Below are positions 1 to 64,000 of a stretch of 64,000 nt of DNA, piece by piece (within the stretch, counting starts at the first letter, position 1; each line of letters starts with the position of its first letter). The DNA comes from Bacteroidetes bacterium MedPE-SWsnd-G2. GTDB lineage: Bacteria > Bacteroidota > Bacteroidia > Flavobacteriales > Flavobacteriaceae. Below the pieces are notes generated by a model, which saw nothing but the letters and a program-made list of their open reading frames with translations, was not told the DNA's origin and did no database searches. Location: contig MPDE01000006.1 of NCBI GenBank assembly GCA_001874335.1, positions 1 to 64,000 of the forward strand, written 5' to 3'. The position numbers and the translations under genes were made by a program.

Positions 1-88
1 GGTCGTGGGAGACTACCACGTTGATAGGCTATAGGTGTAAAGGCAGTAATGTCATAGCCAAGTAGTACTAATAACCCATAGGCTTATT
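1..88 (+). rRNA. 23S ribosomal RNA, 3' end (partial)
   Basis: The first ~88 bases match the conserved 3' end of bacterial 23S rRNA: a GTGTAA-GGCAGTAAT segment, then AGTACTAATAACCCATAGGCT, the terminal-helix strand. The gene begins outside the window. The exact 3' end is uncertain by several bases, because a local inverted repeat (86-92 / 108-114) begins there. The 5S gene follows about 110 bases later, the usual order of an rrn operon. Confidence 0.9.
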
Positions 89-198
89 GTACAGCCGTTT
101 TTTTAGAGTACAATTTATTTTTATGTGTATAGACGATTACCGTCCTTTTTTCAATATGTTAAAATATTAGTGTTGTTATTTACAATAACCTCCAAAGA

Positions 199-308
199 TT
201 TAAGGTGATTATTGCAATGGGGCTCACCTCTTACCATTCCGAACAGAGAAGTTAAGCCCATTAGCGCCGATGGTACTGCTATTGTGGGAGAGTAGGTCGT
301 TGCCTTTT
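199..308 (+). rRNA. rrf: 5S ribosomal RNA
   Basis: About 110 bases with the 5S landmarks: AAGGTGA near 202 pairs with TTGCCTT near 301-307 as the terminal helix. The conserved CCGAACAGAGAAGTTAAGCC loop lies at 239-258, and GATGGTACTG with GTGGGAGAGTAGGTCG forms the distal arm. It lies directly behind the 23S tail and directly before a strong terminator, so it is the last gene of the rRNA operon. Ends are placed from the terminal helix and are good to a few bases. Confidence 0.93.
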
Positions 309-312
309 TTAG

Positions 313-347
313 AAACCCTTCATATATATTATATGAAGGGTTTTTTT
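313..347 (+). terminator. Rho-independent terminator of the rRNA operon
   Basis: Perfect 13-bp stem (313-325 with 331-343, AAACCCTTCATAT / ATATGAAGGGTTT) around a 5-nt loop, running into a T tract at 341-347. It lies 5 bases after the 5S terminal helix and ends the plus-strand rrn transcript. The 120 bases between it and the next gene (minus strand, stop at 470) hold nothing I recognise. Confidence 0.93.
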
Positions 348-469
348 GTACATGAATTTTAACGAAGAGCTCTATGTGGAGGAGCTGTCATTCCGATGTA
401 ATTGTGCAAATAAAAAATCATCTTAAATAACATTCAAGAGGATTTGATAATATTTTGTTTAGAAACTAA

Positions 470-697
470 TTAGTCGAATACACTTTTAAGAATTGTATTT
501 AATCCTTTGAAAAGCATAAGAATGGCTCCTATGCAAATTAATATGGAGATAATTAATAATGGTATATACAATGGTTTGTCTGGATTACTAAATGTTATGT
601 GAAGTAGAGTAGGGCCAGCAAACATTAGAATTACACAAAGTGCTAAAGTTTTTAATCCCTGAATCAATAGGTCTTTATTAGTGTGTTTTTGTTCCAT
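470..697 (-). CDS. DUF6095 family small membrane protein
   Basis: A 75-residue protein starting at the ATG at 697 (residues MEQKHTNKD). A longer open frame upstream lies entirely inside murQ and is not needed. After a short polar N-terminus there are two hydrophobic segments, about residues 16-35 and 44-66, separated by a short loop with Asn, Pro and Asp. It should be a small inner-membrane hairpin protein. From memory it matches DUF6095, a flavobacterial family of unknown function often found next to murQ. Its start overlaps the end of murQ by 20 nt, so the two are co-transcribed. No function is known or visible. Confidence 0.75.
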   Translation of the reverse strand: MEQKHTNKDLLIQGLKTLALCVILMFAGPTLLHITFSNPDKPLYIPLLIISILICIGAILMLFKGLNTILKSVFD

Positions 698-1511
698 TGG
701 TATTGTATTTTTCGATTGCTTTTCTAACACTTTTATGCTCAAGAAGTAATTGTTTTGCAGTTTCTGAATTAACATTTATTTCGGCCATGATCATGTTAGT
801 TCCTCGTTCTACGAGTTTGTCATTGCTGAGTTGCATATCAACCATTTTGTTGCCTTTTACTTTTCCAAGTTTAATCATGGTTGCCGTTGAAATCATATTT
901 AAAACTAATTTTTGGGCTGTTCCTGCCTTTAATCTTGAACTACCGGTAACAAATTCAGGACCAACAACAACTTCAATAGGGTAATTAGAAACTTTGCCAA
1001 GTGGACTACCTTCATTACAAGTTATACATCCTGTGGTTATGTTTTTTGAATTGCATGCTATTAAAGCTTCGATGACATAAGGTGTAGTACCCGATGCAGC
1101 TATACCTATAACAACATCTTTATCAGATATATTATAAGCATTTAAATCTTCCCAACCTTGGGTTTTGGAATCTTCGGCAAATTCTACAGCTTTTCTTATT
1201 GCAGTATCACCACCAGCAATGATACCAATAACCAAATTATGCGGTACTCCAAATGTTGGAGGGCATTCGCTTGCGTCTAATATTCCTAATCTTCCACTTG
1301 TTCCAGCTCCCATATAAAACAATCGGCCTCCCTTATTTAGTTTTACAGTGATGACATCTACTAATCTTCCTATTTTAGGGATAACTGCTTTTACAGCTAG
1401 AGGTACAGATAGGTCTTCTTGGTTCATATTGGTCAATAACTCATGCGTATTCATTAACTCAAGGTTATTGTAATTAGAACTTTTTTCGGTAGTTTTTATA
1501 AATGACATCAA
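678..1511 (-). CDS. murQ: N-acetylmuramic acid 6-phosphate etherase MurQ
   Basis: MurQ cleaves the D-lactyl ether of MurNAc-6-phosphate to give GlcNAc-6-phosphate and lactate, in cytoplasmic recycling of cell-wall sugars. At 277 residues it is near the family's usual ~300. It is a single SIS domain with the phosphosugar-binding GAGTSGRLG at residues 68-76, followed by DASECPPTFG, the segment that carries a conserved acidic residue in this family. A second SIS-type signature (VIGIAASGTTPYV) comes near residue 135. Two Met codons stand at the start; the first is used here. It is followed by, and overlaps, the DUF6095 gene. No dedicated MurNAc kinase or transporter gene is adjacent. Confidence 0.93.
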   Translation of the reverse strand: MMSFIKTTEKSSNYNNLELMNTHELLTNMNQEDLSVPLAVKAVIPKIGRLVDVITVKLNKGGRLFYMGAGTSGRLGILDASECPPTFGVPHNLVIGIIAGGDTAIRKAVEFAEDSKTQGWEDLNAYNISDKDVVIGIAASGTTPYVIEALIACNSKNITTGCITCNEGSPLGKVSNYPIEVVVGPEFVTGSSRLKAGTAQKLVLNMISTATMIKLGKVKGNKMVDMQLSNDKLVERGTNMIMAEINVNSETAKQLLLEHKSVRKAIEKYNTNGTKTH

Positions 1512-1555
1512 GGGAATTTTAGGTTTACAAGTTAAGGATGAATTCTTTATTTTCC

Positions 1556-2371
1556 TTACTGAACGGTGTAAATTACCTGGTCAGCTTCACTAACTCTAAA
1601 GTACCCAAAAGGATAATTTTCTTGGTTGGTTGTATTAATGCAATTTCCTCTAACTGTTGCTGGCTGGGTTTCAAATGGTCCACCACCTTCTTCGCCATTT
1701 TGTTGCAATAGGATAAACATAAATTCATAAAACCGTTCGGATACTCCGTAGTTTCTAATATAAACGATATCATTAGATTCTAAATCTTCTTCAGAATAGT
1801 AAGCAAAAACAGTGTTTCCATCTGTAAATTCATCGTTATAAACATCTAAGGAAGGTATTGCAGCTATGTCTGAAATAAACTCAAAGAAATAATAATTTTC
1901 AATATTAGCTGGATCTGTATAGTATGCTTTTAATTCAATTTCTTCACCAGTAAATCCACCATCATCGAGTTGTTCAATTTCTTCTATTTCTGAAACAGCT
2001 GTCATTGTTTCGTGAGCTATATAAGTTTCACCATTATATACTACTGTAAGTATATAAGTTCTGTCCATTACGGGAATAAAAGCTGAAGTTTCGTAAATAC
2101 CCGTATTACCGGATTCTGTAAAATTAAAAACATTGTTTTCAGAGTCTGTTATAAAGACAACTGCTCCAGTAGCTGGAGGAATGGTTTCTGAAAAATATGA
2201 TGTGGATTGCGTGAGTTTTATAGATTGTTCATTTCCGACAGTACCTTTAAACCAATTTATTGATGCATCTATGGTTAATCTTGGTTGGGCATCATTTAAT
2301 TCTACGTCTATCACGTCTTCACAACTGTGGAAACTCAATGCTATAAGGAGGTAAAATATATATATTTTCAT
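1556..2371 (-). CDS. DUF4249 outer-membrane lipoprotein, partner of the adjacent TonB receptor
   Basis: A 271-residue protein with a lipoprotein signal peptide: hydrophobic residues 3-14, then SFHSC with the lipidated Cys at 17. The mature protein begins CEDVIDVELND, typical of the DUF4249 family, which sits beside TonB-dependent receptors in Bacteroidota. It is beta-rich, with the family's repeated pattern of Thr-Asp-SENN-type loops. The gene begins 5 bases after the receptor stop, so they form one transcript. By analogy with SusD-type partners it may help bind or pass a ligand at the cell surface, but that is inference; the ligand is unknown. Confidence 0.82.
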   Translation of the reverse strand: MKIYIFYLLIALSFHSCEDVIDVELNDAQPRLTIDASINWFKGTVGNEQSIKLTQSTSYFSETIPPATGAVVFITDSENNVFNFTESGNTGIYETSAFIPVMDRTYILTVVYNGETYIAHETMTAVSEIEEIEQLDDGGFTGEEIELKAYYTDPANIENYYFFEFISDIAAIPSLDVYNDEFTDGNTVFAYYSEEDLESNDIVYIRNYGVSERFYEFMFILLQQNGEEGGGPFETQPATVRGNCINTTNQENYPFGYFRVSEADQVIYTVQ

Positions 2372-2376
2372 TTGAA

Positions 2377-4752
2377 TTAAAATTTGAAATTATAAGAAAT
2401 GGATGGTACAATTCCGAAAATTGAAAGTCTTAGAGCTTCATTAACTCCTGTCATTCTATTTTCTGAAAAGGAGATTGAAGCCGCATTTTTTCTATTATAA
2501 ATATTGTAAATACCAAATACCCATTCACTTTTCCAACGTTTTGTGCTTTGTGGATTAGGGACATAATTTGCAGATAAATCTAATCTGTGGTAGGATGGCA
2601 TTCTACTTGAATTTCTTGCTTCATAGCTTGGGATACTTATTCCATTATATTCGTATTGGCCATTTGGATATGTTGTTGGTAATCCTGTTTGGAATAAGAA
2701 ATTGGCATTAAAAGACCATTTGTCATTATGGGTAAATGTACCTGTTAATGATAAATCGTGAGTTTTGTCAAAAGGAGCAACATACCATTCACCGTTGTTT
2801 ATACCGGTTTCTTCGGGAGTTCTACCTTTTGTTTGTTGTTCTGATTTAGATATTGTGTACGCCGCCCAACCGGTAAATTTACCTTTGTTTTTTCTGAATA
2901 ACACTTCTAAACCATAAGCTCTTGCTTCCCCATTTAAAATAACTTGCTCTATAGCATCATTGGCAATTAGATCGGCGCCATCAATGTAGTCAATTCTATT
3001 AGCGATGTCTTTATAAAATGATTCGACTTCTAAAGAATACTTGTCGTTAGTGATGCTTCTAAAATACCCTATAGCATATTGATTTAATTTTTGTGGTTTA
3101 ATGTACTTTCCACTTGGTGCCCATACATCTAAAGGCGTAGGAGATGTCGTGTTTGATAATAAGTGAAGGTATTGCGTCATTCTGTTATAACTGGCTTTTA
3201 AACTTGACTGTTCATTAAGTTGATACGCAACGCCTAATCGTGGTTCGAAATTATTGAAGGATTCGATTACATCACTTCTGCTGAAGGATTCGGTTCCGGT
3301 TGGATCAGCCTTTTCATAGATTTGAAGTTCTTCATTAAAGTTTAAGGCTATATCATCTTCATATACATTCAATTCATCTTGCCCTAATCTTAAAAACGAA
3401 CTAAACCTAACACCATACGATAGGGATAGTCTTTCTGATACCGTATGTTCGGCATCTAAATACAATGCGTTTTCGAAAGCAAATTTATCTATTAGTTTGT
3501 ATGGGTTTATACCAGAGTCTTCGGTTGTTGGATTGATATTTCCTGGATTAAACTTATAGTAAATACTGTTTAAACCGTACAAAAGTTTAAAATTATTTTT
3601 GATATAATGTTTGAAATCATATTTCAGGTTAAAATTTTGAATTCCTGATTCCCAATCAAATTCTACAAAGCTTAATTCTAAATCGTAGTCGTAATCAGAA
3701 TAAATTAGAGATAAGTTTGAAAATAATTTATCAGAAAATAAGTGATTCCATCTAAAGTTGGCAACCCCATTACCATATGAATTTTTGAAACTATCGGAAA
3801 TTTCAAAGACATCTCGTCCAAAATATCCAGAAAGGTAAATGCTATTGTTTTCGTTTATTCGGTAACTTAATTTACCATTAATATCATAGAAGTACGCTAC
3901 ATTATCCATATCGAAAAGAGGGAGAAATAAATGCGCATAACTTGATCTTGCTCCAAACAAGAAAGATGCTTTGTCTTTTACAATAGGACCTTCGGCTAAT
4001 AATCTACTAGAGATTAAACCAATTCCACCATTCATATGAAACTCGTTACTATTACCTTCTTTTTGATAAATATCAAGAACTGAAGAAACTCTACCACCAT
4101 ATTGGGCAGGAATTCCTCCTTTATAGAGTTTAATGTTTTTAATTGCATCGGGATTAAAAACTGAGAAGAAACCAAATAAATGTGAAGAGTTAAATACAAT
4201 AGCTTCATCCAATAAAATTAAGTTTTGATCAGCTGCACCACCTCTAACATTAAAACCAGAAGAGCCTTCACCTGCATTGGTTACTCCGGGAAGTAAGGTT
4301 ATAGATTTAATAATATCTACTTCTCCAAAAACTACAGGTAACTTTTTTATAGAACCAATAGAAAGTGAGTTAACACTCATTTGGGGCTTTTTTAAGTTGA
4401 TACTTTCTACATCTTCAGTAATAACTATCTCGTTGAGACTCTCTGCAGATTCTTCCATTTGGAAGTTAAAGGTTTTATTACTGTCTAAGGTAATGTCTTG
4501 TATAATACTCGTAAAGCCAAGGTAGCTCACTTCGAGTTTGTAGGTTCCTTTTGGGAGTGTAATAGAGAAAAAACCATATTCGTTGGTGGTTGTGCCAGTA
4601 TTTAATTCGGGGAAAATTATATTAACTCCAATTAAAGTTTCGTTACTGGAAACATCTGTGATTAATCCTTTAAGTGTGAATTTTTCTTGTGCATTAAGCA
4701 TTGATGAAAAACAAAAAAAGAATAACAGCAGTGGAAGTGCAGTATATTTCAT
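2377..4752 (-). CDS. TonB-dependent outer-membrane receptor with carboxypeptidase-like regulatory domain
   Basis: A 791-residue receptor. Signal peptide ~1-21 (ends SMLNAQ). Residues ~25-105 form a carboxypeptidase-regulatory-like (CarbopepD_reg_2) domain: a GLITDVSSNETLIGVNI start and a TNEYGFFSITLPKGTY motif. A plug domain follows at ~130-230 (VRGGAADQNLILLDEA, YKGGIPAQYGGRVSSVLDI) and then a ~550-residue barrel ending in an aromatic residue (SYNFKF). It would import a substrate through the outer membrane using TonB energy. It heads a two-gene operon with the DUF4249 lipoprotein. No extracytoplasmic sigma/anti-sigma genes are adjacent, so the substrate cannot be inferred. Confidence 0.9.
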   Translation of the reverse strand: MKYTALPLLLFFFCFSSMLNAQEKFTLKGLITDVSSNETLIGVNIIFPELNTGTTTNEYGFFSITLPKGTYKLEVSYLGFTSIIQDITLDSNKTFNFQMEESAESLNEIVITEDVESINLKKPQMSVNSLSIGSIKKLPVVFGEVDIIKSITLLPGVTNAGEGSSGFNVRGGAADQNLILLDEAIVFNSSHLFGFFSVFNPDAIKNIKLYKGGIPAQYGGRVSSVLDIYQKEGNSNEFHMNGGIGLISSRLLAEGPIVKDKASFLFGARSSYAHLFLPLFDMDNVAYFYDINGKLSYRINENNSIYLSGYFGRDVFEISDSFKNSYGNGVANFRWNHLFSDKLFSNLSLIYSDYDYDLELSFVEFDWESGIQNFNLKYDFKHYIKNNFKLLYGLNSIYYKFNPGNINPTTEDSGINPYKLIDKFAFENALYLDAEHTVSERLSLSYGVRFSSFLRLGQDELNVYEDDIALNFNEELQIYEKADPTGTESFSRSDVIESFNNFEPRLGVAYQLNEQSSLKASYNRMTQYLHLLSNTTSPTPLDVWAPSGKYIKPQKLNQYAIGYFRSITNDKYSLEVESFYKDIANRIDYIDGADLIANDAIEQVILNGEARAYGLEVLFRKNKGKFTGWAAYTISKSEQQTKGRTPEETGINNGEWYVAPFDKTHDLSLTGTFTHNDKWSFNANFLFQTGLPTTYPNGQYEYNGISIPSYEARNSSRMPSYHRLDLSANYVPNPQSTKRWKSEWVFGIYNIYNRKNAASISFSENRMTGVNEALRLSIFGIVPSISYNFKF

Positions 4753-4771
4753 TAACTTTTTGTTTCAAAGT

Positions 4772-4799
4772 AAAAAAAAAGCTCCCTAAAAAGGGAGCT
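4772..4799 (-). terminator. Terminator downstream of icd
   Basis: Stem AGCTCCCT (4780-4787) / AGGGAGCT (4792-4799) with an AAAA loop, followed in the minus direction by a nine-T tract (A run 4772-4780). It separates the isocitrate dehydrogenase gene from the TonB receptor gene on the same strand. Confidence 0.9.
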
Positions 4800-4821
4800 A
4801 AATTATGTTAATCATTTGTTA

Positions 4822-7056
<2,235 letters not shown>

Positions 7057-7096
7057 TTATTATGTTTTAATGTGTAGGCTTAATTTTTAAGCTGTG

Positions 7097-7104
7097 CAAA
7101 TATA
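7097..7104 (-). promoter_or_regulatory. Promoter -7 element (TATATTTG) for icd
   Basis: The minus strand reads TATATTTG, a perfect match to the Bacteroidota TAnnTTTG element, about 50 bases before the icd start. The leader then contains a small stem GCTTAA / TTAAGC (plus-strand 7078-7092). A clear TTG -33 box at standard spacing was not found. Confidence 0.65.
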
Positions 7105-7198
7105 CAAAAATCAATAAGCTATAATAAATTGAAACGACCAATGAGGTGCATTTTTTATTAATTTTTTGAAGTAAAAATAGGCTTCGGCTATATATCTT

Positions 7199-7777
7199 TT
7201 ATTCGATTATAATTTGATGATGGTTTAATAAGCCTTGAATTTGATTTTGAGAAAATTTGGCAGCTTTTACCTTATTGAGTTCTGGCACGAAACTGTAGTT
7301 AAACGCAGTTCTAAAATCGGTTTGTGATAGGTTTGAATTTTTAAATATGGCTTGTTGCAGGTTGCAATTAGAGAAGACTAATTTTTTTGCATCACAATTT
7401 GAAAAATCGGTTTCTAATAAAATGCAAGATTCAAATGCGAAAGGTTTTAGATCTAATCCTTCAAAATTGCAGTAGGATAGGTTTGAATCTTTGAATTCAC
7501 ATTTCAGTAAAAATGAATTGCAAGTCGAGAAATCAAGTCCGAGAAGTTTACATTTGAAAAAGCTACTATTTTTTAATTCGGTATTTTTGATAATGACATT
7601 ACTCAAATTACAGTTATTAAATTTACAATCTATAAAGGCATAGTTACTCAAGTTAAGTTTTTCGAAACTACAATTAGAAAAATTGCAGCCATCATATTCA
7701 CCTTTGGTTAGGGATTGAGAATCAAAATTTGAATTGGAATAGTTTTTATCTAAGAAGAGGGGGCTGGACATTGTCAA
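7199..7777 (-). CDS. Pentapeptide-repeat protein
   Basis: A 192-residue protein made almost wholly of five-residue repeats with Phe, Leu or Cys at the centre (CNFSN CSFEK LNLSN YAFID CKFNN CNLSN and so on) over about residues 28-165. This predicts a right-handed quadrilateral beta-helix. No signal peptide is visible, so it is cytoplasmic. The length is close to the DNA-mimic proteins McbG and Qnr that protect gyrase, and the repeats are similar in style, but many unrelated pentapeptide proteins look the same, so a gyrase-protection role is only a possibility. The start could be the Met at 7777 or at 7771. Cys is unusually frequent. It stands alone, downstream of a 0.5-kb AT-rich gap. Confidence 0.85.
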   Translation of the reverse strand: MTMSSPLFLDKNYSNSNFDSQSLTKGEYDGCNFSNCSFEKLNLSNYAFIDCKFNNCNLSNVIIKNTELKNSSFFKCKLLGLDFSTCNSFLLKCEFKDSNLSYCNFEGLDLKPFAFESCILLETDFSNCDAKKLVFSNCNLQQAIFKNSNLSQTDFRTAFNYSFVPELNKVKAAKFSQNQIQGLLNHHQIIIE

Positions 7778-8310
7778 ATGGTTTTGTTTGAAAATACAAA
7801 AGCCATATCAATGTATAAACACTTTGACATGGCTTTTTTTGTAATTCAGTTTAGCATTATAGACTAATCCTACTTTTTTAGAAACTAAAACTTGCATTTT
7901 GTTTAGACTATAAAAACGAATCACAATAGCATTTTAGAACGGTTAAAATGTATTAACGTATTTCTAAAACACTGGTGTTTGTTGCTTCTATACTTAAGAT
8001 ACTGTCTTCATTTTCATTCTTCAGTATGCTCTCAATTTATTACTCATTTCAAGAGGCAAATACCTTTTGTTTTTTTTCATAAATTATTTTTAATCTAATT
8101 GCTTAAACCAAAATCATAGTGTTACAACAAACTATATAAAGAACGTTACTTTAAATAATTAAACAACTATTAGATAAACTAAATACAATCACAGTAATGA
8201 TGTGTTGCCTAATTGTTGTACTAATTTAATGAATTATAGATTAAATCACACTATTGTTAAGTGTTTAGTTTTCAACCGTTTGTAAACCATAGATATTAAC
8301 AATTGTTAAT
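7778..8310. other. AT-rich intergenic gap with hairpin, palindrome and possible gene remnant
   Basis: About 530 bases with no credible gene. It contains a hairpin at 7800-7836 (AAGCCATATCAA / TTGACATGGCTT with one mismatch) followed on the plus strand by seven T, and an 18-bp perfect palindrome at 8294-8311. On the minus strand a short open stretch (about 8040 to 7943) encodes 27 residues ending in NTSVLEIR, with an out-of-frame ATG upstream (peptide MKKNKRYLPL, near 8078). These could be the decayed remains of a small gene, or chance. Confidence 0.4.
7799..7840. terminator. Hairpin with T tract upstream of the pentapeptide gene
   Basis: Inverted repeat 7800-7812 / 7825-7836 with one mismatch and a 12-nt loop. 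The T tract is strongest on the plus strand (7834-7840), yet no plus-strand gene precedes it. Read on the minus strand it would end any transcript coming from the 8-kb gap before the pentapeptide gene. It could therefore terminate an unannotated small RNA or remove read-through. Confidence 0.5.
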
Positions 8311-8342
8311 AAAAAAAGCCCTGACAATGTCAGAGCTTTTTT
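8311..8342 (-). terminator. Terminator downstream of rplS
   Basis: Stem AGCCCTGAC (8317-8325) / GTCAGAGCT (8329-8337), one mismatch, 3-nt loop, with a seven-T tract in the minus direction (8311-8317) and a T run on the plus side too. It lies 20 bases after the rplS stop. Confidence 0.85.
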
Positions 8343-8361
8343 AGAAGTAATCAGTAACTGA

Positions 8362-8712
8362 TTAATATCTTTTTTCTTTAATACGGGCTTTTTTACCAGT
8401 AAGACCTCTAAAGTAGTAAATTCTAGCACGTCTAACTTTACCTCTTTTGTTAACTTCAACTTTTTGAAGTGCAGGTAAGTTTACTGGGAAGATACGCTCT
8501 ACACCAATAGTTCCAGACATTTTTCTAATTGTAAACGTTTCAGAAGCTCCAGCTCCTTTACGTTGTAATACTACACCTTTGAAAAACTGTGTACGTGTTT
8601 TGTTTCCCTCTTTAATTTCGTAGTAAACTGTAATAGTATCACCAGCTCCAAATTCAGGAAAATCTTTTTTTGCTACAAATTCGTCTTGTACAAATTTTAC
8701 TAAAGAACTCAT
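8362..8712 (-). CDS. rplS: 50S ribosomal protein L19
   Basis: Ribosomal protein L19, located at the 30S-50S interface. 116 residues, normal length. Recognisable segments: FPEFGAGDTITVYYEIKEG (residues 19-37), TRTQFFKGVVLQRKG, TFTIRKMSGTIGVERIFP and a basic C-terminus with RRARIYYFRGLTGKKARIKE. It has its own -7 box (8785-8792), a ~70-nt leader and a terminator, so it is expressed as a single-gene unit although trmD lies upstream on the same strand. Confidence 0.97.
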   Translation of the reverse strand: MSSLVKFVQDEFVAKKDFPEFGAGDTITVYYEIKEGNKTRTQFFKGVVLQRKGAGASETFTIRKMSGTIGVERIFPVNLPALQKVEVNKRGKVRRARIYYFRGLTGKKARIKEKRY

Positions 8713-8784
8713 TTCTTTTTATTTAAATGGTTTATTCAAAATAACATTCACGTTTCTCGCCAGAGGTTAATCCGAAATTGGGTG

Positions 8785-8792
8785 CAAAAATA
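8785..8792 (-). promoter_or_regulatory. Promoter -7 element (TATTTTTG) for rplS
   Basis: The minus strand reads TATTTTTG, fitting TAnnTTTG, 73 bases before the L19 start codon, in the short gap after trmD. The resulting ~65-nt 5' leader is long enough for autoregulation by L19, but I see no convincing stable structure in it. Confidence 0.6.
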
Positions 8793-8828
8793 ATAAATAA
8801 TTAATTAATAACAAGTAGAATAAACCTA

Positions 8829-9506
8829 TTAATCATCCAAAAGGTCTGGTCTACGCGTTTTTGTACGCTCATAAGCTTGTTCTTCTCTCCATTTTTCAAT
8901 TTTAGGAAAGTTGCCACTAAATAACAATTCGGGTACTTTGTGTCCTTTGTATTCTCTTGGTCGTGTATAAATTGGTGGCGCTAATAAGTTGTCTTGAAAT
9001 GAATCTGTAAGGGCCGAAGTTTCATCTCCTAATACACCAGGTATCAATCTAATTACAGCGTCGCAAAGTACGGCTGCTCCTAATTCACCTCCAGATAATA
9101 CATAATCACCAATTGAAATTTCTTTGGTGATAAACATATCTCTAACACGCTGATCTACGCCCTTGTAATGGCCACAAAGAATGATTAGATTTTTTTGTAA
9201 TGATAGATGATTTGCAATGCCTTGGTTTAAGGTTTCGCCATCCGGTGTCATATAAATTACCTCACTATAATCACGTTCACTTTTTAGTTTGCTGATACAT
9301 TTATCAATCGGTTCTATAAGCATGACCATACCGGCACCACCACCATATTGAGTGTCATCAACAGTTTTGTAATTATCGTTGGTATAATCTCTTAAATTAT
9401 GAAAATGAACTTCTACTAAATTGGAAGCAATAGCGCGCTTGAGTATAGATGCTTCAAACGGACTTTTTATAAGTTCTGGCAATACGGTAATAATATCAAT
9501 TCTCAT
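8829..9506 (-). CDS. trmD: tRNA (guanine37-N1)-methyltransferase TrmD
   Basis: Methylates N1 of G37 next to the anticodon of tRNAs reading CNN codons, preventing +1 frameshifting. 225 residues. SPOUT landmarks: [12 protein letters not shown] at the start, YGGGAGMVM (residues 54-61), [10 protein letters not shown] (111-120) and the trefoil-knot SAM-binding segment [16 protein letters not shown] (131-146). The family Asp near residue 168 follows in [10 protein letters not shown]. It lies upstream of rplS in the same direction, a widely conserved pairing. A weak -7-like box (CATCTTTG, plus-strand 9523-9530) precedes it. Confidence 0.97.
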
Positions 9507-9564
9507 AACTACATTTAAGTTGCAAAGATGAGAAGATAAATAGTAATAATAAAACTTTAGTGGA

Positions 9565-9999
9565 TTAGAGCTTCATAAAAAAATGTAAATCGGTGTCTTC
9601 AACAAAACCCATTGATTTGTATAGCTTTTGAGCTGGATTATCTTTTGCCGTTTGAATAGCTAAACCTGAATATCCATTTTTTTGGCACATACTTTTGGCT
9701 TCTAAAATTAGAGCTTTTCCTATGCCTTTATTTCTATAATTGAAATCGACAAACAAATCGTTTAAAAGATAAATGTGTTGCATTGAAACCGAAGAGAACA
9801 GCGGATATAATTGCATGAAGCCAACAAATTGGTTTTCTATTTTGAAACCAATAATTACCGATTCATCTTTTTCTAATCTTTCTTTTAGAAAATGTGTTGC
9901 AGCTCGTAAATTTTGGTCTTGTAAATAAAACTGTCTATACTTGTCAAACAAAACAGCAAGTAGTGAAATGTTATCCGGTGTTGCGTAAGTAATGGCCAT
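9565..9999 (-). CDS. GNAT family N-acetyltransferase
   Basis: A 144-residue single-domain GNAT enzyme that would move an acetyl group from acetyl-CoA to an unknown amine. The acetyl-CoA loop lies at about residues 90-100 ([14 protein letters not shown], the R/Q-x-x-G-x-G/A motif). It is followed by the typical strand [24 protein letters not shown], where Asn and Tyr of the A-x-x-x-Y-x-x-x-G-F motif are kept. There is no signal peptide. The gene lies between a terminator (10007-10034) and trmD. The substrate cannot be predicted. Confidence 0.85.
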
Positions 10000-10002
10000 A
10001 AT

Positions 10003-10034
10003 AAAAAAAATCTGTAAAGTAAATTACAGATTTT
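10003..10034 (-). terminator. Terminator downstream of the coiled-coil membrane protein gene
   Basis: Perfect 11-bp stem AAAATCTGTAA (10007-10017) / TTACAGATTTT (10024-10034) with a 6-nt loop, followed in the minus direction by a T tract (A run 10003-10010). It lies between the stop at 10053 and the next gene's ATG at 9999. Confidence 0.9.
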
Positions 10035-10052
10035 TTATGAGGTTATTTAGGA

Positions 10053-10655
10053 TTAGCTCTTTTGTTTGTTGAGCTCATCTTGTAATTGACGTCTCACTTT
10101 TTGCTCTCGCTCTAAAGCAATACGACGATGTTCTTCAAATTCTTGTTCGGTTTCTTCTAACGCTAGCTTTGCTTGTTTAGTAACCGCATTACTATTATTA
10201 TATTTATATACGAAAAGCGCTAATAGCACGATAAGTGCCAAAATGATTCCGAACATTACCATATTATAATTTGGTTTACTAAGTGCTAAACCTAATAAAG
10301 ACATATTGTCTTTTTCTTCTATGGTTTTATCTAAGTTAGATTGCGTTGTATTTAAGGTGTTTTTTAAATCTGTAATCTCCTTGTCTTGCTTTTCTACAAC
10401 ACTTTGTGTTTCAGAAAGTGATTTATGAACCGCATTTAAAGAATCTATTGTATGAGACTTTAGTTTAATGATCCAACTTTTCTTAACTACTTTGTATTCT
10501 TGATAGTTGTTAGATTTTTGATATAAATATTCAAATTGATCGTTAATACTCCCCGAATCTAAAGATAGTTTTGAATTTTCAGTTTCTTCTTGTGCGAAGT
10601 TTGAAAATGGAACAAGAGCCAAAACAAGGATAAGAAAGATTTTAAATAATTTCAT
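10053..10655 (-). CDS. Membrane-anchored coiled-coil protein of unknown function
   Basis: A 200-residue protein with a signal peptide at ~1-21 (ends NFAQ), a polar region rich in Asp, Ser and Lys, and a predicted coiled coil at ~70-115 (heptads through ETQSVVEKQDKEITDLKN). One transmembrane helix follows at ~130-150 (MVMFGIILALIVLLALFVY), then a second charged coiled coil (~160-200, rich in E, R and Q). The likely topology is periplasmic N-terminus, cytoplasmic C-terminus. I recall homologues in flavobacteria carrying a methyltransferase name because trmD is nearby; nothing in the sequence supports that. It has its own -7 box and terminator. Confidence 0.75.
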   Translation of the reverse strand: MKLFKIFLILVLALVPFSNFAQEETENSKLSLDSGSINDQFEYLYQKSNNYQEYKVVKKSWIIKLKSHTIDSLNAVHKSLSETQSVVEKQDKEITDLKNTLNTTQSNLDKTIEEKDNMSLLGLALSKPNYNMVMFGIILALIVLLALFVYKYNNSNAVTKQAKLALEETEQEFEEHRRIALEREQKVRRQLQDELNKQKS

Positions 10656-10677
10656 TAGGCTGAATTTTAGAATAATG

Positions 10678-10685
10678 CAAATATA
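10678..10685 (-). promoter_or_regulatory. Promoter -7 element (TATATTTG)
   Basis: The minus strand reads TATATTTG about 23 bases before the start codon (10655) of the coiled-coil membrane protein. Perfect TAnnTTTG match, with the upstream terminator of gap just beyond. Confidence 0.65.
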
Positions 10686-10705
10686 AATAGATGTTTACTA
10701 AACTT

Positions 10706-10740
10706 AAACAAATAGCCCCACAATTGTGAGGCTATTTATA
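10706..10740 (-). terminator. Terminator downstream of gap
   Basis: Stem AATAGCC-C-CACAA (10711-10723) / TTGTG-A-GGCTATT (10725-10737), almost without a loop and with one internal mismatch. T-rich sequence lies on both sides, so it may work in both directions. It follows the GAPDH stop at 10772. Confidence 0.75.
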
Positions 10741-10771
10741 TACGTTTCAATTCTAAAAAAAGATGTTTCTA

Positions 10772-12220
10772 CTAGTAATAAGTAAAACGTCTTACTTTAG
10801 AAATATATTTAGCAAGTCTAATTACTTGGTGACTGTAACCATATTCATTGTCATACCAGATGTAAAGAATTGCATTTTTCCCATCTTCTCTTACTATAGT
10901 AGCTTTACTGTCGTAAATAGAAGGAGCAGAACTTCCAACAATATCACTTGATACTAATTCGTCGCTTAATTCGTATTTAATTTGTTCAACTAAATCACCT
11001 TCTAAAGCGTACTTTTTCATGATTGTATTAATACTGTCTAAAGATGTTTCTTTCTCTAAGTTTAAACTTAAAATAGCTAAAGAACCATTTGGTACAGGAA
11101 CACGAATAGCATTTGAAGTAAGTTTTCCTTCTAAAGAAGGTAAAGCTTTAGATACCGCTTTTCCAGCCCCTGTTTCAGTAATAACCATGTTCAATGCAGC
11201 AGCTCTACCACGTCTGTATTTGTTATGAAAATTATCAACTAAATTTTGATCGTTTGTATAGGCATGAATTGTTTCTAAATGACCACTAACAACTCCATAA
11301 GAGTCTTCCATAGCCTTTAAAATAGGAGTAATTGCATTTGTAGTACAAGATGCAGCTGAGAAAATGTCAATCTCATCTGGATTGTTTTCTAAGTGGTTTA
11401 CACCATGAACAATATTAGGGATTCCTTTTCCTGGAGCAGTTAATAATACTTTACTAGCGCCATTTGAAGATAATAAACGTGTTAAGGCTTCTTTATCTCT
11501 AAATGCTCCAGTGTTATCAATAATTAATGCATTATTAATACCATAAGTTGTGTAGTCGATATCTTCTGGTGCGTTTGCAGAAATTATCTTTACCGTAGTA
11601 CCGTTAATTATTAAGGCTTCATTTTCAATATCAGCTACAACAGTTCCGCAGAAATCACCATGTACAGAATCATTACGCAATAAAGACGCTCTTTTTTCTA
11701 ACACAGTAGCATTAACAGAACCACGAGTTACAATTGCTCTAAGTCTTAATTGTGCACCTTTTCCAGTACGTGTCATTAATTCTCTAGCAACTAATCTACC
11801 AATTCTTCCAAAACCATATAAAACAACATCTTTAGGTTGAATTTCTTCGTTTTTGAAAGCGTCTTTTAGTTTGTCACTAATAAATGCTTTAGCATCACTA
11901 TGCTGTTGATCTTCTAAGTGAAATTCGTAAGTTAATTTTCCAATATCCAGTTTTGCTGGTGGAATGTCTAACGATTGAATAGCTTGTACAATTTCAACAG
12001 AATCAAAAATTGAAATTGGTTTTTGAACAAATTCTCCAGCGTATTCATGTAGGTTTAGAATTTCGCTAACGTTTCTGTCGATTAATTGGTTTCTGAAAAG
12101 TACTATTTCAATAGATTTGTCATACCAAAGGTCACTTACAATTTTGATAAATTCTACAGTAGCCCTTCTTCTGTCTGCTTGAAAAGTTAGTTCCTTTTCA
12201 TAAGTTCCGTTAAAACTCAT
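10772..12220 (-). CDS. gap: Glyceraldehyde-3-phosphate dehydrogenase, long form
   Basis: Interconverts glyceraldehyde-3-phosphate and 1,3-bisphosphoglycerate in glycolysis or gluconeogenesis. The Rossmann motif GFGRIGR is at residues 136-142 and the catalytic SAASCTTNAITP has Cys292. The C-terminal landmark WYDNEYGYSHQVIRL is intact. At 482 residues the enzyme is about 150 longer than usual GAPDH (~335). The extra part is a ~130-residue N-terminal extension without signal peptide that does not resemble a known domain to me. Long GAPDHs of this type occur in Bacteroidota; cofactor preference and the role of the extension are not evident. Single-gene unit with a -7 box at 12267-12274 and its own terminator. 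Confidence 0.93.
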   Translation of the reverse strand: MSFNGTYEKELTFQADRRRATVEFIKIVSDLWYDKSIEIVLFRNQLIDRNVSEILNLHEYAGEFVQKPISIFDSVEIVQAIQSLDIPPAKLDIGKLTYEFHLEDQQHSDAKAFISDKLKDAFKNEEIQPKDVVLYGFGRIGRLVARELMTRTGKGAQLRLRAIVTRGSVNATVLEKRASLLRNDSVHGDFCGTVVADIENEALIINGTTVKIISANAPEDIDYTTYGINNALIIDNTGAFRDKEALTRLLSSNGASKVLLTAPGKGIPNIVHGVNHLENNPDEIDIFSAASCTTNAITPILKAMEDSYGVVSGHLETIHAYTNDQNLVDNFHNKYRRGRAAALNMVITETGAGKAVSKALPSLEGKLTSNAIRVPVPNGSLAILSLNLEKETSLDSINTIMKKYALEGDLVEQIKYELSDELVSSDIVGSSAPSIYDSKATIVREDGKNAILYIWYDNEYGYSHQVIRLAKYISKVRRFTYY

Positions 12221-12266
12221 TTTTTTGAAGATTTAGTTGTTGTTGTTTTTGGTTTAAAATTTGGCG

Positions 12267-12274
12267 CAAAAGTA
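12267..12274 (-). promoter_or_regulatory. Promoter -7 element (TACTTTTG) for gap
   Basis: The minus strand reads TACTTTTG (TAnnTTTG match) 47 bases before the GAPDH start. It lies between the terminator of the protease gene and the gap coding region. Confidence 0.6.
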
Positions 12275-12308
12275 GCACATTTCAAACGTTTTCGTAAATT
12301 TTTTAATA

Positions 12309-12350
12309 TAAAAATAATCCCGCCTATAAAACACAGTGTTTACAGGCGGG
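12309..12350 (-). terminator. Terminator downstream of the HtrA-type protease gene
   Basis: Long stem CCCGCCTATAAA (12319-12330) / TTTACAGGCGGG (12339-12350), 11 of 12 positions paired, 8-nt loop, followed in the minus direction by ATTATTTTT. It is G+C-rich against an AT-rich background and lies 23 bases after the protease stop. Confidence 0.88.
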
Positions 12351-12373
12351 ATACCCAAATTTAAAATTTAAAA

Positions 12374-13792
12374 CTATCTAAAAACGAACCGTTCTGTTTG
12401 TCCGTTTCTATTTATAACGTCAATTCTTGTGATTTTAGTTTCTATGTCGTCACCTAATTTCTGTTTTAATTTAGAAATATCATCCAAACTATCTATTTCT
12501 GTGCCGTTTAGTCCTGTGATAATATAACCAGAGCGTATACCTAAGTCTTGATAGAGTTTGAGATTATTGTTTTTTGATACTACAACACCGTGATCTATGT
12601 TGTAATCGTCTTTTAGGCTTTTAGGAATATTTCTTAATTCCATTTCTAAAAAGTCTATGGTGAGTAATTCACTTTTAGAAAGCTTTACCGGAATTGTTAA
12701 GTTTGAGTTGTCTCTTGAAATAGTCACATCGACGACATCATTAGGGCGTTTTGTACTTAGGTAGCCTTTTAAATCTGCGAATTTTGAAATATTAACATTA
12801 TCAATTTTTTTGATAACATCGCCTTCTTGTAATCCAGCAATTTCAGCACCAGAGTTTTTCTCGACAGTACTTATATAAAAACCTTCGGTATGATCTATTT
12901 CCAATTGGTTGGCTGCGTTGCTATTTAATCCTTGACCAGAAACACCAAGGATACCGTTTTGAACATCTCCAAACTCCATGATATCTTCTACTACTTTTCG
13001 AGCAATATTACTTGGTACTGCAAAGGAGTATCCTATGTAAGAGCCAGTTTGAGATGAGATTGCAGTGTTTATTCCAATTAATTCGCCATTAATATTTACC
13101 AAAGCGCCTCCAGAATTCCCTGGGTTAACAGCAGCATCTGTCTGGATAAATGATTGGGTGCTTTGACCTGACAAATCTCTTGCCTTAGCACTAATAATAC
13201 CAGCAGTAACAGTGGAAGTTAAATTAAAAGGGTTTCCCACAGCTAAAACCCATTCCCCAATTTTTGCCTGCTCAGAATCTCCAAACGTGGAATAAGGTAA
13301 GTCTTCATCAGCGCTAATTTTTAAAAGGGCAATATCTGTTTTAGCATCGGTCCCTATAATTTCTGCTTGATAAGATTTGTTGTTGTTTAGCGTGACACTT
13401 AATTCCTGTGAATCGGCGATTACATGGTTATTTGTAATGATATATCCATCAGGAGAAATGATTACTCCACTACCAGAACCTACTTGTGAGCGTTGTCTTG
13501 AGCGCCCAAAAAACAAATCTTCAAATGTGGGTTGTCCGTTAACAAGAGCTGTGTTTTTTACATGAACAACCGTATGCACTGTATTATTTGCAGCAACCGT
13601 GAAATCTGGAGCAGCATAATTAACTGCAGAATTGGTTGTATTTAAGGTGTTTGTAGTCGGGATAAACGTTGGATATGTCGTTTGTGTTGTAACTACTTCC
13701 TTTTCATTTTTTTCAATAAATAGTTTGTATGCACTAAGTGTTAAAATGCCACCTAACGCAGAAACAAACACCAATGTCAAAAGCTTTTTCAT
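12374..13792 (-). CDS. HtrA/DegQ-type periplasmic serine protease with two PDZ domains
   Basis: Periplasmic quality-control protease that degrades or refolds damaged envelope proteins. 472 residues. An N-terminal membrane segment or signal peptide (residues ~3-22) is followed by a low-complexity Thr/Asn linker. The trypsin-like domain (~70-265) has an intact triad: His123 (TNNHVIAD), Asp153 (KTDIALLKI) and Ser227 (NPGNSGGALV). A first PDZ domain spans ~280-370 (GLQEGDVIKKIDN) and a shorter second one ~385-470 (SGYIITGLNG). It lies divergently from dapF with ~127 bases between the starts. No clear -7 box was found on its side. Confidence 0.93.
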   Translation of the reverse strand: MKKLLTLVFVSALGGILTLSAYKLFIEKNEKEVVTTQTTYPTFIPTTNTLNTTNSAVNYAAPDFTVAANNTVHTVVHVKNTALVNGQPTFEDLFFGRSRQRSQVGSGSGVIISPDGYIITNNHVIADSQELSVTLNNNKSYQAEIIGTDAKTDIALLKISADEDLPYSTFGDSEQAKIGEWVLAVGNPFNLTSTVTAGIISAKARDLSGQSTQSFIQTDAAVNPGNSGGALVNINGELIGINTAISSQTGSYIGYSFAVPSNIARKVVEDIMEFGDVQNGILGVSGQGLNSNAANQLEIDHTEGFYISTVEKNSGAEIAGLQEGDVIKKIDNVNISKFADLKGYLSTKRPNDVVDVTISRDNSNLTIPVKLSKSELLTIDFLEMELRNIPKSLKDDYNIDHGVVVSKNNNLKLYQDLGIRSGYIITGLNGTEIDSLDDISKLKQKLGDDIETKITRIDVINRNGQTERFVFR

Positions 13793-13901
13793 ATGTTTCT
13801 TGTTTAAGTATTATTTATTTAACCTTAAAATTAAATATTTATTGGAATGAAAAATCAACTTTAACGACCATTTAACAAGGGGATTTACCACCTATTATTT
13901 A

Positions 13902-13909
13902 TATATTTG
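13902..13909 (+). promoter_or_regulatory. Promoter -7 element (TATATTTG) for the dapF operon
   Basis: A perfect TAnnTTTG match ending only 10 bases before the dapF ATG (13920), so the 5' leader would be about five bases or less. It probably drives dapF, the GNAT gene, mltG and the DUF2279 gene together, since these are separated by 4-nt overlaps or no gap. Confidence 0.65.
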
Positions 13910-13919
13910 TCATCTTATT

Positions 13920-14690
13920 ATGAAACAACAATTCTTTAAATACCAAGGGACAGGAAACGACTTTGTCATGATTGACAATCGTGATAAATCGGTACAATTG
14001 ACCCAAGCTGAAATTAACAAACTTTGTGATAGACGGTTTGGAATTGGAGCTGATGGACTGATTTTATTAGAACCGCATGACACCTACAGTTTTAAAATGG
14101 TGTATTTCAATTCTGATGGAAATGAAAGTACAATGTGTGGTAACGGTGGTCGTTGTTTGGTGGCCTTTGCTAGAGATTTGGGTGTTATTGAAAATGAAGC
14201 TTCATTTGAGGCAATAGATGGATTGCATCATGCCGTTATCAATGGACATACCGTTAAACTTCAAATGCAAGATGTAGATGTTGTAGAGCAATTTGAAAAT
14301 CATAGTTTCTTAGATACTGGCTCTCCGCATCATGTTGAGCTTGTAAACCAAATCGAAAACTTTGATGTCAAAGAAAAAGGTGAAGCTATACGTTATGGAT
14401 CGCCATACTTTAAAGCGGGATCTAATGTTAATTTTGTAGAACAAATTGATTCTGGATATTACGCTGTTAGAACTTATGAACGAGGAGTAGAAGATGAAAC
14501 CTTATCCTGTGGTACTGGAGTAACCGCTGTAGCCATTGCAATGTTTGATTCAAAACATACGACTTCAAACTCAGTGCGATTAAAAGTAATGGGTGGAGAA
14601 TTGAAAGTGAGTTTTGATTCAAATAATGGAAAGTATACAAATGTTTGGTTAGAAGGCCCTGCAGTAAAAGTTTTTCAAGGAAGTATATGA
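13920..14690 (+). CDS. dapF: Diaminopimelate epimerase
   Basis: Converts LL-diaminopimelate to the meso form, the last-but-one step of lysine synthesis and the source of meso-DAP for peptidoglycan. 256 residues, slightly short of the usual ~275. The two catalytic cysteines are present: Cys73 in STMCGNGGRC and Cys197 in LSCGTGVTAV. The N-terminal motif FFKYQGTGNDFVMID and the mid-protein GSPHHVELV are also typical. It begins the plus-strand operon and overlaps the next gene by the ATGA motif. Confidence 0.96.
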   Translation: MKQQFFKYQGTGNDFVMIDNRDKSVQLTQAEINKLCDRRFGIGADGLILLEPHDTYSFKMVYFNSDGNESTMCGNGGRCLVAFARDLGVIENEASFEAIDGLHHAVINGHTVKLQMQDVDVVEQFENHSFLDTGSPHHVELVNQIENFDVKEKGEAIRYGSPYFKAGSNVNFVEQIDSGYYAVRTYERGVEDETLSCGTGVTAVAIAMFDSKHTTSNSVRLKVMGGELKVSFDSNNGKYTNVWLEGPAVKVFQGSI

Positions 14691-15214
14691 TGACTACGTT
14701 AAAAGGAGATACTATTTTTTTAAGGCCGTTAGAGCCAGAAGATTTAGATTATATCTACTCTATTGAAAATAATGAGGCGCTTTGGGAACTTAGTAGTACA
14801 CAAACACCTTATTCTCGCTATTTAATCAAACAATATTTGGAGCATGCCCACAAAGATATTTTTGAGGTGAAACAACTTAGATTGTTGATTTCAGATTATG
14901 ATGGCAACGAATTGGGGTTAATCGATATTTTTGAATTTGATCCTAAAAACTTAAAGGCGGGTATTGGTATTTTAATCTCCGACGGTTCTAAAAGAAACAA
15001 AGGTATAGGCTCTGAGGCTTTACAATTATTAATTGATTATTGTTTTACACATTTAAACTTGCATCAATTGTATTGTAATATTTCAGAAGATAATCAGCCA
15101 AGTATAAAATTATTTACAAAGCATAATTTTAATATTGTAGGCACTAAGAAAGATTGGTGTTTAAGTAACGGGAAATTTAAAAACGAATTATTTTTACAAC
15201 TTATAAATAGTTAA
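14687..15214 (+). CDS. GNAT family acetyltransferase, RimJ/RimL-like
   Basis: A 175-residue protein with the RimJ/RimL layout: LRPLEPEDLDYIYSIENNEALW at the start, a GIGILISDGSKRNKGIGSEALQ acetyl-CoA segment near residue 100, and LHQLYCNISEDNQPSIKLFTKHNF near 125, including the N-x-x-S-x-x-L-F-x-K motif. The start was placed at the first Met codon of a doublet, overlapping the dapF stop by four bases (ATGA); longer reading would run inside dapF. In this family many members acetylate ribosomal N-termini or small amines. The target here is unknown. Confidence 0.87.
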   Translation: MMTTLKGDTIFLRPLEPEDLDYIYSIENNEALWELSSTQTPYSRYLIKQYLEHAHKDIFEVKQLRLLISDYDGNELGLIDIFEFDPKNLKAGIGILISDGSKRNKGIGSEALQLLIDYCFTHLNLHQLYCNISEDNQPSIKLFTKHNFNIVGTKKDWCLSNGKFKNELFLQLINS

Positions 15215-16258
15215 ATGTATATCAAGAAAATTTTATTAGGAATTGTATTGGTTGGTCTTATTGTGGCTGCCTATTTTGCAAACTTTGTTTATAGCGCAAT
15301 GTTTAAACCTAACACAAAGTTTAATAATACTGAAGCTTATATTTATATAAGTAAAACTGATGATTATGAAGATGTACGTTTACAATTGGAACCTTTATTA
15401 AAAGATATCGAGTCTTTTGATGCCTTGGCGAACCGAAAAAAATACGTGAGCAACGTAAAGTCTGGTCGCTATTTGATAAAAAAGGGAATGACCAATAATG
15501 ATATTATTAATTCTATTAGAATAAATAATCTACCTATAAAGCTTTCGTTTAATAATCAAGAATCTTTGTCAAAATTAGCAGAGCGAATTAGTCAACAAAT
15601 AGACGCAGATAGTTTAAGTCTGATTAAAGCAATGACAAATTCCGATTTTTTGAAGGAGCATAAATTCACAAAGCAGACAGCATTGGGTATGTATATTCCT
15701 AATAGTTACCAAATGTATTGGGATTCTTCTGCCGACGTTTTTGTGAATAAAATGTATGATGAATATAATTCCTTTTGGAGTAAAGGTAGATTGGCAAAGG
15801 CCAAAGAATTAAACCTAACAACTAATGAAGTAATGGCATTGGCATCTATCGTTCATGAAGAGTCAAAGCAGGCATCAGAGCAGCCAAGAATTGCAGGAGT
15901 ATATGTTAACCGACTCAAAATTGGAATGCCTCTTCAAGCAGATCCTACCTTAAAATTTGCGGCATATCAATTGCCTAAATATCAAAATACAGTGATTAAA
16001 CGTGTTCTAAACGAGCATAAAACAATTGATTCACCTTACAATACATATATGTATAAAGGATTGCCTCCTGGGCCAATTGCTATGCCGGATATTACGGCTA
16101 TAGATGCAGTATTAAATTACGAGCACCATAAATACTACTACTTTGCAGCTGATGCTAAGAACATTGGATTTCACAAGTTTGCAAAAACCTTGAGCCAGCA
16201 CAACGCAAATGCAAGAGAGTATCATAGGTATTTATCTTCTCAAGGAATAAATAGATAA
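15215..16258 (+). CDS. mltG: Endolytic murein transglycosylase MltG
   Basis: Cleaves nascent peptidoglycan strands at the inner membrane and so helps set glycan chain length. 347 residues. One transmembrane helix lies at ~5-26 near the N-terminus, leaving the rest in the periplasm. The YceG domain includes SGRYLIKKGMTNNDIINSI (a LysM-like subdomain) and the catalytic region ASIVHEESKQASEQPRIAGV, with the key Glu at ~215-216, then VYVNRLKIGMPLQADPT. The C-terminal LPPGPIAMP and YYYFAADAKNIGFHKFA segments are characteristic. The ATG follows the upstream stop with no spacer. Confidence 0.95.
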   Translation: MYIKKILLGIVLVGLIVAAYFANFVYSAMFKPNTKFNNTEAYIYISKTDDYEDVRLQLEPLLKDIESFDALANRKKYVSNVKSGRYLIKKGMTNNDIINSIRINNLPIKLSFNNQESLSKLAERISQQIDADSLSLIKAMTNSDFLKEHKFTKQTALGMYIPNSYQMYWDSSADVFVNKMYDEYNSFWSKGRLAKAKELNLTTNEVMALASIVHEESKQASEQPRIAGVYVNRLKIGMPLQADPTLKFAAYQLPKYQNTVIKRVLNEHKTIDSPYNTYMYKGLPPGPIAMPDITAIDAVLNYEHHKYYYFAADAKNIGFHKFAKTLSQHNANAREYHRYLSSQGINR

Positions 16259-17167
16259 ATGAGACTTTATTTATTTGTAGCCTTCCTGTTTGCTTTTACA
16301 TTAAACGGAGTTTCTCAATCTGGTATAAATAAATTTTTAACGCCAAGTGACACCTTAAATAAACCACGACGAAACGCCGTGGTCATTTCTGAAGTTGCTA
16401 TTGGGGGAGCTACTCTTGTTGCCTTAGACCAATTGTGGTACGCCGACTATCCAAGATCTAATTTTCATACAATCAATGATACTAATGAATGGTTGTTAAT
16501 GGATAAGTTTGGCCATGCGTTTTCAGCTTATCAATTAGGACGAATTGGAGCAAATGTTTTAAACTGGAGTGGCGTAAGTAAAAAGCAACAACTAATTTAT
16601 GGCGGAACTTTAGGTTTTACGTTTTTAACAGCTGTTGAAGTGTTTGATGGTTTTTCTGAAGAATGGGGTTTCTCATGGGCAGATGTTGGCGCTAATGCAA
16701 TTGGAACTGGGTTATATATTAGTCAAGAATTATTGTGGGATGAACAGCGTATTAATTTGAAATACGGATTTCATCGTACGCAATATGCTGCGCTTCGACC
16801 TGATAAATTAGGAAACGGATTAGCTGAAGAAATGCTCAAAGATTATAATGGTCAAACCTATTGGTTGTCGGCAAATGTGCATTCATTTTTTAAACAAAGT
16901 AAGGTGCCAAAGTGGTTTAATGTTGCTTTTGGGTATGGAGCAGAGGGGATGTTGACTGGTGTTAACGATTCAAATGACACTAATTTTCCTAATCAAAATC
17001 GGCTAAGACAATTCTATTTTAGCCTAGATTTAGACCTTACTCGAATAGACACTAACTCTCACGTTTTAAAAACGTTATTCGATGTTTTTAGTGTTTTTAA
17101 ACTACCATTTCCTACCCTAGAATTGAATAGTAAATGGGACTTAAAACTACATGCTATATACTTTTAA
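16259..17167 (+). CDS. DUF2279 family (YfiM-like) envelope protein
   Basis: A 302-residue protein with a signal peptide at ~1-19 (ends NGVSQ). The central part (MDKFGHAFSAYQLGRIG, WADVGANAIGTGLYISQELLWDEQRINLKYGFHRT) is typical of DUF2279, related to the E. coli lipoprotein YfiM. The D-K-x-x-H motif in DKFGHAFSAY and a second D-x-x-x-N motif resemble those of membrane-associated small enzymes, but no activity is established. It begins directly after the mltG stop and ends the dapF operon, which suggests a role in the envelope. The C-terminus contains alternating hydrophobic strands. Confidence 0.8.
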   Translation: MRLYLFVAFLFAFTLNGVSQSGINKFLTPSDTLNKPRRNAVVISEVAIGGATLVALDQLWYADYPRSNFHTINDTNEWLLMDKFGHAFSAYQLGRIGANVLNWSGVSKKQQLIYGGTLGFTFLTAVEVFDGFSEEWGFSWADVGANAIGTGLYISQELLWDEQRINLKYGFHRTQYAALRPDKLGNGLAEEMLKDYNGQTYWLSANVHSFFKQSKVPKWFNVAFGYGAEGMLTGVNDSNDTNFPNQNRLRQFYFSLDLDLTRIDTNSHVLKTLFDVFSVFKLPFPTLELNSKWDLKLHAIYF

Positions 17168-17209
17168 TTACACTTAATCGACTTATTTTCAGGTTTTAAG
17201 AAAAAGTGT

Positions 17210-17217
17210 TATATTTG
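17210..17217 (+). promoter_or_regulatory. Promoter -7 element (TATATTTG)
   Basis: Perfect TAnnTTTG match, 60 bases upstream of the ATG at 17277. The leader between them contains an 8-bp inverted repeat (17229-17236 / 17254-17261) and an overlapping short reading frame. Confidence 0.65.
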
Positions 17218-17276
17218 CAGGCTGAAAATTGAGCATGTTAAAAAATGGGAATTATGCTCAAGAAAAATGAAGTATT

Positions 17277-17957
17277 ATGTTTAAAAAGATCACTAATTTT
17301 TTCGTTATCCCTCTTGCAATAATTGGAATGCTTGTTTTGGCATTGTATCCAAGTGCGAAATTAGATATTAATGATTACTCTACGGCAGGTTTAGAATTGG
17401 ATTTTAACATGTCTGATAGAGTAGAAGATACAACAACCGAAGAAGTTGAGGTTGTGTTTGAAATACAAGAACAAGAACCTGTGGTGTATTATCCTGTTTT
17501 AGGAAAATCATATATAGGGTTTAGAGAAGCAGTTGGGTTTAAAGAATCAAGAGGAGATTACTTTACGGTAAACTCTTATGGGTATTTAGGGAAATACCAA
17601 TTTGGGTCTGAGACTTTAAAAATGATTGGTATTTATAATTCCAACCACTTTTTGTTTAACCCAGAACTTCAAGAAAAAGCGTTTCTTGCTAATGCAGAAC
17701 GTAACAAGTGGATTTTACGTAAGGACATTAAACGTTTTGAAGGCGAAACCATTAACGGCATTAAAGTAACCGAATCAGGAATCTTAGCTGCAGCTCACCT
17801 TGCAGGTGCTGGTAGCGTAAAAAAATTCTTGAGAAGTTATGGCTCTAACAACTTTTCTGATGCTTACGGTACAACTGTAAAACATTACATGAAAAAGTTT
17901 GGTGGTTATGATACGTCTTCTGTTAAAGCCAATAGAAAAGCAAAAGCAAGAATTTAA
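17277..17957 (+). CDS. Lysozyme-like (transglycosylase-fold) envelope protein
   Basis: A 226-residue protein with an N-terminal membrane segment or signal anchor (~5-25), an acidic linker (~40-70, rich in Glu and Val) and a C-terminal domain from ~75. That domain contains FKESRGDYFTVNSYGYLGKYQFG, where Glu-Ser-x-G and G-Y-x-G-x-Y-Q-F-G resemble the catalytic Glu and the following segment of SLT/lysozyme-fold peptidoglycan hydrolases. AAAHLAGAGSVKKFL near the end is the matching helix of such folds. It would act on peptidoglycan in the periplasm. It has no LysM repeat. The stop codon overlaps that of the convergent gene. Confidence 0.72.
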   Translation: MFKKITNFFVIPLAIIGMLVLALYPSAKLDINDYSTAGLELDFNMSDRVEDTTTEEVEVVFEIQEQEPVVYYPVLGKSYIGFREAVGFKESRGDYFTVNSYGYLGKYQFGSETLKMIGIYNSNHFLFNPELQEKAFLANAERNKWILRKDIKRFEGETINGIKVTESGILAAAHLAGAGSVKKFLRSYGSNNFSDAYGTTVKHYMKKFGGYDTSSVKANRKAKARI

Positions 17958-18667
17958 TCACGATGGATTAAAAATATCGCTGGTCTTTTGTGAAAGTCTT
18001 CTTTAGTGTTTTTCCAATCTTTAGCGGTTTGTGTCAAAATGTATTCTGTAGGTAGGGTTAAATCACAAGCTACACAAATACGAGTTTGAGGATGTAAAGA
18101 ATTGACCATATCTTCTAACAGTTTGTTATTTCTATACGGTGTTTCGATAAGAAGTTGAGTTTGATTATGTTCAAAGGATAATCGTTCTAAACGTTTTAAA
18201 GTCGTTTTTCGTTCGTGTTTGTCAATGGGGATGTAACCATTAAACGTGAAGCTTTGTCCGTTCATTCCAGATCCCATTAAAGCTAAAACAATAGAAGATG
18301 GTCCTACCAGGGGTATGACTTTAATTCTATCTTCATGAGCTAACTTTACGATATCAGAGCCTGGATCAGCAATCGCTGGGCATCCCGCTTCCGAAAGTAT
18401 ACCAACATTAAAACCAGCCTTACACGGTGCTAATAAATCAGGTAGCTCTTCTGGTAAGGTGTGTTTATTTAAAACACCTAATTTTAGTTTTGACTGGGGT
18501 TTGTTTGAACTTACTTTTTTTATGAATCGGCGTGCAGTTTTTTCGTTTTCAACTATATAATGATCTACCGATTCAATTATTTTTTTAATTGATATAGGCA
18601 AAACTTCTAAAGGTGGGTTATCTCCTAATCGCGTTGGTATTAAATATAGTTTACCGAATTCTTGCAT
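17954..18667 (-). CDS. Tetrapyrrole-methylase-family SAM-dependent methyltransferase (RsmI-like)
   Basis: 237 residues with the tetrapyrrole (corrin/porphyrin) methylase fold used by the 16S rRNA methyltransferase RsmI: LYLIPTRLGDNPP at the start, VGILSEAGCPAIADPGSDIV at residues ~87-106 (the RsmI SAM-binding loop) and VIPLVGPSSIVLALMGSGM. It differs from canonical RsmI (~280 residues with GNLEDIT near the start and a C-terminal HxH region). It is probably the shorter paralogue common in Bacteroidota, and its target, perhaps an rRNA nucleotide, is uncertain. It starts exactly where the sugar dehydrogenase gene ends. Confidence 0.82.
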   Translation of the reverse strand: MQEFGKLYLIPTRLGDNPPLEVLPISIKKIIESVDHYIVENEKTARRFIKKVSSNKPQSKLKLGVLNKHTLPEELPDLLAPCKAGFNVGILSEAGCPAIADPGSDIVKLAHEDRIKVIPLVGPSSIVLALMGSGMNGQSFTFNGYIPIDKHERKTTLKRLERLSFEHNQTQLLIETPYRNNKLLEDMVNSLHPQTRICVACDLTLPTEYILTQTAKDWKNTKEDFHKRPAIFLIHRD

Positions 18668-20085
18668 TACTTTTTAATAAATTTTTTCACCAGCTTCTGG
18701 CCGTTTTCCATGGTTAAGTGTACTAAATACAAACCAGATTCTAAGTGGCGGACTGAAATCTCTTGATTATTTTGAATATTGTTTTCAAGACTCATAATCA
18801 ATTTACCTTGAATGTCAAATAAATCAATAGATAGCGGAGTATTGAAGGCGTCAAAATTAAGGATAATATTTGTATTTGATGGATTAGGGCTGATTTTAAC
18901 TTGTGAAATTTCATCCTCCCCTAAACTTAAACTTGAATCAATAATCCTGAAAATATTTCCAGAAGTTAGTCCGCCTACAAATAGTTCTCCAGTATTACTT
19001 TCTCCAAAAGTAGACCAATTATTTCCTGAGAAAACACTACTGTATGTTATAGTGTAATCTCCGTTGTCTTCTGTTAAGTATCCTATTTCGTCACTACAAT
19101 AATCAGCAAAAAAGTATAAACCTTGTAGCGTGGGTTGATTTGACCCTCTATATACATAGCCTCCCGTAACCGAGCATTTAAATGGGCCATTTGCTGTATG
19201 GCTATAATCTACTACAGGAAAAGTAAGTGTAGAGCTATCAGGACAACCTGTATTGTTGTAGATTGTGTTTCCTTCATAACAACGCCATCCATAATTTAAA
19301 CCAGCTAAATCTGGTGCAACTTTATTTATTTCTTCATATACATTTTGACCAACATCTGCTACCCATAAATCGCCGGTAAGTTTATCAAAAGAGAATTTCC
19401 ACGGATTTCTTAATCCATAAGCCCAAATTTCTTCTAGCTCTGTTGTGCTTTCAAAAAACGGATTGTCAGCAGGAATACTGTAATTGGTTGCGCCATCAGT
19501 ATTGTCGACATCAATTCTTAATAGTTTACCGTGATAACTCAATAAGGATTGAGCTCTGTTACCAGGGTCTCCACCGCTTCCTCCATCGCCTGTCGCGATA
19601 TATAAATAGCCATCAGAACCAAAAGCTAAATCACCACCATTATGATTAATAAAAGGCTGGTCGATTGTGAGTAAAATTGATTCAGAAGTGGCATCTGCTA
19701 AATCATCATCGTCGGCATCCTTAGCAAATCGAGAGACAACAGTGTCATTACTATTATTGATATAATACACATAAAAATAACCATTAGTGGCGTAGTCAGG
19801 ATGAAATACCAAACCTAAAAGACCACGTTCGTCTCCAATTCCGGAAATTTGTGAAACAGAACTGTCAATGTCTAAAAATGCAGTGTCGTTTACAGATCCA
19901 TCACTATTCAAAATTTGAATATAGCCATCTTGTTCTACAACGAAAAGTCGATCATCTCCAGCGTTTTTAATGTTTACGGGTTTATCAAATCCAGTGGCAA
20001 ATGCTTCTATACCTATGGTTTGGGTAAATGCAATTCCATAAATAGAAAGAAAGAAGACAAGAAATAGGGGTTTTAAGTGGTTCAT
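18667..20085 (-). CDS. Secreted PQQ-dependent sugar dehydrogenase-like protein with T9SS sorting domain
   Basis: A 472-residue protein. Signal peptide ~1-22. Residues ~25-385 form a six-bladed propeller of the soluble glucose/sorbosone dehydrogenase family: DERGLLGLVFHPDY, NHNGGDLAFGSDGYLYIATGDGG, LRNPWKFSFDKLTGDLWVADVGQN and VTGGYVYRG. It may oxidise a sugar in the presence of PQQ and calcium, though no PQQ synthesis genes are visible. Residues ~400-472 are a type A T9SS sorting domain (ISPNPSNTNIILNF, ESGLYLVHLT, KLVKKFIKK), so the protein is exported and probably anchored at the surface. A hairpin ends at its start codon. Confidence 0.88.
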   Translation of the reverse strand: MNHLKPLFLVFFLSIYGIAFTQTIGIEAFATGFDKPVNIKNAGDDRLFVVEQDGYIQILNSDGSVNDTAFLDIDSSVSQISGIGDERGLLGLVFHPDYATNGYFYVYYINNSNDTVVSRFAKDADDDDLADATSESILLTIDQPFINHNGGDLAFGSDGYLYIATGDGGSGGDPGNRAQSLLSYHGKLLRIDVDNTDGATNYSIPADNPFFESTTELEEIWAYGLRNPWKFSFDKLTGDLWVADVGQNVYEEINKVAPDLAGLNYGWRCYEGNTIYNNTGCPDSSTLTFPVVDYSHTANGPFKCSVTGGYVYRGSNQPTLQGLYFFADYCSDEIGYLTEDNGDYTITYSSVFSGNNWSTFGESNTGELFVGGLTSGNIFRIIDSSLSLGEDEISQVKISPNPSNTNIILNFDAFNTPLSIDLFDIQGKLIMSLENNIQNNQEISVRHLESGLYLVHLTMENGQKLVKKFIKK

Positions 20086-20107
20086 TTGTAGCGGTTTTGG
20101 CTACAAA
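20085..20107 (-). promoter_or_regulatory. Perfect inverted repeat at the translation start of the sugar dehydrogenase gene
   Basis: TTTGTAGC (20085-20092) and GCTACAAA (20100-20107) form an 8-bp stem around a 7-base loop in the mRNA leader. The A of the start codon is part of the stem. It could limit ribosome access, or be an operator in DNA. A possible -7 box for this gene lies at 20111-20118. Confidence 0.5.
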
Positions 20108-20110
20108 TTA

Positions 20111-20118
20111 CAAAAATA
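20111..20118 (-). promoter_or_regulatory. Promoter -7 element (TATTTTTG)
   Basis: The minus strand reads TATTTTTG (TAnnTTTG match) 26 bases before the start codon of the sugar dehydrogenase gene, immediately upstream of the inverted repeat. Confidence 0.55.
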
Positions 20119-20142
20119 GACTTACAATTTGGAAATAAAATA

Positions 20143-20592
20143 TTAGTTAAGTTTTGTGGCAATTTTTGAACACGCAGCGTCTAATAAGTTGAAAACATAT
20201 GCAAAGCCGTCAGCCCCGCCATAGTAGGGGTCTGGAACTTCGTCAATTTGTGCATTAGGGTCTTCACTTAAAATCAATTTAACTTTTGCTCTGTCTTCAT
20301 CCGTTTTAGCGAGAGCAATTACATTGTCATAGTTGGATTGATCCATGACGTATATAACGTCGAATTCTGAAAAATCTTTGGCAATAAATTGTCTACTTCT
20401 CTGATTGGAAATATCGATACCATGAGATTGTGCTTCAGAGATGGAACGTTGATCAGGAAGTTCTCCTGCATGTAAAGCGCTTGTGCCTGCAGAATCCACA
20501 ATAAAGTGTTCTGAAAGTTTTGATTCTAAAATTCCGTGTGCTAAAGGTGAGCGGCAAATATTTCCCAAACAAACCATTAGTATTGAAGTCAT
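20143..20592 (-). CDS. Low-molecular-weight protein-tyrosine-phosphatase
   Basis: A 149-residue cytoplasmic phosphatase of the arsenate-reductase-like class. The P-loop is at residues 8-15 (CLGNICRS: nucleophile Cys8, Arg14) and the general acid Asp is at 121 in VPDPYYGG. It removes phosphate from tyrosine in target proteins; bacterial members often act on tyrosine kinases of polysaccharide export, but no such kinase is nearby. The gene follows dnaA with a 10-base gap and is probably co-transcribed with it, a common flavobacterial arrangement. Confidence 0.93.
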   Translation of the reverse strand: MTSILMVCLGNICRSPLAHGILESKLSEHFIVDSAGTSALHAGELPDQRSISEAQSHGIDISNQRSRQFIAKDFSEFDVIYVMDQSNYDNVIALAKTDEDRAKVKLILSEDPNAQIDEVPDPYYGGADGFAYVFNLLDAACSKIATKLN

Positions 20593-20602
20593 GATAAGTG
20601 GT

Positions 20603-22030
20603 TTACAGTGTAAGACGTTTTGATAAATCTTCTACATATTTTCTAAATTGCTTGTCTGTAGACGATAAATTATCAACTGTTTTGCATGCGTGTAATACAG
20701 TTGCGTGATCACGTTTGCCAATTTGAGAACCTATACTTGCAAGTGATGCTTTTGTATATTTCTTCGCGAAAAACATAGCTAATTGACGTGCTTGTACTAT
20801 ATGTCTTTTTCTTGTTTTAGATTGTAAAGTACTAACATCCATTTGGAAATAATCTGAAACTACTTTTTGGATGTAATCAATAGAAACTTCTCGTTTGGTG
20901 TTTTTTACAAACTTCTCAACGATATCTTTGGCTAAAGAAATGGTGATTTCCTTTTTGTTGAATGAAGATTGAGCAATTAGTGAAATTATTGCACCTTCTA
21001 ATTCTCGAACATTACTTTTTATGTTCTTAGCGATATATTCAATAACATCATCAGGCATTTCTACACCATCGCGATATAGTTTGTTTTTAAGGATAGACAC
21101 TCTTGTTTCAAAATCTGGATTTTGCAATTCAGCAGAAAGTCCCCATTTAAAACGTGATAATAGGCGTTGCTCAATGTCTTGCATGTCAACAGGAGCTTTA
21201 TCACTTGTTAGCACAACTTGCTTACCATTTTGATGTAAGTGGTTAAAGATGTGGAAGAATACATCTTGTGTTCCCGATTTTCCAGATAAAAATTGAACAT
21301 CATCAATAATTAAAACATCAATAATCTGATAGAAGTGAATAAAATCATTTCTATTATTCTTTTTTACAGAATCAATATACTGTTGTGTAAATTTTTCAGC
21401 AGAGATATATAATACTGTTTTCTCTGGGTATTTGTCTTTGATGTCTATACCTATAGCGTGAGCTAAATGTGTTTTTCCTAAACCAACACCACCAAATATT
21501 AAAAACGGGTTAAAAGATGTTCCTCCAGGTTTATTTGCAACTGCTAAACCAGCATTTCTTGCTAACCTGTTTGAGTCACCTTCTAAAAAGTTATCGAAAT
21601 TGTAATTAGGATTTAATTGAGATTCAATTTTTACATTTCTAATTCCAGGAATTACAAACGGGTTTTTTAATTCTGGATTTTTATTATTTAAAGGAATATC
21701 TACATTTTGAGATTTTACTGCAGATCTATTTGAACTAGGTATTTTCTCAGTGAAAGGTTGTTTGTTGCCATAGGTGTTTTCCATTTTGATAACGTATACC
21801 AATTTTGCATTTTCACCCAATTCTTTTGTTAAAGCAACTTTTAAAATTTTCACGTAGTGCTCTTCAAGCCACTCATAGAAAAATTTACTTGGCACCTGGA
21901 CACTTAATGCGTTATCAGAAAGTTTAACTGCTACAATAGGTTCAAACCAAGTTTTATATGCTTGGGGCTGAATGTTGTCCTTTATAAAAGACAGACAGTT
22001 CTCCCATGCTGATTGCGCAGTTTTATTCAT
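20603..22030 (-). CDS. dnaA: Chromosomal replication initiator protein DnaA
   Basis: Binds DnaA boxes at the origin and melts DNA to start replication. 475 residues. Domain I is at ~1-85 (WENCLSFIKDNIQPQAYKTWFEP), then a variable linker. The AAA+ domain has Walker A GGVGLGKTH (180-188), Walker B VLIIDDVQFL (~240-249) and an arginine-finger segment (LLSRFKWG). The C-terminal DNA-binding domain carries the signature GKRDHATVLHACKTV. It is transcribed towards the phosphatase gene. Upstream, a near-consensus DnaA box at 22118-22126 suggests autoregulation. No evidence of oriC next to it beyond that. Confidence 0.98.
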   Translation of the reverse strand: MNKTAQSAWENCLSFIKDNIQPQAYKTWFEPIVAVKLSDNALSVQVPSKFFYEWLEEHYVKILKVALTKELGENAKLVYVIKMENTYGNKQPFTEKIPSSNRSAVKSQNVDIPLNNKNPELKNPFVIPGIRNVKIESQLNPNYNFDNFLEGDSNRLARNAGLAVANKPGGTSFNPFLIFGGVGLGKTHLAHAIGIDIKDKYPEKTVLYISAEKFTQQYIDSVKKNNRNDFIHFYQIIDVLIIDDVQFLSGKSGTQDVFFHIFNHLHQNGKQVVLTSDKAPVDMQDIEQRLLSRFKWGLSAELQNPDFETRVSILKNKLYRDGVEMPDDVIEYIAKNIKSNVRELEGAIISLIAQSSFNKKEITISLAKDIVEKFVKNTKREVSIDYIQKVVSDYFQMDVSTLQSKTRKRHIVQARQLAMFFAKKYTKASLASIGSQIGKRDHATVLHACKTVDNLSSTDKQFRKYVEDLSKRLTL

Positions 22031-22106
22031 TCTTCAGGTGTATTTTAGTCGTTAGTTAGGTTAGCTAAAAAATGAGAATTTTAGGTATTCTCCTTTGTGT
22101 TTATCG

Positions 22107-22126
22107 CTGAACAAATATGTGAACAA
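22107..22126 (-). promoter_or_regulatory. DnaA-box-like repeats upstream of dnaA
   Basis: The minus strand carries TTGTTCACA (22118-22126), one mismatch from the TTATNCACA DnaA box, and a partial copy TTGTTCAG (22107-22114), spaced 12 bases start to start. A -7-like CATATTTG (one mismatch to TAnnTTTG) overlaps them. This fits DnaA autoregulation but rests on short matches only. Confidence 0.35.
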
Positions 22127-22233
22127 ATTTTTTAAAAAAAAAATCTAATCCTATTGAATATTTAGAATTTTTTTCTCATGTTTAATTCGGCTTTAAATTA
22201 CGAAAATAATCTTAATAAAAAGTCCTACGAAAT

Positions 22234-22629
22234 ATGGTAAACGAGACAGAAATTAGAGTAAGATACGGAGAAACTGATCAAATGGGGGTAGTGTATCATG
22301 GGAATTACGCTGTATACTTTGAAATAGGCCGTACAGAGTGGTTAAGGCAGTTTGGTATTTCATACAAAGAAATGGAGGATAATGGTATCATGTTACCTGT
22401 TGTTTCATTGGAAGTTAAGTACAAAAAATCGGCTACTTACGATGATGTCCTACGTGTTCGTACAAGCCTCAAAAAATTGCCTACCGCAACCATTGAATTT
22501 GATTACCAATTAGTTAATCAGAATGATGAAGTTTTGTCTTTAGGTAATACCCGATTGGTGTTTATTGATATGAAGAAAAATAGACCAATGCGTTGTCCTA
22601 GTTTTATTATGGATAAATTAGAAAAATAA
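22234..22629 (+). CDS. Acyl-CoA thioesterase, YbgC/4-hydroxybenzoyl-CoA thioesterase-like
   Basis: A 131-residue single hotdog domain. The catalytic signature is at the N-terminus: RYGETDQMGVVYHGNYAVYFE with Asp15, and the helix EIGRTEWLRQFG follows. It hydrolyses an acyl-CoA, probably short- or medium-chain; in proteobacteria YbgC is linked to the Tol-Pal system, but no tol genes are here. It points away from dnaA and converges on yigZ with two bases between the stops, so neither has room for its own terminator. Confidence 0.9.
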   Translation: MVNETEIRVRYGETDQMGVVYHGNYAVYFEIGRTEWLRQFGISYKEMEDNGIMLPVVSLEVKYKKSATYDDVLRVRTSLKKLPTATIEFDYQLVNQNDEVLSLGNTRLVFIDMKKNRPMRCPSFIMDKLEK

Positions 22630-22631
22630 GA

Positions 22632-23234
22632 TTAGACTTCCTTAATTTCTATTTCATATAAATTTTCAAATTGTTCTTTTACTGAAGGTGCGTCTTTGAG
22701 TCTTACCGAAATGTAAACTTTGCAATCTAATTCGAGTATTTGATTTGTAATTCGCAATTGTCTTTCTTTAATGACGCGCATTACTTTGTTCATGTTCTTA
22801 TAGTCAAATTTTATTTCAAAGTCAACATCAATTGTTTTTTCTAAAATAGTTGAAGCTTCAAGACTTAGTTGTGCAGCAGTTTTATAGGCATTGATGAGTC
22901 CGCCAACTCCTAATTTTACACCTCCAAAATATCTTACTACGACAATTAAAACATTGGTTACGTCAAAACTTTGTATTTGCCCATAAATTGGCATACCCGC
23001 ACTGTTGCTCGGTTCTCCATCGTCGTTTGCTCTAAATCTAACTTTTTGTGTCCCGATCTGATAAGCGTAGCACCAATGTCTTGCTGAATGATGCTGCTTT
23101 TTTAATTGTTCGATGTGAGTTTTAACTTCATCTTCATGAGTTATTGGGAAGGTGTATCCAAAAAACTTACTGTTTCTATCTTTAAACAGAATTTCAGGAG
23201 GAGATGTTAGAATGGTTTTGTAGGTGTCTTTCAT
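22632..23234 (-). CDS. YigZ/IMPACT family protein
   Basis: A 200-residue protein of the YigZ/IMPACT family. The N-terminal domain has FGYTFPITHEDEV and the family signature NDDGEPSNSAGMPIYGQI (residues ~68-85), then VRYFGGVKLGVGGLINAY. The C-terminal ~70 residues form the ferredoxin-like half resembling EF-G domain V. It is thought to bind nucleic acid or act on translation or stress regulation, but its role is not settled. Last gene of the ribD operon, starting one base after the transporter stop. Confidence 0.9.
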   Translation of the reverse strand: MKDTYKTILTSPPEILFKDRNSKFFGYTFPITHEDEVKTHIEQLKKQHHSARHWCYAYQIGTQKVRFRANDDGEPSNSAGMPIYGQIQSFDVTNVLIVVVRYFGGVKLGVGGLINAYKTAAQLSLEASTILEKTIDVDFEIKFDYKNMNKVMRVIKERQLRITNQILELDCKVYISVRLKDAPSVKEQFENLYEIEIKEV

Positions 23235-23235
23235 T

Positions 23236-24099
23236 TTAGGCCAAAGTAACTAAAACAATTGATAGTATTGCGAGAATAATACCTATCCAGTTTTTTTGCG
23301 TTAAACGCTCTTTAAATAATGCAACACCAATTAATGTTGTTATCATAACTACTGCTACATTATTAATTGTGAATATAGTAGAGCTTTCTAAATCTTTGTG
23401 ATTTAAAGCTTTTAATAAATAGAATACCGAAAAGTAATTGATTGTTCCTAAAAAAAGACCTGCTATTAAACTTTTCCACTGCCAAACGGTCTTTTTGGTT
23501 ATAATTTTGTACCCCAAAATGGTTATACCAATGCATCCTGCAAAAAGAAAAATGGTAGAGGAAAAAATAGGGATATCATTTGGTTTTACTTGAGTTGTTT
23601 CCAGGTATTTAATAGTGGTGTCAATAATACCGGTTCCTAAAAACAGTAAAACAGGAAGTTTAAATGATGAGGAATTAATAGGACTTTTTTTTGATTTATT
23701 CGCGGTATAATAAACAGCAAAAAGAGCCAGAATGATTCCAATTGATTTTTGGATATTTATACTTTCGCTATAAACAATTAAACCGAATACTACTGGGATA
23801 ATAACACTCATTTTCCCTGCCACAGACGCAACTGAAAGTCCGTTTTTTTGAGCAGTTAGTGCCATTATCATAAAAACAGCTATGAACAAAAAACCTAAAA
23901 TAAATGCACCAAAAAACCAAGGTTCATTAATAACAACACCAATGTTTATCGGGTTTTTATACAAAATGAGTCCAGTAGCGCAAGCCGCGAAATAATTGAC
24001 TACAATGGCTTGTAAATTATTAACTTTAAATCTGTCAAATAATTTGAAGAGTAAAAATATTCCTGCTGAGGATAATATGCTTAGAAAAAGATGGATCAA
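23236..24099 (-). CDS. EamA/DMT family transporter
   Basis: A 287-residue inner-membrane protein with about ten hydrophobic helices in two similar halves of five, the EamA (drug/metabolite transporter) plan. Typical motifs: LSVASVAGKMSVIIPVVFGLIVY in the first half and TIFTINNVAVVMITTLIGVALFKERL in the second, with the Phe-Lys-Glu helix end. The substrate is unknown. It starts with TTG, and the TTGA shared with the upstream stop codon gives a four-base overlap. No in-frame ATG occurs until deep in the first half, so TTG is the best start. Confidence 0.87.
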   Translation of the reverse strand: MIHLFLSILSSAGIFLLFKLFDRFKVNNLQAIVVNYFAACATGLILYKNPINIGVVINEPWFFGAFILGFLFIAVFMIMALTAQKNGLSVASVAGKMSVIIPVVFGLIVYSESINIQKSIGIILALFAVYYTANKSKKSPINSSSFKLPVLLFLGTGIIDTTIKYLETTQVKPNDIPIFSSTIFLFAGCIGITILGYKIITKKTVWQWKSLIAGLFLGTINYFSVFYLLKALNHKDLESSTIFTINNVAVVMITTLIGVALFKERLTQKNWIGIILAILSIVLVTLA

Positions 24100-24707
24100 A
24101 AGAGGTGATTATTAGTTTTAAATAATGTTGTGACATCTTCAGATTCTGGTTTAATATTCCAAATGTTGAATCCCATTATTTGAGCAGTTTCTGTGTTTTC
24201 GGGTAAGTCATCTATGAATAGACATTCTTGAGCTTTCAAGTTGTTCTCGGTTAATACAAATTGAAAAATATCTGTATTTGGTTTTCTCAGCTCAATTTCA
24301 TGAGATAAATAAAAGATGTCAAAACAAGCTTTAAATTCGTCATAAAACGAAATGTGCTCTTTTATCCAATCTATGTGTAATTCGTTGGTGTTGCTTAACA
24401 AAATAAGCTGATACTTGCCGTTTTCTTTTAATGATTTCAAAAACTCTAAACGATGTTCTGGAAAATCTTTTAAAATATAATTCCATGCATTTATAATTTC
24501 GTCTTCGTTAAGATTTTTAAACTTATCAGCATAAAACGAAACAAATTCTTGAGTCGAAATTTGACCAGTTTCATAAGCAATGTTTGTTGCATTTAAATCT
24601 GGTGTAAAGGTTTTAAGGTTGAATAGATTTAAGGCATTATCTAATGCTCCCTGTTTGTCTAAATTGATGAACACATCACCAAAATCAAATATTAATGTTT
24701 TAATCAT
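24096..24707 (-). CDS. HAD family hydrolase, subfamily IA
   Basis: A 203-residue phosphatase-like protein of the haloacid dehalogenase superfamily. Motif I is FDFGDVFINL with nucleophile Asp8, and Gly at the usual +2 acid position, as in YihX-type enzymes. Motif II is LILLSNTN (Ser/Thr), Lys in ELRKPNTDIF is motif III, and FIDDLPENTETA is motif IV. The alpha-helical cap lies at ~15-85. It dephosphorylates an unknown metabolite. Its place immediately after ribD suggests, as inference only, a role in dephosphorylating the pyrimidine intermediate of riboflavin synthesis, a step served by HAD enzymes in other bacteria. Confidence 0.85.
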   Translation of the reverse strand: MIKTLIFDFGDVFINLDKQGALDNALNLFNLKTFTPDLNATNIAYETGQISTQEFVSFYADKFKNLNEDEIINAWNYILKDFPEHRLEFLKSLKENGKYQLILLSNTNELHIDWIKEHISFYDEFKACFDIFYLSHEIELRKPNTDIFQFVLTENNLKAQECLFIDDLPENTETAQIMGFNIWNIKPESEDVTTLFKTNNHLF

Positions 24708-25704
24708 TGTAGTAATAATGAAGAGTATCGTTATTTATTAATTGTTTTGCCGTTGGTCGTTTTTCTAAAACAGGAGCTAAAATCCCTGAATCAAAATGAC
24801 TGATTCCTGTAAAAACTCTGGCTTCATCCCATAAATTTTCTTTAATAAACGAATTGAGGGTCATAGCTCCACCTTCAATGATTACAGAATGTATGTTTTT
24901 TTTGTGTAAATAATCGCAAATTTCTTTTGCGATAGGTTGATTGTAATCAATTTCTTTAGAGGTGAGGTTAATTGTTTCGGCTTCAGAATTAAATAGTTTT
25001 AAATCTTTATCCAAAGAATCAGTCCTATTTAAAACCACTCGTGTTGGGTTTTTTCCTGTCCATTGCCTTGCGGTCAATTCTGGGTTGTCTTCTTTTACTG
25101 TGTTTGTTCCAACAAGAATAGCTTGTTCTTCGGTGCGCCATTTATGAACTAATTGTCGGGAAAGCGCAGAGGTAATCCAAACTGGATTTTGACTATCTCT
25201 ATGTTTAGGAGCGATATAACCATTTTTAGTCATAGCCCATTTTAGTATGATATAGGGGCGTTTTTTATTATGGAATGTAAAAAAACGTTTATGAAGAGAT
25301 TTACATTCAGCCTCTAATACGCCAATCGTAACATCACAACCCGACTGTTTAAGTTTTTCAATACCTTGTCCAGAAACCTCACTGTAACTATCAATTGTTC
25401 CAATTACTACTCGCGGTATTTTATGTGATACTATCAAATTAGCACAAGGTGGTGTTTTACCAAAATGAGAACAAGGCTCTAAGGTGACATATAGCGTAGC
25501 TTCTGTTAAAACGATTTTGTCCTTAACAGAGTTTATAGCATTTACCTCGGCATGAGGGCCGCCATAGGGGCTTGTGTAGCCTTCTCCAATAATTTTGTTG
25601 TCATGAACAATAACACAGCCTACACTTGGGTTGGGGGTAGCTGCTGGAAAGCCGTGTTTTGCAATTTCAATGCAGCGTCTAATGAAGAATTGATCCGAAT
25701 TCAA
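24700..25704 (-). CDS. ribD: Bifunctional riboflavin biosynthesis deaminase/reductase RibD
   Basis: Deaminates and then reduces the pyrimidine made by GTP cyclohydrolase II in riboflavin synthesis. 334 residues. The N-terminal cytidine-deaminase-like domain has zinc ligands in HAEVNAI (His51, Glu53) and PCSHFGKTPPC (Cys78, Cys87). The C-terminal reductase domain starts near 145 (RPYILKWAMTKNGYIA) and includes VGTNTVKEDNPELTAR and VIIEGGAMTLNSF. It starts with TTG, overlapping the stop of the preceding gene as TTGA. Downstream are the HAD, EamA and yigZ genes. I see no FMN riboswitch upstream. Confidence 0.95.
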   Translation of the reverse strand: MNSDQFFIRRCIEIAKHGFPAATPNPSVGCVIVHDNKIIGEGYTSPYGGPHAEVNAINSVKDKIVLTEATLYVTLEPCSHFGKTPPCANLIVSHKIPRVVIGTIDSYSEVSGQGIEKLKQSGCDVTIGVLEAECKSLHKRFFTFHNKKRPYIILKWAMTKNGYIAPKHRDSQNPVWITSALSRQLVHKWRTEEQAILVGTNTVKEDNPELTARQWTGKNPTRVVLNRTDSLDKDLKLFNSEAETINLTSKEIDYNQPIAKEICDYLHKKNIHSVIIEGGAMTLNSFIKENLWDEARVFTGISHFDSGILAPVLEKRPTAKQLINNDTLHYYYND

Positions 25705-26162
25705 AACTTGATTTTTACGGTTTCAGTTTCATCTAAAGGGTAGGTGTAGGTGAATCCAAAATTTGAATACAGGATATTTCCTTTAAAATTCACATCAAAT
25801 TTTTTGCTAAAAACACCTCGTATTAAAGTTTGAAGGGAGTTATTGTTTTTGTAAATTTTTTCAGTGGGGATCTTAACCGAAAAAGGAACATTAAAAGTAT
25901 CTAATGCAGGCACTTTAAATGGTGTTGAATTTATATGTGCCACTTCAATGGCGTTTATGTTAACTTTAATACTGTCTCCTTGTAGAGTGCCACCAACATG
26001 ATTAAGGTTTTCAAAAAGGGCATCTGCTTTTAAAATCACTTGTTTAGAATTAGCTTCAACTACCTCTATATGATCAACTCTTATAAAGTTAGGCTTCTCT
26101 TTAATTTTGCATCCTAAAAACGAGCTGCAAACCAATAAAAATATTAGGGTATTTCGAACCAT
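25701..26162 (-). CDS. LEA type 2-like lipoprotein
   Basis: A 153-residue lipoprotein starting at the ATG at 26162 (MVRNTLIFLL). The lipobox is SFLGC, with Cys18 as the acylated residue. The mature part (~40-130) has the water-stress/LEA14-like beta-sandwich pattern: paired Asn-x-hydrophobic strands, a VNVPFSVKIP-type central strand and the LQGDSIKVNINAIEVAHI segment. Homologues are common near ribD in flavobacteria but lack a known role. First gene of the minus-strand operon; the start of the divergent GNAT gene is only 47 bases away. Confidence 0.8.
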   Translation of the reverse strand: MVRNTLIFLLVCSSFLGCKIKEKPNFIRVDHIEVVEANSKQVILKADALFENLNHVGGTLQGDSIKVNINAIEVAHINSTPFKVPALDTFNVPFSVKIPTEKIYKNNNSLQTLIRGVFSKKFDVNFKGNILYSNFGFTYTYPLDETETVKIKF

Positions 26163-26209
26163 AAAAATTAGATTATACGTATCTTCACGACACAAAAATA
26201 AGCATTAAA

Positions 26210-26701
26210 TTGAGTAAAGATAATATTGTAGTTAGGGAAATACGGCCAGACGATAATACGCAGATTGAAAAAGTAATAAAGCAAACATTTATTGAATATA
26301 ATCTGCCAAAAGTTGGCACGGCTTACGAAGATGCAGAAACCCCCGTTATGTATGAGTCTTATCAAGCTTTAAAAGAACAATACTTTGTGATTGAAGAAAA
26401 TGGGATTGTACAGGGTGGTGCTGGTATTAAAAAGTTAAAGGGATGCGAAGGTTCTGTCTGTGAATTGCAAAAAATGTATTTCAGCCCGGAGTTAAGGGGA
26501 AGGGGATTAGGTAAAGGAATGATATTACATTGTTTAGAATTTGCTCGAAATGAAGGCTATGAGCAGTGTTATTTGGAAACGGCTCATGGATTAAATGAGG
26601 CCTTAGGGTTATATCGAAGAATAGGATTTCAAGAGTTAGATGAGCCAATGGGAAATACGGGACATTATTCTTGTGGAATTTGGATGCTGAAATCATTATG
26701 A
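26210..26701 (+). CDS. GNAT family N-acetyltransferase
   Basis: A 163-residue GNAT enzyme. It begins with TTG at 26210 (residues MSKDNIVVREIRPDD, reading Met for the TTG); the first in-frame ATG would delete the first strand, so TTG is favoured. The acetyl-CoA loop is SPELRGRGLGKGMILHCLE (~95-115), followed by YLETAHGLNEALGLYRRIGF with the Tyr-x-x-x-G-F motif. The substrate is unknown. It overlaps prmC by four bases (ATGA) and heads the plus-strand prmC-LOG-ligA unit. Confidence 0.85.
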   Translation: MSKDNIVVREIRPDDNTQIEKVIKQTFIEYNLPKVGTAYEDAETPVMYESYQALKEQYFVIEENGIVQGGAGIKKLKGCEGSVCELQKMYFSPELRGRGLGKGMILHCLEFARNEGYEQCYLETAHGLNEALGLYRRIGFQELDEPMGNTGHYSCGIWMLKSL

Positions 26702-27561
26702 AGTTAAAAGAGTTACAAGTAAGTTTTCAATTGGCACTTTCTGATTTGTATGAAAAACAAGAAATAGATGTTTTCTTTTTTATGCTTTCAGAAAAACAGT
26801 GTGGTGTATCACGATTAGATTTGGCATTGAATCCAGATATAGAATGTTCTGATTCAGAATTAGAAGTGTTATCAGGAGCGTTGGAGCAATTAATAGAGGC
26901 TACCCCAATTCAACATATATTGGGGGAGAAAGAGTTTTTTGGGTTGTTATTTAAAGTAGGGCCAGAGGTTTTGGTGCCTAGACCCGAAACCGAAGAATTG
27001 GTGCAGTGGATTATAGATGACTGTAAAAACATAAAACAACCTATTCGTATTTTGGATGTAGGCACAGGTAGCGGCTGTATTGCAATTTCGTTGGCTAAGC
27101 ATCTTAATAATGTCGAAGTAACAGCGATTGATGTGAGTAAGGAAGCTTTAATGTTGGCTAAAAAGAATGCGAAAAATATTGGAGTAAATGTGAGTTTTGT
27201 AGAAGCAGATGTATTAAACTTGAAATCTCAAATGGATGATTTTGATTTGGGAAAATTTGATATCATTGTGTCTAATCCGCCCTATGTTAGAGAACTTGAA
27301 AAAGAAGAAATACATCCTAATGTATTAAACCATGATCCTCATTTAGCTTTGTTTGTTGAAGATCATAATCCTTTGGTGTTTTATAAAACTATTTTAGAAT
27401 TAGGGTCGGCTTTATTGGTTTCTAATGGATTAGTTTACTTTGAAATTAATCAATATTTGGGAGAAGAAATGAAAACTGCTTTTAATAATTATAATTATAG
27501 AGGTATAGAATTAAGGAAAGATATTTTTGGGAATAACAGAATGATGAAAGGTGTAATATGA
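26698..27561 (+). CDS. prmC: Peptide chain release factor N5-glutamine methyltransferase PrmC
   Basis: Methylates the glutamine of the GGQ motif in release factors RF1 and RF2, needed for efficient termination. 287 residues from the ATG that overlaps the GNAT stop. An N-terminal helical domain (~1-85) binds the release factor; VPRPETEELV lies at ~93-102. The Rossmann methyltransferase domain has DVGTGSGCIAISLA (120-133) and the catalytic NPPY (193-196). The next gene overlaps it by four bases. Confidence 0.95.
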   Translation: MKLKELQVSFQLALSDLYEKQEIDVFFFMLSEKQCGVSRLDLALNPDIECSDSELEVLSGALEQLIEATPIQHILGEKEFFGLLFKVGPEVLVPRPETEELVQWIIDDCKNIKQPIRILDVGTGSGCIAISLAKHLNNVEVTAIDVSKEALMLAKKNAKNIGVNVSFVEADVLNLKSQMDDFDLGKFDIIVSNPPYVRELEKEEIHPNVLNHDPHLALFVEDHNPLVFYKTILELGSALLVSNGLVYFEINQYLGEEMKTAFNNYNYRGIELRKDIFGNNRMMKGVI

Positions 27562-28148
27562 AAGAAATAAAATCGGTTGCTGTGTTTTGTGGAAGCAGTA
27601 TGGGAAATGATACTCAAATTATTGAGCAGGCTTCACGTTTAGGTGAGTTTTTAGCTAAAAAGGAAGTGAAATTGATATATGGAGCTGCTAAAATTGGAAT
27701 AATGGGTGAAGTCGCTAAAGGTGCTTTAGATCATAAGGGGGAGGTTGTTGGAGTTATTCCAGAGTTTTTAAAACTTAAGGAAGTGGTGCATCACGGTTTA
27801 ACCGAATTGCATACTACAAACAATATGCATGAGCGTAAGTTGAAAATTCAAGAGGTGTCTGATGCATTTATAACTCTTCCTGGAGGGTTTGGAACCTTTG
27901 AGGAGTTGTTTGAAATAATTACTTGGTCTCAATTGGGGTTGCATCAAAAACCTATAGGTTTATTGAATACTAATGGATATTACGATGCATTAATAGAAAT
28001 GCTCGAAAACATGATGAAGAAGGGATTTCTAAAAATGGAGAATTTCAATCTGTTACTTGTAGATTCGAGTATAGAGGGATTATGGGAAAAACTTCAAAAT
28101 TTCGAACCTCAAATGGTGCCTAAATGGTTAAATCCAGAGCGTTCATAA
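27558..28148 (+). CDS. LOG family protein (putative nucleoside 5'-monophosphate phosphoribohydrolase)
   Basis: A 196-residue Rossmann-type protein with the LOG signature PGGFGTFEELFE (108-119) and the N-terminal VAVFCGSSMGND. Proteins of this family cleave nucleoside monophosphates, releasing the base; plant LOG acts on cytokinin nucleotides, and bacterial members act on AMP-like nucleotides. The natural substrate here is unknown. Its ATG overlaps prmC by four bases, so the two are translated from one message. Confidence 0.9.
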   Translation: MKEIKSVAVFCGSSMGNDTQIIEQASRLGEFLAKKEVKLIYGAAKIGIMGEVAKGALDHKGEVVGVIPEFLKLKEVVHHGLTELHTTNNMHERKLKIQEVSDAFITLPGGFGTFEELFEIITWSQLGLHQKPIGLLNTNGYYDALIEMLENMMKKGFLKMENFNLLLVDSSIEGLWEKLQNFEPQMVPKWLNPERS

Positions 28149-30167
<2,019 letters not shown>

Positions 30168-30235
30168 TTTCTTACCGTAAACACACTGTATTTTCGTTAA
30201 AATGCATTTTTTATCGATTATATGTAGAATTTCGT

Positions 30236-30243
30236 TATATTTG
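30236..30243 (+). promoter_or_regulatory. Promoter -7 element (TATATTTG) with upstream TTTTTTATCGATTA
   Basis: Perfect TAnnTTTG match, 15 bases before the ATG at 30259, with TTTTTTATCGATTA at 30207-30220. The CG of this upstream motif lies 21 bases before the -7 box. The next gene (31108) has nearly the same arrangement. Confidence 0.65.
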
Positions 30244-30258
30244 TGGATATTTAGAAAA

Positions 30259-30987
30259 ATGAATTTTAGAAGTATAATAATTGTTGTGATGACATTTCTG
30301 GCGATAGTATTGTTAGGGATTCAGATAAAAGAAGATGATCAAATCGCTTCTATTCTTCGAGCTATATTAGTAATTCTAATTTTTGTATTATATGCTTCAA
30401 AAAAGGAGAAGATTCAGTGGTGTTTTTTGGTGTTTTTAGGGTTTTATGCTCTAGCAGAAATATTTAATTCTACAGCCTACTTTATTCCTGTTTACCCAGA
30501 GATTGACCCGTTCTATTATATAATCAATGGGTTGTATATAGCTGCTTACGGCACTATTGTTGCAAAATTGGTTAGAAGGATGAATTTTAAAACTATCATC
30601 AAAAAGTTTCCAGTTCATTTAATAATTCTGTTACTCCTTGATTTTTATTTTGTCTATATGTTTAATGATATCCTTAGGGATATGGTGTACTTTGATGAAC
30701 AAATAATGGAAAGCTTGTACAACGGGGTAATAATGATAATGTTGTGCTTGTCCTTTTTAAATTATTTAGAAAGGGATAATAAAAGCTCATTGTTTCTGTT
30801 TGCCGGGGCAAGTTTAGTTGTTTTGTCAGAAGTTTTTCAAATGACCTATTTCTACGTTAAAGAAAATTATATCATTAATTTTCTGTATGTTATATTAATG
30901 ATATTGGCTTTTTTATGCATTTATCGCCATTCTCGATTGGATTACAATGAAAATGTTGATAGAGAATTAGAAGGACAGATAAATTAA
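30259..30987 (+). CDS. Multi-pass inner-membrane protein of unknown function (first of a pair)
   Basis: A 242-residue protein starting at the ATG at 30259 (MNFRSIIIVVM); an in-frame ATG at 30202 lies upstream of the promoter box and is rejected. It has about eight hydrophobic segments with short polar loops and a charged C-terminus. The layout, with short helices and an acidic residue in the second or third helix (YALAEIFNSTAYF), recalls YhhN/TMEM86 proteins, but I cannot confirm that family. It shares its pattern with the next gene, including an AE-x-FN-type motif (LAEIFN / FAELFN) and a final QIN. It has its own promoter. Confidence 0.65.
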   Translation: MNFRSIIIVVMTFLAIVLLGIQIKEDDQIASILRAILVILIFVLYASKKEKIQWCFLVFLGFYALAEIFNSTAYFIPVYPEIDPFYYIINGLYIAAYGTIVAKLVRRMNFKTIIKKFPVHLIILLLLDFYFVYMFNDILRDMVYFDEQIMESLYNGVIMIMLCLSFLNYLERDNKSSLFLFAGASLVVLSEVFQMTYFYVKENYIINFLYVILMILAFLCIYRHSRLDYNENVDRELEGQIN

Positions 30988-31072
30988 TATGTCTTCCCGT
31001 TAAAATTTCATTGAAATATTTCAATTATTCGATGAACTGCACTTTTTTAACGATTAAAGTCAATTATTTTTA

Positions 31073-31080
31073 TATATTTG
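31073..31080 (+). promoter_or_regulatory. Promoter -7 element (TATATTTG) with upstream TTTTTTAACGATTA
   Basis: Perfect TAnnTTTG match 27 bases before the ATG at 31108. The upstream motif TTTTTTAACGATTA (31043-31056) has its CG 22 bases before the -7 box, matching the layout at 30207-30243. Confidence 0.65.
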
Positions 31081-31107
31081 TAGTACCTACTTATGTATCC
31101 CTAAATT

Positions 31108-31881
31108 ATGACTGATTGGAAATTTTTTAAATCCAATAAGGCTGTATTAACCGTTTGTTCGGTATTAATAATTGTGCTTTTTATTGGTGTCTTTTTGGAG
31201 AATAGTGCTTTAATTAGTGTATCTAAACTGGCTGTTATACCAGCTTTTGTTGGCTTGTATTTTATAAGGCGTTCTTATATGCCAAATTTCTTTTTTCTAA
31301 TTCTACTTTGTTTATTTTTTGCCGAATTGTTCAATACATTTAGTTCTAATCATGGACTATTAAATTTATCTCGTGCTTTTAATTTGACGGGTTTTGTGTT
31401 GTTGCTTTCTATTTTAATGTCAAAATTAAAATCTATCAAATTTGAAGGTGTTGTAACGGTATATTTGTTAGTCGTATTTATAATTAACGGGTATTTTGTG
31501 TATTCTTTATTTGATTCGGTGAAGGGAGAAATTACCAATAATTTAGATATGGTATATTTCCTTGGAAAAGGCGGTTTGTCTTTGTTTCTAGGGTTAATAT
31601 CTTTTGCGGTTTACCTTAGCCGGGAGACAACGCGTTCAATCATTTTCCTTGTAATGACATTAGCGTTTTTGTTTTCAGATGTACTAAACTTTATATGTAA
31701 TTATTATCTCTATTACTCGGGGTTTGAGTTTGTTGGTGGTGTATTAAAAATTGCTGCATTGTTCTTTTTAATGCGATATATTTATACACATCGTTCAACC
31801 AATGTAAGGCAAAAGAAGGAGCAGTCTGTATTATTAAATAGAAGTGCTAATTCTGGTGAAATAAAAATGCAGATTAATTAG
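31108..31881 (+). CDS. Multi-pass inner-membrane protein of unknown function (second of a pair)
   Basis: A 257-residue protein with about eight hydrophobic helices and a basic, polar C-terminal tail. It is a distant paralogue of the preceding gene: same length, same helix spacing, FFAELFNTF in the same place as the first protein's LAEIFNSTA, an RAFNLTGFVLLL segment, and both end in QIN. Possible relation to the YhhN (lysoplasmalogenase-like) family is only a resemblance. Its stop codon overlaps that of the convergent nucleotidase gene by four bases. Confidence 0.65.
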   Translation: MTDWKFFKSNKAVLTVCSVLIIVLFIGVFLENSALISVSKLAVIPAFVGLYFIRRSYMPNFFFLILLCLFFAELFNTFSSNHGLLNLSRAFNLTGFVLLLSILMSKLKSIKFEGVVTVYLLVVFIINGYFVYSLFDSVKGEITNNLDMVYFLGKGGLSLFLGLISFAVYLSRETTRSIIFLVMTLAFLFSDVLNFICNYYLYYSGFEFVGGVLKIAALFFLMRYIYTHRSTNVRQKKEQSVLLNRSANSGEIKMQIN

Positions 31882-32789
31882 ACTAAAATAGATACGCCAT
31901 CGGCAGATTTGTTATGTCGGTCGTCAAAATAGAAGTCTATTTTACCTAAATTAATGCCATAACAGCCTACCTGATTTACTAAAGTATTTAATCCGATTTT
32001 GTTTTTTACAACCGTTGGTTTCTTTAGAAAAGTATGCGTATGACCTCCAATTATTAAATCTATGTCTTGTGTAGCTTTAGCAAGTTTTAAGTCGTCAATC
32101 TTGACTTCAGAATCTCTGTAGTGATATCCTAAATGCGATAAGCAAATGATAAGTTGACATTGCTCGTCTTCTTTAAGGATTCGTGTCATGTCTTGTGAGC
32201 GCTCTATTGGATCTAAATATTTTGTTTCTTTTGATAAAGCCGAATCAACAAGTCCGTCTAATTCAATACCTAATCCAAAAACGCCAATTTTTATGCCATC
32301 CTTAACAAAGGTTTGGTAAGGTTTAACCTGACCATCCATAATTGTATTTGAAAAGTCATAATTAGCAGAAACAAAATTAAACTTGGCATGAGGAAGTTGC
32401 GCATAGAGTCCGTCAATTCCATTGTCAAAGTCGTGATTACCGATAGTTGCCAAATCGTATTTAAGCATGCTCATGAGTTTAAACTCTAATTCTCCACCGT
32501 AGTAGTTAAAATAAGGTGTGCCTTGAAAAATATCTCCAGCATCTAACAAAAGCGTATTAGGGTTTTCTTCACGAATGGAGTTTATTAAATTAGCTCTTCT
32601 CGCTACGCCTCCTTGATTTGCATTTCGTCCATCTTCTGGGCCAAAGGCATCAATATGGCTATGTACATCATTGGTATGAAGAATAGTGATTTTCTTCGGG
32701 TTGCTTGAAAAAGATTGCAGGCCCATACTGCCTAAACTCACTAATGCTGTGGCTGCAGCCGATTTTTGTATAAATAGTCTTCTTTTCAT
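31878..32789 (-). CDS. 5'-nucleotidase-type metallophosphatase (N-terminal catalytic domain only)
   Basis: A 303-residue calcineurin-like metallophosphatase, the catalytic half of a UshA-type 5'-nucleotidase. A Tat-type signal is present (MKRRLFIQKS, then a hydrophobic stretch to ~28). Metal ligands are visible in HTNDVHSH (Asp41, His43), DAGDIFQG, TIGNHDFDNG and IIGGHTHTF. It would hydrolyse nucleotides or other phosphoesters in the periplasm. It lacks the substrate-binding C-terminal domain, which is encoded by the next gene upstream, 6 bases away. The two products probably work as one enzyme. Confidence 0.9.
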   Translation of the reverse strand: MKRRLFIQKSAAATALVSLGSMGLQSFSSNPKKITILHTNDVHSHIDAFGPEDGRNANQGGVARRANLINSIREENPNTLLLDAGDIFQGTPYFNYYGGELEFKLMSMLKYDLATIGNHDFDNGIDGLYAQLPHAKFNFVSANYDFSNTIMDGQVKPYQTFVKDGIKIGVFGLGIELDGLVDSALSKETKYLDPIERSQDMTRILKEDEQCQLIICLSHLGYHYRDSEVKIDDLKLAKATQDIDLIIGGHTHTFLKKPTVVKNKIGLNTLVNQVGCYGINLGKIDFYFDDRHNKSADGVSILV

Positions 32790-32795
32790 AACGCC

Positions 32796-33551
32796 TTAAT
32801 TAATTTGAATAAATCGATCGTCAATAACTGGATTAATAGTGTCTACTTTTGAAAAGTAATCTATTAGTGAATTTCTAATTTTATAATCTAATTTGTGCAT
32901 GCCAACGTTAGTTTGGAAAAAATCCATATGGCTTCCACCATTATATAAGTAATCATTTGTAGCCACATAATAGGTCTTTTCCTTAGTAATTGGTTCTCCA
33001 TTAATTAAAGCTGATTGGATATTAAAATCCTTGTCAACTTTTAAATTAAGTTTAGAAATAGGATGTGCCTTTTTTCGAGTCGCCAAATAATTTGTAAGCT
33101 CAATAACTTGTTCGCCTCTAAGCTCAACAACTACTATCGAATTGTCAAATGGCATAAGTTCATACGCATTTCTTGCAGTTACTTTTCCTTTTGATAAAAT
33201 AGAACGGATACCACCGTGATTTAAAAGCACCATATCCATATGTTTTCCAGTTCTACTGTAAAATACGGGGTCCCCTTGTTCAAAAACAACATCAGCCATA
33301 AAATTACCAATAGCGGTATTTAAATGCCCATCATTCTTGCTGTAGGTTTTTACACAATACGCTAATGTACTGTCTAAATCTTTATTGATGTGAGTGCGGT
33401 ATGGTTTTATAAAAGCATCTATTTCTTCATTAATTGGTATCGAATCTGAAACAGGAATTTGTTGCCCTTCAATTTTGTAAAGTTGTGTTTCATTTTTACA
33501 TGAACTCAACAGAAGTATTAAACAAAGCAGGGATAAATATTTTATTTTCAT
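32796..33551 (-). CDS. 5'-nucleotidase C-terminal (substrate-binding) domain lipoprotein
   Basis: A 251-residue lipoprotein: signal MKIKYLSLLCLILLLSSC with Cys18 lipidated. The rest is the 5_nucleotid_C domain: NTAIGNFMADVV near residue 80, NHGGIRSILSKGKVTARNAYELMPFDN (~110-137) and YYVATNDYLYNGGSHMDFF (~195-213). In UshA this domain holds the nucleoside base. Here it is a separate gene, placed upstream of the catalytic half and translated first. The partner carries a Tat-type signal, so the two halves seem to be exported by different routes. Confidence 0.88.
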   Translation of the reverse strand: MKIKYLSLLCLILLLSSCKNETQLYKIEGQQIPVSDSIPINEEIDAFIKPYRTHINKDLDSTLAYCVKTYSKNDGHLNTAIGNFMADVVFEQGDPVFYSRTGKHMDMVLLNHGGIRSILSKGKVTARNAYELMPFDNSIVVVELRGEQVIELTNYLATRKKAHPISKLNLKVDKDFNIQSALINGEPITKEKTYYVATNDYLYNGGSHMDFFQTNVGMHKLDYKIRNSLIDYFSKVDTINPVIDDRFIQIN

Positions 33552-33584
33552 AGTATAAAACTAAAAAGTTGTTCTCCATATATA

Positions 33585-33604
33585 GTAGCTTTACGCTACA
33601 TTTG
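33585..33604 (+). promoter_or_regulatory. Promoter -7 element (TACATTTG) overlapped by an inverted repeat
   Basis: TACATTTG at 33597-33604 fits TAnnTTTG, 19 bases before the ATG at 33623. GTAGC (33585-33589) and GCTAC (33595-33599) form an inverted repeat with a 5-base spacer that runs into the -7 box, a position where a repressor could block transcription. Confidence 0.5.
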
Positions 33605-33622
33605 TAAAAAGGTTAAAGATAA

Positions 33623-34141
33623 ATGTTTTTAAAAGGTTTTAAGGATAAATCAAATCAAAAATTTATTGTTAAAAATGGGGGTTTACGTGATGTAAATGTT
33701 CATTCTAAGTCAATTACGAAGCTGGCAATTGTTGCTCAGGAATCAGAATTGAATGCTGTTGAAGAACTAAAATCTTATGTTCTAAAATTGGGTTTATCAA
33801 ATTTAAAGATTAGTTCATTGTTTTTGGTTGATAGAAAATCAGAACTTTTGACTTCCGAAAAGTTAACGTTCACCGAAAAAGACTTAGGATGGTCAGGCAA
33901 CATAAAATCTGAAGATGCCAATGCATTTATGAAGGAAGAGTATGATGTATTGATTTGCTATTGCAACAACAATATTTTGCCTTTAGACGTTGTATCTTCA
34001 AAAACCAATGCAAATTTAAAGGTTGGAATGACTTCTGATAGATTAAACATTTTTGATGTTTTGTTTGGTGTGAAAACTCAGAATTTAAAAACCTTTACAG
34101 AAGAATTAAAAAAATATTTAACAGTTTTAAATAAACTATAA
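33623..34141 (+). CDS. DUF6913 family protein
   Basis: A 172-residue cytoplasmic protein without signal peptide or membrane segment. I recognise it as the DUF6913 family, a flavobacterial family commonly just upstream of dapA. Segments such as EYDVLICYCNNNILPLDVVSSKT and VGMTSDRLNIFDVLFGVK are typical. The function is unknown. Its stop shares a base with the dapA start (34141), so translation is coupled; a role linked to DapA or to lysine/DAP synthesis is only inferred from that. Confidence 0.78.
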   Translation: MFLKGFKDKSNQKFIVKNGGLRDVNVHSKSITKLAIVAQESELNAVEELKSYVLKLGLSNLKISSLFLVDRKSELLTSEKLTFTEKDLGWSGNIKSEDANAFMKEEYDVLICYCNNNILPLDVVSSKTNANLKVGMTSDRLNIFDVLFGVKTQNLKTFTEELKKYLTVLNKL

Positions 34142-35022
34142 TGACTAAGTTTTATGGTACAGGTGTTGCCTTGGTTACACCTTTTAATGATGATTTAAGT
34201 GTAGATCACCAAGCGCTTCATAAATTGGTGAATTATAATATAGATAATGGAACAGATTACCTTGTTATTAGTGGAACAACAGGCGAAAGTGTTACCATTA
34301 ACAAGCAGGAAAAGGCCGAAATCATTTCAACGATTAAAACCGCAAATGCGGGAAGGTTGCCTTTAGTATTAGGTATTGGAGGGAATAATACAGCTCAAGT
34401 CATTGAAGAAATAAAATCAACCGATTTGAGCGAAATTGATGCTATTTTATCGGTATCCCCTTATTACAGTAAACCAACGCAAGAAGGTGTAATAGCTCAT
34501 TTTAAAGCAATTTCGGAAGCATGCCCTACAGATATAATTTTGTACAATGTTCCTGGTCGAACAGCAAGTAATATGTCGCCAGAAACTATTTTGAGCTTAG
34601 CTTCAAGCTGTAGTAATATTGTTGCCGTAAAGGAGGCTGCAGGTAGTATGGCGCAATACCATAAATTATTACAACATAAACCGGCCAACTTTTTAGTAAT
34701 ATCCGGTGATGATGATTTGGCTTTGGCTGTAACATTAGCGGGTGGGGCAGGCGTGATTTCTGTTATTGGACAAGCAATGTGCAGTGATTTTACCAAAATG
34801 ATAAAATTAGGTTTAGAAGGTAAAGCCAAAGAAGCTTATCAGCTACATTATAAATTGGCAGATATCACCTCCCTTATTTTTTCAGAAAATAATCCTTCAG
34901 GAATAAAAGCGGTTTTGCAAGCTCAAGGATTAACTTCTGACAAGGTAAGATTGCCGTTGGTTGAAGCTACAAATTCATTGAAAACAAAGATTGTAGAATT
35001 TCTAAAAGCCTATGGTAATTAA
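34141..35022 (+). CDS. dapA: 4-hydroxy-tetrahydrodipicolinate synthase
   Basis: Condenses pyruvate with aspartate semialdehyde, the first committed step of lysine and meso-DAP synthesis. 293 residues, TIM barrel. The Schiff-base Lys is 164 (VAVKEAAGS), the catalytic Tyr is ~135 (LYNVPGR), and the GTTGES motif (45-50) binds substrate. The usual lysine-feedback residues cannot be judged by eye. A hairpin at 35046-35068 follows. dapF lies 20 kb away in this window. Confidence 0.96.
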   Translation: MTKFYGTGVALVTPFNDDLSVDHQALHKLVNYNIDNGTDYLVISGTTGESVTINKQEKAEIISTIKTANAGRLPLVLGIGGNNTAQVIEEIKSTDLSEIDAILSVSPYYSKPTQEGVIAHFKAISEACPTDIILYNVPGRTASNMSPETILSLASSCSNIVAVKEAAGSMAQYHKLLQHKPANFLVISGDDDLALAVTLAGGAGVISVIGQAMCSDFTKMIKLGLEGKAKEAYQLHYKLADITSLIFSENNPSGIKAVLQAQGLTSDKVRLPLVEATNSLKTKIVEFLKAYGN

Positions 35023-35045
35023 ATTAAACGTTAAAATTTGATTAA

Positions 35046-35068
35046 AGCTCTGTTTTACAAACAGAGTT
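35046..35068 (+). terminator. Weak hairpin after dapA
   Basis: Stem AGCTCTGTTT (35046-35055) / AAACAGAGTT (35059-35068) with one G-T pair and a 3-nt loop, 24 bases after the dapA stop. The T tract is missing (CTATTACATT follows), so it may be a 3'-end processing structure or a poor terminator. Confidence 0.45.
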
Positions 35069-35117
35069 CTATTACATTAGCTTAGAATTTTCATTTTTAA
35101 AATACGTTATTAATACT

Positions 35118-35125
35118 TACTTTTG
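35118..35125 (+). promoter_or_regulatory. Promoter -7 element (TACTTTTG) for the bamD operon
   Basis: TACTTTTG fits TAnnTTTG and lies 17 bases before the bamD ATG at 35143. It probably drives bamD, rpoZ, coaBC, the DUF4835 gene and recN, which follow with small gaps. Confidence 0.6.
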
Positions 35126-35142
35126 CATTCTGTTTAAATCTT

Positions 35143-35943
35143 ATGAAGCACTTTTTTATTACAATTTTGGCTGTAATGGCACTGTCGTCATGTAGCGAAT
35201 ACCAAAAAGCTCTCAAGTCTGAAGATACTGGAGAGAAATTTAAATTGGCTACCGAACTGTATGACCAGGGAAAATACAGTAAAGCTAATAGGCTTTTTGC
35301 TCAAATTGAACCAAAATATAAAGGTAAGCCTCAAGCAGAAAAACTTATGTTTTTGTACGCAAAAACATATTATATGATGGAAGATTTCTATCTTTCAGGA
35401 TATAGATTTGACAGATTTGTTAGTAGTTACCCAAAAAGTGAAAAACTTGAGGAAGCGGCTTTTTTAGGAGCAAAGAGTTTTTATGAGTTGTCTCCTATTT
35501 ATAGTAAGGAGCAAAAAGAAACTGTTGAAGCAATTCAAAAATTGCAAATTTTTGTAAATAGATTTCCTGATTCTCAATATCTTATAGAGGCTAATGCCTT
35601 GGTTAAAGAATTGGATTATAAGTTAGAAAAGAAAGCATTTAGTATAGCAAAGCAGTATAACACAATTAATGATTATCAAGCCTCAGTAAGTGCGTTTGAT
35701 AATTTTATATTAGAATATCCGGGAACTTCATTTAGAGAAGAAGCGATGTTTATTCGTTTTGATTCGGCTTATAAACTGGCTATTAATAGTGTGCAAAGAA
35801 AGAAGGAAGAACGTATTGAAAATGCATTTGGTTATTACAATGCATTTACGAGAAGTTATAGTGCGTCTCAATTTATTGAACAAGCAAACGAAATGAAGGC
35901 TGATTTAGAAAACCAGCAAGAACAATTTAGAACAAAAAGTTAA
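35143..35943 (+). CDS. bamD: Outer-membrane assembly lipoprotein BamD
   Basis: Essential lipoprotein of the BAM complex that folds outer-membrane beta-barrels. 266 residues. The lipobox is MALSSC, with Cys17. TPR-like repeats run from ~25 to 235: FKLATELYDQGKYSKANRLF, YAKTYYMMEDFYLSGYRF and AIQKLQIFVNRFPDSQYLIEAN are typical of BamD. Placed in front of rpoZ and coaBC as in many Bacteroidota. Confidence 0.93.
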   Translation: MKHFFITILAVMALSSCSEYQKALKSEDTGEKFKLATELYDQGKYSKANRLFAQIEPKYKGKPQAEKLMFLYAKTYYMMEDFYLSGYRFDRFVSSYPKSEKLEEAAFLGAKSFYELSPIYSKEQKETVEAIQKLQIFVNRFPDSQYLIEANALVKELDYKLEKKAFSIAKQYNTINDYQASVSAFDNFILEYPGTSFREEAMFIRFDSAYKLAINSVQRKKEERIENAFGYYNAFTRSYSASQFIEQANEMKADLENQQEQFRTKS

Positions 35944-35953
35944 TTTATATATA

Positions 35954-36280
35954 ATGGATTTAAAAAAGACAACTGCTCCAGTATCAACAGTTACTTATAA
36001 CAGAAACGAAGTAGATGAGCCTACAGGTAATATTTACGAAGCAATTTCTGTTATTGCAAAAAGAGCTGAGCAAATTAATACAGGAATTCGCAGAGAGCTT
36101 GTGGATAAACTGGAAGAATTTGCTACTTATAACGACAGTCTTGAGGAAATTTTTGAGAATAAAGAACAAATTGAAGTTTCTAAATTCTACGAAAAATTAC
36201 CTAAACCACATGCATTAGCCGTTCAAGAATGGTTAAATGATAAAGTTTACTTTAGAAACACAGAGGAATCTGAAGAATAA
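35954..36280 (+). CDS. rpoZ: RNA polymerase omega subunit-like protein (RpoZ)
   Basis: A 108-residue protein corresponding to the Bacteroidota omega subunit, which helps assemble the RNA polymerase core. The family pattern NIYEAISVIAKRAEQIN (residues ~26-42) matches the omega segment that binds beta-prime. The C-terminal part (LPKPHALAVQEWLNDKVYF) is particular to this phylum. Short gaps to bamD (10 bases) and coaBC (3 bases) place it in the same operon. Confidence 0.87.
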   Translation: MDLKKTTAPVSTVTYNRNEVDEPTGNIYEAISVIAKRAEQINTGIRRELVDKLEEFATYNDSLEEIFENKEQIEVSKFYEKLPKPHALAVQEWLNDKVYFRNTEESEE

Positions 36281-36283
36281 TAA

Positions 36284-37501
36284 ATGATGTCTATATTAAG
36301 TGGCAAAAGAATATTACTAGGGGTAACCGCTGGTATTGCTGCTTATAAGACAGCAAGCCTTGTTAGGCTTTTCATAAAAGCAGGCGCTGAGGTAAAAGTC
36401 GTCATGACGCCTGCTTCTAAAGATTTTGTTACGCCGTTAACATTATCTACGCTTTCCAAAAATCCAGTATTTTCATCCTTTACCAATGAGGAAGATGAAA
36501 ATGCAGAATGGAACAATCACGTCGAGTTAGGCCTATGGGCCGATTTAATGATTATCGCTCCGGCAACAGCAAATACTATGGGTAAAATGGCCAATGGTAT
36601 TTGTGATAATTTATTAATGGCAACTTATTTATCTGCTAAATGTGATGTTTACTTTGCACCTGCAATGGATCTTGATATGTACAAGCACCAAACCACTACA
36701 GATAATTTTAATAAGCTGTCATCTATAGGTAATAAGATGATTCCTGCAGCTCATGGTGAGCTTGCCAGTGGTCTTGTTGGTGAAGGTCGTATGGCAGAAC
36801 CAGAAGATATTGTTGAATATATTTCAAGGGACATTTTAAGTCAATTGCCGTTACGAGGAAAAAAAGTTTTAATCACAGCAGGTCCAACCTACGAAGCCAT
36901 TGATCCAGTTAGATTTATTGGTAATCATTCTAGTGGGAAAATGGGGTATGAAATTGCAAAAGCAGCTGCGAGATTGGGTGCTGAGGTGAATTTAATTAGC
37001 GGGCCGTCTCATGAAACGGTTTCAAATATAACTGCAATAAACCTTGTTAAAGTGACATCTGCTCAACAAATGTATGACGAGGCGCATAATTATTTCGAGG
37101 ATACCCATATTGCAATTCTGTCGGCAGCGGTGGCTGATTACAGACCAAAAAATGTTGCTAATCAGAAAATAAAAAAGAAGACTGAAACGTTTTCTATTGA
37201 GTTAGAAAAGACCAAAGACATTTTAAAATCTTTAGGAGAGATTAAAAGCAAACAGTTTTTAGTGGGCTTTGCCTTAGAGACTAATAACGAGTTAGAACAT
37301 GCCAAAGGAAAATTGGAATCTAAAAACTTAGATTTAATTGTTCTTAATTCCTTAAATGATAAAGGCGCAGGTTTTGGAGTTTCAACGAATAAAGTTACTT
37401 TTATAACTAAATCAAACCTTGTTTTAGAACAAGAATTAAAATCTAAGAGCCAAGTGGCTAAAGATTTGTTAGATCAAATATTAAATCAATTACATGCGTA
37501 A
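36284..37501 (+). CDS. coaBC: Bifunctional phosphopantothenoylcysteine decarboxylase / phosphopantothenate-cysteine ligase
   Basis: Two consecutive steps of coenzyme A synthesis. 405 residues. The N-terminal flavoprotein CoaC part (~1-185) has KRILLGVTAGIAAYKTASLVR and the active-site His of NHVEL, then PAMDLDMYKHQ and the Cys-less loop ASGLVGEGRMAEPE. The CoaB part (~195-405) has VLITAGPTYEAIDPVRFIGN, HSSGKMGYEIAK, LSAAVADYRP and NQKIKK. The first of two Met codons is used; it starts 3 bases after the rpoZ stop. coaE is also in the window at 54062. Confidence 0.95.
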   Translation: MMSILSGKRILLGVTAGIAAYKTASLVRLFIKAGAEVKVVMTPASKDFVTPLTLSTLSKNPVFSSFTNEEDENAEWNNHVELGLWADLMIIAPATANTMGKMANGICDNLLMATYLSAKCDVYFAPAMDLDMYKHQTTTDNFNKLSSIGNKMIPAAHGELASGLVGEGRMAEPEDIVEYISRDILSQLPLRGKKVLITAGPTYEAIDPVRFIGNHSSGKMGYEIAKAAARLGAEVNLISGPSHETVSNITAINLVKVTSAQQMYDEAHNYFEDTHIAILSAAVADYRPKNVANQKIKKKTETFSIELEKTKDILKSLGEIKSKQFLVGFALETNNELEHAKGKLESKNLDLIVLNSLNDKGAGFGVSTNKVTFITKSNLVLEQELKSKSQVAKDLLDQILNQLHA

Positions 37502-38381
37502 CATATTACCTCTTTTTTTAGTTTTCTTTTGTTTATACTCAAATGCACAAGAATTAAGTTGCGATGTTGTCGTTAATGCAGAACTTACGGGTAATGAAAA
37601 TGTTCAGGTATTTAGAACTTTAGAGCGCCAGTTAAAAGAGTTTATTAATAATACGCAATGGACGAATTCAAGTTATGAACCTCAAGAGCGTATTAATTGC
37701 AGTTTTATAATCACTATAGAAGATTATAATAATGATGCATTTAAGGCTTCGCTTCAAGTACAATCTACAAGACCAGTTTATGGCTCAATGTATAGTACAC
37801 CTATTTATAATTATAATGATTCAGATTTTAACTTCGAATATTTAGAATTTCAAAACCTGAACTTTAATGATTCGCAATATGAGTCTAATTTAGTGTCAGT
37901 TATAGCCTTTCATGTATACATGGTATTGGGCTTAGATGGTGATTCGTTTGCTTTAAATGGAGGAGAGAAGCATTTAAGACAGGCGCAAACCATTTTAAAT
38001 TATTCTCAACAGGGCAATTATAAAGGTTGGAAATTATCTGACGGACTTCAAACTCGATTTGCATTAATTGATAATATGTTGTCACAAACGTATAAGGAGT
38101 TTAGAACTGTAATGTACGAGTATCACAGAATTGGTTTAGACCAAATGAGTGCCGACCCTAAAAAAGCGAAACAAAGTTTAGCTGCTATTTTAGTGGGATT
38201 TGAAAGCATGAATAAACGTCGACCAAATTCATTTTTAATGCGTGTGTTTTTTGACGCCAAATCAGAGGAGGTAGAAGATATTTTTAGCGGAGGTCCTCAA
38301 GTAAATATTAGCTCTGTAGTTTCTACTTTAAATAATATAGCTCCAATGCATTCAGCAAAATGGCGCAATATTAGTTTCTAA
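37494..38381 (+). CDS. DUF4835 family secreted protein
   Basis: A 295-residue protein with a signal peptide (~1-18, ends SNAQ), no lipobox and no T9SS sorting domain, so probably periplasmic. It belongs to DUF4835, a Bacteroidota family often encoded between coaBC and recN. Typical segments: LERQLKEFINNTQWTN, INCSFIITIEDYNND, STRPVYGSMYSTPIYNYND and the C-terminal MHSAKWRNI. The function is unknown. It overlaps coaBC by 8 bases. Confidence 0.85.
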   Translation: MRNILPLFLVFFCLYSNAQELSCDVVVNAELTGNENVQVFRTLERQLKEFINNTQWTNSSYEPQERINCSFIITIEDYNNDAFKASLQVQSTRPVYGSMYSTPIYNYNDSDFNFEYLEFQNLNFNDSQYESNLVSVIAFHVYMVLGLDGDSFALNGGEKHLRQAQTILNYSQQGNYKGWKLSDGLQTRFALIDNMLSQTYKEFRTVMYEYHRIGLDQMSADPKKAKQSLAAILVGFESMNKRRPNSFLMRVFFDAKSEEVEDIFSGGPQVNISSVVSTLNNIAPMHSAKWRNISF

Positions 38382-38409
38382 TTTATTTTTCTTACTTAAA
38401 CTATAACTA

Positions 38410-40062
38410 TTGATTACTTCACTTTCAATACAGAATTTTGCATTAATAGATGAGCTTTTTGTCGAATTCTCTGATGGATTAACCATTATTACTGGTGAAA
38501 CAGGAGCGGGAAAATCTATAATTTTAGGTGGCCTAAGTTTAATATTAGGTAAACGTGCTGATCTTAGTGCAATTAAGGATAACTCCAAAAAGTGTGTCAT
38601 TGAGGCTTGTTTTAATATTTCTAAATTAGATTTAAAGGAATTGTTTGAAACCGAGGATTTAGATTACGAGGTGGATACCATTATTAGAAGAGAAATTTTA
38701 CCTTCAGGTAAATCCAGAGCATTTATAAATGACACCCCTGTCAATTTATCTTCATTACTGGCTGTCTCTAACCGCTTGTTAGATATCCATTCCCAGCATC
38801 AAACCATGCAATTAACTGAAGATTTATTTCAGTTTGAAGTAATAGATGCTTTAGCTAATACCAAAGACGAGTTACTTACTTACCAATCTTATTTACGCGA
38901 ACTGAAAAAATGTAAATCAGAATTAAAACGATTAGAAGCTTATAAAAAAGATGCGATTAAAGAGCATGATTATAACACCTTTTTACTAAAGGAACTTGAT
39001 GATGCTGCTTTGTCAAATATAGATTTAAAGGCGATTGAAGAAGAATATGAGGCTCTAAATAATGTCGAGCTAATTAGTGAGAAGTTATCAGAAGCTAATT
39101 CTGTTATTAATAATGAAGACGTTGGTGTAATTGAACAATTAAAATCAGTAAGACAGCAATTAGATAAAATTGCTGGTTTTCATTCCTGTTATAATGAATT
39201 ATTAGAGCGCGTAGATAGCGTGTTAATAGAACTTAACGATGTGCAATCTGATATGGAGTTGCAATTTGAGCAATTGGTCTCAGATCCAGAACAATTGATT
39301 TTGGTAAATTCAAAACTGCAACAAGTGCATTCGCTGTTTCAAAAGCATTCTACCTTAGAAATTTCAGAATTAATTAGCATTCAAGAAACGCTTCAGGAGA
39401 AAGTTCATAAAACAGAAAATTTAGATGAGGACCTCGAAGCTATTTCAAAAAGAATTAAAGGTTTAGAGGATAAAACAGATGACAGCGCATTAAAATTACA
39501 TAAAAAAAGAACTTCAATTTTAAAAGAATTGGTAGACGCTTTAGAGTTTAATGTGTCCGAATTAGGAATGGTTAACTCTAAGTTTAAAATAGAATTAAAT
39601 TTAGGTGATGACTATTTTGAAAATGGAAAGGATAAGCTTCGGTTTCTATTCTCGGCAAACAAAGGTGGAAAGTTTAATGATTTGAAAAAATCAGCCTCTG
39701 GGGGAGAATTATCAAGAATTATGCTCTCTATAAAAGCTATTTTAGCCAAGTATACGCAATTGCCAACCATTATGTTTGATGAGATTGATACAGGGGTTTC
39801 TGGTGAGATTGCTCATAAAATGGGAGATATTATGAAGGAGATGAGTAATTATATGCAAGTTTTTGCCATTACTCACTTGCCTCAAATTGCTGCTAAAGGA
39901 AATGCTCATTTTAAAGTGTATAAGGAGGATGTAAATGGGGTTACTCAAACCAACTTGGTTAAGCTTTCAGAAGAAAAGAGAGTAAATGAGATTGCTCAAA
40001 TGTTGGGCGGAGAAAATATTTCTACTTCTGCCTTAGCGCACGCAAAACAATTGTTGAATTAA
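38410..40062 (+). CDS. recN: DNA repair protein RecN
   Basis: SMC-like ATPase in double-strand-break repair. 550 residues. Walker A GETGAGKS is at 29-36. Long coiled coils lie at ~155-200 and ~300-375, then the ABC signature SGGELSRIMLSIK (~425-437) and Walker B TIMFDEIDTGVSGE (~455-468). The start is TTG at 38410 (residues MITSLSIQNFALIDEL); no ATG gives the conserved first strand. The 28-base gap to the DUF4835 gene holds no terminator. Confidence 0.94.
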   Translation: MITSLSIQNFALIDELFVEFSDGLTIITGETGAGKSIILGGLSLILGKRADLSAIKDNSKKCVIEACFNISKLDLKELFETEDLDYEVDTIIRREILPSGKSRAFINDTPVNLSSLLAVSNRLLDIHSQHQTMQLTEDLFQFEVIDALANTKDELLTYQSYLRELKKCKSELKRLEAYKKDAIKEHDYNTFLLKELDDAALSNIDLKAIEEEYEALNNVELISEKLSEANSVINNEDVGVIEQLKSVRQQLDKIAGFHSCYNELLERVDSVLIELNDVQSDMELQFEQLVSDPEQLILVNSKLQQVHSLFQKHSTLEISELISIQETLQEKVHKTENLDEDLEAISKRIKGLEDKTDDSALKLHKKRTSILKELVDALEFNVSELGMVNSKFKIELNLGDDYFENGKDKLRFLFSANKGGKFNDLKKSASGGELSRIMLSIKAILAKYTQLPTIMFDEIDTGVSGEIAHKMGDIMKEMSNYMQVFAITHLPQIAAKGNAHFKVYKEDVNGVTQTNLVKLSEEKRVNEIAQMLGGENISTSALAHAKQLLN

Positions 40063-40065
40063 TAG

Positions 40066-40073
40066 TATCTTTG
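40066..40073 (+). promoter_or_regulatory. Promoter -7 element (TATCTTTG) for fabI
   Basis: TATCTTTG fits TAnnTTTG, 43 bases before the fabI ATG, in the 54-base gap after recN. fabI has its own terminator, so it forms a one-gene unit. Confidence 0.6.
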
Positions 40074-40116
40074 TATACTTTTTATAAATAATGAATATTC
40101 AAAAAACCAACTAAAC

Positions 40117-40932
40117 ATGTCATATAATCTTTTAAAAGGTAAAAAGGGAATTATTTTTGGAGCATTAGATGCAAATTCTATTGCTTGGAAAACGGCTGAA
40201 CGTGTTCACGAAGAAGGAGGAGAATTTGTTTTAACAAATGCTCCAATAGCTATGAGAATGGGTCAAATTAATGAATTAGCTGAGAAAACGGGTTCTCAAA
40301 TTATTCCTGCAGATGCTACTTCAATTGAAGATCTTGAAGCGCTTGTAAGCAAGTCTATGGAAATTCTTGGTGGTAAAATTGATTTTGTATTGCATTCTAT
40401 AGGGATGTCTGTAAATGTTAGAAAAGGTCGTGCTTATACAGATCAAAAATACGATTGGACTCAAAAAGGGACCGATGTTTCTGCTATGTCATTTCATAAG
40501 GTTATGCAAACGCTTTATAAAGCAGATGCAATGAATGAGTGGGGAAGTATTGTAGCCTTGTCTTATATGGCTGCTCAAAGAGTGTTTCCAGATTACAATG
40601 ATATGGCTGATAATAAAGCGTATTTAGAAAGTATTGCAAGAAGTTTTGGTTATTTCTTTGGTAAAGATAAAAACGTTAGAGTAAATACAATTTCACAATC
40701 TCCAACGCCAACTACAGCTGGACAAGGAGTAAAAGGTTTTGATGGTTTTATAGCGTATGCAGATAAAATGTCGCCTTTAGGAAATGCTACTGCATTAGAT
40801 TGTGCAAATTATACGGTTACCCTATTTAGTGACCTTACTAAACGAGTTACACTTCAGAATTTATACAATGACGGAGGCTTTAGTAATGTAGGTGTTAGTA
40901 ATGAAGTTATGGAAACTTTTATGAAAGAATAA
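40117..40932 (+). CDS. fabI: Enoyl-[acyl-carrier-protein] reductase (NADH) FabI
   Basis: Last reduction in each cycle of type II fatty acid elongation; target of triclosan-type inhibitors. 271 residues, short-chain dehydrogenase fold. The cofactor segment GKKGIIFGALDANSIAWK is at 8-25, and the catalytic Tyr160-x6-Lys167 pair lies in DYNDMADNK. LHSIGMS and RVNTISQSPTPTTAG are also typical (family: RVN-x-I-S-x-G-P). The Gly before Pro is replaced by Ser, as is common in Bacteroidota FabI. Confidence 0.95.
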   Translation: MSYNLLKGKKGIIFGALDANSIAWKTAERVHEEGGEFVLTNAPIAMRMGQINELAEKTGSQIIPADATSIEDLEALVSKSMEILGGKIDFVLHSIGMSVNVRKGRAYTDQKYDWTQKGTDVSAMSFHKVMQTLYKADAMNEWGSIVALSYMAAQRVFPDYNDMADNKAYLESIARSFGYFFGKDKNVRVNTISQSPTPTTAGQGVKGFDGFIAYADKMSPLGNATALDCANYTVTLFSDLTKRVTLQNLYNDGGFSNVGVSNEVMETFMKE

Positions 40933-40959
40933 CGCATAAATAATGTTAAATTAATAATG

Positions 40960-40983
40960 AGCCGCTATAAGCGGCTTTTTTTT
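40960..40983 (+). terminator. Terminator downstream of fabI
   Basis: Stem AGCCGCT (40960-40966) / AGCGGCT (40970-40976), 3-nt loop, followed by a T8 tract. It lies 27 bases after the fabI stop. The ~190 bases from here to the next ATG (41175) hold only upstream sequence of the first T9SS cargo gene. Confidence 0.92.
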
Positions 40984-41174
40984 GTTAAAAATGAGGTTGT
41001 TTTTTGTGTAAATTCTGTCGGAAACCACTTGATAATTAGAGGGTTATGGTCGTATTTGTGTAGTCTGTCGATAAAGTGTGTTTTTAATCGATTTTTGATA
41101 TTGCATCTTACCTTAATGGATATATATCAATATATTTAAAATCAACTATTTACAAATTAAACTCTTTATCAATT

Positions 41175-43985
41175 ATGAAAAAAATTACCTTTATTTTGTT
41201 CTGTTTAACCATGATGTTTTCCTTAGAGGGCTACGCTCAATTTGATTGCTCTTCAGGGGTAGTTTTAACAGATGGTTATACAGCTTCAAACATTTTAACC
41301 AACGGAGACGGTGGTATTGAAGATTGGAATGATCCAAACCCAACCGACAGTTGTAGTGAAAATGGGTTTTACTGGGATGACGATGTGTATTTATTTACTT
41401 ATACAGCAGGAGCGTCTCCCGAACAAATTTCAATGACTACGTTTACACGTAATTCATGGAATGGATTGGCTATTTTCTCTTCATGCTCAGGAACTGCATT
41501 GGATAACTGTTTAAATGCTGATGTTAATACCTCCGGAAATGTAAGTCATACTGTAACTGCAAACATAGAAGCAGGTCAAACCGTATATATCGCTACTGGT
41601 CAATGGGGGACGCCAAATGGTTTAGACTTTGATGTTACAAGTTTTTCTGTAACAACTTTAGATAGTGAGCCAGATTGCGCTGCTAACGCTTTAGCTGATA
41701 CAAATCCTGCTTGCGGAAATTATGATGTACCTTTTTCTTGGGATGCAAGTCCTGGTGCAGATGGATATTACTTAACTGTTGGTACAACCAGTGGTGGTAA
41801 TGATATAGAAGATGCTACAGATTTAGGTAGTGATACTTCTTACACATTGCTTGCTCCAACTTTAAATACAGATTATTATTGGACAGTTGTTCCTTATAAT
41901 GTAGTAGGATCAGCAATGGGATGTTCAGAAAATATGTTTACGACTTCTACAGATGGTTGTTACTGTGAATCTGATACAACTTTGGTTGATGGTACAGGAA
42001 TTTCAAACTTACAAGTAGGCACTACAGATTTTGCAAGTGGTGGTAGTTTAGGTTATGAAGACTTTACAGGAGCAGCAGTTGATTTAGGTGCGGGTATTTC
42101 TAGTAATGTGCAGATTACATTTAATACAGGATATTCGTATGGAGTAAATATTTGGATTGACCTTAATGATAATTTCGATTTTGAGCCAGAAGAATTAATG
42201 TTTACTGGAGAAGAAACGACTGGTGATGAACCTGTTGTTTTTGATGCTTCATTCATTATGCCAGTTGATGCTCCATTAGGAAACCATAGAATGAGAATTG
42301 GTAGTGATGATACTCCTGAAGATTCAGCAGATCCTTGTAATGAATCATCATGGCATGTAACAATGGATGTAGATGTAAATATTATTGAAGTAGCTTGTTC
42401 TCCTGCTACAGCAACAGCAACCTTAGCTGCAGATTGTGATAATTCTCAGTTTTTTGTAGATGTAGATGTAACAGATTTAGGAGATGCTACCGAGGTTACT
42501 GATGGTACAGATACCTGGGCAGTTTCAGGAACAGGAGTCCTTCAAGTTGGACCTTTTGCAGATGGAAGTTCTGTAGATTTAACTTTAACACATACAGATG
42601 CTGAATGTGATTTGGCTTTAGGAACATTTAGTAATACGTGTCCTATTCTTGGGCAAATTTGCGAAACAGCAATTGAAGTAATGTCTGTGCCTTATATGAC
42701 AAGTGATGACACTGCTAACTATTTAGATGATTATGAAAATGGAAGTAGTTCTTGTAGTGCGTTTTATATGAGTGGTGATGATGTTGTGTATTCTTATACG
42801 CCAGCATCAGATATTGTTGTAGATATTTTATTAAGTAATATTGGGGCTACTTATTCAGGAATACACGTTTTAGATGGATGTCCAGATGCTACACCTAATT
42901 GTGTGGCTTTTGAAGGATCAAGTTCAACTAATGATAGAGATTTACAAGATGTGGCATTAACAGGGGGTACAACCTACTATATTGTTATTTCTACTTGGGC
43001 TACTCCACAAAGTACGACTTACGATTTAACTATTACAGAAAACACTTGTACCGATGCTACAGCTGCTTATTCTGTTGAAAGTGACTGCGATAATAGTGGT
43101 GGGTTCTTTGTAAATGTAGAAATTACAGATATGGGAACTGCAACAGATTTAACTGTATCAAATGACCAAGACGCTACAACATATGCTGTCACAAGCTTGT
43201 CAACAGTACAATTTGGTCCTTATGCCAACGGAACAGATGTTGTTGTTACAATTTCTGATGATAATGATGTGAATTGTGTTCAAGATAGTGAAGCATTATC
43301 TCAAGTGGCTTGTCCACCAGCTAATAACGATTGTATTAATGCCATCGCCTTAACTAACGGGTTAACGTTTGACGAGAATCCTTTAATTGCAACTAACTTA
43401 GGTGCAACAGATTCTGGAGAAACAGCACCAGGATGTGCTTTTTACCAAGGAGGTGATGTTTGGTATTCTGCAATTATTCCTGCGGATGGATACTTAAATT
43501 TTGAGGTAAACACAGATGATAGTAGTATTACAGATTCAGGTGGAGCAGTTTATACTGGTTCTTGTGGATCGTTAGTGCTTTTAGATTGTAATGATGATGG
43601 TTCTACAAATGGAGCACACCCAATTATAACTGTTGATGATGTGTCTTTAGCAGGTCAAATGGTTTATTTTAGAGTTTGGGAATATGGTAATAACGCGGTA
43701 GGAACAGTGCAAGTAGCAACTTGGAGTCCTACATTAAGTTTAGGAGAGGATAACTTAAGTGCATTTACTTATTTCCCAAATCCAGTGACTTCTCAATTAA
43801 CCTTAAAAGGGCAGTCTAATTTGAATAAAGTCTCAATTTATAATGTGGTTGGACAAGAAGTTTTAACTATGGAGCCAAATAATGTTGAAGCAGTAATGGA
43901 CTTGTCAAGTCTTACTTCTGGAGCTTATTTTGTGAAAGTTGAAATTAACAATCAAATTGAAACAATAAGAGTGATTAAACAGTAA
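41175..43985 (+). CDS. T9SS cargo protein with FN3-like, GEVED and PPC-like modules (936 aa)
   Basis: A large secreted protein. Signal peptide 1-21 (ends GYAQ). Then, in order: PPC-like beta-sandwich ~23-155; FN3-like repeat ~165-250 (LTVGTTSGGNDIEDA); GEVED domain ~265-395 (IWIDLNDNFDFEPEELMFTG, GNHRMRIGSDD); Cys-bounded module ~400-490; PPC-like ~493-620; second Cys-bounded module ~622-712; PPC-like ~716-850; and a type A sorting domain ~855-936 (YFPNPVTSQLTL, SGAYFVKVEINN, IRVIKQ). Very rich in Asp, Thr and Asn. It should be exported through the type IX system and held at the surface or released. Likely adhesive; no catalytic motif was seen. It stands alone between terminators. Confidence 0.88.
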   Translation: MKKITFILFCLTMMFSLEGYAQFDCSSGVVLTDGYTASNILTNGDGGIEDWNDPNPTDSCSENGFYWDDDVYLFTYTAGASPEQISMTTFTRNSWNGLAIFSSCSGTALDNCLNADVNTSGNVSHTVTANIEAGQTVYIATGQWGTPNGLDFDVTSFSVTTLDSEPDCAANALADTNPACGNYDVPFSWDASPGADGYYLTVGTTSGGNDIEDATDLGSDTSYTLLAPTLNTDYYWTVVPYNVVGSAMGCSENMFTTSTDGCYCESDTTLVDGTGISNLQVGTTDFASGGSLGYEDFTGAAVDLGAGISSNVQITFNTGYSYGVNIWIDLNDNFDFEPEELMFTGEETTGDEPVVFDASFIMPVDAPLGNHRMRIGSDDTPEDSADPCNESSWHVTMDVDVNIIEVACSPATATATLAADCDNSQFFVDVDVTDLGDATEVTDGTDTWAVSGTGVLQVGPFADGSSVDLTLTHTDAECDLALGTFSNTCPILGQICETAIEVMSVPYMTSDDTANYLDDYENGSSSCSAFYMSGDDVVYSYTPASDIVVDILLSNIGATYSGIHVLDGCPDATPNCVAFEGSSSTNDRDLQDVALTGGTTYYIVISTWATPQSTTYDLTITENTCTDATAAYSVESDCDNSGGFFVNVEITDMGTATDLTVSNDQDATTYAVTSLSTVQFGPYANGTDVVVTISDDNDVNCVQDSEALSQVACPPANNDCINAIALTNGLTFDENPLIATNLGATDSGETAPGCAFYQGGDVWYSAIIPADGYLNFEVNTDDSSITDSGGAVYTGSCGSLVLLDCNDDGSTNGAHPIITVDDVSLAGQMVYFRVWEYGNNAVGTVQVATWSPTLSLGEDNLSAFTYFPNPVTSQLTLKGQSNLNKVSIYNVVGQEVLTMEPNNVEAVMDLSSLTSGAYFVKVEINNQIETIRVIKQ

Positions 43986-44014
43986 TAAATTAATTATTAA
44001 TTACTTTAAAGTAA

Positions 44015-44047
44015 AATAGCCTTGAGAAATCAAGGCTATTTTTTTGT
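44015..44047 (+). terminator. Terminator downstream of the 936-aa T9SS gene
   Basis: Perfect 11-bp stem AATAGCCTTGA (44015-44025) / TCAAGGCTATT (44030-44040) with a GAAA tetraloop and a T tract to 44045. Confidence 0.95.
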
Positions 44048-44583
44048 TTTAGAACGAAGAGTATTACAAGTCTAACCGTGTGTTTAGTCGGTTTTTATTG
44101 TATTTCATCTATGTATTATGTTGTTCAAATTCTACCCTTATTTTGTTTTTGATATTTAATTAGTCCAAAAATCATGAATTTATCGAACTACTGTTACAAA
44201 ATGGAAGAAAACAAGGACAACATTTAGTTAGTGTTAAACCCTTGGTTATTTGAGGAATATGTTGCTTATAGCCCTAAATTATTACGGTATTTGCAATGAA
44301 ATTGGTTTTAATTTCGAGTCTTGGTTGAAGTTGTTGTAAAATATTGTGAAATCGATGTTTTATGCCTGCATAATAAAAAATCATAATATTTATATAAATA
44401 GCTGGTTAATAGGTGATTGAGGCTTGTGGTTGTGAATTGGTAAATTTTAACATGAATTTTCTTTATGTAATTCAGCGTTTAAATAAGTATTTCGTCGATT
44501 ATGAAAATATTTAGGCTTTTGTATTAACATAATATTAATACATTGTAGACTTAACAAATTATTAACTAACTTAAACTTATTAC
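44048..44583 (+). other. Long (536 bp) non-coding upstream region of the 1337-aa T9SS gene
   Basis: No gene is visible. The region is AT-rich. Around 44078-44110 it contains a stretch similar to one at 41076-41108 upstream of the first T9SS gene (GTGTGTTT, then TCG-TTTTT, then CATCT). Near the start codon are runs such as TATTAACATAATATTAATACA and a -7-like TACATTG. A long leader or several regulator sites are plausible for a highly expressed surface protein. Confidence 0.5.
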
Positions 44584-47500
44584 ATGAAGAAAATTACTTT
44601 ATGGTTAGCGATGCTTATGGTATCGTTTTCGTTTTCTCAGATTGGTGTAGGTAATGGAACTAGTACAACTGGTAACGTGCCTATTTATAGTTGTTATGGA
44701 TATACGTATTCACAACAAATATATTACCAAAACGAAATCAATTCGTCAGGAGATATTACTTCAATTTCTTTTCATCTACAAGATGAAGCATTTACAAATG
44801 ATCAAAGTACAGATTGGACAATATTTTTAGGGCATACCTCTAAAACAGAGTTTGCTGACAATGATGATTGGGAAGATTTTGCAAATTTAACACAGGTTTA
44901 TTCGGGTACTATTACATATCCAGAAGAAGGCGCTTGGTTAGAAATTGTTTTTGACACTCCGTTTTCTTATAATAATATAGACAACTTAATTGTTGCTGTA
45001 GATGAAAATGAAGCTGGATATGATTGTACAAATTACTGGTACGCTCACGATAGTGGTGCTACAAGAAGTATGTATTACAGAAATGATACTACAAATCCAG
45101 ATCCAGCAACGCCTCCAACGGCTTGGGGAAATCAAACATTAATTAACAATGTTATTTTTGGGGGGATTATTCCTGCGTTTCCACCTAACTGTGATAATGC
45201 ATTAGTTTCGCCTATGAATGGTGATACTGGTTCTCCAGTTGATGGTCTAATTACTTGGTCTGCAGCTACTGGTTCTCCTGCTGGTTATAGAGTTACTGTT
45301 GGAACGACTTCTGGTGGAAATGATATTGCTGATAATGTTGATGCTGGTAATGAAACATCTTACCAATTACCAATGTTATCTGCTTCAACTATGTACTATG
45401 TAAACATTACTGCATACAATGATATGGGTGATGCTACAGGTTGTACAGAAGAGAGCTTTACAACTGTTGAGTTGCCAACTTGTGCAACTAATTTAGTAGC
45501 TACCCCTAATCCTGATTGCGGTAATTTTGATGCCTCTTTAGTTTGGGATGCAGCGACATTACAAGATGGATACACTTTAACTATTGGTACGACTTCTGGT
45601 GGTAATGATGTTGTCGATGCTATGGATTTAGGAGATGTAACAAATTATACATTTTCACCAAGTCCTGATACAACATATTACTGGTCTGTAACGGCTTATA
45701 ATTCTGTTGGTGATGCTACAGCTTGTGAAGAAGGAATGTTCTCAACTGTTGAGACAGGATGCTATTGTGATTCAGTACCGGTAAATAACGATGGTCAAGG
45801 AATCGGAGCATTCACTATTGGTACAACTGATTTTGTGAGTTTTGGAGATGAAACTTATGAAGATCATACAGCTACAGTTGTTGATTTAGGACAAGGGATT
45901 TTCTCAAACATTCAAATTACTTTTGAAACAGGATATACTTACGGAACTAACATCTGGATTGATTTTAATGACAATTACAACTTCGAGGAAAGTGAATTAT
46001 TATACCAAGGAGAATCATTAAGTCCAAACCCTACGACATTAAACGCAAGTTTCGTTATGCCTGCTGATGCGACATTAGGAAATCACAGAATGCGTATTGG
46101 TACAGCTGATACTGGTCAAGCTACTCCAAATCCATGTTATGAAGGATATTATGGTGTAACAATTGATGCAACTGTAAATATTATTTCTGTTGATTGTACT
46201 CCAGCTACATTAGAAACTACTGTAGTTCCTGATTGTGATAATGATCAATATACAATTGATGTTAATATTATTGATGCTGGTGATGCTACTGAAATTACTG
46301 ATGGAACAAATACTTGGCCTGTTACTGGTGCTGGTGTTATTACTTTAGGTCCACTTCCAAGTGGAACAGCTATCGATTTAACGGTTACGCATTCAGATGC
46401 AACGTGTGATTTACCTCTAGGTAACTTTAGCTACTATTGTCCTCCACCAAATGATGAGTGTAATGCAGCTACTTTAGTTCCTGTAAATGAAGATTTAGAT
46501 TGCGCTGAGACTGTAACTGGATGGGTTACTGCAGCTTCAGATTCTGAAATCGGTGATTGTTGGGGTACTTCTGATGATGACGTATGGTTCTATTTTATTC
46601 CTGAAGCTACGACTCATGTTGTAGATTTTACAAATGTTTCGGGAGATGATTGGACATATATGGTAATATATCCTGCTTTACCAGGTGGATGTGAAGATTT
46701 AGCTGATAACGTTTACTGTGGTAGTGGATACGGACCACAAGTAATAGATGAATTAGTTGTTGGTGAGCCTTATTTAATTCAAATTTATTCAGGGTCTTCT
46801 TCACCTCAAGACACTGTATTTACGTTATGTGTAGGTACTTTACCTTCAGCTCCAGACAATGACGAGTGTGCAAATGCTGAAGTATTAACGGTTAATGCTG
46901 ATATGGAATGTGGGGTAACTACTCCTGGAACCGTAGCGTCTGCTACTAACTCTGGTGTTGATACTTGTGGCGGTACTGAAGATGATGATGTTTGGTATTC
47001 GTTTACAGCAACAAATGATAGACATGTTATTTCTTTAGAAAACGTAAACGGATGGGTATATAAAGTATTATATGATGCATCTGCTGGTTGTCAAATATTT
47101 ACAGATAATTTATTATGTTCTACTGCTGATTCTGATTTAGTTACCGGATTAGTACCAGGAAACGAGTATTTCTTACAAGTTTATTCTGGAACAAGTGATC
47201 CTGAAACGTTCTCATTTGATGTATGTGTAGGTACACCTCCTGATGCGCCTGCAAATGATGACTGTTCTGGTGCGATTGAGTTCGTGTTAAATGAAGGTGT
47301 TTGTGATCCTAATGTCACATTAGATTTTACTTGGGCAACTTCTACTGATGATGAATTAACATCTTGTGATGATTGGAATAACTTTGGTTTATGGTATACT
47401 ATTACAGCTCCAGCTTCTGGAATTGTATTATATGAGCCTTCTACAGATTCCCCTTGGTTACCAAGTGTTGTTGTTTATGAAGGTGACGATTGTGGTGCTT

Positions 47501-48597
47501 TAACTGAGGTTGCGGGAAGTTGTTTATCTAACCCTGGTTCTATTGAAGGATTAACTCCTGGCGAAACGTATTACGTAATGATATTCGTTGAGTCTTATGA
47601 AACAGAGGATGTTATAGATTTATGTTTATACTATATTAACTGTACTCCTGCTGATGCTACTGCTACTGTAGTAGATGATTGTGCTAATAGTGGTGGATTC
47701 TATATTGATGTAGAAATTGCTGATATGGGAACAGCTGGAAGTTTAACAATTTCTAATGATTTTGATGCTACTACATTTGCTGTGACTGAAGCTTCAACTG
47801 TGCAATTCGGACCATTTGATAATGGTACTGTTGTTGAAATTACTGTAGGTAATGATGATAATGCAGACTGTACTGAGATTTTCTCAAATGTAACGCAATC
47901 TGTTTGTCCTCCATTAAATGATAATCCTTCGGGAGCTATTATGTTAACTGTAGATGCAGGTTTCTGTGACGGTGTTAATACAAATGGTGATAATACAGGT
48001 GCAACAGATTCTTACGTTGGTGATGTTTCTGGGTCTTGTTTTAATGGTACAGATGATAATGATGTTTGGTTTACATTCGTAGCACCAGATGATATATTCT
48101 CTGTAGATGTTTCAACTGATTTTGCTGGAGCAACAAATACTGATACTGAAATTGCAGTGTATTCAGGAACTCCTGGATCATTTGTAGAAATAGGATGTGA
48201 TCAAGATGGTGGAAGTACTATAAATTACAACTCTGTAATTACAAATCTTGAAGTTACAGCTGGAGAAACTTATTATGTACAAGTTTCTGCATGGACACCA
48301 AGTACTATTGGTACATTCTGTTTAGAAGTTTCTACTAACACTATGTTAAGTATAGAAGATGAGCAATTAAATAAATTTAGCTACTATCCAAACCCAGTTA
48401 CAAATACATTAAACATTAATGCATTAAGTGTAATTGAAAACGTTAGTATCTTCAACTTATTAGGTCAAGAAGTAATTACTGCTCAACCTAATAATTTAGA
48501 AGCTCAATTAGATATGTCTGGATTACAATCTGGAGCATATTTTGTAAAAGTTACTGTGGATAATGCAGTTAAGACTGTTAAGATTATTAAAGAGTAA
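44584..48597 (+). CDS. Giant T9SS cargo protein with repeated FN3, GEVED and PPC-like modules (1337 aa)
   Basis: The largest protein here. Signal peptide 1-19 (ends FSFSQ). An N-terminal domain ~20-200 is rich in aromatic residues (IYSCYGYTYSQQIYYQNEI). Two FN3-like repeats follow (~203-295 and ~300-395, each with VGTTSGGND or IGTTSGGND), a GEVED domain (~397-535), a Cys-bounded module (~536-620), three PPC-like domains (~622-757, ~757-888, ~889-1018, with DDDVWF/Y motifs), a second Cys-bounded module (~1020-1110), one more PPC-like domain and a type A sorting domain (~1256-1337, YYPNPVTNTLNI, VKIIKE). A paralogue of the preceding gene. Probably a long surface fibre or adhesin; no enzyme motif was found. 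Confidence 0.87.
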   Translation: MKKITLWLAMLMVSFSFSQIGVGNGTSTTGNVPIYSCYGYTYSQQIYYQNEINSSGDITSISFHLQDEAFTNDQSTDWTIFLGHTSKTEFADNDDWEDFANLTQVYSGTITYPEEGAWLEIVFDTPFSYNNIDNLIVAVDENEAGYDCTNYWYAHDSGATRSMYYRNDTTNPDPATPPTAWGNQTLINNVIFGGIIPAFPPNCDNALVSPMNGDTGSPVDGLITWSAATGSPAGYRVTVGTTSGGNDIADNVDAGNETSYQLPMLSASTMYYVNITAYNDMGDATGCTEESFTTVELPTCATNLVATPNPDCGNFDASLVWDAATLQDGYTLTIGTTSGGNDVVDAMDLGDVTNYTFSPSPDTTYYWSVTAYNSVGDATACEEGMFSTVETGCYCDSVPVNNDGQGIGAFTIGTTDFVSFGDETYEDHTATVVDLGQGIFSNIQITFETGYTYGTNIWIDFNDNYNFEESELLYQGESLSPNPTTLNASFVMPADATLGNHRMRIGTADTGQATPNPCYEGYYGVTIDATVNIISVDCTPATLETTVVPDCDNDQYTIDVNIIDAGDATEITDGTNTWPVTGAGVITLGPLPSGTAIDLTVTHSDATCDLPLGNFSYYCPPPNDECNAATLVPVNEDLDCAETVTGWVTAASDSEIGDCWGTSDDDVWFYFIPEATTHVVDFTNVSGDDWTYMVIYPALPGGCEDLADNVYCGSGYGPQVIDELVVGEPYLIQIYSGSSSPQDTVFTLCVGTLPSAPDNDECANAEVLTVNADMECGVTTPGTVASATNSGVDTCGGTEDDDVWYSFTATNDRHVISLENVNGWVYKVLYDASAGCQIFTDNLLCSTADSDLVTGLVPGNEYFLQVYSGTSDPETFSFDVCVGTPPDAPANDDCSGAIEFVLNEGVCDPNVTLDFTWATSTDDELTSCDDWNNFGLWYTITAPASGIVLYEPSTDSPWLPSVVVYEGDDCGALTEVAGSCLSNPGSIEGLTPGETYYVMIFVESYETEDVIDLCLYYINCTPADATATVVDDCANSGGFYIDVEIADMGTAGSLTISNDFDATTFAVTEASTVQFGPFDNGTVVEITVGNDDNADCTEIFSNVTQSVCPPLNDNPSGAIMLTVDAGFCDGVNTNGDNTGATDSYVGDVSGSCFNGTDDNDVWFTFVAPDDIFSVDVSTDFAGATNTDTEIAVYSGTPGSFVEIGCDQDGGSTINYNSVITNLEVTAGETYYVQVSAWTPSTIGTFCLEVSTNTMLSIEDEQLNKFSYYPNPVTNTLNINALSVIENVSIFNLLGQEVITAQPNNLEAQLDMSGLQSGAYFVKVTVDNAVKTVKIIKE

Positions 48598-48620
48598 TTT
48601 TAATAATAGTTGATTTGAAA

Positions 48621-48649
48621 GGGCCTTACTTTGTAAGGCTCTTTTTTTT
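48621..48649 (+). terminator. Terminator downstream of the 1337-aa T9SS gene
   Basis: Stem GGGCCTTAC (48621-48629) / GTAAGGCTC (48633-48641) with one G-T pair, a TTT loop and a T8 tract. Confidence 0.93.
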
Positions 48650-48756
48650 GCTTGTTTTTGAAGTAATTGGTTAAGATTATAGAATAATTATTATGTTAAT
48701 GTCTTGTTAATTTGATAGTAAATAGGTAATATTAATAATCAATAATTAGTCGATTT

Positions 48757-50475
48757 ATGTTAAAACAATACATTTTATTTATTTTCACTTGGTTACTTGT
48801 AGTTAAGGGCTTTTCACAAGCTCAATTTCAAATTGTTACATCTAGTGTAGGTCTGGAATATAGTTGCGGTAATACGTATTTAGGGAGTGGAGTTAGTTTT
48901 GTAGATTTTAACTCCGATGGGTGGGATGATATTTCCCTAGCAACAGATGAAAACTCTACACCTTTATTTTTTCAAAATAATAATGGCGTTTTTGAGCCTA
49001 TCGATTTAGGTTTACCAATTTCCTCATATCAAAATAAGCAGTTAACCTGGGTTGATTTTGATAATGATGGTGATAAGGATTTATTTATTACAAGTAACAC
49101 AGATGGTAATATTTTATTCCAGAATAATGGAGAATTGAGTTTTATAGATGTAACCGAAGAATCGGGATTAGAAACAGAAAATATCTCAACTAATGGCGTG
49201 TCTTGGGGAGATGTTAATAATGATGGTTATTTGGATTTGTTCATGAGCAATAGAGGAGAAATAGCTACGGTTCAGAATCATCTGTACCTTAATAATGGTG
49301 ACGGTACTTTTTCTAATAATACAGAAGAATCAAATATTATGGACGTAGCCGAGGCGAGTTTTTGTTCAGTAATGTTTGATTTTAATAATGATGGTTGGTT
49401 AGATATTTTTGTGGCAAACGATAAGCCTTTGTACCCAAATAGATTGTATAAAAATGATGGAGATGGTACTTTTACTGAAGTTGGTGAGTCATCTGGTGCA
49501 GGAATAATTATGGATGCCATGACAGCAACTGTAGATGATTATAACAACGACTCCTATATGGATATTTATATTACAAATACGCAATCTGGTAATATTTTAT
49601 TAGAAAATAATGGAGATGAAACATTTACTGATGTCACGAGCTTATCTGGTACCGATTTCAATAGTCTTGGTTGGGGAGCTGTATTTTTTGATGCAGAAAA
49701 TGACACCGATTTAGATCTGTATGTAAGTAGTATGTTTGATGGTTCTGTATACAATTATTTGTCATCGGCCTTATATATTAATAATGGAGATGAAACATTC
49801 GATATTTGTGAAGAGGCAGATAATGATAATGATACATCAGAAAGTTATGCCAATGCCATCGGAGATTTTAATAATGATGGTTTAATAGATTTTGTGGTTA
49901 CTAATAATACGGACGATATTTTTCTTTTTTATAATAATTCAATGAACCCAGGTAATTGGCTAAAACTGAATTTTGAAGGTGTAGAAAGTAATAGAGACGG
50001 AATAGGAACCCTTATTGAACTAGGGATTGATGAAAACGCACAATATAGGATGGTAAGATGTGGTGAAGGCTATTTGGCGCAAAATTCTCTTACACAGCAT
50101 TTTGGAGTGGGCGACGCAACAGAAATTGATTATTTGAAAATTTCTTGGCCTAGTGGACAAGTAGATTGGTATTATGATATTGAAGTCAATCAATCACTTA
50201 GTTTTTTAGAAGGACAAGGCGAACTTTCTATAGAAGATAAAACATTTAATACTGTAAAAATGTATCCTACTATTACAAGTAATTTGCTAAATTTTAGTGC
50301 CATTACACCTATAAAAAGTTTAGTGATTTATGATGGATTGGGGCAAAAAATTAACAGTATAAAAGGTGATAGTTCGACGTCATCGATAGATGTAAGTGCG
50401 TTGTCAACAGGTCTTTACACTATTGTGGTTGTAACAACTGAGGCTAAGGAAATTTTGAAGTTTGTTAAAAGGTAA
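48757..50475 (+). CDS. T9SS-exported FG-GAP/ASPIC (CRTAC1-like) repeat protein
   Basis: A 572-residue protein with a signal peptide (~1-20, ends GFSQ). It has seven FG-GAP/VCBS repeats recognisable by their calcium-binding loops: DFNSDGWDDI, DFDNDGDKDLF, DVNNDGYLDLF, DFNNDGWLDIF, DYNNDSYMDIY, DAENDTDLDLY and DFNNDGLIDFV, spaced about 45-60 residues. This predicts a seven-bladed beta-propeller. An ASPIC/UnbV domain follows (~415-485, RCGEGYLAQNSLTQHFGVG, WPSGQVDW), then a T9SS sorting domain (~500-572, diverged: MYPTITSNLLNF, STGLYTIVVV). Surface protein with a probable binding role. Unlike its neighbours it lacks the Cys-bounded module. Confidence 0.9.
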   Translation: MLKQYILFIFTWLLVVKGFSQAQFQIVTSSVGLEYSCGNTYLGSGVSFVDFNSDGWDDISLATDENSTPLFFQNNNGVFEPIDLGLPISSYQNKQLTWVDFDNDGDKDLFITSNTDGNILFQNNGELSFIDVTEESGLETENISTNGVSWGDVNNDGYLDLFMSNRGEIATVQNHLYLNNGDGTFSNNTEESNIMDVAEASFCSVMFDFNNDGWLDIFVANDKPLYPNRLYKNDGDGTFTEVGESSGAGIIMDAMTATVDDYNNDSYMDIYITNTQSGNILLENNGDETFTDVTSLSGTDFNSLGWGAVFFDAENDTDLDLYVSSMFDGSVYNYLSSALYINNGDETFDICEEADNDNDTSESYANAIGDFNNDGLIDFVVTNNTDDIFLFYNNSMNPGNWLKLNFEGVESNRDGIGTLIELGIDENAQYRMVRCGEGYLAQNSLTQHFGVGDATEIDYLKISWPSGQVDWYYDIEVNQSLSFLEGQGELSIEDKTFNTVKMYPTITSNLLNFSAITPIKSLVIYDGLGQKINSIKGDSSTSSIDVSALSTGLYTIVVVTTEAKEILKFVKR

Positions 50476-50501
50476 TTCCGTTTATCAGATTTTTTTTATG
50501 C

Positions 50502-50516
50502 TTTAACGATTAAAGT
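50502..50516 (+). promoter_or_regulatory. Palindromic element TTTAACGATTAAAGT upstream of a T9SS gene
   Basis: CTTTAA-CGA-TTAAAG (50501-50515) is an interrupted palindrome, 70-84 bases before the ATG at 50585. The 15-mer TTTAACGATTAAAGT occurs again at 31046-31060 in the promoter of a membrane protein gene. Possible regulator site; chance remains possible in AT-rich DNA. Confidence 0.35.
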
Positions 50517-50584
50517 ATTAGTAATCATTCAATTATGTTTTTTACATATATATTTATACTTAATAGAACCCAAAATTGAAGATT

Positions 50585-51976
50585 ATGAAAAAAATTACTT
50601 TTTTATTTTTTGCATTATTATTGTTAGCCTACGCTCCTCAGTTGTCGGCGCAATGTAATTACTCCATAGTCCTTACCGATACTTTTGGTGATGGATGGAA
50701 TGGCGTTTCCAACGTCGATGTGTTTGTAGGAGGTGTTGAAGTTGTTTCTGATGCCAGTATTCCTTACGATGTTTCAAACAATTCATATGTGTCAGATCCA
50801 ATCTATTTTGAGGTTGGAGAAGGCGAGGTTATAACAGTTGTGTTTAATCCTTTAGCAACCAATTTATTTGGTGATGGTTATAATGAATGTAGATATACAG
50901 TTAGAGACCCGTTAGGTGCAGTGGTGTTTAATGCAGATCCTTTTGATGGTAATGCTGCTCCATTAGATTTAGAAGTTGCCGATAATGTAACAGGTGCTTG
51001 CCCTTCATGTGCTGTACCATTAGCAGATTTTTCAATTCAAACAGACTGTCCAACTTCAACAAACTTTTTTGTTTTAGTTGACTTAACTTATATAGGTGGT
51101 GCTTCAGGAATGGATATTTCTGATGATCAAGCAAATTCAATTAATGTTTCTGCTATTGGGCAATACCTTATGGGACCATACAGTTACGGTACAGATGTGA
51201 TTGTTACTATTGAAGATGACTCAGATAATAGTTGTTCTTTGGTGAGTGCTACATTAACTTCTGATGTTTCTATTTGTCCGCCATCTAATGATGATTTTGA
51301 AGATGCCGAAGCCATTGCATGTGATGATACAGTTACGGGCTCAACTGACAATGCAAACTTAGATGAAGATGGCGCTCCAGATGGCGTATCATTTAGTGAG
51401 GAGCAAGGAGATGCACCAGATTTAGATGCACCAAATGTGTGGTATGCTTATACTTCAACAGGAGGTAGTGATGAAGATATTACATTAGATTTATGTTCGT
51501 CAGAATATGATTCAACGGTTTTAGTATATACAGGTACAAGTGGAAACTTAAGTCTTGTTTGGGCTAATGATGATAACTATGTAGAATGTGGAGGTGGAGT
51601 CTATTCTTCATACGGAACCTTTACTGCAGATGGCTCATCAACCTATTATATTTGTATTACAGGTTGGGGTGTTAGTGATACAGGAAATTATGAAATGTAT
51701 TTAGAATGCTCAAGTTCTACACTTTCAGTAAATGCTTCTGAGTTTGAATCTGATTTAAACTATTATCCAAACCCAGTTGATAATGTTCTTAATTTAAATG
51801 CTAAATCAGAAATCGAAAATATTTCAGTATTTAACATAATGGGACAACAGGTTATGAATATGGTGCCTAAGAGCTTAGATAAAGTTATAGATATGTCTAA
51901 CTTAACTACAGGAACTTATTTTGTGAAAGTTACTGTTAGAGGGTTAACAGAAACAATCAGAATTATTAAAAAATAA
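50585..51976 (+). CDS. T9SS cargo protein with calcium-loop, Cys-bounded and PPC-like modules (463 aa)
   Basis: Start set at the ATG at 50585 (MKKITFLFFALLLL); an in-frame TTG three codons earlier is less likely. Signal peptide ~1-23 (ends QLSAQ). Residues ~24-140 begin CNYSIVLTDTFGDGWNG, a start known from many T9SS cargo proteins. The Cys-bounded module follows (~143-235), then a PPC-like domain (~237-375, SNDDFEDAEAIACDDTVTGS, APNVWYAYTS) and a type A sorting domain (~390-463, YYPNPVDNVLNL, TGTYFVKVTV, IRIIKK). Third member of the modular paralogue set in this cluster, last before the strand continues to a glycosyltransferase. No enzyme motif. Confidence 0.87.
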   Translation: MKKITFLFFALLLLAYAPQLSAQCNYSIVLTDTFGDGWNGVSNVDVFVGGVEVVSDASIPYDVSNNSYVSDPIYFEVGEGEVITVVFNPLATNLFGDGYNECRYTVRDPLGAVVFNADPFDGNAAPLDLEVADNVTGACPSCAVPLADFSIQTDCPTSTNFFVLVDLTYIGGASGMDISDDQANSINVSAIGQYLMGPYSYGTDVIVTIEDDSDNSCSLVSATLTSDVSICPPSNDDFEDAEAIACDDTVTGSTDNANLDEDGAPDGVSFSEEQGDAPDLDAPNVWYAYTSTGGSDEDITLDLCSSEYDSTVLVYTGTSGNLSLVWANDDNYVECGGGVYSSYGTFTADGSSTYYICITGWGVSDTGNYEMYLECSSSTLSVNASEFESDLNYYPNPVDNVLNLNAKSEIENISVFNIMGQQVMNMVPKSLDKVIDMSNLTTGTYFVKVTVRGLTETIRIIKK

Positions 51977-51995
51977 TTAAACTAATATAAAAAGG

Positions 51996-52023
51996 AAGGT
52001 CTCAGAAGTGAGGCCTTTTTTTT
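51996..52023 (+). terminator. Terminator downstream of the last T9SS cargo gene
   Basis: Stem AAGGTCTCA (51996-52004) / TGAGGCCTT (52009-52017) with one T-G pair and a GAAG loop, followed by a T8 tract. Confidence 0.93.
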
Positions 52024-52077
52024 GTGCCAATTTGAAAATAAAGATGAGGTATGCTCAGTTAGAAATTTTGAGTTGAT

Positions 52078-52085
52078 TATTTTTG
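52078..52085 (+). promoter_or_regulatory. Promoter -7 element (TATTTTTG) directly before the glycosyltransferase start
   Basis: TATTTTTG fits TAnnTTTG and is followed by only four bases (TGAT) before the ATG at 52090. Transcription would start at or next to the A of ATG, so the message may be leaderless. Confidence 0.55.
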
Positions 52086-52089
52086 TGAT

Positions 52090-53097
52090 ATGGCTAATAT
52101 TGAATATTCTTTTATTGTACCTGTTTTTAACAGGCCTAAAGAAATTGAAGAACTATTGTTGAGTTTTACCAAGTTTGAATCTAACATTCCTTTTGAGATT
52201 GTAATTGTAGAAGATGGTTCTAATATTACTTCTAAATCTATTGTGAAGGCATTTAACTCTCAATTACATATTAGTTATTTTTTTAAACCTAATTCTGGAC
52301 CTGGAGATTCTCGAAATTATGGAATGCAGAAGGCAGAAGGGAATTACTTTATAATTCTGGATTCAGACGTGATAATGCCTCCAAATTACTTGGAGGAAGT
52401 AAATGCGTATTTGTCACGTAATTATGTAGATTGTTTTGGTGGGCCTGACGCGGCTCATGCTTCATTTACAAATTTGCAAAAGGCTATTAACTTTGCCATG
52501 ACATCATTTATAACAACGGGAGGAATAAGAGGAGGAAATCCTAAGGATAAGAGCTTTCAGCCCAGAAGTTTTAATATGGGGCTTTCAAAAGATGCTTTTA
52601 TAAAAACAGGAGGTTTCGGAAGAATTCATCCAGGAGAAGACCCCGATTTATCAATACGATTAGTAAACTTAGGGTTTAAAACAACCTTAATATCCAAAGC
52701 ATTTGTATACCATAAAAGACGAATTTCGTGGTCTAAATTTTATATTCAAGTAAATAAATTTGGGATGGTACGGCCAATTTTAAATAATTGGCATCCTGAG
52801 ACTCAAAAAATAACTTATTGGTTTCCAAGTGTGTTCGTGATGGGATTTGCTATTGCCTTACTGCTAAAGATATTAGGCTATGACTTTGGTTTACTATTGT
52901 ATTCTGTTTATTTTGGTGTAGCATTTTTATTAGCTTTAATACAATCTAAAAATTTAATTGTTGCCTTTATGGCATTGCCAGCTATTTGTATACAGTTTTT
53001 AGGTTATGGTATAGGGTTCTTAAAATCTAACTGGCAAATTAACGTATTGAAAAAGAATCCGGAAAAGAGTTTTCCACAGCTGTTTTTTAAAGTATGA
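52090..53097 (+). CDS. Glycosyltransferase family 2 with C-terminal membrane helices
   Basis: A 335-residue inverting glycosyltransferase of the GT-A fold. Visible: EYSFIVPVFNRPKEIEELL (5-23), the nucleotide-binding EDGS (41-44), the metal-binding DSD (91-93, FIILDSDVIMPP), and the acceptor/base segment GGFGRIHPGEDPDLSIRL (~192-209) with ED. Two or three C-terminal hydrophobic helices (~245-320) anchor it at the inner membrane. It would add a sugar to a lipid or polysaccharide; donor and acceptor are unknown. Overlaps the next gene by ATGA and begins a three-gene unit with the YbbR-like and coaE genes. Confidence 0.9.
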   Translation: MANIEYSFIVPVFNRPKEIEELLLSFTKFESNIPFEIVIVEDGSNITSKSIVKAFNSQLHISYFFKPNSGPGDSRNYGMQKAEGNYFIILDSDVIMPPNYLEEVNAYLSRNYVDCFGGPDAAHASFTNLQKAINFAMTSFITTGGIRGGNPKDKSFQPRSFNMGLSKDAFIKTGGFGRIHPGEDPDLSIRLVNLGFKTTLISKAFVYHKRRISWSKFYIQVNKFGMVRPILNNWHPETQKITYWFPSVFVMGFAIALLLKILGYDFGLLLYSVYFGVAFLLALIQSKNLIVAFMALPAICIQFLGYGIGFLKSNWQINVLKKNPEKSFPQLFFKV

Positions 53098-54062
53098 TTA
53101 GAAAAATTAAAGAAAGACTTGTTGGCTCCATAAAAGGAAGGCGACTTAATACGTTTTTATTTTTCTTTTGTATTGCGTTTTTGTTTTTATGCCTGACCAA
53201 ACTTTCAAAAATATACACGCAAACCATTGCATTCAATGTGAAATTGCTTAATGTCCCAGAAGGTAGAAGTATTGCAAAAAATAGAGACTCTGTGCTTAAT
53301 GTAACTGTTGAAGCCTTAGGTTTTAAATTGATTTCTTATGCGTTTAAACAACCAGAGATTAAAATAGATGTTGCTAAAGAAGTGTTTGTTGTTAGTAATC
53401 AATATTACTGGTTGAGTAAAAACGGAACCTTTATTATTTCTGAGCGTTTAGGGCAATCTTCAGAAATTAAATCCATTTTACCAGATACATTAAAATTTCC
53501 ATTTCAAAAATTGGCCGTTAAAAAGGTGCCTATTGTTTTAAATGAAGATATAAAGTTTAATCCTGGGTACGATGTTTTGGGAGCTTTTAGTATTACACCA
53601 GATTCAATTTCTATTATTGGTCCAGATGCTCAAGTAAAAGATATTGAGTTGGTTTATACCAAGTCCTTAAATTTGAATGAAGTTCAAGAAAATATCCTTG
53701 CAGAAGTTGAATTGGATACCGATAATCAACTTAAAGGGTTGGAATTATCAAATTCTTCAGTATTAATAGAGGCAACGGTAGAAAAGTTTACAGAAGGGAT
53801 TATAGATGTGCCTGTAACTATTGTAAATGTACCGTCTAATGTAAGACTAAATTATTTTCCCAAAACAGTTCAGGTTTCTTTTTATGTCGATTTAAATAGA
53901 TTTAAACAAATTAGTGCATTAGATTTTAAAGTGGAATGTGATTACAATCAAATTGTAAATGGCAATAAAACCAGTTTTACACCAAAGTTGGTGAAGTATT
54001 CAGAAATTGTAAAATCTACCCGTTTAAAACAAAATAAAATTGAATTTGTAATTTTGAAATAA
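53094..54062 (+). CDS. YbbR-like domain protein (CdaR-type)
   Basis: A 322-residue protein with one N-terminal transmembrane helix (~20-38, FLFFFCIAFLFLCLTKL) and an extracytoplasmic part made of YbbR-like repeats. They show the typical pattern of short beta strands with PDSISIIGPDAQVKDIELVYT and a VPVTIVNVPSNVRLNYFPKTVQVSF repeat. In Firmicutes, CdaR regulates the diadenylate cyclase CdaA. Here no cdaA is adjacent, so a c-di-AMP link is only possible. It overlaps the GT2 gene by 4 bases and coaE by one. Confidence 0.82.
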   Translation: MIRKIKERLVGSIKGRRLNTFLFFFCIAFLFLCLTKLSKIYTQTIAFNVKLLNVPEGRSIAKNRDSVLNVTVEALGFKLISYAFKQPEIKIDVAKEVFVVSNQYYWLSKNGTFIISERLGQSSEIKSILPDTLKFPFQKLAVKKVPIVLNEDIKFNPGYDVLGAFSITPDSISIIGPDAQVKDIELVYTKSLNLNEVQENILAEVELDTDNQLKGLELSNSSVLIEATVEKFTEGIIDVPVTIVNVPSNVRLNYFPKTVQVSFYVDLNRFKQISALDFKVECDYNQIVNGNKTSFTPKLVKYSEIVKSTRLKQNKIEFVILK

Positions 54063-54646
54063 TGATTGTTGGATTAACAGGAGGAATTGGTAGTGGAAAA
54101 TCTACGGTGGCTAAAATGTTTGCCGATTTAGGTATACCTACTTATATAGCAGATGACGAAGCTAAAAAGTTAATGCACTCTTCTCCAGATGTTAAAAAAA
54201 GATTGGTGGATTTGTTTGGAAAGGGCGCATATATTAATGGTAAGTTAAATAAGCCCTTTATTTCAGATTTGATCTTTTATGATAAATCATTGTTAAAGAA
54301 AATGAATGCCATTGTCCACCCAGCTGTGGGGTCCCATTTTAAAACATGGCAGAGTTCTCAAAACGCCCCTTATGTGCTTAAAGAAGCCGCCATAATTTTT
54401 GAAATTAATGCTCAAAAACAATACGATTATATAATTACAGTTATCGCCGATCAGGAGTTGAGAATAAAGCGTGTTATGGAAAGAGATAATTCAGACCATG
54501 AAAAAGTGATTTCCATAATAAATAATCAATTGAGCGACGCTGAAAAAACCAAATTATCAGATTTTGTTATAGAAAATAACAATCTTGAACAAACTTCTAA
54601 ACAAGTTCAAAATATCCATTTTAAATTGCTAAAATTAGGTGTTTAG
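54062..54646 (+). CDS. coaE: Dephospho-CoA kinase
   Basis: Phosphorylates dephospho-CoA to coenzyme A, the final step of the pathway. 194 residues. P-loop GGIGSGKST (7-15), DDEAKKLM (the family D-x-D/E-x-A motif, ~34-41), and KPFISDLIFYD and IVHPAV segments of the CoA domain. The first ATG shares a base with the YbbR-like gene stop, so translation is coupled. Followed by a 76-base gap containing direct repeats and a -7 box. Confidence 0.95.
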   Translation: MIVGLTGGIGSGKSTVAKMFADLGIPTYIADDEAKKLMHSSPDVKKRLVDLFGKGAYINGKLNKPFISDLIFYDKSLLKKMNAIVHPAVGSHFKTWQSSQNAPYVLKEAAIIFEINAQKQYDYIITVIADQELRIKRVMERDNSDHEKVISIINNQLSDAEKTKLSDFVIENNNLEQTSKQVQNIHFKLLKLGV

Positions 54647-54655
54647 TGTAAAATT

Positions 54656-54722
54656 TTAACATTTTTGTTAATGTAAGGTTAAAGCCGCTTTTTGTTAAAT
54701 GTTAAAATGTTAAATTTGACCG
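54656..54722 (+). promoter_or_regulatory. Promoter of the histidine kinase/response regulator operon with TGTTAAA repeats
   Basis: TAAATTTG at 54711-54718 fits TAnnTTTG, only four bases (ACCG) before the ATG. Upstream are an inverted repeat TTAACA / TGTTAA (54656-54671) and three tandem TGTTAAA copies at 54693, 54700 and 54708, the last overlapping the -7 box. This looks like a regulator site, perhaps of the operon's own response regulator. Confidence 0.5.
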
Positions 54723-56294
54723 ATGAACAAAAAGCTATTCATCCTGTTGGTAGTACTGATGAGTTTATCTCTTATCGGTATTATTTTTGTACAGGCCTAT
54801 TTTATTAATAATACACTTGAAAATGAGGAGCAACAATTTACACTTAGCGTAAAGCGTTCCCTGAGTTTTGTGTCGAAAGCCATAGAGCAAAGAGAGTTTG
54901 ATATTAATTCTAGGCGTTTGCAACATTACATTCAGAGTGGTGCGGTTGCTGATACAACAGCAATTAAGCAACTTATTTTGTACCAACCCGATGATGCTAA
55001 AAACGAAACCATTATTTATCAAAATGGTATCTTAGAAGAAAGCTTTAAAATTCCATCATTGTTCTTTGATATAGGTTTAGATAGTGTAAGCATTAAGAGA
55101 ATTACTAATAAAAGAGTAACTCAAATATTTGAAAACACAGATTTAGACGGCGGATATGCAATTAATTCTAAAAACACCTATGAGAATATAGGAAGATTGT
55201 CATACTTAGAGAAGGCTCAGTTTGAAACTTCTACAAGAGATCAATTTAAAAATTTCCCGATATATAGAAGGGTGCCTTCTTCGGTTGTTAGAAAAATGTT
55301 AGACAAACAACTAAAGGAAGACGGAATTAATATTGATTTTGAATATGCAATTTATGATCAAGATTTAGCAACAAAGGTGCAATCAGAAAACTTTGAATTA
55401 AGTCAAAATTCAACCTATGGTATTCCCGTGTTTTTGGATAATGATAACCAGAGTAATTTTAAATTATATGTAAATTTCCCAGCAAGGAAAAAATATCGAA
55501 TGTCATCTATTTGGAGCGTAATTTTGTTATCAATGTTATTCACTTCAATAATTGTAGTTGCTTATACAGGAGCGATTTATCAATTAATTCGTCAACGTCA
55601 AATTTCTCAAATAAAGTCAGATTTTATTAATAATATGACGCATGAGTTTAAGACGCCAATAGCTACAATAAATTTAGCATTAGACGCAATTAGAAATCCG
55701 AAAATTATTGGAGACCAAGAAAAGGTTAAGCGATATTTGGGGATGATTAAGGACGAAAACAAGAGAATGCATGCTCAGGTTGAAAATGTATTACGAATAT
55801 CTAAATTAGAAAAAAACGAACTCAATATAAGTAAAGAGAGAGTAAAGTTACATGACTTAATAGAAGATGCGGTAACGCATATCGAACTTATTGTTGAAGA
55901 TAGACAAGGTTATGTGAAAACGCATTTAAATGCAGAAAAATCATCGGTATTGGCTAATGAAACTCACTTTACTAATGTTATCGTTAATATGCTTGATAAT
56001 GCTGTGAAGTACTCTGAAGGTCCACCTAAAATTGATGTATATACCGAAAATGTAGGAAATAATATTATCTTAAAGGTTGTAGATCAAGGAAATGGAATGA
56101 GTAAGCAGGTGCAAAAACGTGTATTTGAGAAGTTTTATAGAGAACATACAGGAAATGTGCACAATGTTAAAGGGCATGGTTTAGGTTTAGCCTACGTAAA
56201 AAGAATTGTAGAAGACCACCAAGGGCATATTTCTGTAGAAAGCGAAAAAGGAAAGGGTAGTACATTTATTGTGAAACTACCATTAATATCATAA
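54723..56294 (+). CDS. Sensor histidine kinase (RprX-like)
   Basis: A 523-residue inner-membrane sensor. Transmembrane helices at ~5-27 and ~260-287 enclose a periplasmic sensing region of about 235 residues with no recognised fold. The cytoplasmic part has the DHp H-box FINNMTHEFKTPIATINLAL with phospho-accepting His307 and the HATPase domain: N-box NMLDNAVKYS, G1 DQGNGMS, F-box RVFEKFYRE and G2 GHGLGLAYV. No HAMP domain is obvious. It is followed after 2 bases by its response regulator. The layout resembles the RprX/RprY system of Bacteroides; the signal is unknown. Confidence 0.92.
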   Translation: MNKKLFILLVVLMSLSLIGIIFVQAYFINNTLENEEQQFTLSVKRSLSFVSKAIEQREFDINSRRLQHYIQSGAVADTTAIKQLILYQPDDAKNETIIYQNGILEESFKIPSLFFDIGLDSVSIKRITNKRVTQIFENTDLDGGYAINSKNTYENIGRLSYLEKAQFETSTRDQFKNFPIYRRVPSSVVRKMLDKQLKEDGINIDFEYAIYDQDLATKVQSENFELSQNSTYGIPVFLDNDNQSNFKLYVNFPARKKYRMSSIWSVILLSMLFTSIIVVAYTGAIYQLIRQRQISQIKSDFINNMTHEFKTPIATINLALDAIRNPKIIGDQEKVKRYLGMIKDENKRMHAQVENVLRISKLEKNELNISKERVKLHDLIEDAVTHIELIVEDRQGYVKTHLNAEKSSVLANETHFTNVIVNMLDNAVKYSEGPPKIDVYTENVGNNIILKVVDQGNGMSKQVQKRVFEKFYREHTGNVHNVKGHGLGLAYVKRIVEDHQGHISVESEKGKGSTFIVKLPLIS

Positions 56295-56296
56295 TT

Positions 56297-57007
56297 ATGG
56301 AAGAAGTAAATAAAAAGATTCTGTTGGTAGAAGATGATCCAAATTTTGGAACAGTACTTAAAGATTATTTAATGATGAATAATTATAATGTTGTTCACGC
56401 CAAAAATGGAATGGAAGGGTTTGAAAAGTTTAAAAAAGACGATTTCGATCTATGTATTTTGGATGTCATGATGCCGTACAAAGATGGATTTACTTTGGCG
56501 AAAGAAATTCGTGAGAAGAACACCGAAGTCCCTATTATCTTTTTAACCGCAAAGGCGATGAAAGAAGATGTGCTTAAAGGCTATAAAGTAGGTGCTGACG
56601 ATTACCTTAATAAACCTTTTGATAGTGAAGTTTTATTAATGAAAATTAAGGCTATTATCCAACGTAAGGCTACAGATAGCGTTGCCGATAGTAAACAATT
56701 TGAATTTAAAATTGGTGGTTTTGACTTAAACTCTAAACTTAGATTTTTAAAGTTTAAAGATGAAGATCCTATCAAATTATCTCCTAAGGAAAATGAACTT
56801 TTACGTTTATTGGCGTTACATGAAAACGATTTAATGCCACGTGAATTGGCATTAACCAAAATATGGAGAGATGATAACTATTTCACATCTCGAAGTATGG
56901 ATGTTTATATCGCTAAGCTTCGTAAATATTTGAAGTTAGATGAAAACGTTGAAATATTAAATATTCATGGTGAAGGATTTAGATTGGTAGTAAACCAAGG
57001 CGCATAA
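56297..57007 (+). CDS. OmpR-family response regulator (RprY-like)
   Basis: A 236-residue response regulator. Receiver domain ~1-120: Asp12/13 (EDD), phosphorylated Asp56 in LCILDVMMP, Thr84 (FLTAK) and Lys106 (YLNKP). Winged-helix DNA-binding domain ~130-232 (LSPKENELLRLLALHENDLMPRELAL, SRSMDVYIAKLRKYLK, GEGFRLV). Partner of the upstream kinase. It would bind direct repeats of a roughly 10-bp period in many OmpR systems; the repeats upstream of this operon have a 7-8-base period, so autoregulation is open. Confidence 0.94.
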   Translation: MEEVNKKILLVEDDPNFGTVLKDYLMMNNYNVVHAKNGMEGFEKFKKDDFDLCILDVMMPYKDGFTLAKEIREKNTEVPIIFLTAKAMKEDVLKGYKVGADDYLNKPFDSEVLLMKIKAIIQRKATDSVADSKQFEFKIGGFDLNSKLRFLKFKDEDPIKLSPKENELLRLLALHENDLMPRELALTKIWRDDNYFTSRSMDVYIAKLRKYLKLDENVEILNIHGEGFRLVVNQGA

Positions 57008-57030
57008 TCCTTCTTCAAATTAGATATTAA

Positions 57031-57060
57031 AAAAGCTCATCAAATTAGATGGGCTTTTTT
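57031..57060. terminator. Bidirectional terminator between the response regulator and miaA
   Basis: Stem AAAAGCTCATC (57031-57041) / GATGGGCTTTT (57048-57058) with one T-G pair and a 6-nt loop. T runs on both strands serve the converging transcripts. The right arm ends at the miaA stop codon (57059-57061). Confidence 0.92.
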
Positions 57061-58012
57061 AATTCATATGCGTTTCAATGACCTTAATAATGTCTTTTGG
57101 GTTGTCTTGATAATCAAACCATAATGTGTTAGGTGATTTCCTAAACCAGGTTAATTGACGTTTAGCAAATCGCCTGCTGTTTTTTTTAATTTCACTAATA
57201 GCAAAATCTAAGGTCCAATCATTATTTAAATACTTGAATATTTCTTTATATCCAACCGTATTAAGCGCATTTAAGTGTTGATGCGGCAAAAGAGATTTGA
57301 CTTCATCTAATAGTCCAGAATCCATCATAATATCAACTCTTCTATTAATCCTATCGTAAATAATTTCACGTTCAGCTGTCAATCCAATCGTTATGGTTTT
57401 AAAAGGACGCTTATTGTTGTGTTGTCTTAAAAAAGATGAATATGGTTGTCCAGAAGCGATGCATATTTCTAAGGCTCTAATTACCCGTTTTGGGTTGTCA
57501 ATAGCAATAGTAGAATACGATTTAAGGTCTAATTTTTGTAATTGATTTTGCAAGGCAAGCAAACCTTCATCTTTTAATCTTTGATTTAATTCAGATCTAA
57601 TTTCTGGCGAAACCTCTGGGAAATAATCTAAGCCTTTTGTAATGGCATCAACGTACAAACCAGAGCCACCAACAAGTATTACAACATCATGCTTTTTATG
57701 TAAAGTCGTAATGCAAGTAATGCCTTCCTTTTCAAATTGGCCTACACTATAATCTTCTGTTACAGATTTGTTATGGATAAAATGATGAGGTGCAGCTTCT
57801 AATTCTTCTTTTGAAGGTGCTGCGGTACCAATTTGCATTTCTTTAAAAAATTGACGCGAATCTGCCGATATTATTTCAGTATTAAAGTAATTGGCAAGTT
57901 TAATACTTAATGCTGTTTTTCCTATTGCGGTAGGTCCTACAACAGATATTAAATATTTTTGTGTATTTAAAGTTTCGATTATTTTCTTAATTTTTCTCCA
58001 CAATGATAACAA
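57059..58012 (-). CDS. miaA: tRNA dimethylallyltransferase MiaA
   Basis: Transfers a dimethylallyl group to N6 of A37 in tRNAs reading UNN codons. The P-loop is VGPTAIGKTALS (~25-36). DSRQFFKEMQIGTAAPSKEEL, HHFIHNKSVTEDYSVGQF, GGSGLYVDAI and TVGYKEIFKYL are family landmarks, and KRQLTWFRKSPNTLWFD ends the protein. No ATG gives the expected N-terminus (family start near NTQKYLISVVGPT). The frame is open to TTG codons at 58012 and 58003, inside the end of the channel gene. The start given is therefore tentative; true length is about 303-317 residues. Confidence 0.93.
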   Translation of the reverse strand: MLSLWRKIKKIIETLNTQKYLISVVGPTAIGKTALSIKLANYFNTEIISADSRQFFKEMQIGTAAPSKEELEAAPHHFIHNKSVTEDYSVGQFEKEGITCITTLHKKHDVVILVGGSGLYVDAITKGLDYFPEVSPEIRSELNQRLKDEGLLALQNQLQKLDLKSYSTIAIDNPKRVIRALEICIASGQPYSSFLRQHNNKRPFKTITIGLTAEREIIYDRINRRVDIMMDSGLLDEVKSLLPHQHLNALNTVGYKEIFKYLNNDWTLDFAISEIKKNSRRFAKRQLTWFRKSPNTLWFDYQDNPKDIIKVIETHMN

Positions 58013-58806
58013 AAATCAGCGTCATCTCGATGGTTTTCTAAGGAGCAATGATCGCAAGATTGTGTGTTGGTATGAATTTTTTTATCGCCCTTTTTGGTGA
58101 TTTCTGCAGTTACAATTCCAGTAGGGACAGCTATAATTCCATAACCGGTTACCATTATTATTGCTGCAATGAATTGTCCTAATGGTGTTTGTGGGGTGAT
58201 ATCTCCAAAACCAACAGTGGTCATTGTAACGATGCACCAATAGACACTTTTAGGGATATTAGTAAACCCATGTTCTGGCCCTTCTACTATATACATTATG
58301 GTTCCTAAAATTATTGCCAGTATGAGAACAGCATATAGAAATATTGATATTTTGGTACGGCTGGCCTTTAATGCTTTTATTAAATTCTCAGAAGCACCTA
58401 AATACCTATCTAATTTTAAAATTCTAAACACTCTTAATAATCTTAATGCTCTTAGAGCAACAAGAGCATGTGAGCCTGTAAACATAAAAGATAAGTACTT
58501 TGGTATTGTTGAAAGTAAATCTATAATGCCATAAAAGCTAGTAATATATTTAAGAGGTTGCTTGACCGTTGCAATTCTGGCTATATATTCTATGGAGAAT
58601 AATATGGTAATAACCCATTCTGCATTATTTAAGAAGTCATGATATTTTTTATCAATACTATCTACACTTTCAAGCATTACTAAAATGATACTTGTGATAA
58701 TGGTAAATAATAGTATAATATCAAACATTTTACCCGCAGGGGTATCGGCTTCATATATAATGTCGTGTAATTTAGAGCGCAAACTCCTAGTCTTTGGGTT
58801 ACTCAT
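57979..58806 (-). CDS. Voltage-gated potassium channel (six-helix ion transporter) with C-terminal zinc ribbon
   Basis: A 275-residue channel subunit. Helices S1-S4 lie at ~25-140: ALRALRLLRVFRILKLDRY has the regularly spaced Arg of a voltage sensor. Then S5, the pore helix and the selectivity filter TVGFGD (197-202), and S6 (~210-230). The filter indicates K+ selectivity. The C-terminus (~245-275) has two Cys-x2-Cys pairs (CDHC and CYHC, 16 residues apart), which predict a small zinc ribbon in place of the usual RCK domain. Its end overlaps the miaA start. Confidence 0.9.
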   Translation of the reverse strand: MSNPKTRSLRSKLHDIIYEADTPAGKMFDIILLFTIITSIILVMLESVDSIDKKYHDFLNNAEWVITILFSIEYIARIATVKQPLKYITSFYGIIDLLSTIPKYLSFMFTGSHALVALRALRLLRVFRILKLDRYLGASENLIKALKASRTKISIFLYAVLILAIILGTIMYIVEGPEHGFTNIPKSVYWCIVTMTTVGFGDITPQTPLGQFIAAIIMVTGYGIIAVPTGIVTAEITKKGDKKIHTNTQSCDHCSLENHRDDADFCYHCGEKLRK

Positions 58807-58825
58807 ACTATAAATGTATGAAATC

Positions 58826-60784
58826 TTAGTTTATTTTCTTTTCTAAAATTATTATTGAATTTTTTTGAATATCAATTATTTTGGATACAAATATTTTTAA
58901 ATACTCGTAGTAGTCAGCGTTATAATTAGCTAAACCAAAATTAAATTTGAGAAAAACTTGAATTTCATTTTCTTTTTGGATGAATTTTAAAATTATCGTA
59001 CCAGTTTTATTCGGTAAACTATACGTGTAATCTTGCGGTATCTCTGATATATTGTAAGATTCATCAATTAATAATCGTGCTTTATAAATATAAGAATCCT
59101 TGTATCCAAATTCAATTGGGTAGGTGCGTTCTTGTAGTTTAAATGGGTTTGATTCAAACATTTTAGTTATAAACGGATTTATATAAAGCCGTCCGTTAAT
59201 TTTGTCAAAATCAATTTTAAATCGAAACTCTTCTTCAAACTTACTTTTATTTAGTGCGCCAGAGACTAAATTATGCTCAACAAACTCTAAATTTGGATTG
59301 TTGAAATTAATATTTTCAGCATATTTTACGGGGTTGCTAAAATATCTTTTTCTTTTCCCAAGTGAAGCATATCCATTGGTTGTGGATTTTAAAGTTGCAT
59401 CTAATATATTTTCTGCATCATTAATACTAATTTCAGCTACTTGTTGAATGTAAGTGCTACCTCTAGGTTCTATGTCAATCCACTGCGAAGCACCTTTTTC
59501 TGGAAATTGCCTTCCAGAGTAGTTTAAACATTTAAAAGGTAATTCTCCAAAAAATAGGTGTTTGTCTGTTGCATCCAATAAATAGGTTTCTCCATTTATT
59601 AGGGCACTTACAATTAAATAGTTGAAATCGGTTATTACAGGATATAATTTGGTAGGTATTCCGTTTGGTCTCGTTGATGCTAAAACAGGTTTGGCATTAA
59701 TTCCGCTTTCAAATAACATATTAGCTAATAGTAAATTAATTACTGTAGCATTTCCTTTCTTTTCTTTTAATAAAGTTTTGATGTCATTATCCCTATATAT
59801 AGAGTACTTACTATTCCATGAATAATTGTTTTGAATGTGTTCATAAATGCTTTTGGCTGACTCAAGAGGTGTTGATTTAAGGGCTATTTTACTTAACTCA
59901 GATTTAATAGGACCAGTTTTATAAAATTGCTTATTAAATACTTCAGTTCTAATTTCTTCATCAGCACTTTTCCAGGATTTTGTTAATTCATCCACTCGGC
60001 CATCAAAGTGTTTAATGGTGTTTAATTCATAATCTAATTGGGATAGATAATTAGAAGAATCGGTCATAAAATTTTCTTCTATGAAAGCGGGAATATCTTT
60101 CATTATAAAAGTGGTGTTGGAGCAGCTTGCATTGGCAAAAGCATTTCCGTAGCAATTTTCCACTATTACAGACTGCTGATCATGAAGTTTTAATGTACCT
60201 ACTAATTGCAGACTATATTCATAATTGGCGGGAATACTCGAGTGATAAACACTTTTTAATTTTGGTATGGAAGATTGAAATTTCCATCCATGGTATTTTG
60301 TTAAAAATGGAGATTCTATGGTATAACTATATGAAATTACAGAACCTTCTTGAATATTTGGGAAGGTGAATTTAACGAGTTTGTAGTTTTCTGTCGAATT
60401 ATCAAGAAAAATGTCATCGTTAGTTAATTTAATTGTGCCTTGAATATTAGAAGTAAGCCCTTTAATATCATAGACTTTTTCATTTACTTTACCATTGCGG
60501 TAAATTGGGATTACTACATTGGCATGCTTAAAACCCTCAGAATTAAAAATTTTAATTTTTTTTTGAATTTCCGTGATTAAATTACCAGAATCTCTGTCAA
60601 TATAACTATTTCCATCTTCAAAAATCACAAGAGCATTAGCTGTTGAGTCCCTTTCATAAGATTTTGCTTCTAGCTCGTATGAAGTTACAACAGTGTTATT
60701 TGTATTGTAATAAGATTGTGCTATTGATTGATTAAAATATAAAAAGAGCGCTGCTATTATTAAGCAAAGTGAATAGTTTTTCAT
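58826..60784 (-). CDS. DUF3857 protein with degenerate transglutaminase domain, copy A
   Basis: A 652-residue secreted protein, signal peptide ~1-22 (ends QSIAQ). The DUF3857 domain is at ~60-215 (KIKIFNSEGFKHANVVIPIYRNG, SVISYSYTIESPF). A transglutaminase-like region ~290-420 follows (SIYEHIQNNYSW, KGNATVINLLLANMLFESG, FNYLIVSALINGETYLLDATDKHL), then a beta-rich C-terminal part. The catalytic Cys of true transglutaminases (usual G-D/H-C motif) is replaced in KGNATVIN, and the His position of FNH is Tyr (FNYL). Both point to a non-enzymatic, binding-type domain. Tandem paralogue of the next gene. Confidence 0.85.
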   Translation of the reverse strand: MKNYSLCLIIAALFLYFNQSIAQSYYNTNNTVVTSYELEAKSYERDSTANALVIFEDGNSYIDRDSGNLITEIQKKIKIFNSEGFKHANVVIPIYRNGKVNEKVYDIKGLTSNIQGTIKLTNDDIFLDNSTENYKLVKFTFPNIQEGSVISYSYTIESPFLTKYHGWKFQSSIPKLKSVYHSSIPANYEYSLQLVGTLKLHDQQSVIVENCYGNAFANASCSNTTFIMKDIPAFIEENFMTDSSNYLSQLDYELNTIKHFDGRVDELTKSWKSADEEIRTEVFNKQFYKTGPIKSELSKIALKSTPLESAKSIYEHIQNNYSWNSKYSIYRDNDIKTLLKEKKGNATVINLLLANMLFESGINAKPVLASTRPNGIPTKLYPVITDFNYLIVSALINGETYLLDATDKHLFFGELPFKCLNYSGRQFPEKGASQWIDIEPRGSTYIQQVAEISINDAENILDATLKSTTNGYASLGKRKRYFSNPVKYAENINFNNPNLEFVEHNLVSGALNKSKFEEEFRFKIDFDKINGRLYINPFITKMFESNPFKLQERTYPIEFGYKDSYIYKARLLIDESYNISEIPQDYTYSLPNKTGTIILKFIQKENEIQVFLKFNFGLANYNADYYEYLKIFVSKIIDIQKNSIIILEKKIN

Positions 60785-60804
60785 TTATGGAAAAGTTCTA
60801 TTAT

Positions 60805-62751
60805 TTAGTTTATTTTCTTTTCAATAATTATTATAGAATTTTTTTGAATGTCAATAACCTTAGCCATATATTTTTTTAAAAACTCATAGTATGGAGCAGG
60901 GTAGGTTTCCAATGCAAAATTGAATTTTAAAAATACCTGAACTTCATTATCTTTTTTGATAAATTTCAAAATTAAAGATCCAGTATTATTAGGTAGGGTG
61001 TATGAATAATCACTAGGTACTTCTGCAACAGTATAAGATTCATCAAAAATTAATCGCGCCTTGTATACATAGGTGTCTTTATATCCAAACTCAACAGGGT
61101 AAGTACGTTGCTGTAATTTTAAAGGGTTTGTTTCAAAGATTACTGAAGTAAATGGATTTACGTATAAACGTCCATTAATATTGTCAAAGCCAGTAGTGAA
61201 TTTTATTTCTTCTTCAAACTTACTTTCATTCTTTTTTCCTGAAATTAGTTTATGGTCTACATACTCTAAGTTAGGATTGTTGTAATTAATGTCTTCCTTA
61301 TATTGCGTTGGGTTTTGAAAGTATCTTTTTCTTTTGTACAACGATTTATAACCAGTAGTAATTTCGTTTAAGGTAACGTCAAAAATATTTTCCTCTTCGT
61401 TAAAAACTAAAGTGGCAGAATCTTGAAGATTTGAATTCCCCATAGGTTGAATATCTAACCAGCGAGAAGCTCCTTTTTCTGGCAATTGTCTTCCAAAATA
61501 GTTTAAACATTTAAACGGTAATTCACCGAAAAATAAATACTTGTCGGTTCCATCCAAAAGATATTCCTTTCCGTCTATCTCTGCTTTAACGATTAAATAA
61601 TTAAAGTCTCCAATTACTGGGTATAGTTTTGTTGGTATTCCATTTGCACGAGTAGATAATAATACAGCTTTTACTGGAATTTTTGCTGCATGCATTAGGT
61701 TTAATAGCAATATGTTTATTTCTGTTGCGTTTCCTGTTTTTTCTTTCGTTAGGTTTTTAACAGAGCTGTTAAAAAGACGATGTTTTCCATTCCATATATA
61801 GTTGTTTTGAACGTACTCATAAATAGATTTCGCTTTTTCTAAGGCAGATGAGGCGCTTAAATCTATGTTTTGAAGGTCATTTTTAATACTACCTGATTTA
61901 AAAAGTTGATTTTTAAAAACATCCATTTTTAATTCACGGTCAGCATTTTTCCATGATTTCGTTTTGTTATCAACACGGCCATCAAAATATCTGATAGTTT
62001 TTAATTCGTAATCTAACTTTGATAAATAGTTTTCAGATGCAGTCATGTAATCTTCTTCAATAAAAGAAGGAATATCTTTCATTACATAGGTAGTGTTTCT
62101 GCAAGATGCACTTGTAACAGAGTTTCCAAAGCAATTTTCCTTAATTTTTGAATTCTCTGAGAAAAGTTTTAGTTCCCCAACCAATCTGATATTGTATTCA
62201 TAATTTCCTGGTATACTCGTATGATAAGTACTTTTTAATTTTGGTATTGTAGATTGAAATTCCCAAGGATGATATTTATGAATAAATGGAGATTCAATAG
62301 TGTAACTATATGAAATTACAGAGCCTTCTTTTAGGTTTGGAAATGTGAATTTTGACAGAACAACTTTATCTGAGTATTTTTCTTCGAAAATGTTGTTTTT
62401 GTTTAAATCGGATTTACCTGAAATATTTACTGTAACCCCTTTTAAATTTTTGATTTTTTCTTTTGAGCCCCCGCTTTTATAAAGCGGTACAACAACAGTA
62501 GCGTGTTTAAACCCATCTGTGTTGAAAATTTTAATCTTTCTTTTAATTTCGGTAATTAAATTTCCGTTGCTACGGTCAATAAAACTATTGCCTTCTTCAT
62601 AGATCACAAGAGCGTTAGCTAAAGAATCCTTTTCATACGACTTAAGCCCCAATTCTTGCGGGGTTACAATTAAGTTTTCGGTATTAAAATTTGTTTGGCT
62701 AAATGAATTTAAAGATAAAAGTAGGAGTAAGGCAAGTGCGTAATTTTTCAT
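60805..62751 (-). CDS. DUF3857 protein with degenerate transglutaminase domain, copy B
   Basis: A 648-residue paralogue of the neighbouring copy (20 bases away), well over half identical by eye throughout, including DUF3857 (KIKIFNTDGFKHATVVVPLY) and the transglutaminase-like segment (SIYEYVQNNYIWNGKH, KTGNATEINILLLNL, FNYLIVKAEIDGKEYLLDGTDKYL). Again the catalytic Cys and His are missing. Signal peptide ~1-18 (ends LNSFSQ). Its ATG overlaps the upstream exonuclease stop (ATGA), so the copies, the channel and miaA form one operon with the nuclease. Both copies end in a similar IDIQKNSIIIxEKKIN. Confidence 0.85.
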   Translation of the reverse strand: MKNYALALLLLLSLNSFSQTNFNTENLIVTPQELGLKSYEKDSLANALVIYEEGNSFIDRSNGNLITEIKRKIKIFNTDGFKHATVVVPLYKSGGSKEKIKNLKGVTVNISGKSDLNKNNIFEEKYSDKVVLSKFTFPNLKEGSVISYSYTIESPFIHKYHPWEFQSTIPKLKSTYHTSIPGNYEYNIRLVGELKLFSENSKIKENCFGNSVTSASCRNTTYVMKDIPSFIEEDYMTASENYLSKLDYELKTIRYFDGRVDNKTKSWKNADRELKMDVFKNQLFKSGSIKNDLQNIDLSASSALEKAKSIYEYVQNNYIWNGKHRLFNSSVKNLTKEKTGNATEINILLLNLMHAAKIPVKAVLLSTRANGIPTKLYPVIGDFNYLIVKAEIDGKEYLLDGTDKYLFFGELPFKCLNYFGRQLPEKGASRWLDIQPMGNSNLQDSATLVFNEEENIFDVTLNEITTGYKSLYKRKRYFQNPTQYKEDINYNNPNLEYVDHKLISGKKNESKFEEEIKFTTGFDNINGRLYVNPFTSVIFETNPLKLQQRTYPVEFGYKDTYVYKARLIFDESYTVAEVPSDYSYTLPNNTGSLILKFIKKDNEVQVFLKFNFALETYPAPYYEFLKKYMAKVIDIQKNSIIIIEKKIN

Positions 62752-64000
62752 GTAGGGTTAAGTTCTGTAATTTTTAGTTTTTTGTTTTTTCTAAGCTGAT
62801 TTTGAATGATATGCTGAGCATCTCTAGTATTCTCCATTGGAGTGATCAAGGATTCTAAAATTTCTGGATTATTAAGCTGATGGTTTAATTTGAAATAACC
62901 CATGCCTTGAAATATTCCATTTTTAATTAAAACCACGCTTTTTTCATCTATTTCTCGACCTTTATCTATTATAAGCATGCTTTTTGAACGATAACTATAC
63001 TTATCGATTAATTCGTTGACACGTTCATTGTAATAATCTGATGGCTCTTCTTGTAAACACGCCCCTTTACATTCGTTTAATTTATAATTAAAACAACTAC
63101 TGCTACTTCTGTATAGACCAGATAATTTTTGACATAAATTAAATTCATCAACAGCCTTAAACATAAAGGATTTACTACTTTGCCTGTTGTTAAATGTAGT
63201 TATTGGTTTTTTGTCAGGGTCTACCTTTTCTACAGTTAAATTGAGATAACCATGGTGGTCTTCAAAACAATATAAGGCATGTGTGAAAATAGTGCGCCTT
63301 AAAGCTCTATTATGAATAGGTTTGTTTTTCTTTATTTCTTCACTTTCCTTTAAAAGTGCAATTAATTCACTTCCCGTTTTTTCAAAGGTTACTGCAGCAA
63401 CTTGGTTCTGTATTTTTTTAGATTTTCTGCTGTTATTGGTGAAGTGTTGATTAATTCTGTTTTTTATGTTTTTACTCTTTCCTATATAAATAATTCTGCC
63501 TTGCTCATCATGAATATAGTACACACCTGTAACCGATGGTAAATCTTCAATAATATGCTTTAAATTAGGTTCCATTTGATACTTGGGTTCCTGAGTAATG
63601 GAATCTTGAATTATTTTCTTCTCCGAGTCTTTTGCCAACAGAATTTTAAATAACTCAACCGTAGCTAAAGCATCTCCACTTGCTCGGTGTCTGTTACTCA
63701 TCGGTATACCTAAAGATTTTGTGAGTTTTCCTAAATTGTAAGACGGTTGACCAGGGATTAATTCTTTAGAAAGTTCAACCGTACATAAAGATTTACGTTT
63801 GTAATCGTAGCCTAATCTATTAAATTCGGTTCTTAAAATACGATTGTCAAATTGAGCATTATGTGCAACAATGATGCAGTTTTCAGTGATTTCAATTATT
63901 CGTTTTGCGACCTCGTAGAATTTAGGTGCATTTTTAAGCATTTTAGAATTTATACCTGTTAGATTTACAACAAAAGGTTGAATTTCTTTTTCTGGATTTA
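62748..64000 (-). CDS. DEDD exonuclease fused to a GIY-YIG nuclease domain (5' end outside window)
   Basis: The frame stays open to the window edge, so the true N-terminus is missing. The N-terminal part is the exonuclease/DnaQ epsilon type: VVNLTGINSKML, VAHNAQFDNRILRTEF and the HRASGDALATVELF motif (H-x4-D). After a ~40-residue linker comes a UvrC-type GIY-YIG domain (TGVYYIHDEQGRIIYIGKS, INQHF). The C-terminal ~150 residues include CKGACLQEE, another UvrC/Cho-like feature. Such fusions occur in Bacteroidota in place of separate DnaQ-like and Cho proteins. Probably a DNA-repair or proofreading nuclease. Confidence 0.88.
   Translation of the reverse strand, partial: NPEKEIQPFVVNLTGINSKMLKNAPKFYEVAKRIIEITENCIIVAHNAQFDNRILRTEFNRLGYDYKRKSLCTVELSKELIPGQPSYNLGKLTKSLGIPMSNRHRASGDALATVELFKILLAKDSEKKIIQDSITQEPKYQMEPNLKHIIEDLPSVTGVYYIHDEQGRIIYIGKSKNIKNRINQHFTNNSRKSKKIQNQVAAVTFEKTGSELIALLKESEEIKKNKPIHNRALRRTIFTHALYCFEDHHGYLNLTVEKVDPDKKPITTFNNRQSSKSFMFKAVDEFNLCQKLSGLYRSSSSCFNYKLNECKGACLQEEPSDYYNERVNELIDKYSYRSKSMLIIDKGREIDEKSVVLIKNGIFQGMGYFKLNHQLNNPEILESLITPMENTRDAQHIIQNQLRKNKKLKITELNPT

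Follow-up and report, generated by a model that had tools for sequence, protein, structure and literature searches.

Many T9SS cargo genes between fabI and a glycosyltransferase gene in Flavobacteriaceae combine constant ends with variable bodies

In the window, a 64,000-nucleotide stretch of contig MPDE01000006.1 from Bacteroidetes bacterium MedPE-SWsnd-G2, four consecutive plus-strand genes lie between fabI and a glycosyltransferase (GT) gene (Table 1). A preliminary description of this DNA had listed these genes, and all four were recovered within the span and with the lengths it gave; for gene 4, the length is counted from an ATG, and a TTG further upstream would give 466 amino acids. Each gene had also been assigned its own terminator. 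This held for genes 1, 2 and 4, which are followed by strong hairpins, whereas no hairpin comparable to these or to the one after fabI was found behind gene 3. The region of the four genes contained no DNA tandem repeats and gave no Rfam match to a structured RNA, the 598 bp separating genes 1 and 2 included. In most Flavobacteriaceae relatives, the GT gene lies directly 3' of fabI, and this adjacency is the normal arrangement.

Table 1. Features of the fabI-GT interval and its borders (positions in the window)
Feature	Position	Strand	Details
fabI (enoyl-ACP reductase), conserved left slot border	40117..40932	+	matched in 79/80 relatives, identity up to 96%
Terminator hairpin 3' of fabI	40959..40977	+	-13.6 kcal/mol, z -3.6
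Gene 1, 936 aa, mosaic T9SS type A cargo	41175..43985	+	ORF and profile matches
Gene 1 CTD (sorting domain)	43749..43982	+	TIGR04183 51.5 bits; 51% identity to gene 2 CTD
Terminator hairpin 3' of gene 1	44013..44042	+	-17 kcal/mol, z -4.8
Gene 2, 1337 aa, mosaic T9SS type A cargo	44584..48597	+	ORF and profile matches
Gene 2 CTD (sorting domain), slot-specific subtype	48361..48594	+	TIGR04183 57.2 bits
Terminator hairpin 3' of gene 2	48617..48645	+	-16.6 kcal/mol, z -5.1
Gene 3, 572 aa, FG-GAP/UnbV (CRTAC1-like) T9SS type A cargo	48757..50475	+	profiles and fold match
Gene 3 CTD (sorting domain), divergent	50263..50472	+	TIGR04183 27.1 bits
Gene 4, 463 aa, T9SS type A cargo	50585..51976	+	ORF and profile matches
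Gene 4 CTD (sorting domain)	51740..51973	+	TIGR04183 51.1 bits; 54% identity to gene 2 CTD
Terminator hairpin 3' of gene 4	51990..52023	+	-18.1 kcal/mol, z -3.8
Glycosyltransferase, conserved right slot border	52090..53097	+	next genes 3': ybbR-like, coaE and histidine kinase/response regulator

Sorting domains were not absent on profile search: all four CTDs exceeded the 23-bit TIGR04183 cut-off, confirming the earlier reading of the genes as T9SS cargo with type A sorting domains. The gene 3 domain is marginal in Pfam (PF18962), at 25.1 bits against a cut-off of 27. The four N-termini look signal-peptide-like by eye, with a charged start and a hydrophobic stretch, and the genome encodes the SprA translocon (TIGR04189, 2782 bits), the T9SS component that was searched for. 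From these features we infer that the four proteins would be exported and displayed at the cell surface. They resemble PorV-dependent type A cargo (TIGR04183/PF18962) in their C-terminal sorting domains and, by appearance, in their N-termini; the PorV shuttle is described as recognizing type A CTDs (PMC12618676).

Genes 1 and 2 are mosaics with the module orders GBD-FN3-GEVED-CysIg-GBD-CysIg-GBD-CTD and N-FN3-FN3-GEVED-CysIg-GBD-GBD-GBD-CysIg-GBD-CTD, respectively, and gene 4 reads N-CysIg-GBD-CTD. Sharing of FN3-like, GEVED, Cys-bounded and PPC-like modules had been proposed for three of the genes; it applies to genes 1 and 2, whereas gene 4 lacks FN3 and GEVED, and the module called PPC-like has GBD_T9SS_assoc as its best Pfam match. 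The modules had further been said to differ in order and number. Their number does differ, but the blocks are colinear, such that the three genes depart from one another only in copy number and in the N-terminal module. The proposed gain and loss of modules was right, and in the window it is seen as changes of number in a fixed order. The structure prediction for gene 4 was of low confidence (pLDDT 62).

Gene 3 is unrelated to the other three and carries none of the mosaic modules. It encodes an FG-GAP propeller (PF13517, 143 bits) followed by UnbV_ASPIC (PF07593, 64 bits), and its AF2 model (pLDDT 86.7) found murine CRTAC1 (9etn) as the best PDB match (Foldseek E value, 1.6e-29; TM, 0.70; identity, 20%). 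This likeness to the CRTAC1 family is one of domains and fold and does not imply function; gene 3 differs from that family in its added T9SS sorting domain.

The position of the genes was then placed in a census of 70 loci spanning fabI to GT, of which the window is one. Judged by gene order and profile matches, the four genes occupy a conserved slot common to many marine flavobacteria, which is either empty (no ORF of at least 110 amino acids; 35/70 loci) or filled with T9SS cargo (32/70). T9SS cargo as such is common in the genome, and cargo at the fabI-GT position recurs across the family. With one genome taken per genus, 14 of 49 genera had slot cargo (three of them judged at contig edges) and 23 had an empty slot. 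All 73 slot cargo proteins independently matched TIGR04183. Slot occupancy tracks the species phylogeny: on a 75-genome tree it required 7 changes, compared to about 24 for shuffled labels. A few slots hold genes of other kinds, recognized by sequence only: transporter and acyl-CoA synthetase-like genes in L105, and ETF and acyl-CoA dehydrogenase-like genes in G048.

Flavobacterial genomes contain many tandem T9SS cargo clusters, and the four genes could be an ordinary one at a position that is not special. TIGR04183 has 49 matches in the 3.03 Mb of this genome and 45 and 62 in two relatives, with several adjacent pairs, but at least 14 genera have cargo in the fabI-GT interval, against none in the ten neighboring backbone intervals (0/693 junctions with cargo). 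The 11 best matches to the gene 2 CTD among 49 relatives and the genome itself all lie in the fabI-GT slot, and CTDs of slot genes from other genera are closer to it than are the CTDs encoded outside the slot in the window genome. We therefore regard an ordinary cluster as quite unlikely. In line with a position-specific type, a start of the form MKKIT (K, R or Q at position 2) was present in 37/44 mosaic slot genes and in 2/24 non-slot cargo genes of this genome.

Variable content between fixed flanks, together with the few slots holding other genes, could also be expected of an integration hot spot into which mobile elements or islands happen to bring cargo. This explanation, which we consider very improbable, is at odds with the finding that 59 of 70 slot ORFs are T9SS cargo, all co-directional and none antisense, and with an occupancy that follows phylogeny. 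GC content differs little between the slot (34.8%) and the window (33.1%), and no integrase was recognized among the slot ORFs, as judged by inspection of the ORFs.

Comparison of sister species revealed how slot genes differ. In several pairs, the 5' leader and the 3' sorting domain of a slot gene retain 72 to 89% DNA identity, while the body between them is wholly or partly replaced or rearranged. The last slot gene of L072 (a metagenome-assembled genome) and L078 shows 86% DNA identity over 64 nucleotides around the start and 89% over 273 nucleotides at the 3' end, with no colinear match of the bodies, in genomes whose recN is 93% identical at the amino acid level. A similar pattern was found in L098/L102, L045/L054 and L104/L108, and in L077/L091 and L048/L058 the replacement affects part of the body; across these five pairs, protein identity is 79 to 85% for the CTD, 23 to 46% (relative to the longer of the two) for the body and 75 to 83% for recN. 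As the nearest genome available has 72% backbone identity to that of the window, the evidence for body replacement comes from relatives and not from the four genes themselves. Module order and number are accordingly not identical in all relatives, the point on which the preliminary description had staked its mosaic reading: non-colinear rearrangement and body replacement both occur there.

Such a split could in principle arise without recombination, if point mutations and small indels accumulated rapidly in the bodies, with selection there weak or positive, and the demands of secretion kept the ends conserved. CTDs and signal peptides are functionally constrained, and some sister pairs have close gene lengths (526 amino acids in L048 and 520 in L058). 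The body matches of L098/L102 are, however, non-colinear (525~1344, 1279~2044, 2161~2131, 2892~2043), DNA identity breaks sharply at the junction of body and CTD, and the sorting domains described below behave in ways that such divergence does not explain; we judge it unlikely.

Slot FG-GAP genes show the reverse split, with bodies 79 to 88% identical and sorting domains 29 to 41% identical, which a model of constrained CTDs does not predict. In the FG-GAP orthologues of L072 and L078, DNA identity is mostly 70 to 93% up to about nucleotide 1440 in both genes and about 43 to 60% thereafter. Fourteen orthologue pairs located outside the slot in these two genomes have mean identities of 88% in the body and 79% in the CTD, the CTD value falling below 45% in only one. 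No donor for these two CTDs was found among the 74 cargo of both genomes (best match, 41 to 43%), and the divergence of the FG-GAP CTDs could partly reflect fast evolution.

Some slot FG-GAP genes carry the sorting domain of a neighbor. Neighboring genes whose bodies are unrelated have CTDs that match in DNA at 89% identity in L073 and 82% in L093, with exact runs of 41 to 50 nucleotides, compared to at most 29 in 600 between-genome pairs; fast divergence of bodies leaves this sharing unaccounted for. Whole-genome DNA searches with the shared CTDs returned slot genes only, bar one 60-nucleotide match. CTD donors are visible in L073 and L093, and probably in L067 and L034. The idea that slot neighbors always share CTDs was rejected, as mean CTD identity within loci barely exceeds that between loci; exchange was seen in particular genomes only. 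These findings suggest that cargo proteins can acquire the sorting domains of unrelated ones, and CTD phylogenies should therefore not be read as gene phylogenies.

Collectively, we consider it probable that the slot is an old, position-fixed locus of surface cargo in which recombination between constant ends generates diversity. In this reading, an old Flavobacteriaceae position between fabI and the GT gene is used for T9SS cell-surface cargo. Its mosaic genes keep both ends constant, with a type A sorting domain specific to the position and a short 5' leader whose signal peptide starts with MKKIT. What lies between these ends would be rebuilt through changes in copy number, rearrangement of modules and complete exchange of the body, with homologous recombination or gene conversion between neighboring and related cargo genes as the most likely mechanism. 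Resident FG-GAP/UnbV genes would instead keep their bodies and exchange their sorting domains. Both types would leave by Sec export, cross the outer membrane via the T9SS and be anchored on the cell exterior; there, the bodies of binding type probably engage ligands that vary, with ligand binding or adhesion as the presumed function. The preliminary description had named adhesion, biofilm and competition as possible roles. The slot, its cargo, the split between ends and bodies and the limits of the exchanged segments are seen in the sequences, whereas recombination, surface display and function are inferred from them. More tentatively, and as a possibility we would not yet favor, marine Flavobacteriaceae may have in the slot a locus dedicated to surface variation, with leaders and sorting domains serving as recombination anchors and with bodies or sorting domains swapped repeatedly, possibly within a population and over short time scales.

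The gingipain/HagA adhesin regions of Porphyromonas gingivalis, which diversify by domain rearrangement and allelic exchange (PMC5266723), are likewise modular T9SS cargo with variable number and combination of modules and a conserved CTD. Module number and order also differ among the slot genes of relatives, in between-species comparisons, and number only in the window. Exchange in P. gingivalis concerns adhesin modules in a few named genes of one species, whereas the slot spans many genera and other domain families, and exchange there extends to the sorting domain, which passes from one body to an unrelated one. Polymorphic proteins, such as the Bacteroidetes polymorphic toxins as outlined in PMC7073777, similarly join a constant export part to a varying functional part; the slot genes differ from the toxins outlined there in having two constant ends, a variable middle and binding-type modules rather than toxin tips, and no toxin or immunity genes were recognized at the slot. 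Among T9SS type A cargo, the conserved slot with constant ends and replaced bodies sets these genes apart, and no description of it was found in the open literature searched, a scope that leaves aside most subscription papers and preprints.

Flavobacteria have dozens of T9SS cargo genes whose roles are mostly unknown. Its flanking genes serve to locate the slot in any genome, and with its lasting export ends and changing bodies it offers a ready system for asking how the surface proteins of marine Bacteroidota diversify and what they bind. Because the locus is easily retrieved from genomes already sequenced, strain collections allow an immediate test of the idea. A conserved CTD with a diverged body was also observed at two non-slot loci of L072/L078, and the process behind the split of ends and body is therefore not unique to the slot.

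Between fabI and a glycosyltransferase gene, the window carries four consecutive genes on the plus strand. In line with the preliminary description, a profile search placed a type A sorting domain (CTD; TIGR04183) above the NCBIfam cut-off in 4/4 genes, and the MedPE-SWsnd-G2 genome encodes 49 such domains in 3.03 Mb, together with the type IX secretion (T9SS) translocon SprA. Each gene had also been assigned its own terminator; hairpin terminators were found 3' of fabI and genes 1, 2, and 4, whereas none is clear after gene 3. The gap between genes 1 and 2 is unusually long for the cluster, and an Rfam search of it gave no match. A fifth type A cargo gene lies in the window, apart from the cluster.

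Features of the window and of slots in relatives (modules called with profile models made of the window's own modules; GBD, Pfam GBD_T9SS_assoc, previously called PPC-like; CysIg, previously called Cys-bounded)
Feature	Source	Coordinates	Strand	Content
Fifth cargo gene	window	18667-20085	-	472 aa
fabI	window	40117-40932	+	left flank
Gene 1	window	41175-43985	+	GBD-FN3-GEVED-CysIg-GBD-CysIg-GBD-CTD
Gap	window	43986-44583		598 bp, GC 25.8%
Gene 2	window	44584-48597	+	unique-N-FN3-FN3-GEVED-CysIg-GBD-GBD-GBD-CysIg-GBD-CTD
Gene 3	window	48757-50475	+	six FG-GAP stretches, UnbV/ASPIC domain
Gene 4	window	50585-51976	+	unique-N-CysIg-GBD-CTD
Glycosyltransferase	window	52090-53097	+	right flank
Second FG-GAP gene (L142)	own genome, C16	83965-85422		T9SS cargo
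FG-GAP row	L073, Winogradskyella sp. KYW1333	10832-19719		at least three complete consecutive FG-GAP cargo genes
Other content	L105, Xanthomarina	11547-17474		transporter, acyl-CoA synthetase-like gene
Other content	L021, G048	1058-4796		ETF, acyl-CoA dehydrogenase-like genes

The mosaic genes (1, 2, and 4) had been thought to differ in both order and number of modules. Gene 2 aligns with gene 1 over residues 288-712 (49%) and 989-1337 (43%) and with gene 4 over residues 1020-1336 (32%). Since all these matches are colinear, modules in the window vary in number, not order, and only that half of the claim was retained. The predicted structure of gene 3 (pLDDT 86.7) matches CRTAC1. The second FG-GAP cargo gene shares 46% identity with gene 3 and sits ~33 kb past it, outside the slot defined below.

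fabI adjoins the glycosyltransferase gene in most relatives of the family, at a distance of ~70-250 bp; in others the spacing is 1-10 kb or more. Among 80 named loci, chosen only from relatives close in fabI, plus the window, 70 span this interval, here termed the slot. Cargo was present in 32/70, and 35/70 lacked any ORF of 110 aa or more; cargo made up 59 of the 70 slot ORFs, with no antisense cargo, and was found in 0/693 neighbouring junctions of the same conserved backbone. Because the cargo classifier had been seeded from slot proteins, TIGR04183 was used as a check and matched 73/73 slot cargo. In a hand-counted sample of one genome per genus (n = 49), partly overlapping the named loci and with G008, G015, and G027 judged at contig edges, the slot held cargo in 14, was empty in 23, and had other content in 3. 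A 75-genome tree built from five backbone proteins requires 7 changes in occupancy, of which well-supported branches impose at least 6, versus ~24 with shuffled labels. So few changes argue that the slot is old and mostly inherited, with several losses or gains. The L073 row is apparently a tandem expansion, and this locus also has one antisense cargo gene directly after fabI. The contents of L105 and L021 were identified by sequence only.

In sister pairs of loci, the ends of a mosaic slot gene align well, while its body does not. For L072/L078, DNA identity is 86% over 64 nt spanning the start codon and 89% over a 273-nt stretch that takes in the sorting domain plus the following 29 nt, and the 2.3 kb between them gave no colinear match. 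L098/L102 retain 83% over 138 nt (5') and 80% over 313 nt (3'), with only short non-colinear matches inside; L045/L054 and L104/L108 resemble this pair, and L077/L091 and L048/L058 have bodies replaced only in part. In the five pairs other than L072/L078, sorting domains are 79-85% and recN 75-83% identical in protein, and the same-residue share of the longer body is 23-46%. As expected, the very close pair L055/L062 is conserved throughout. Some loci, L072 among them, are metagenome-assembled; L045, L054, L091, L102, L104, and L108 are from named strains.

An MKKIT-type start occurs in 37/44 mosaic slot genes versus 2/24 non-slot cargo of the window's genome, a single-genome set mostly picked by likeness to the slot CTD. 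Furthermore, with the gene 2 sorting domain as query against 49 relatives and its own genome, slot genes ranked first (all of the top 11 hits and 14 of the top 17), the slot matches coming from G029, G005, G028, G008, G015, G027, and the window. With the closest backbone among sampled relatives 72% identical, the window's genome lacks a near relative in this sample, so the dynamics of ends and bodies are drawn from other genomes. Two non-slot cargo pairs from Winogradskyella, L170/L178 and L200/L182, keep their sorting domains (93% and 89%) with diverged bodies (38% and 55%), so body replacement may extend beyond the slot.

In contrast to the mosaic genes, slot FG-GAP genes have conserved bodies (52-87% identical between nearest relatives) and diverged sorting domains (21-43%). 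In both L072/L078 FG-GAP genes, DNA identity is mostly 70-93% up to nt 1440, then ~43-60%. Among 14 non-slot cargo orthologue pairs of these genomes with body identity above 60%, bodies averaged 88% and sorting domains 79%; CTD identity was below 45% in 1/14, versus both slot FG-GAP pairs (simple-count probability, 3/120 = 0.025), a contrast that is suggestive of exchange, not conclusive. Stronger support comes from loci with a visible donor: in L073 and L093, the FG-GAP gene and its unrelated neighbour have sorting-domain DNA 89% and 82% alike, including identical stretches of 41 and 50 nt, and a whole-genome DNA search found the slot copies plus only one 60-nt match elsewhere. At another locus, L016, ends are common to three neighbours at 81-94%. 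Such sharing is not universal, and mean CTD identity within a locus is hardly above that between loci.

The simplest process would be homologous recombination or gene conversion, for which the conserved leader, sorting domain, and common internal modules could supply homology. Variation of T9SS surface proteins has already been described in P. gingivalis, where domain rearrangement and allelic exchange diversify HagA and the gingipains (PMC5266723); in comparison, the family-wide fixed slot, two constant ends, and sorting domains moving between unrelated bodies appear to be new among open papers. Slot products would be exported and anchored at the cell surface, both being established for type A cargo, which PorV recognises (PMC12618676) and which in P. 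gingivalis is attached to A-LPS (PMC8545088). Bodies match fn3, GEVED, galactose-binding-like, MAM, P-domain, and cleaved-adhesin models, and these binding-type matches favour a putative binding or adhesive role. The whole locus is not accounted for by any enzyme; a few individual slot proteins match enzyme-like models, for example arylsulfotransferase.
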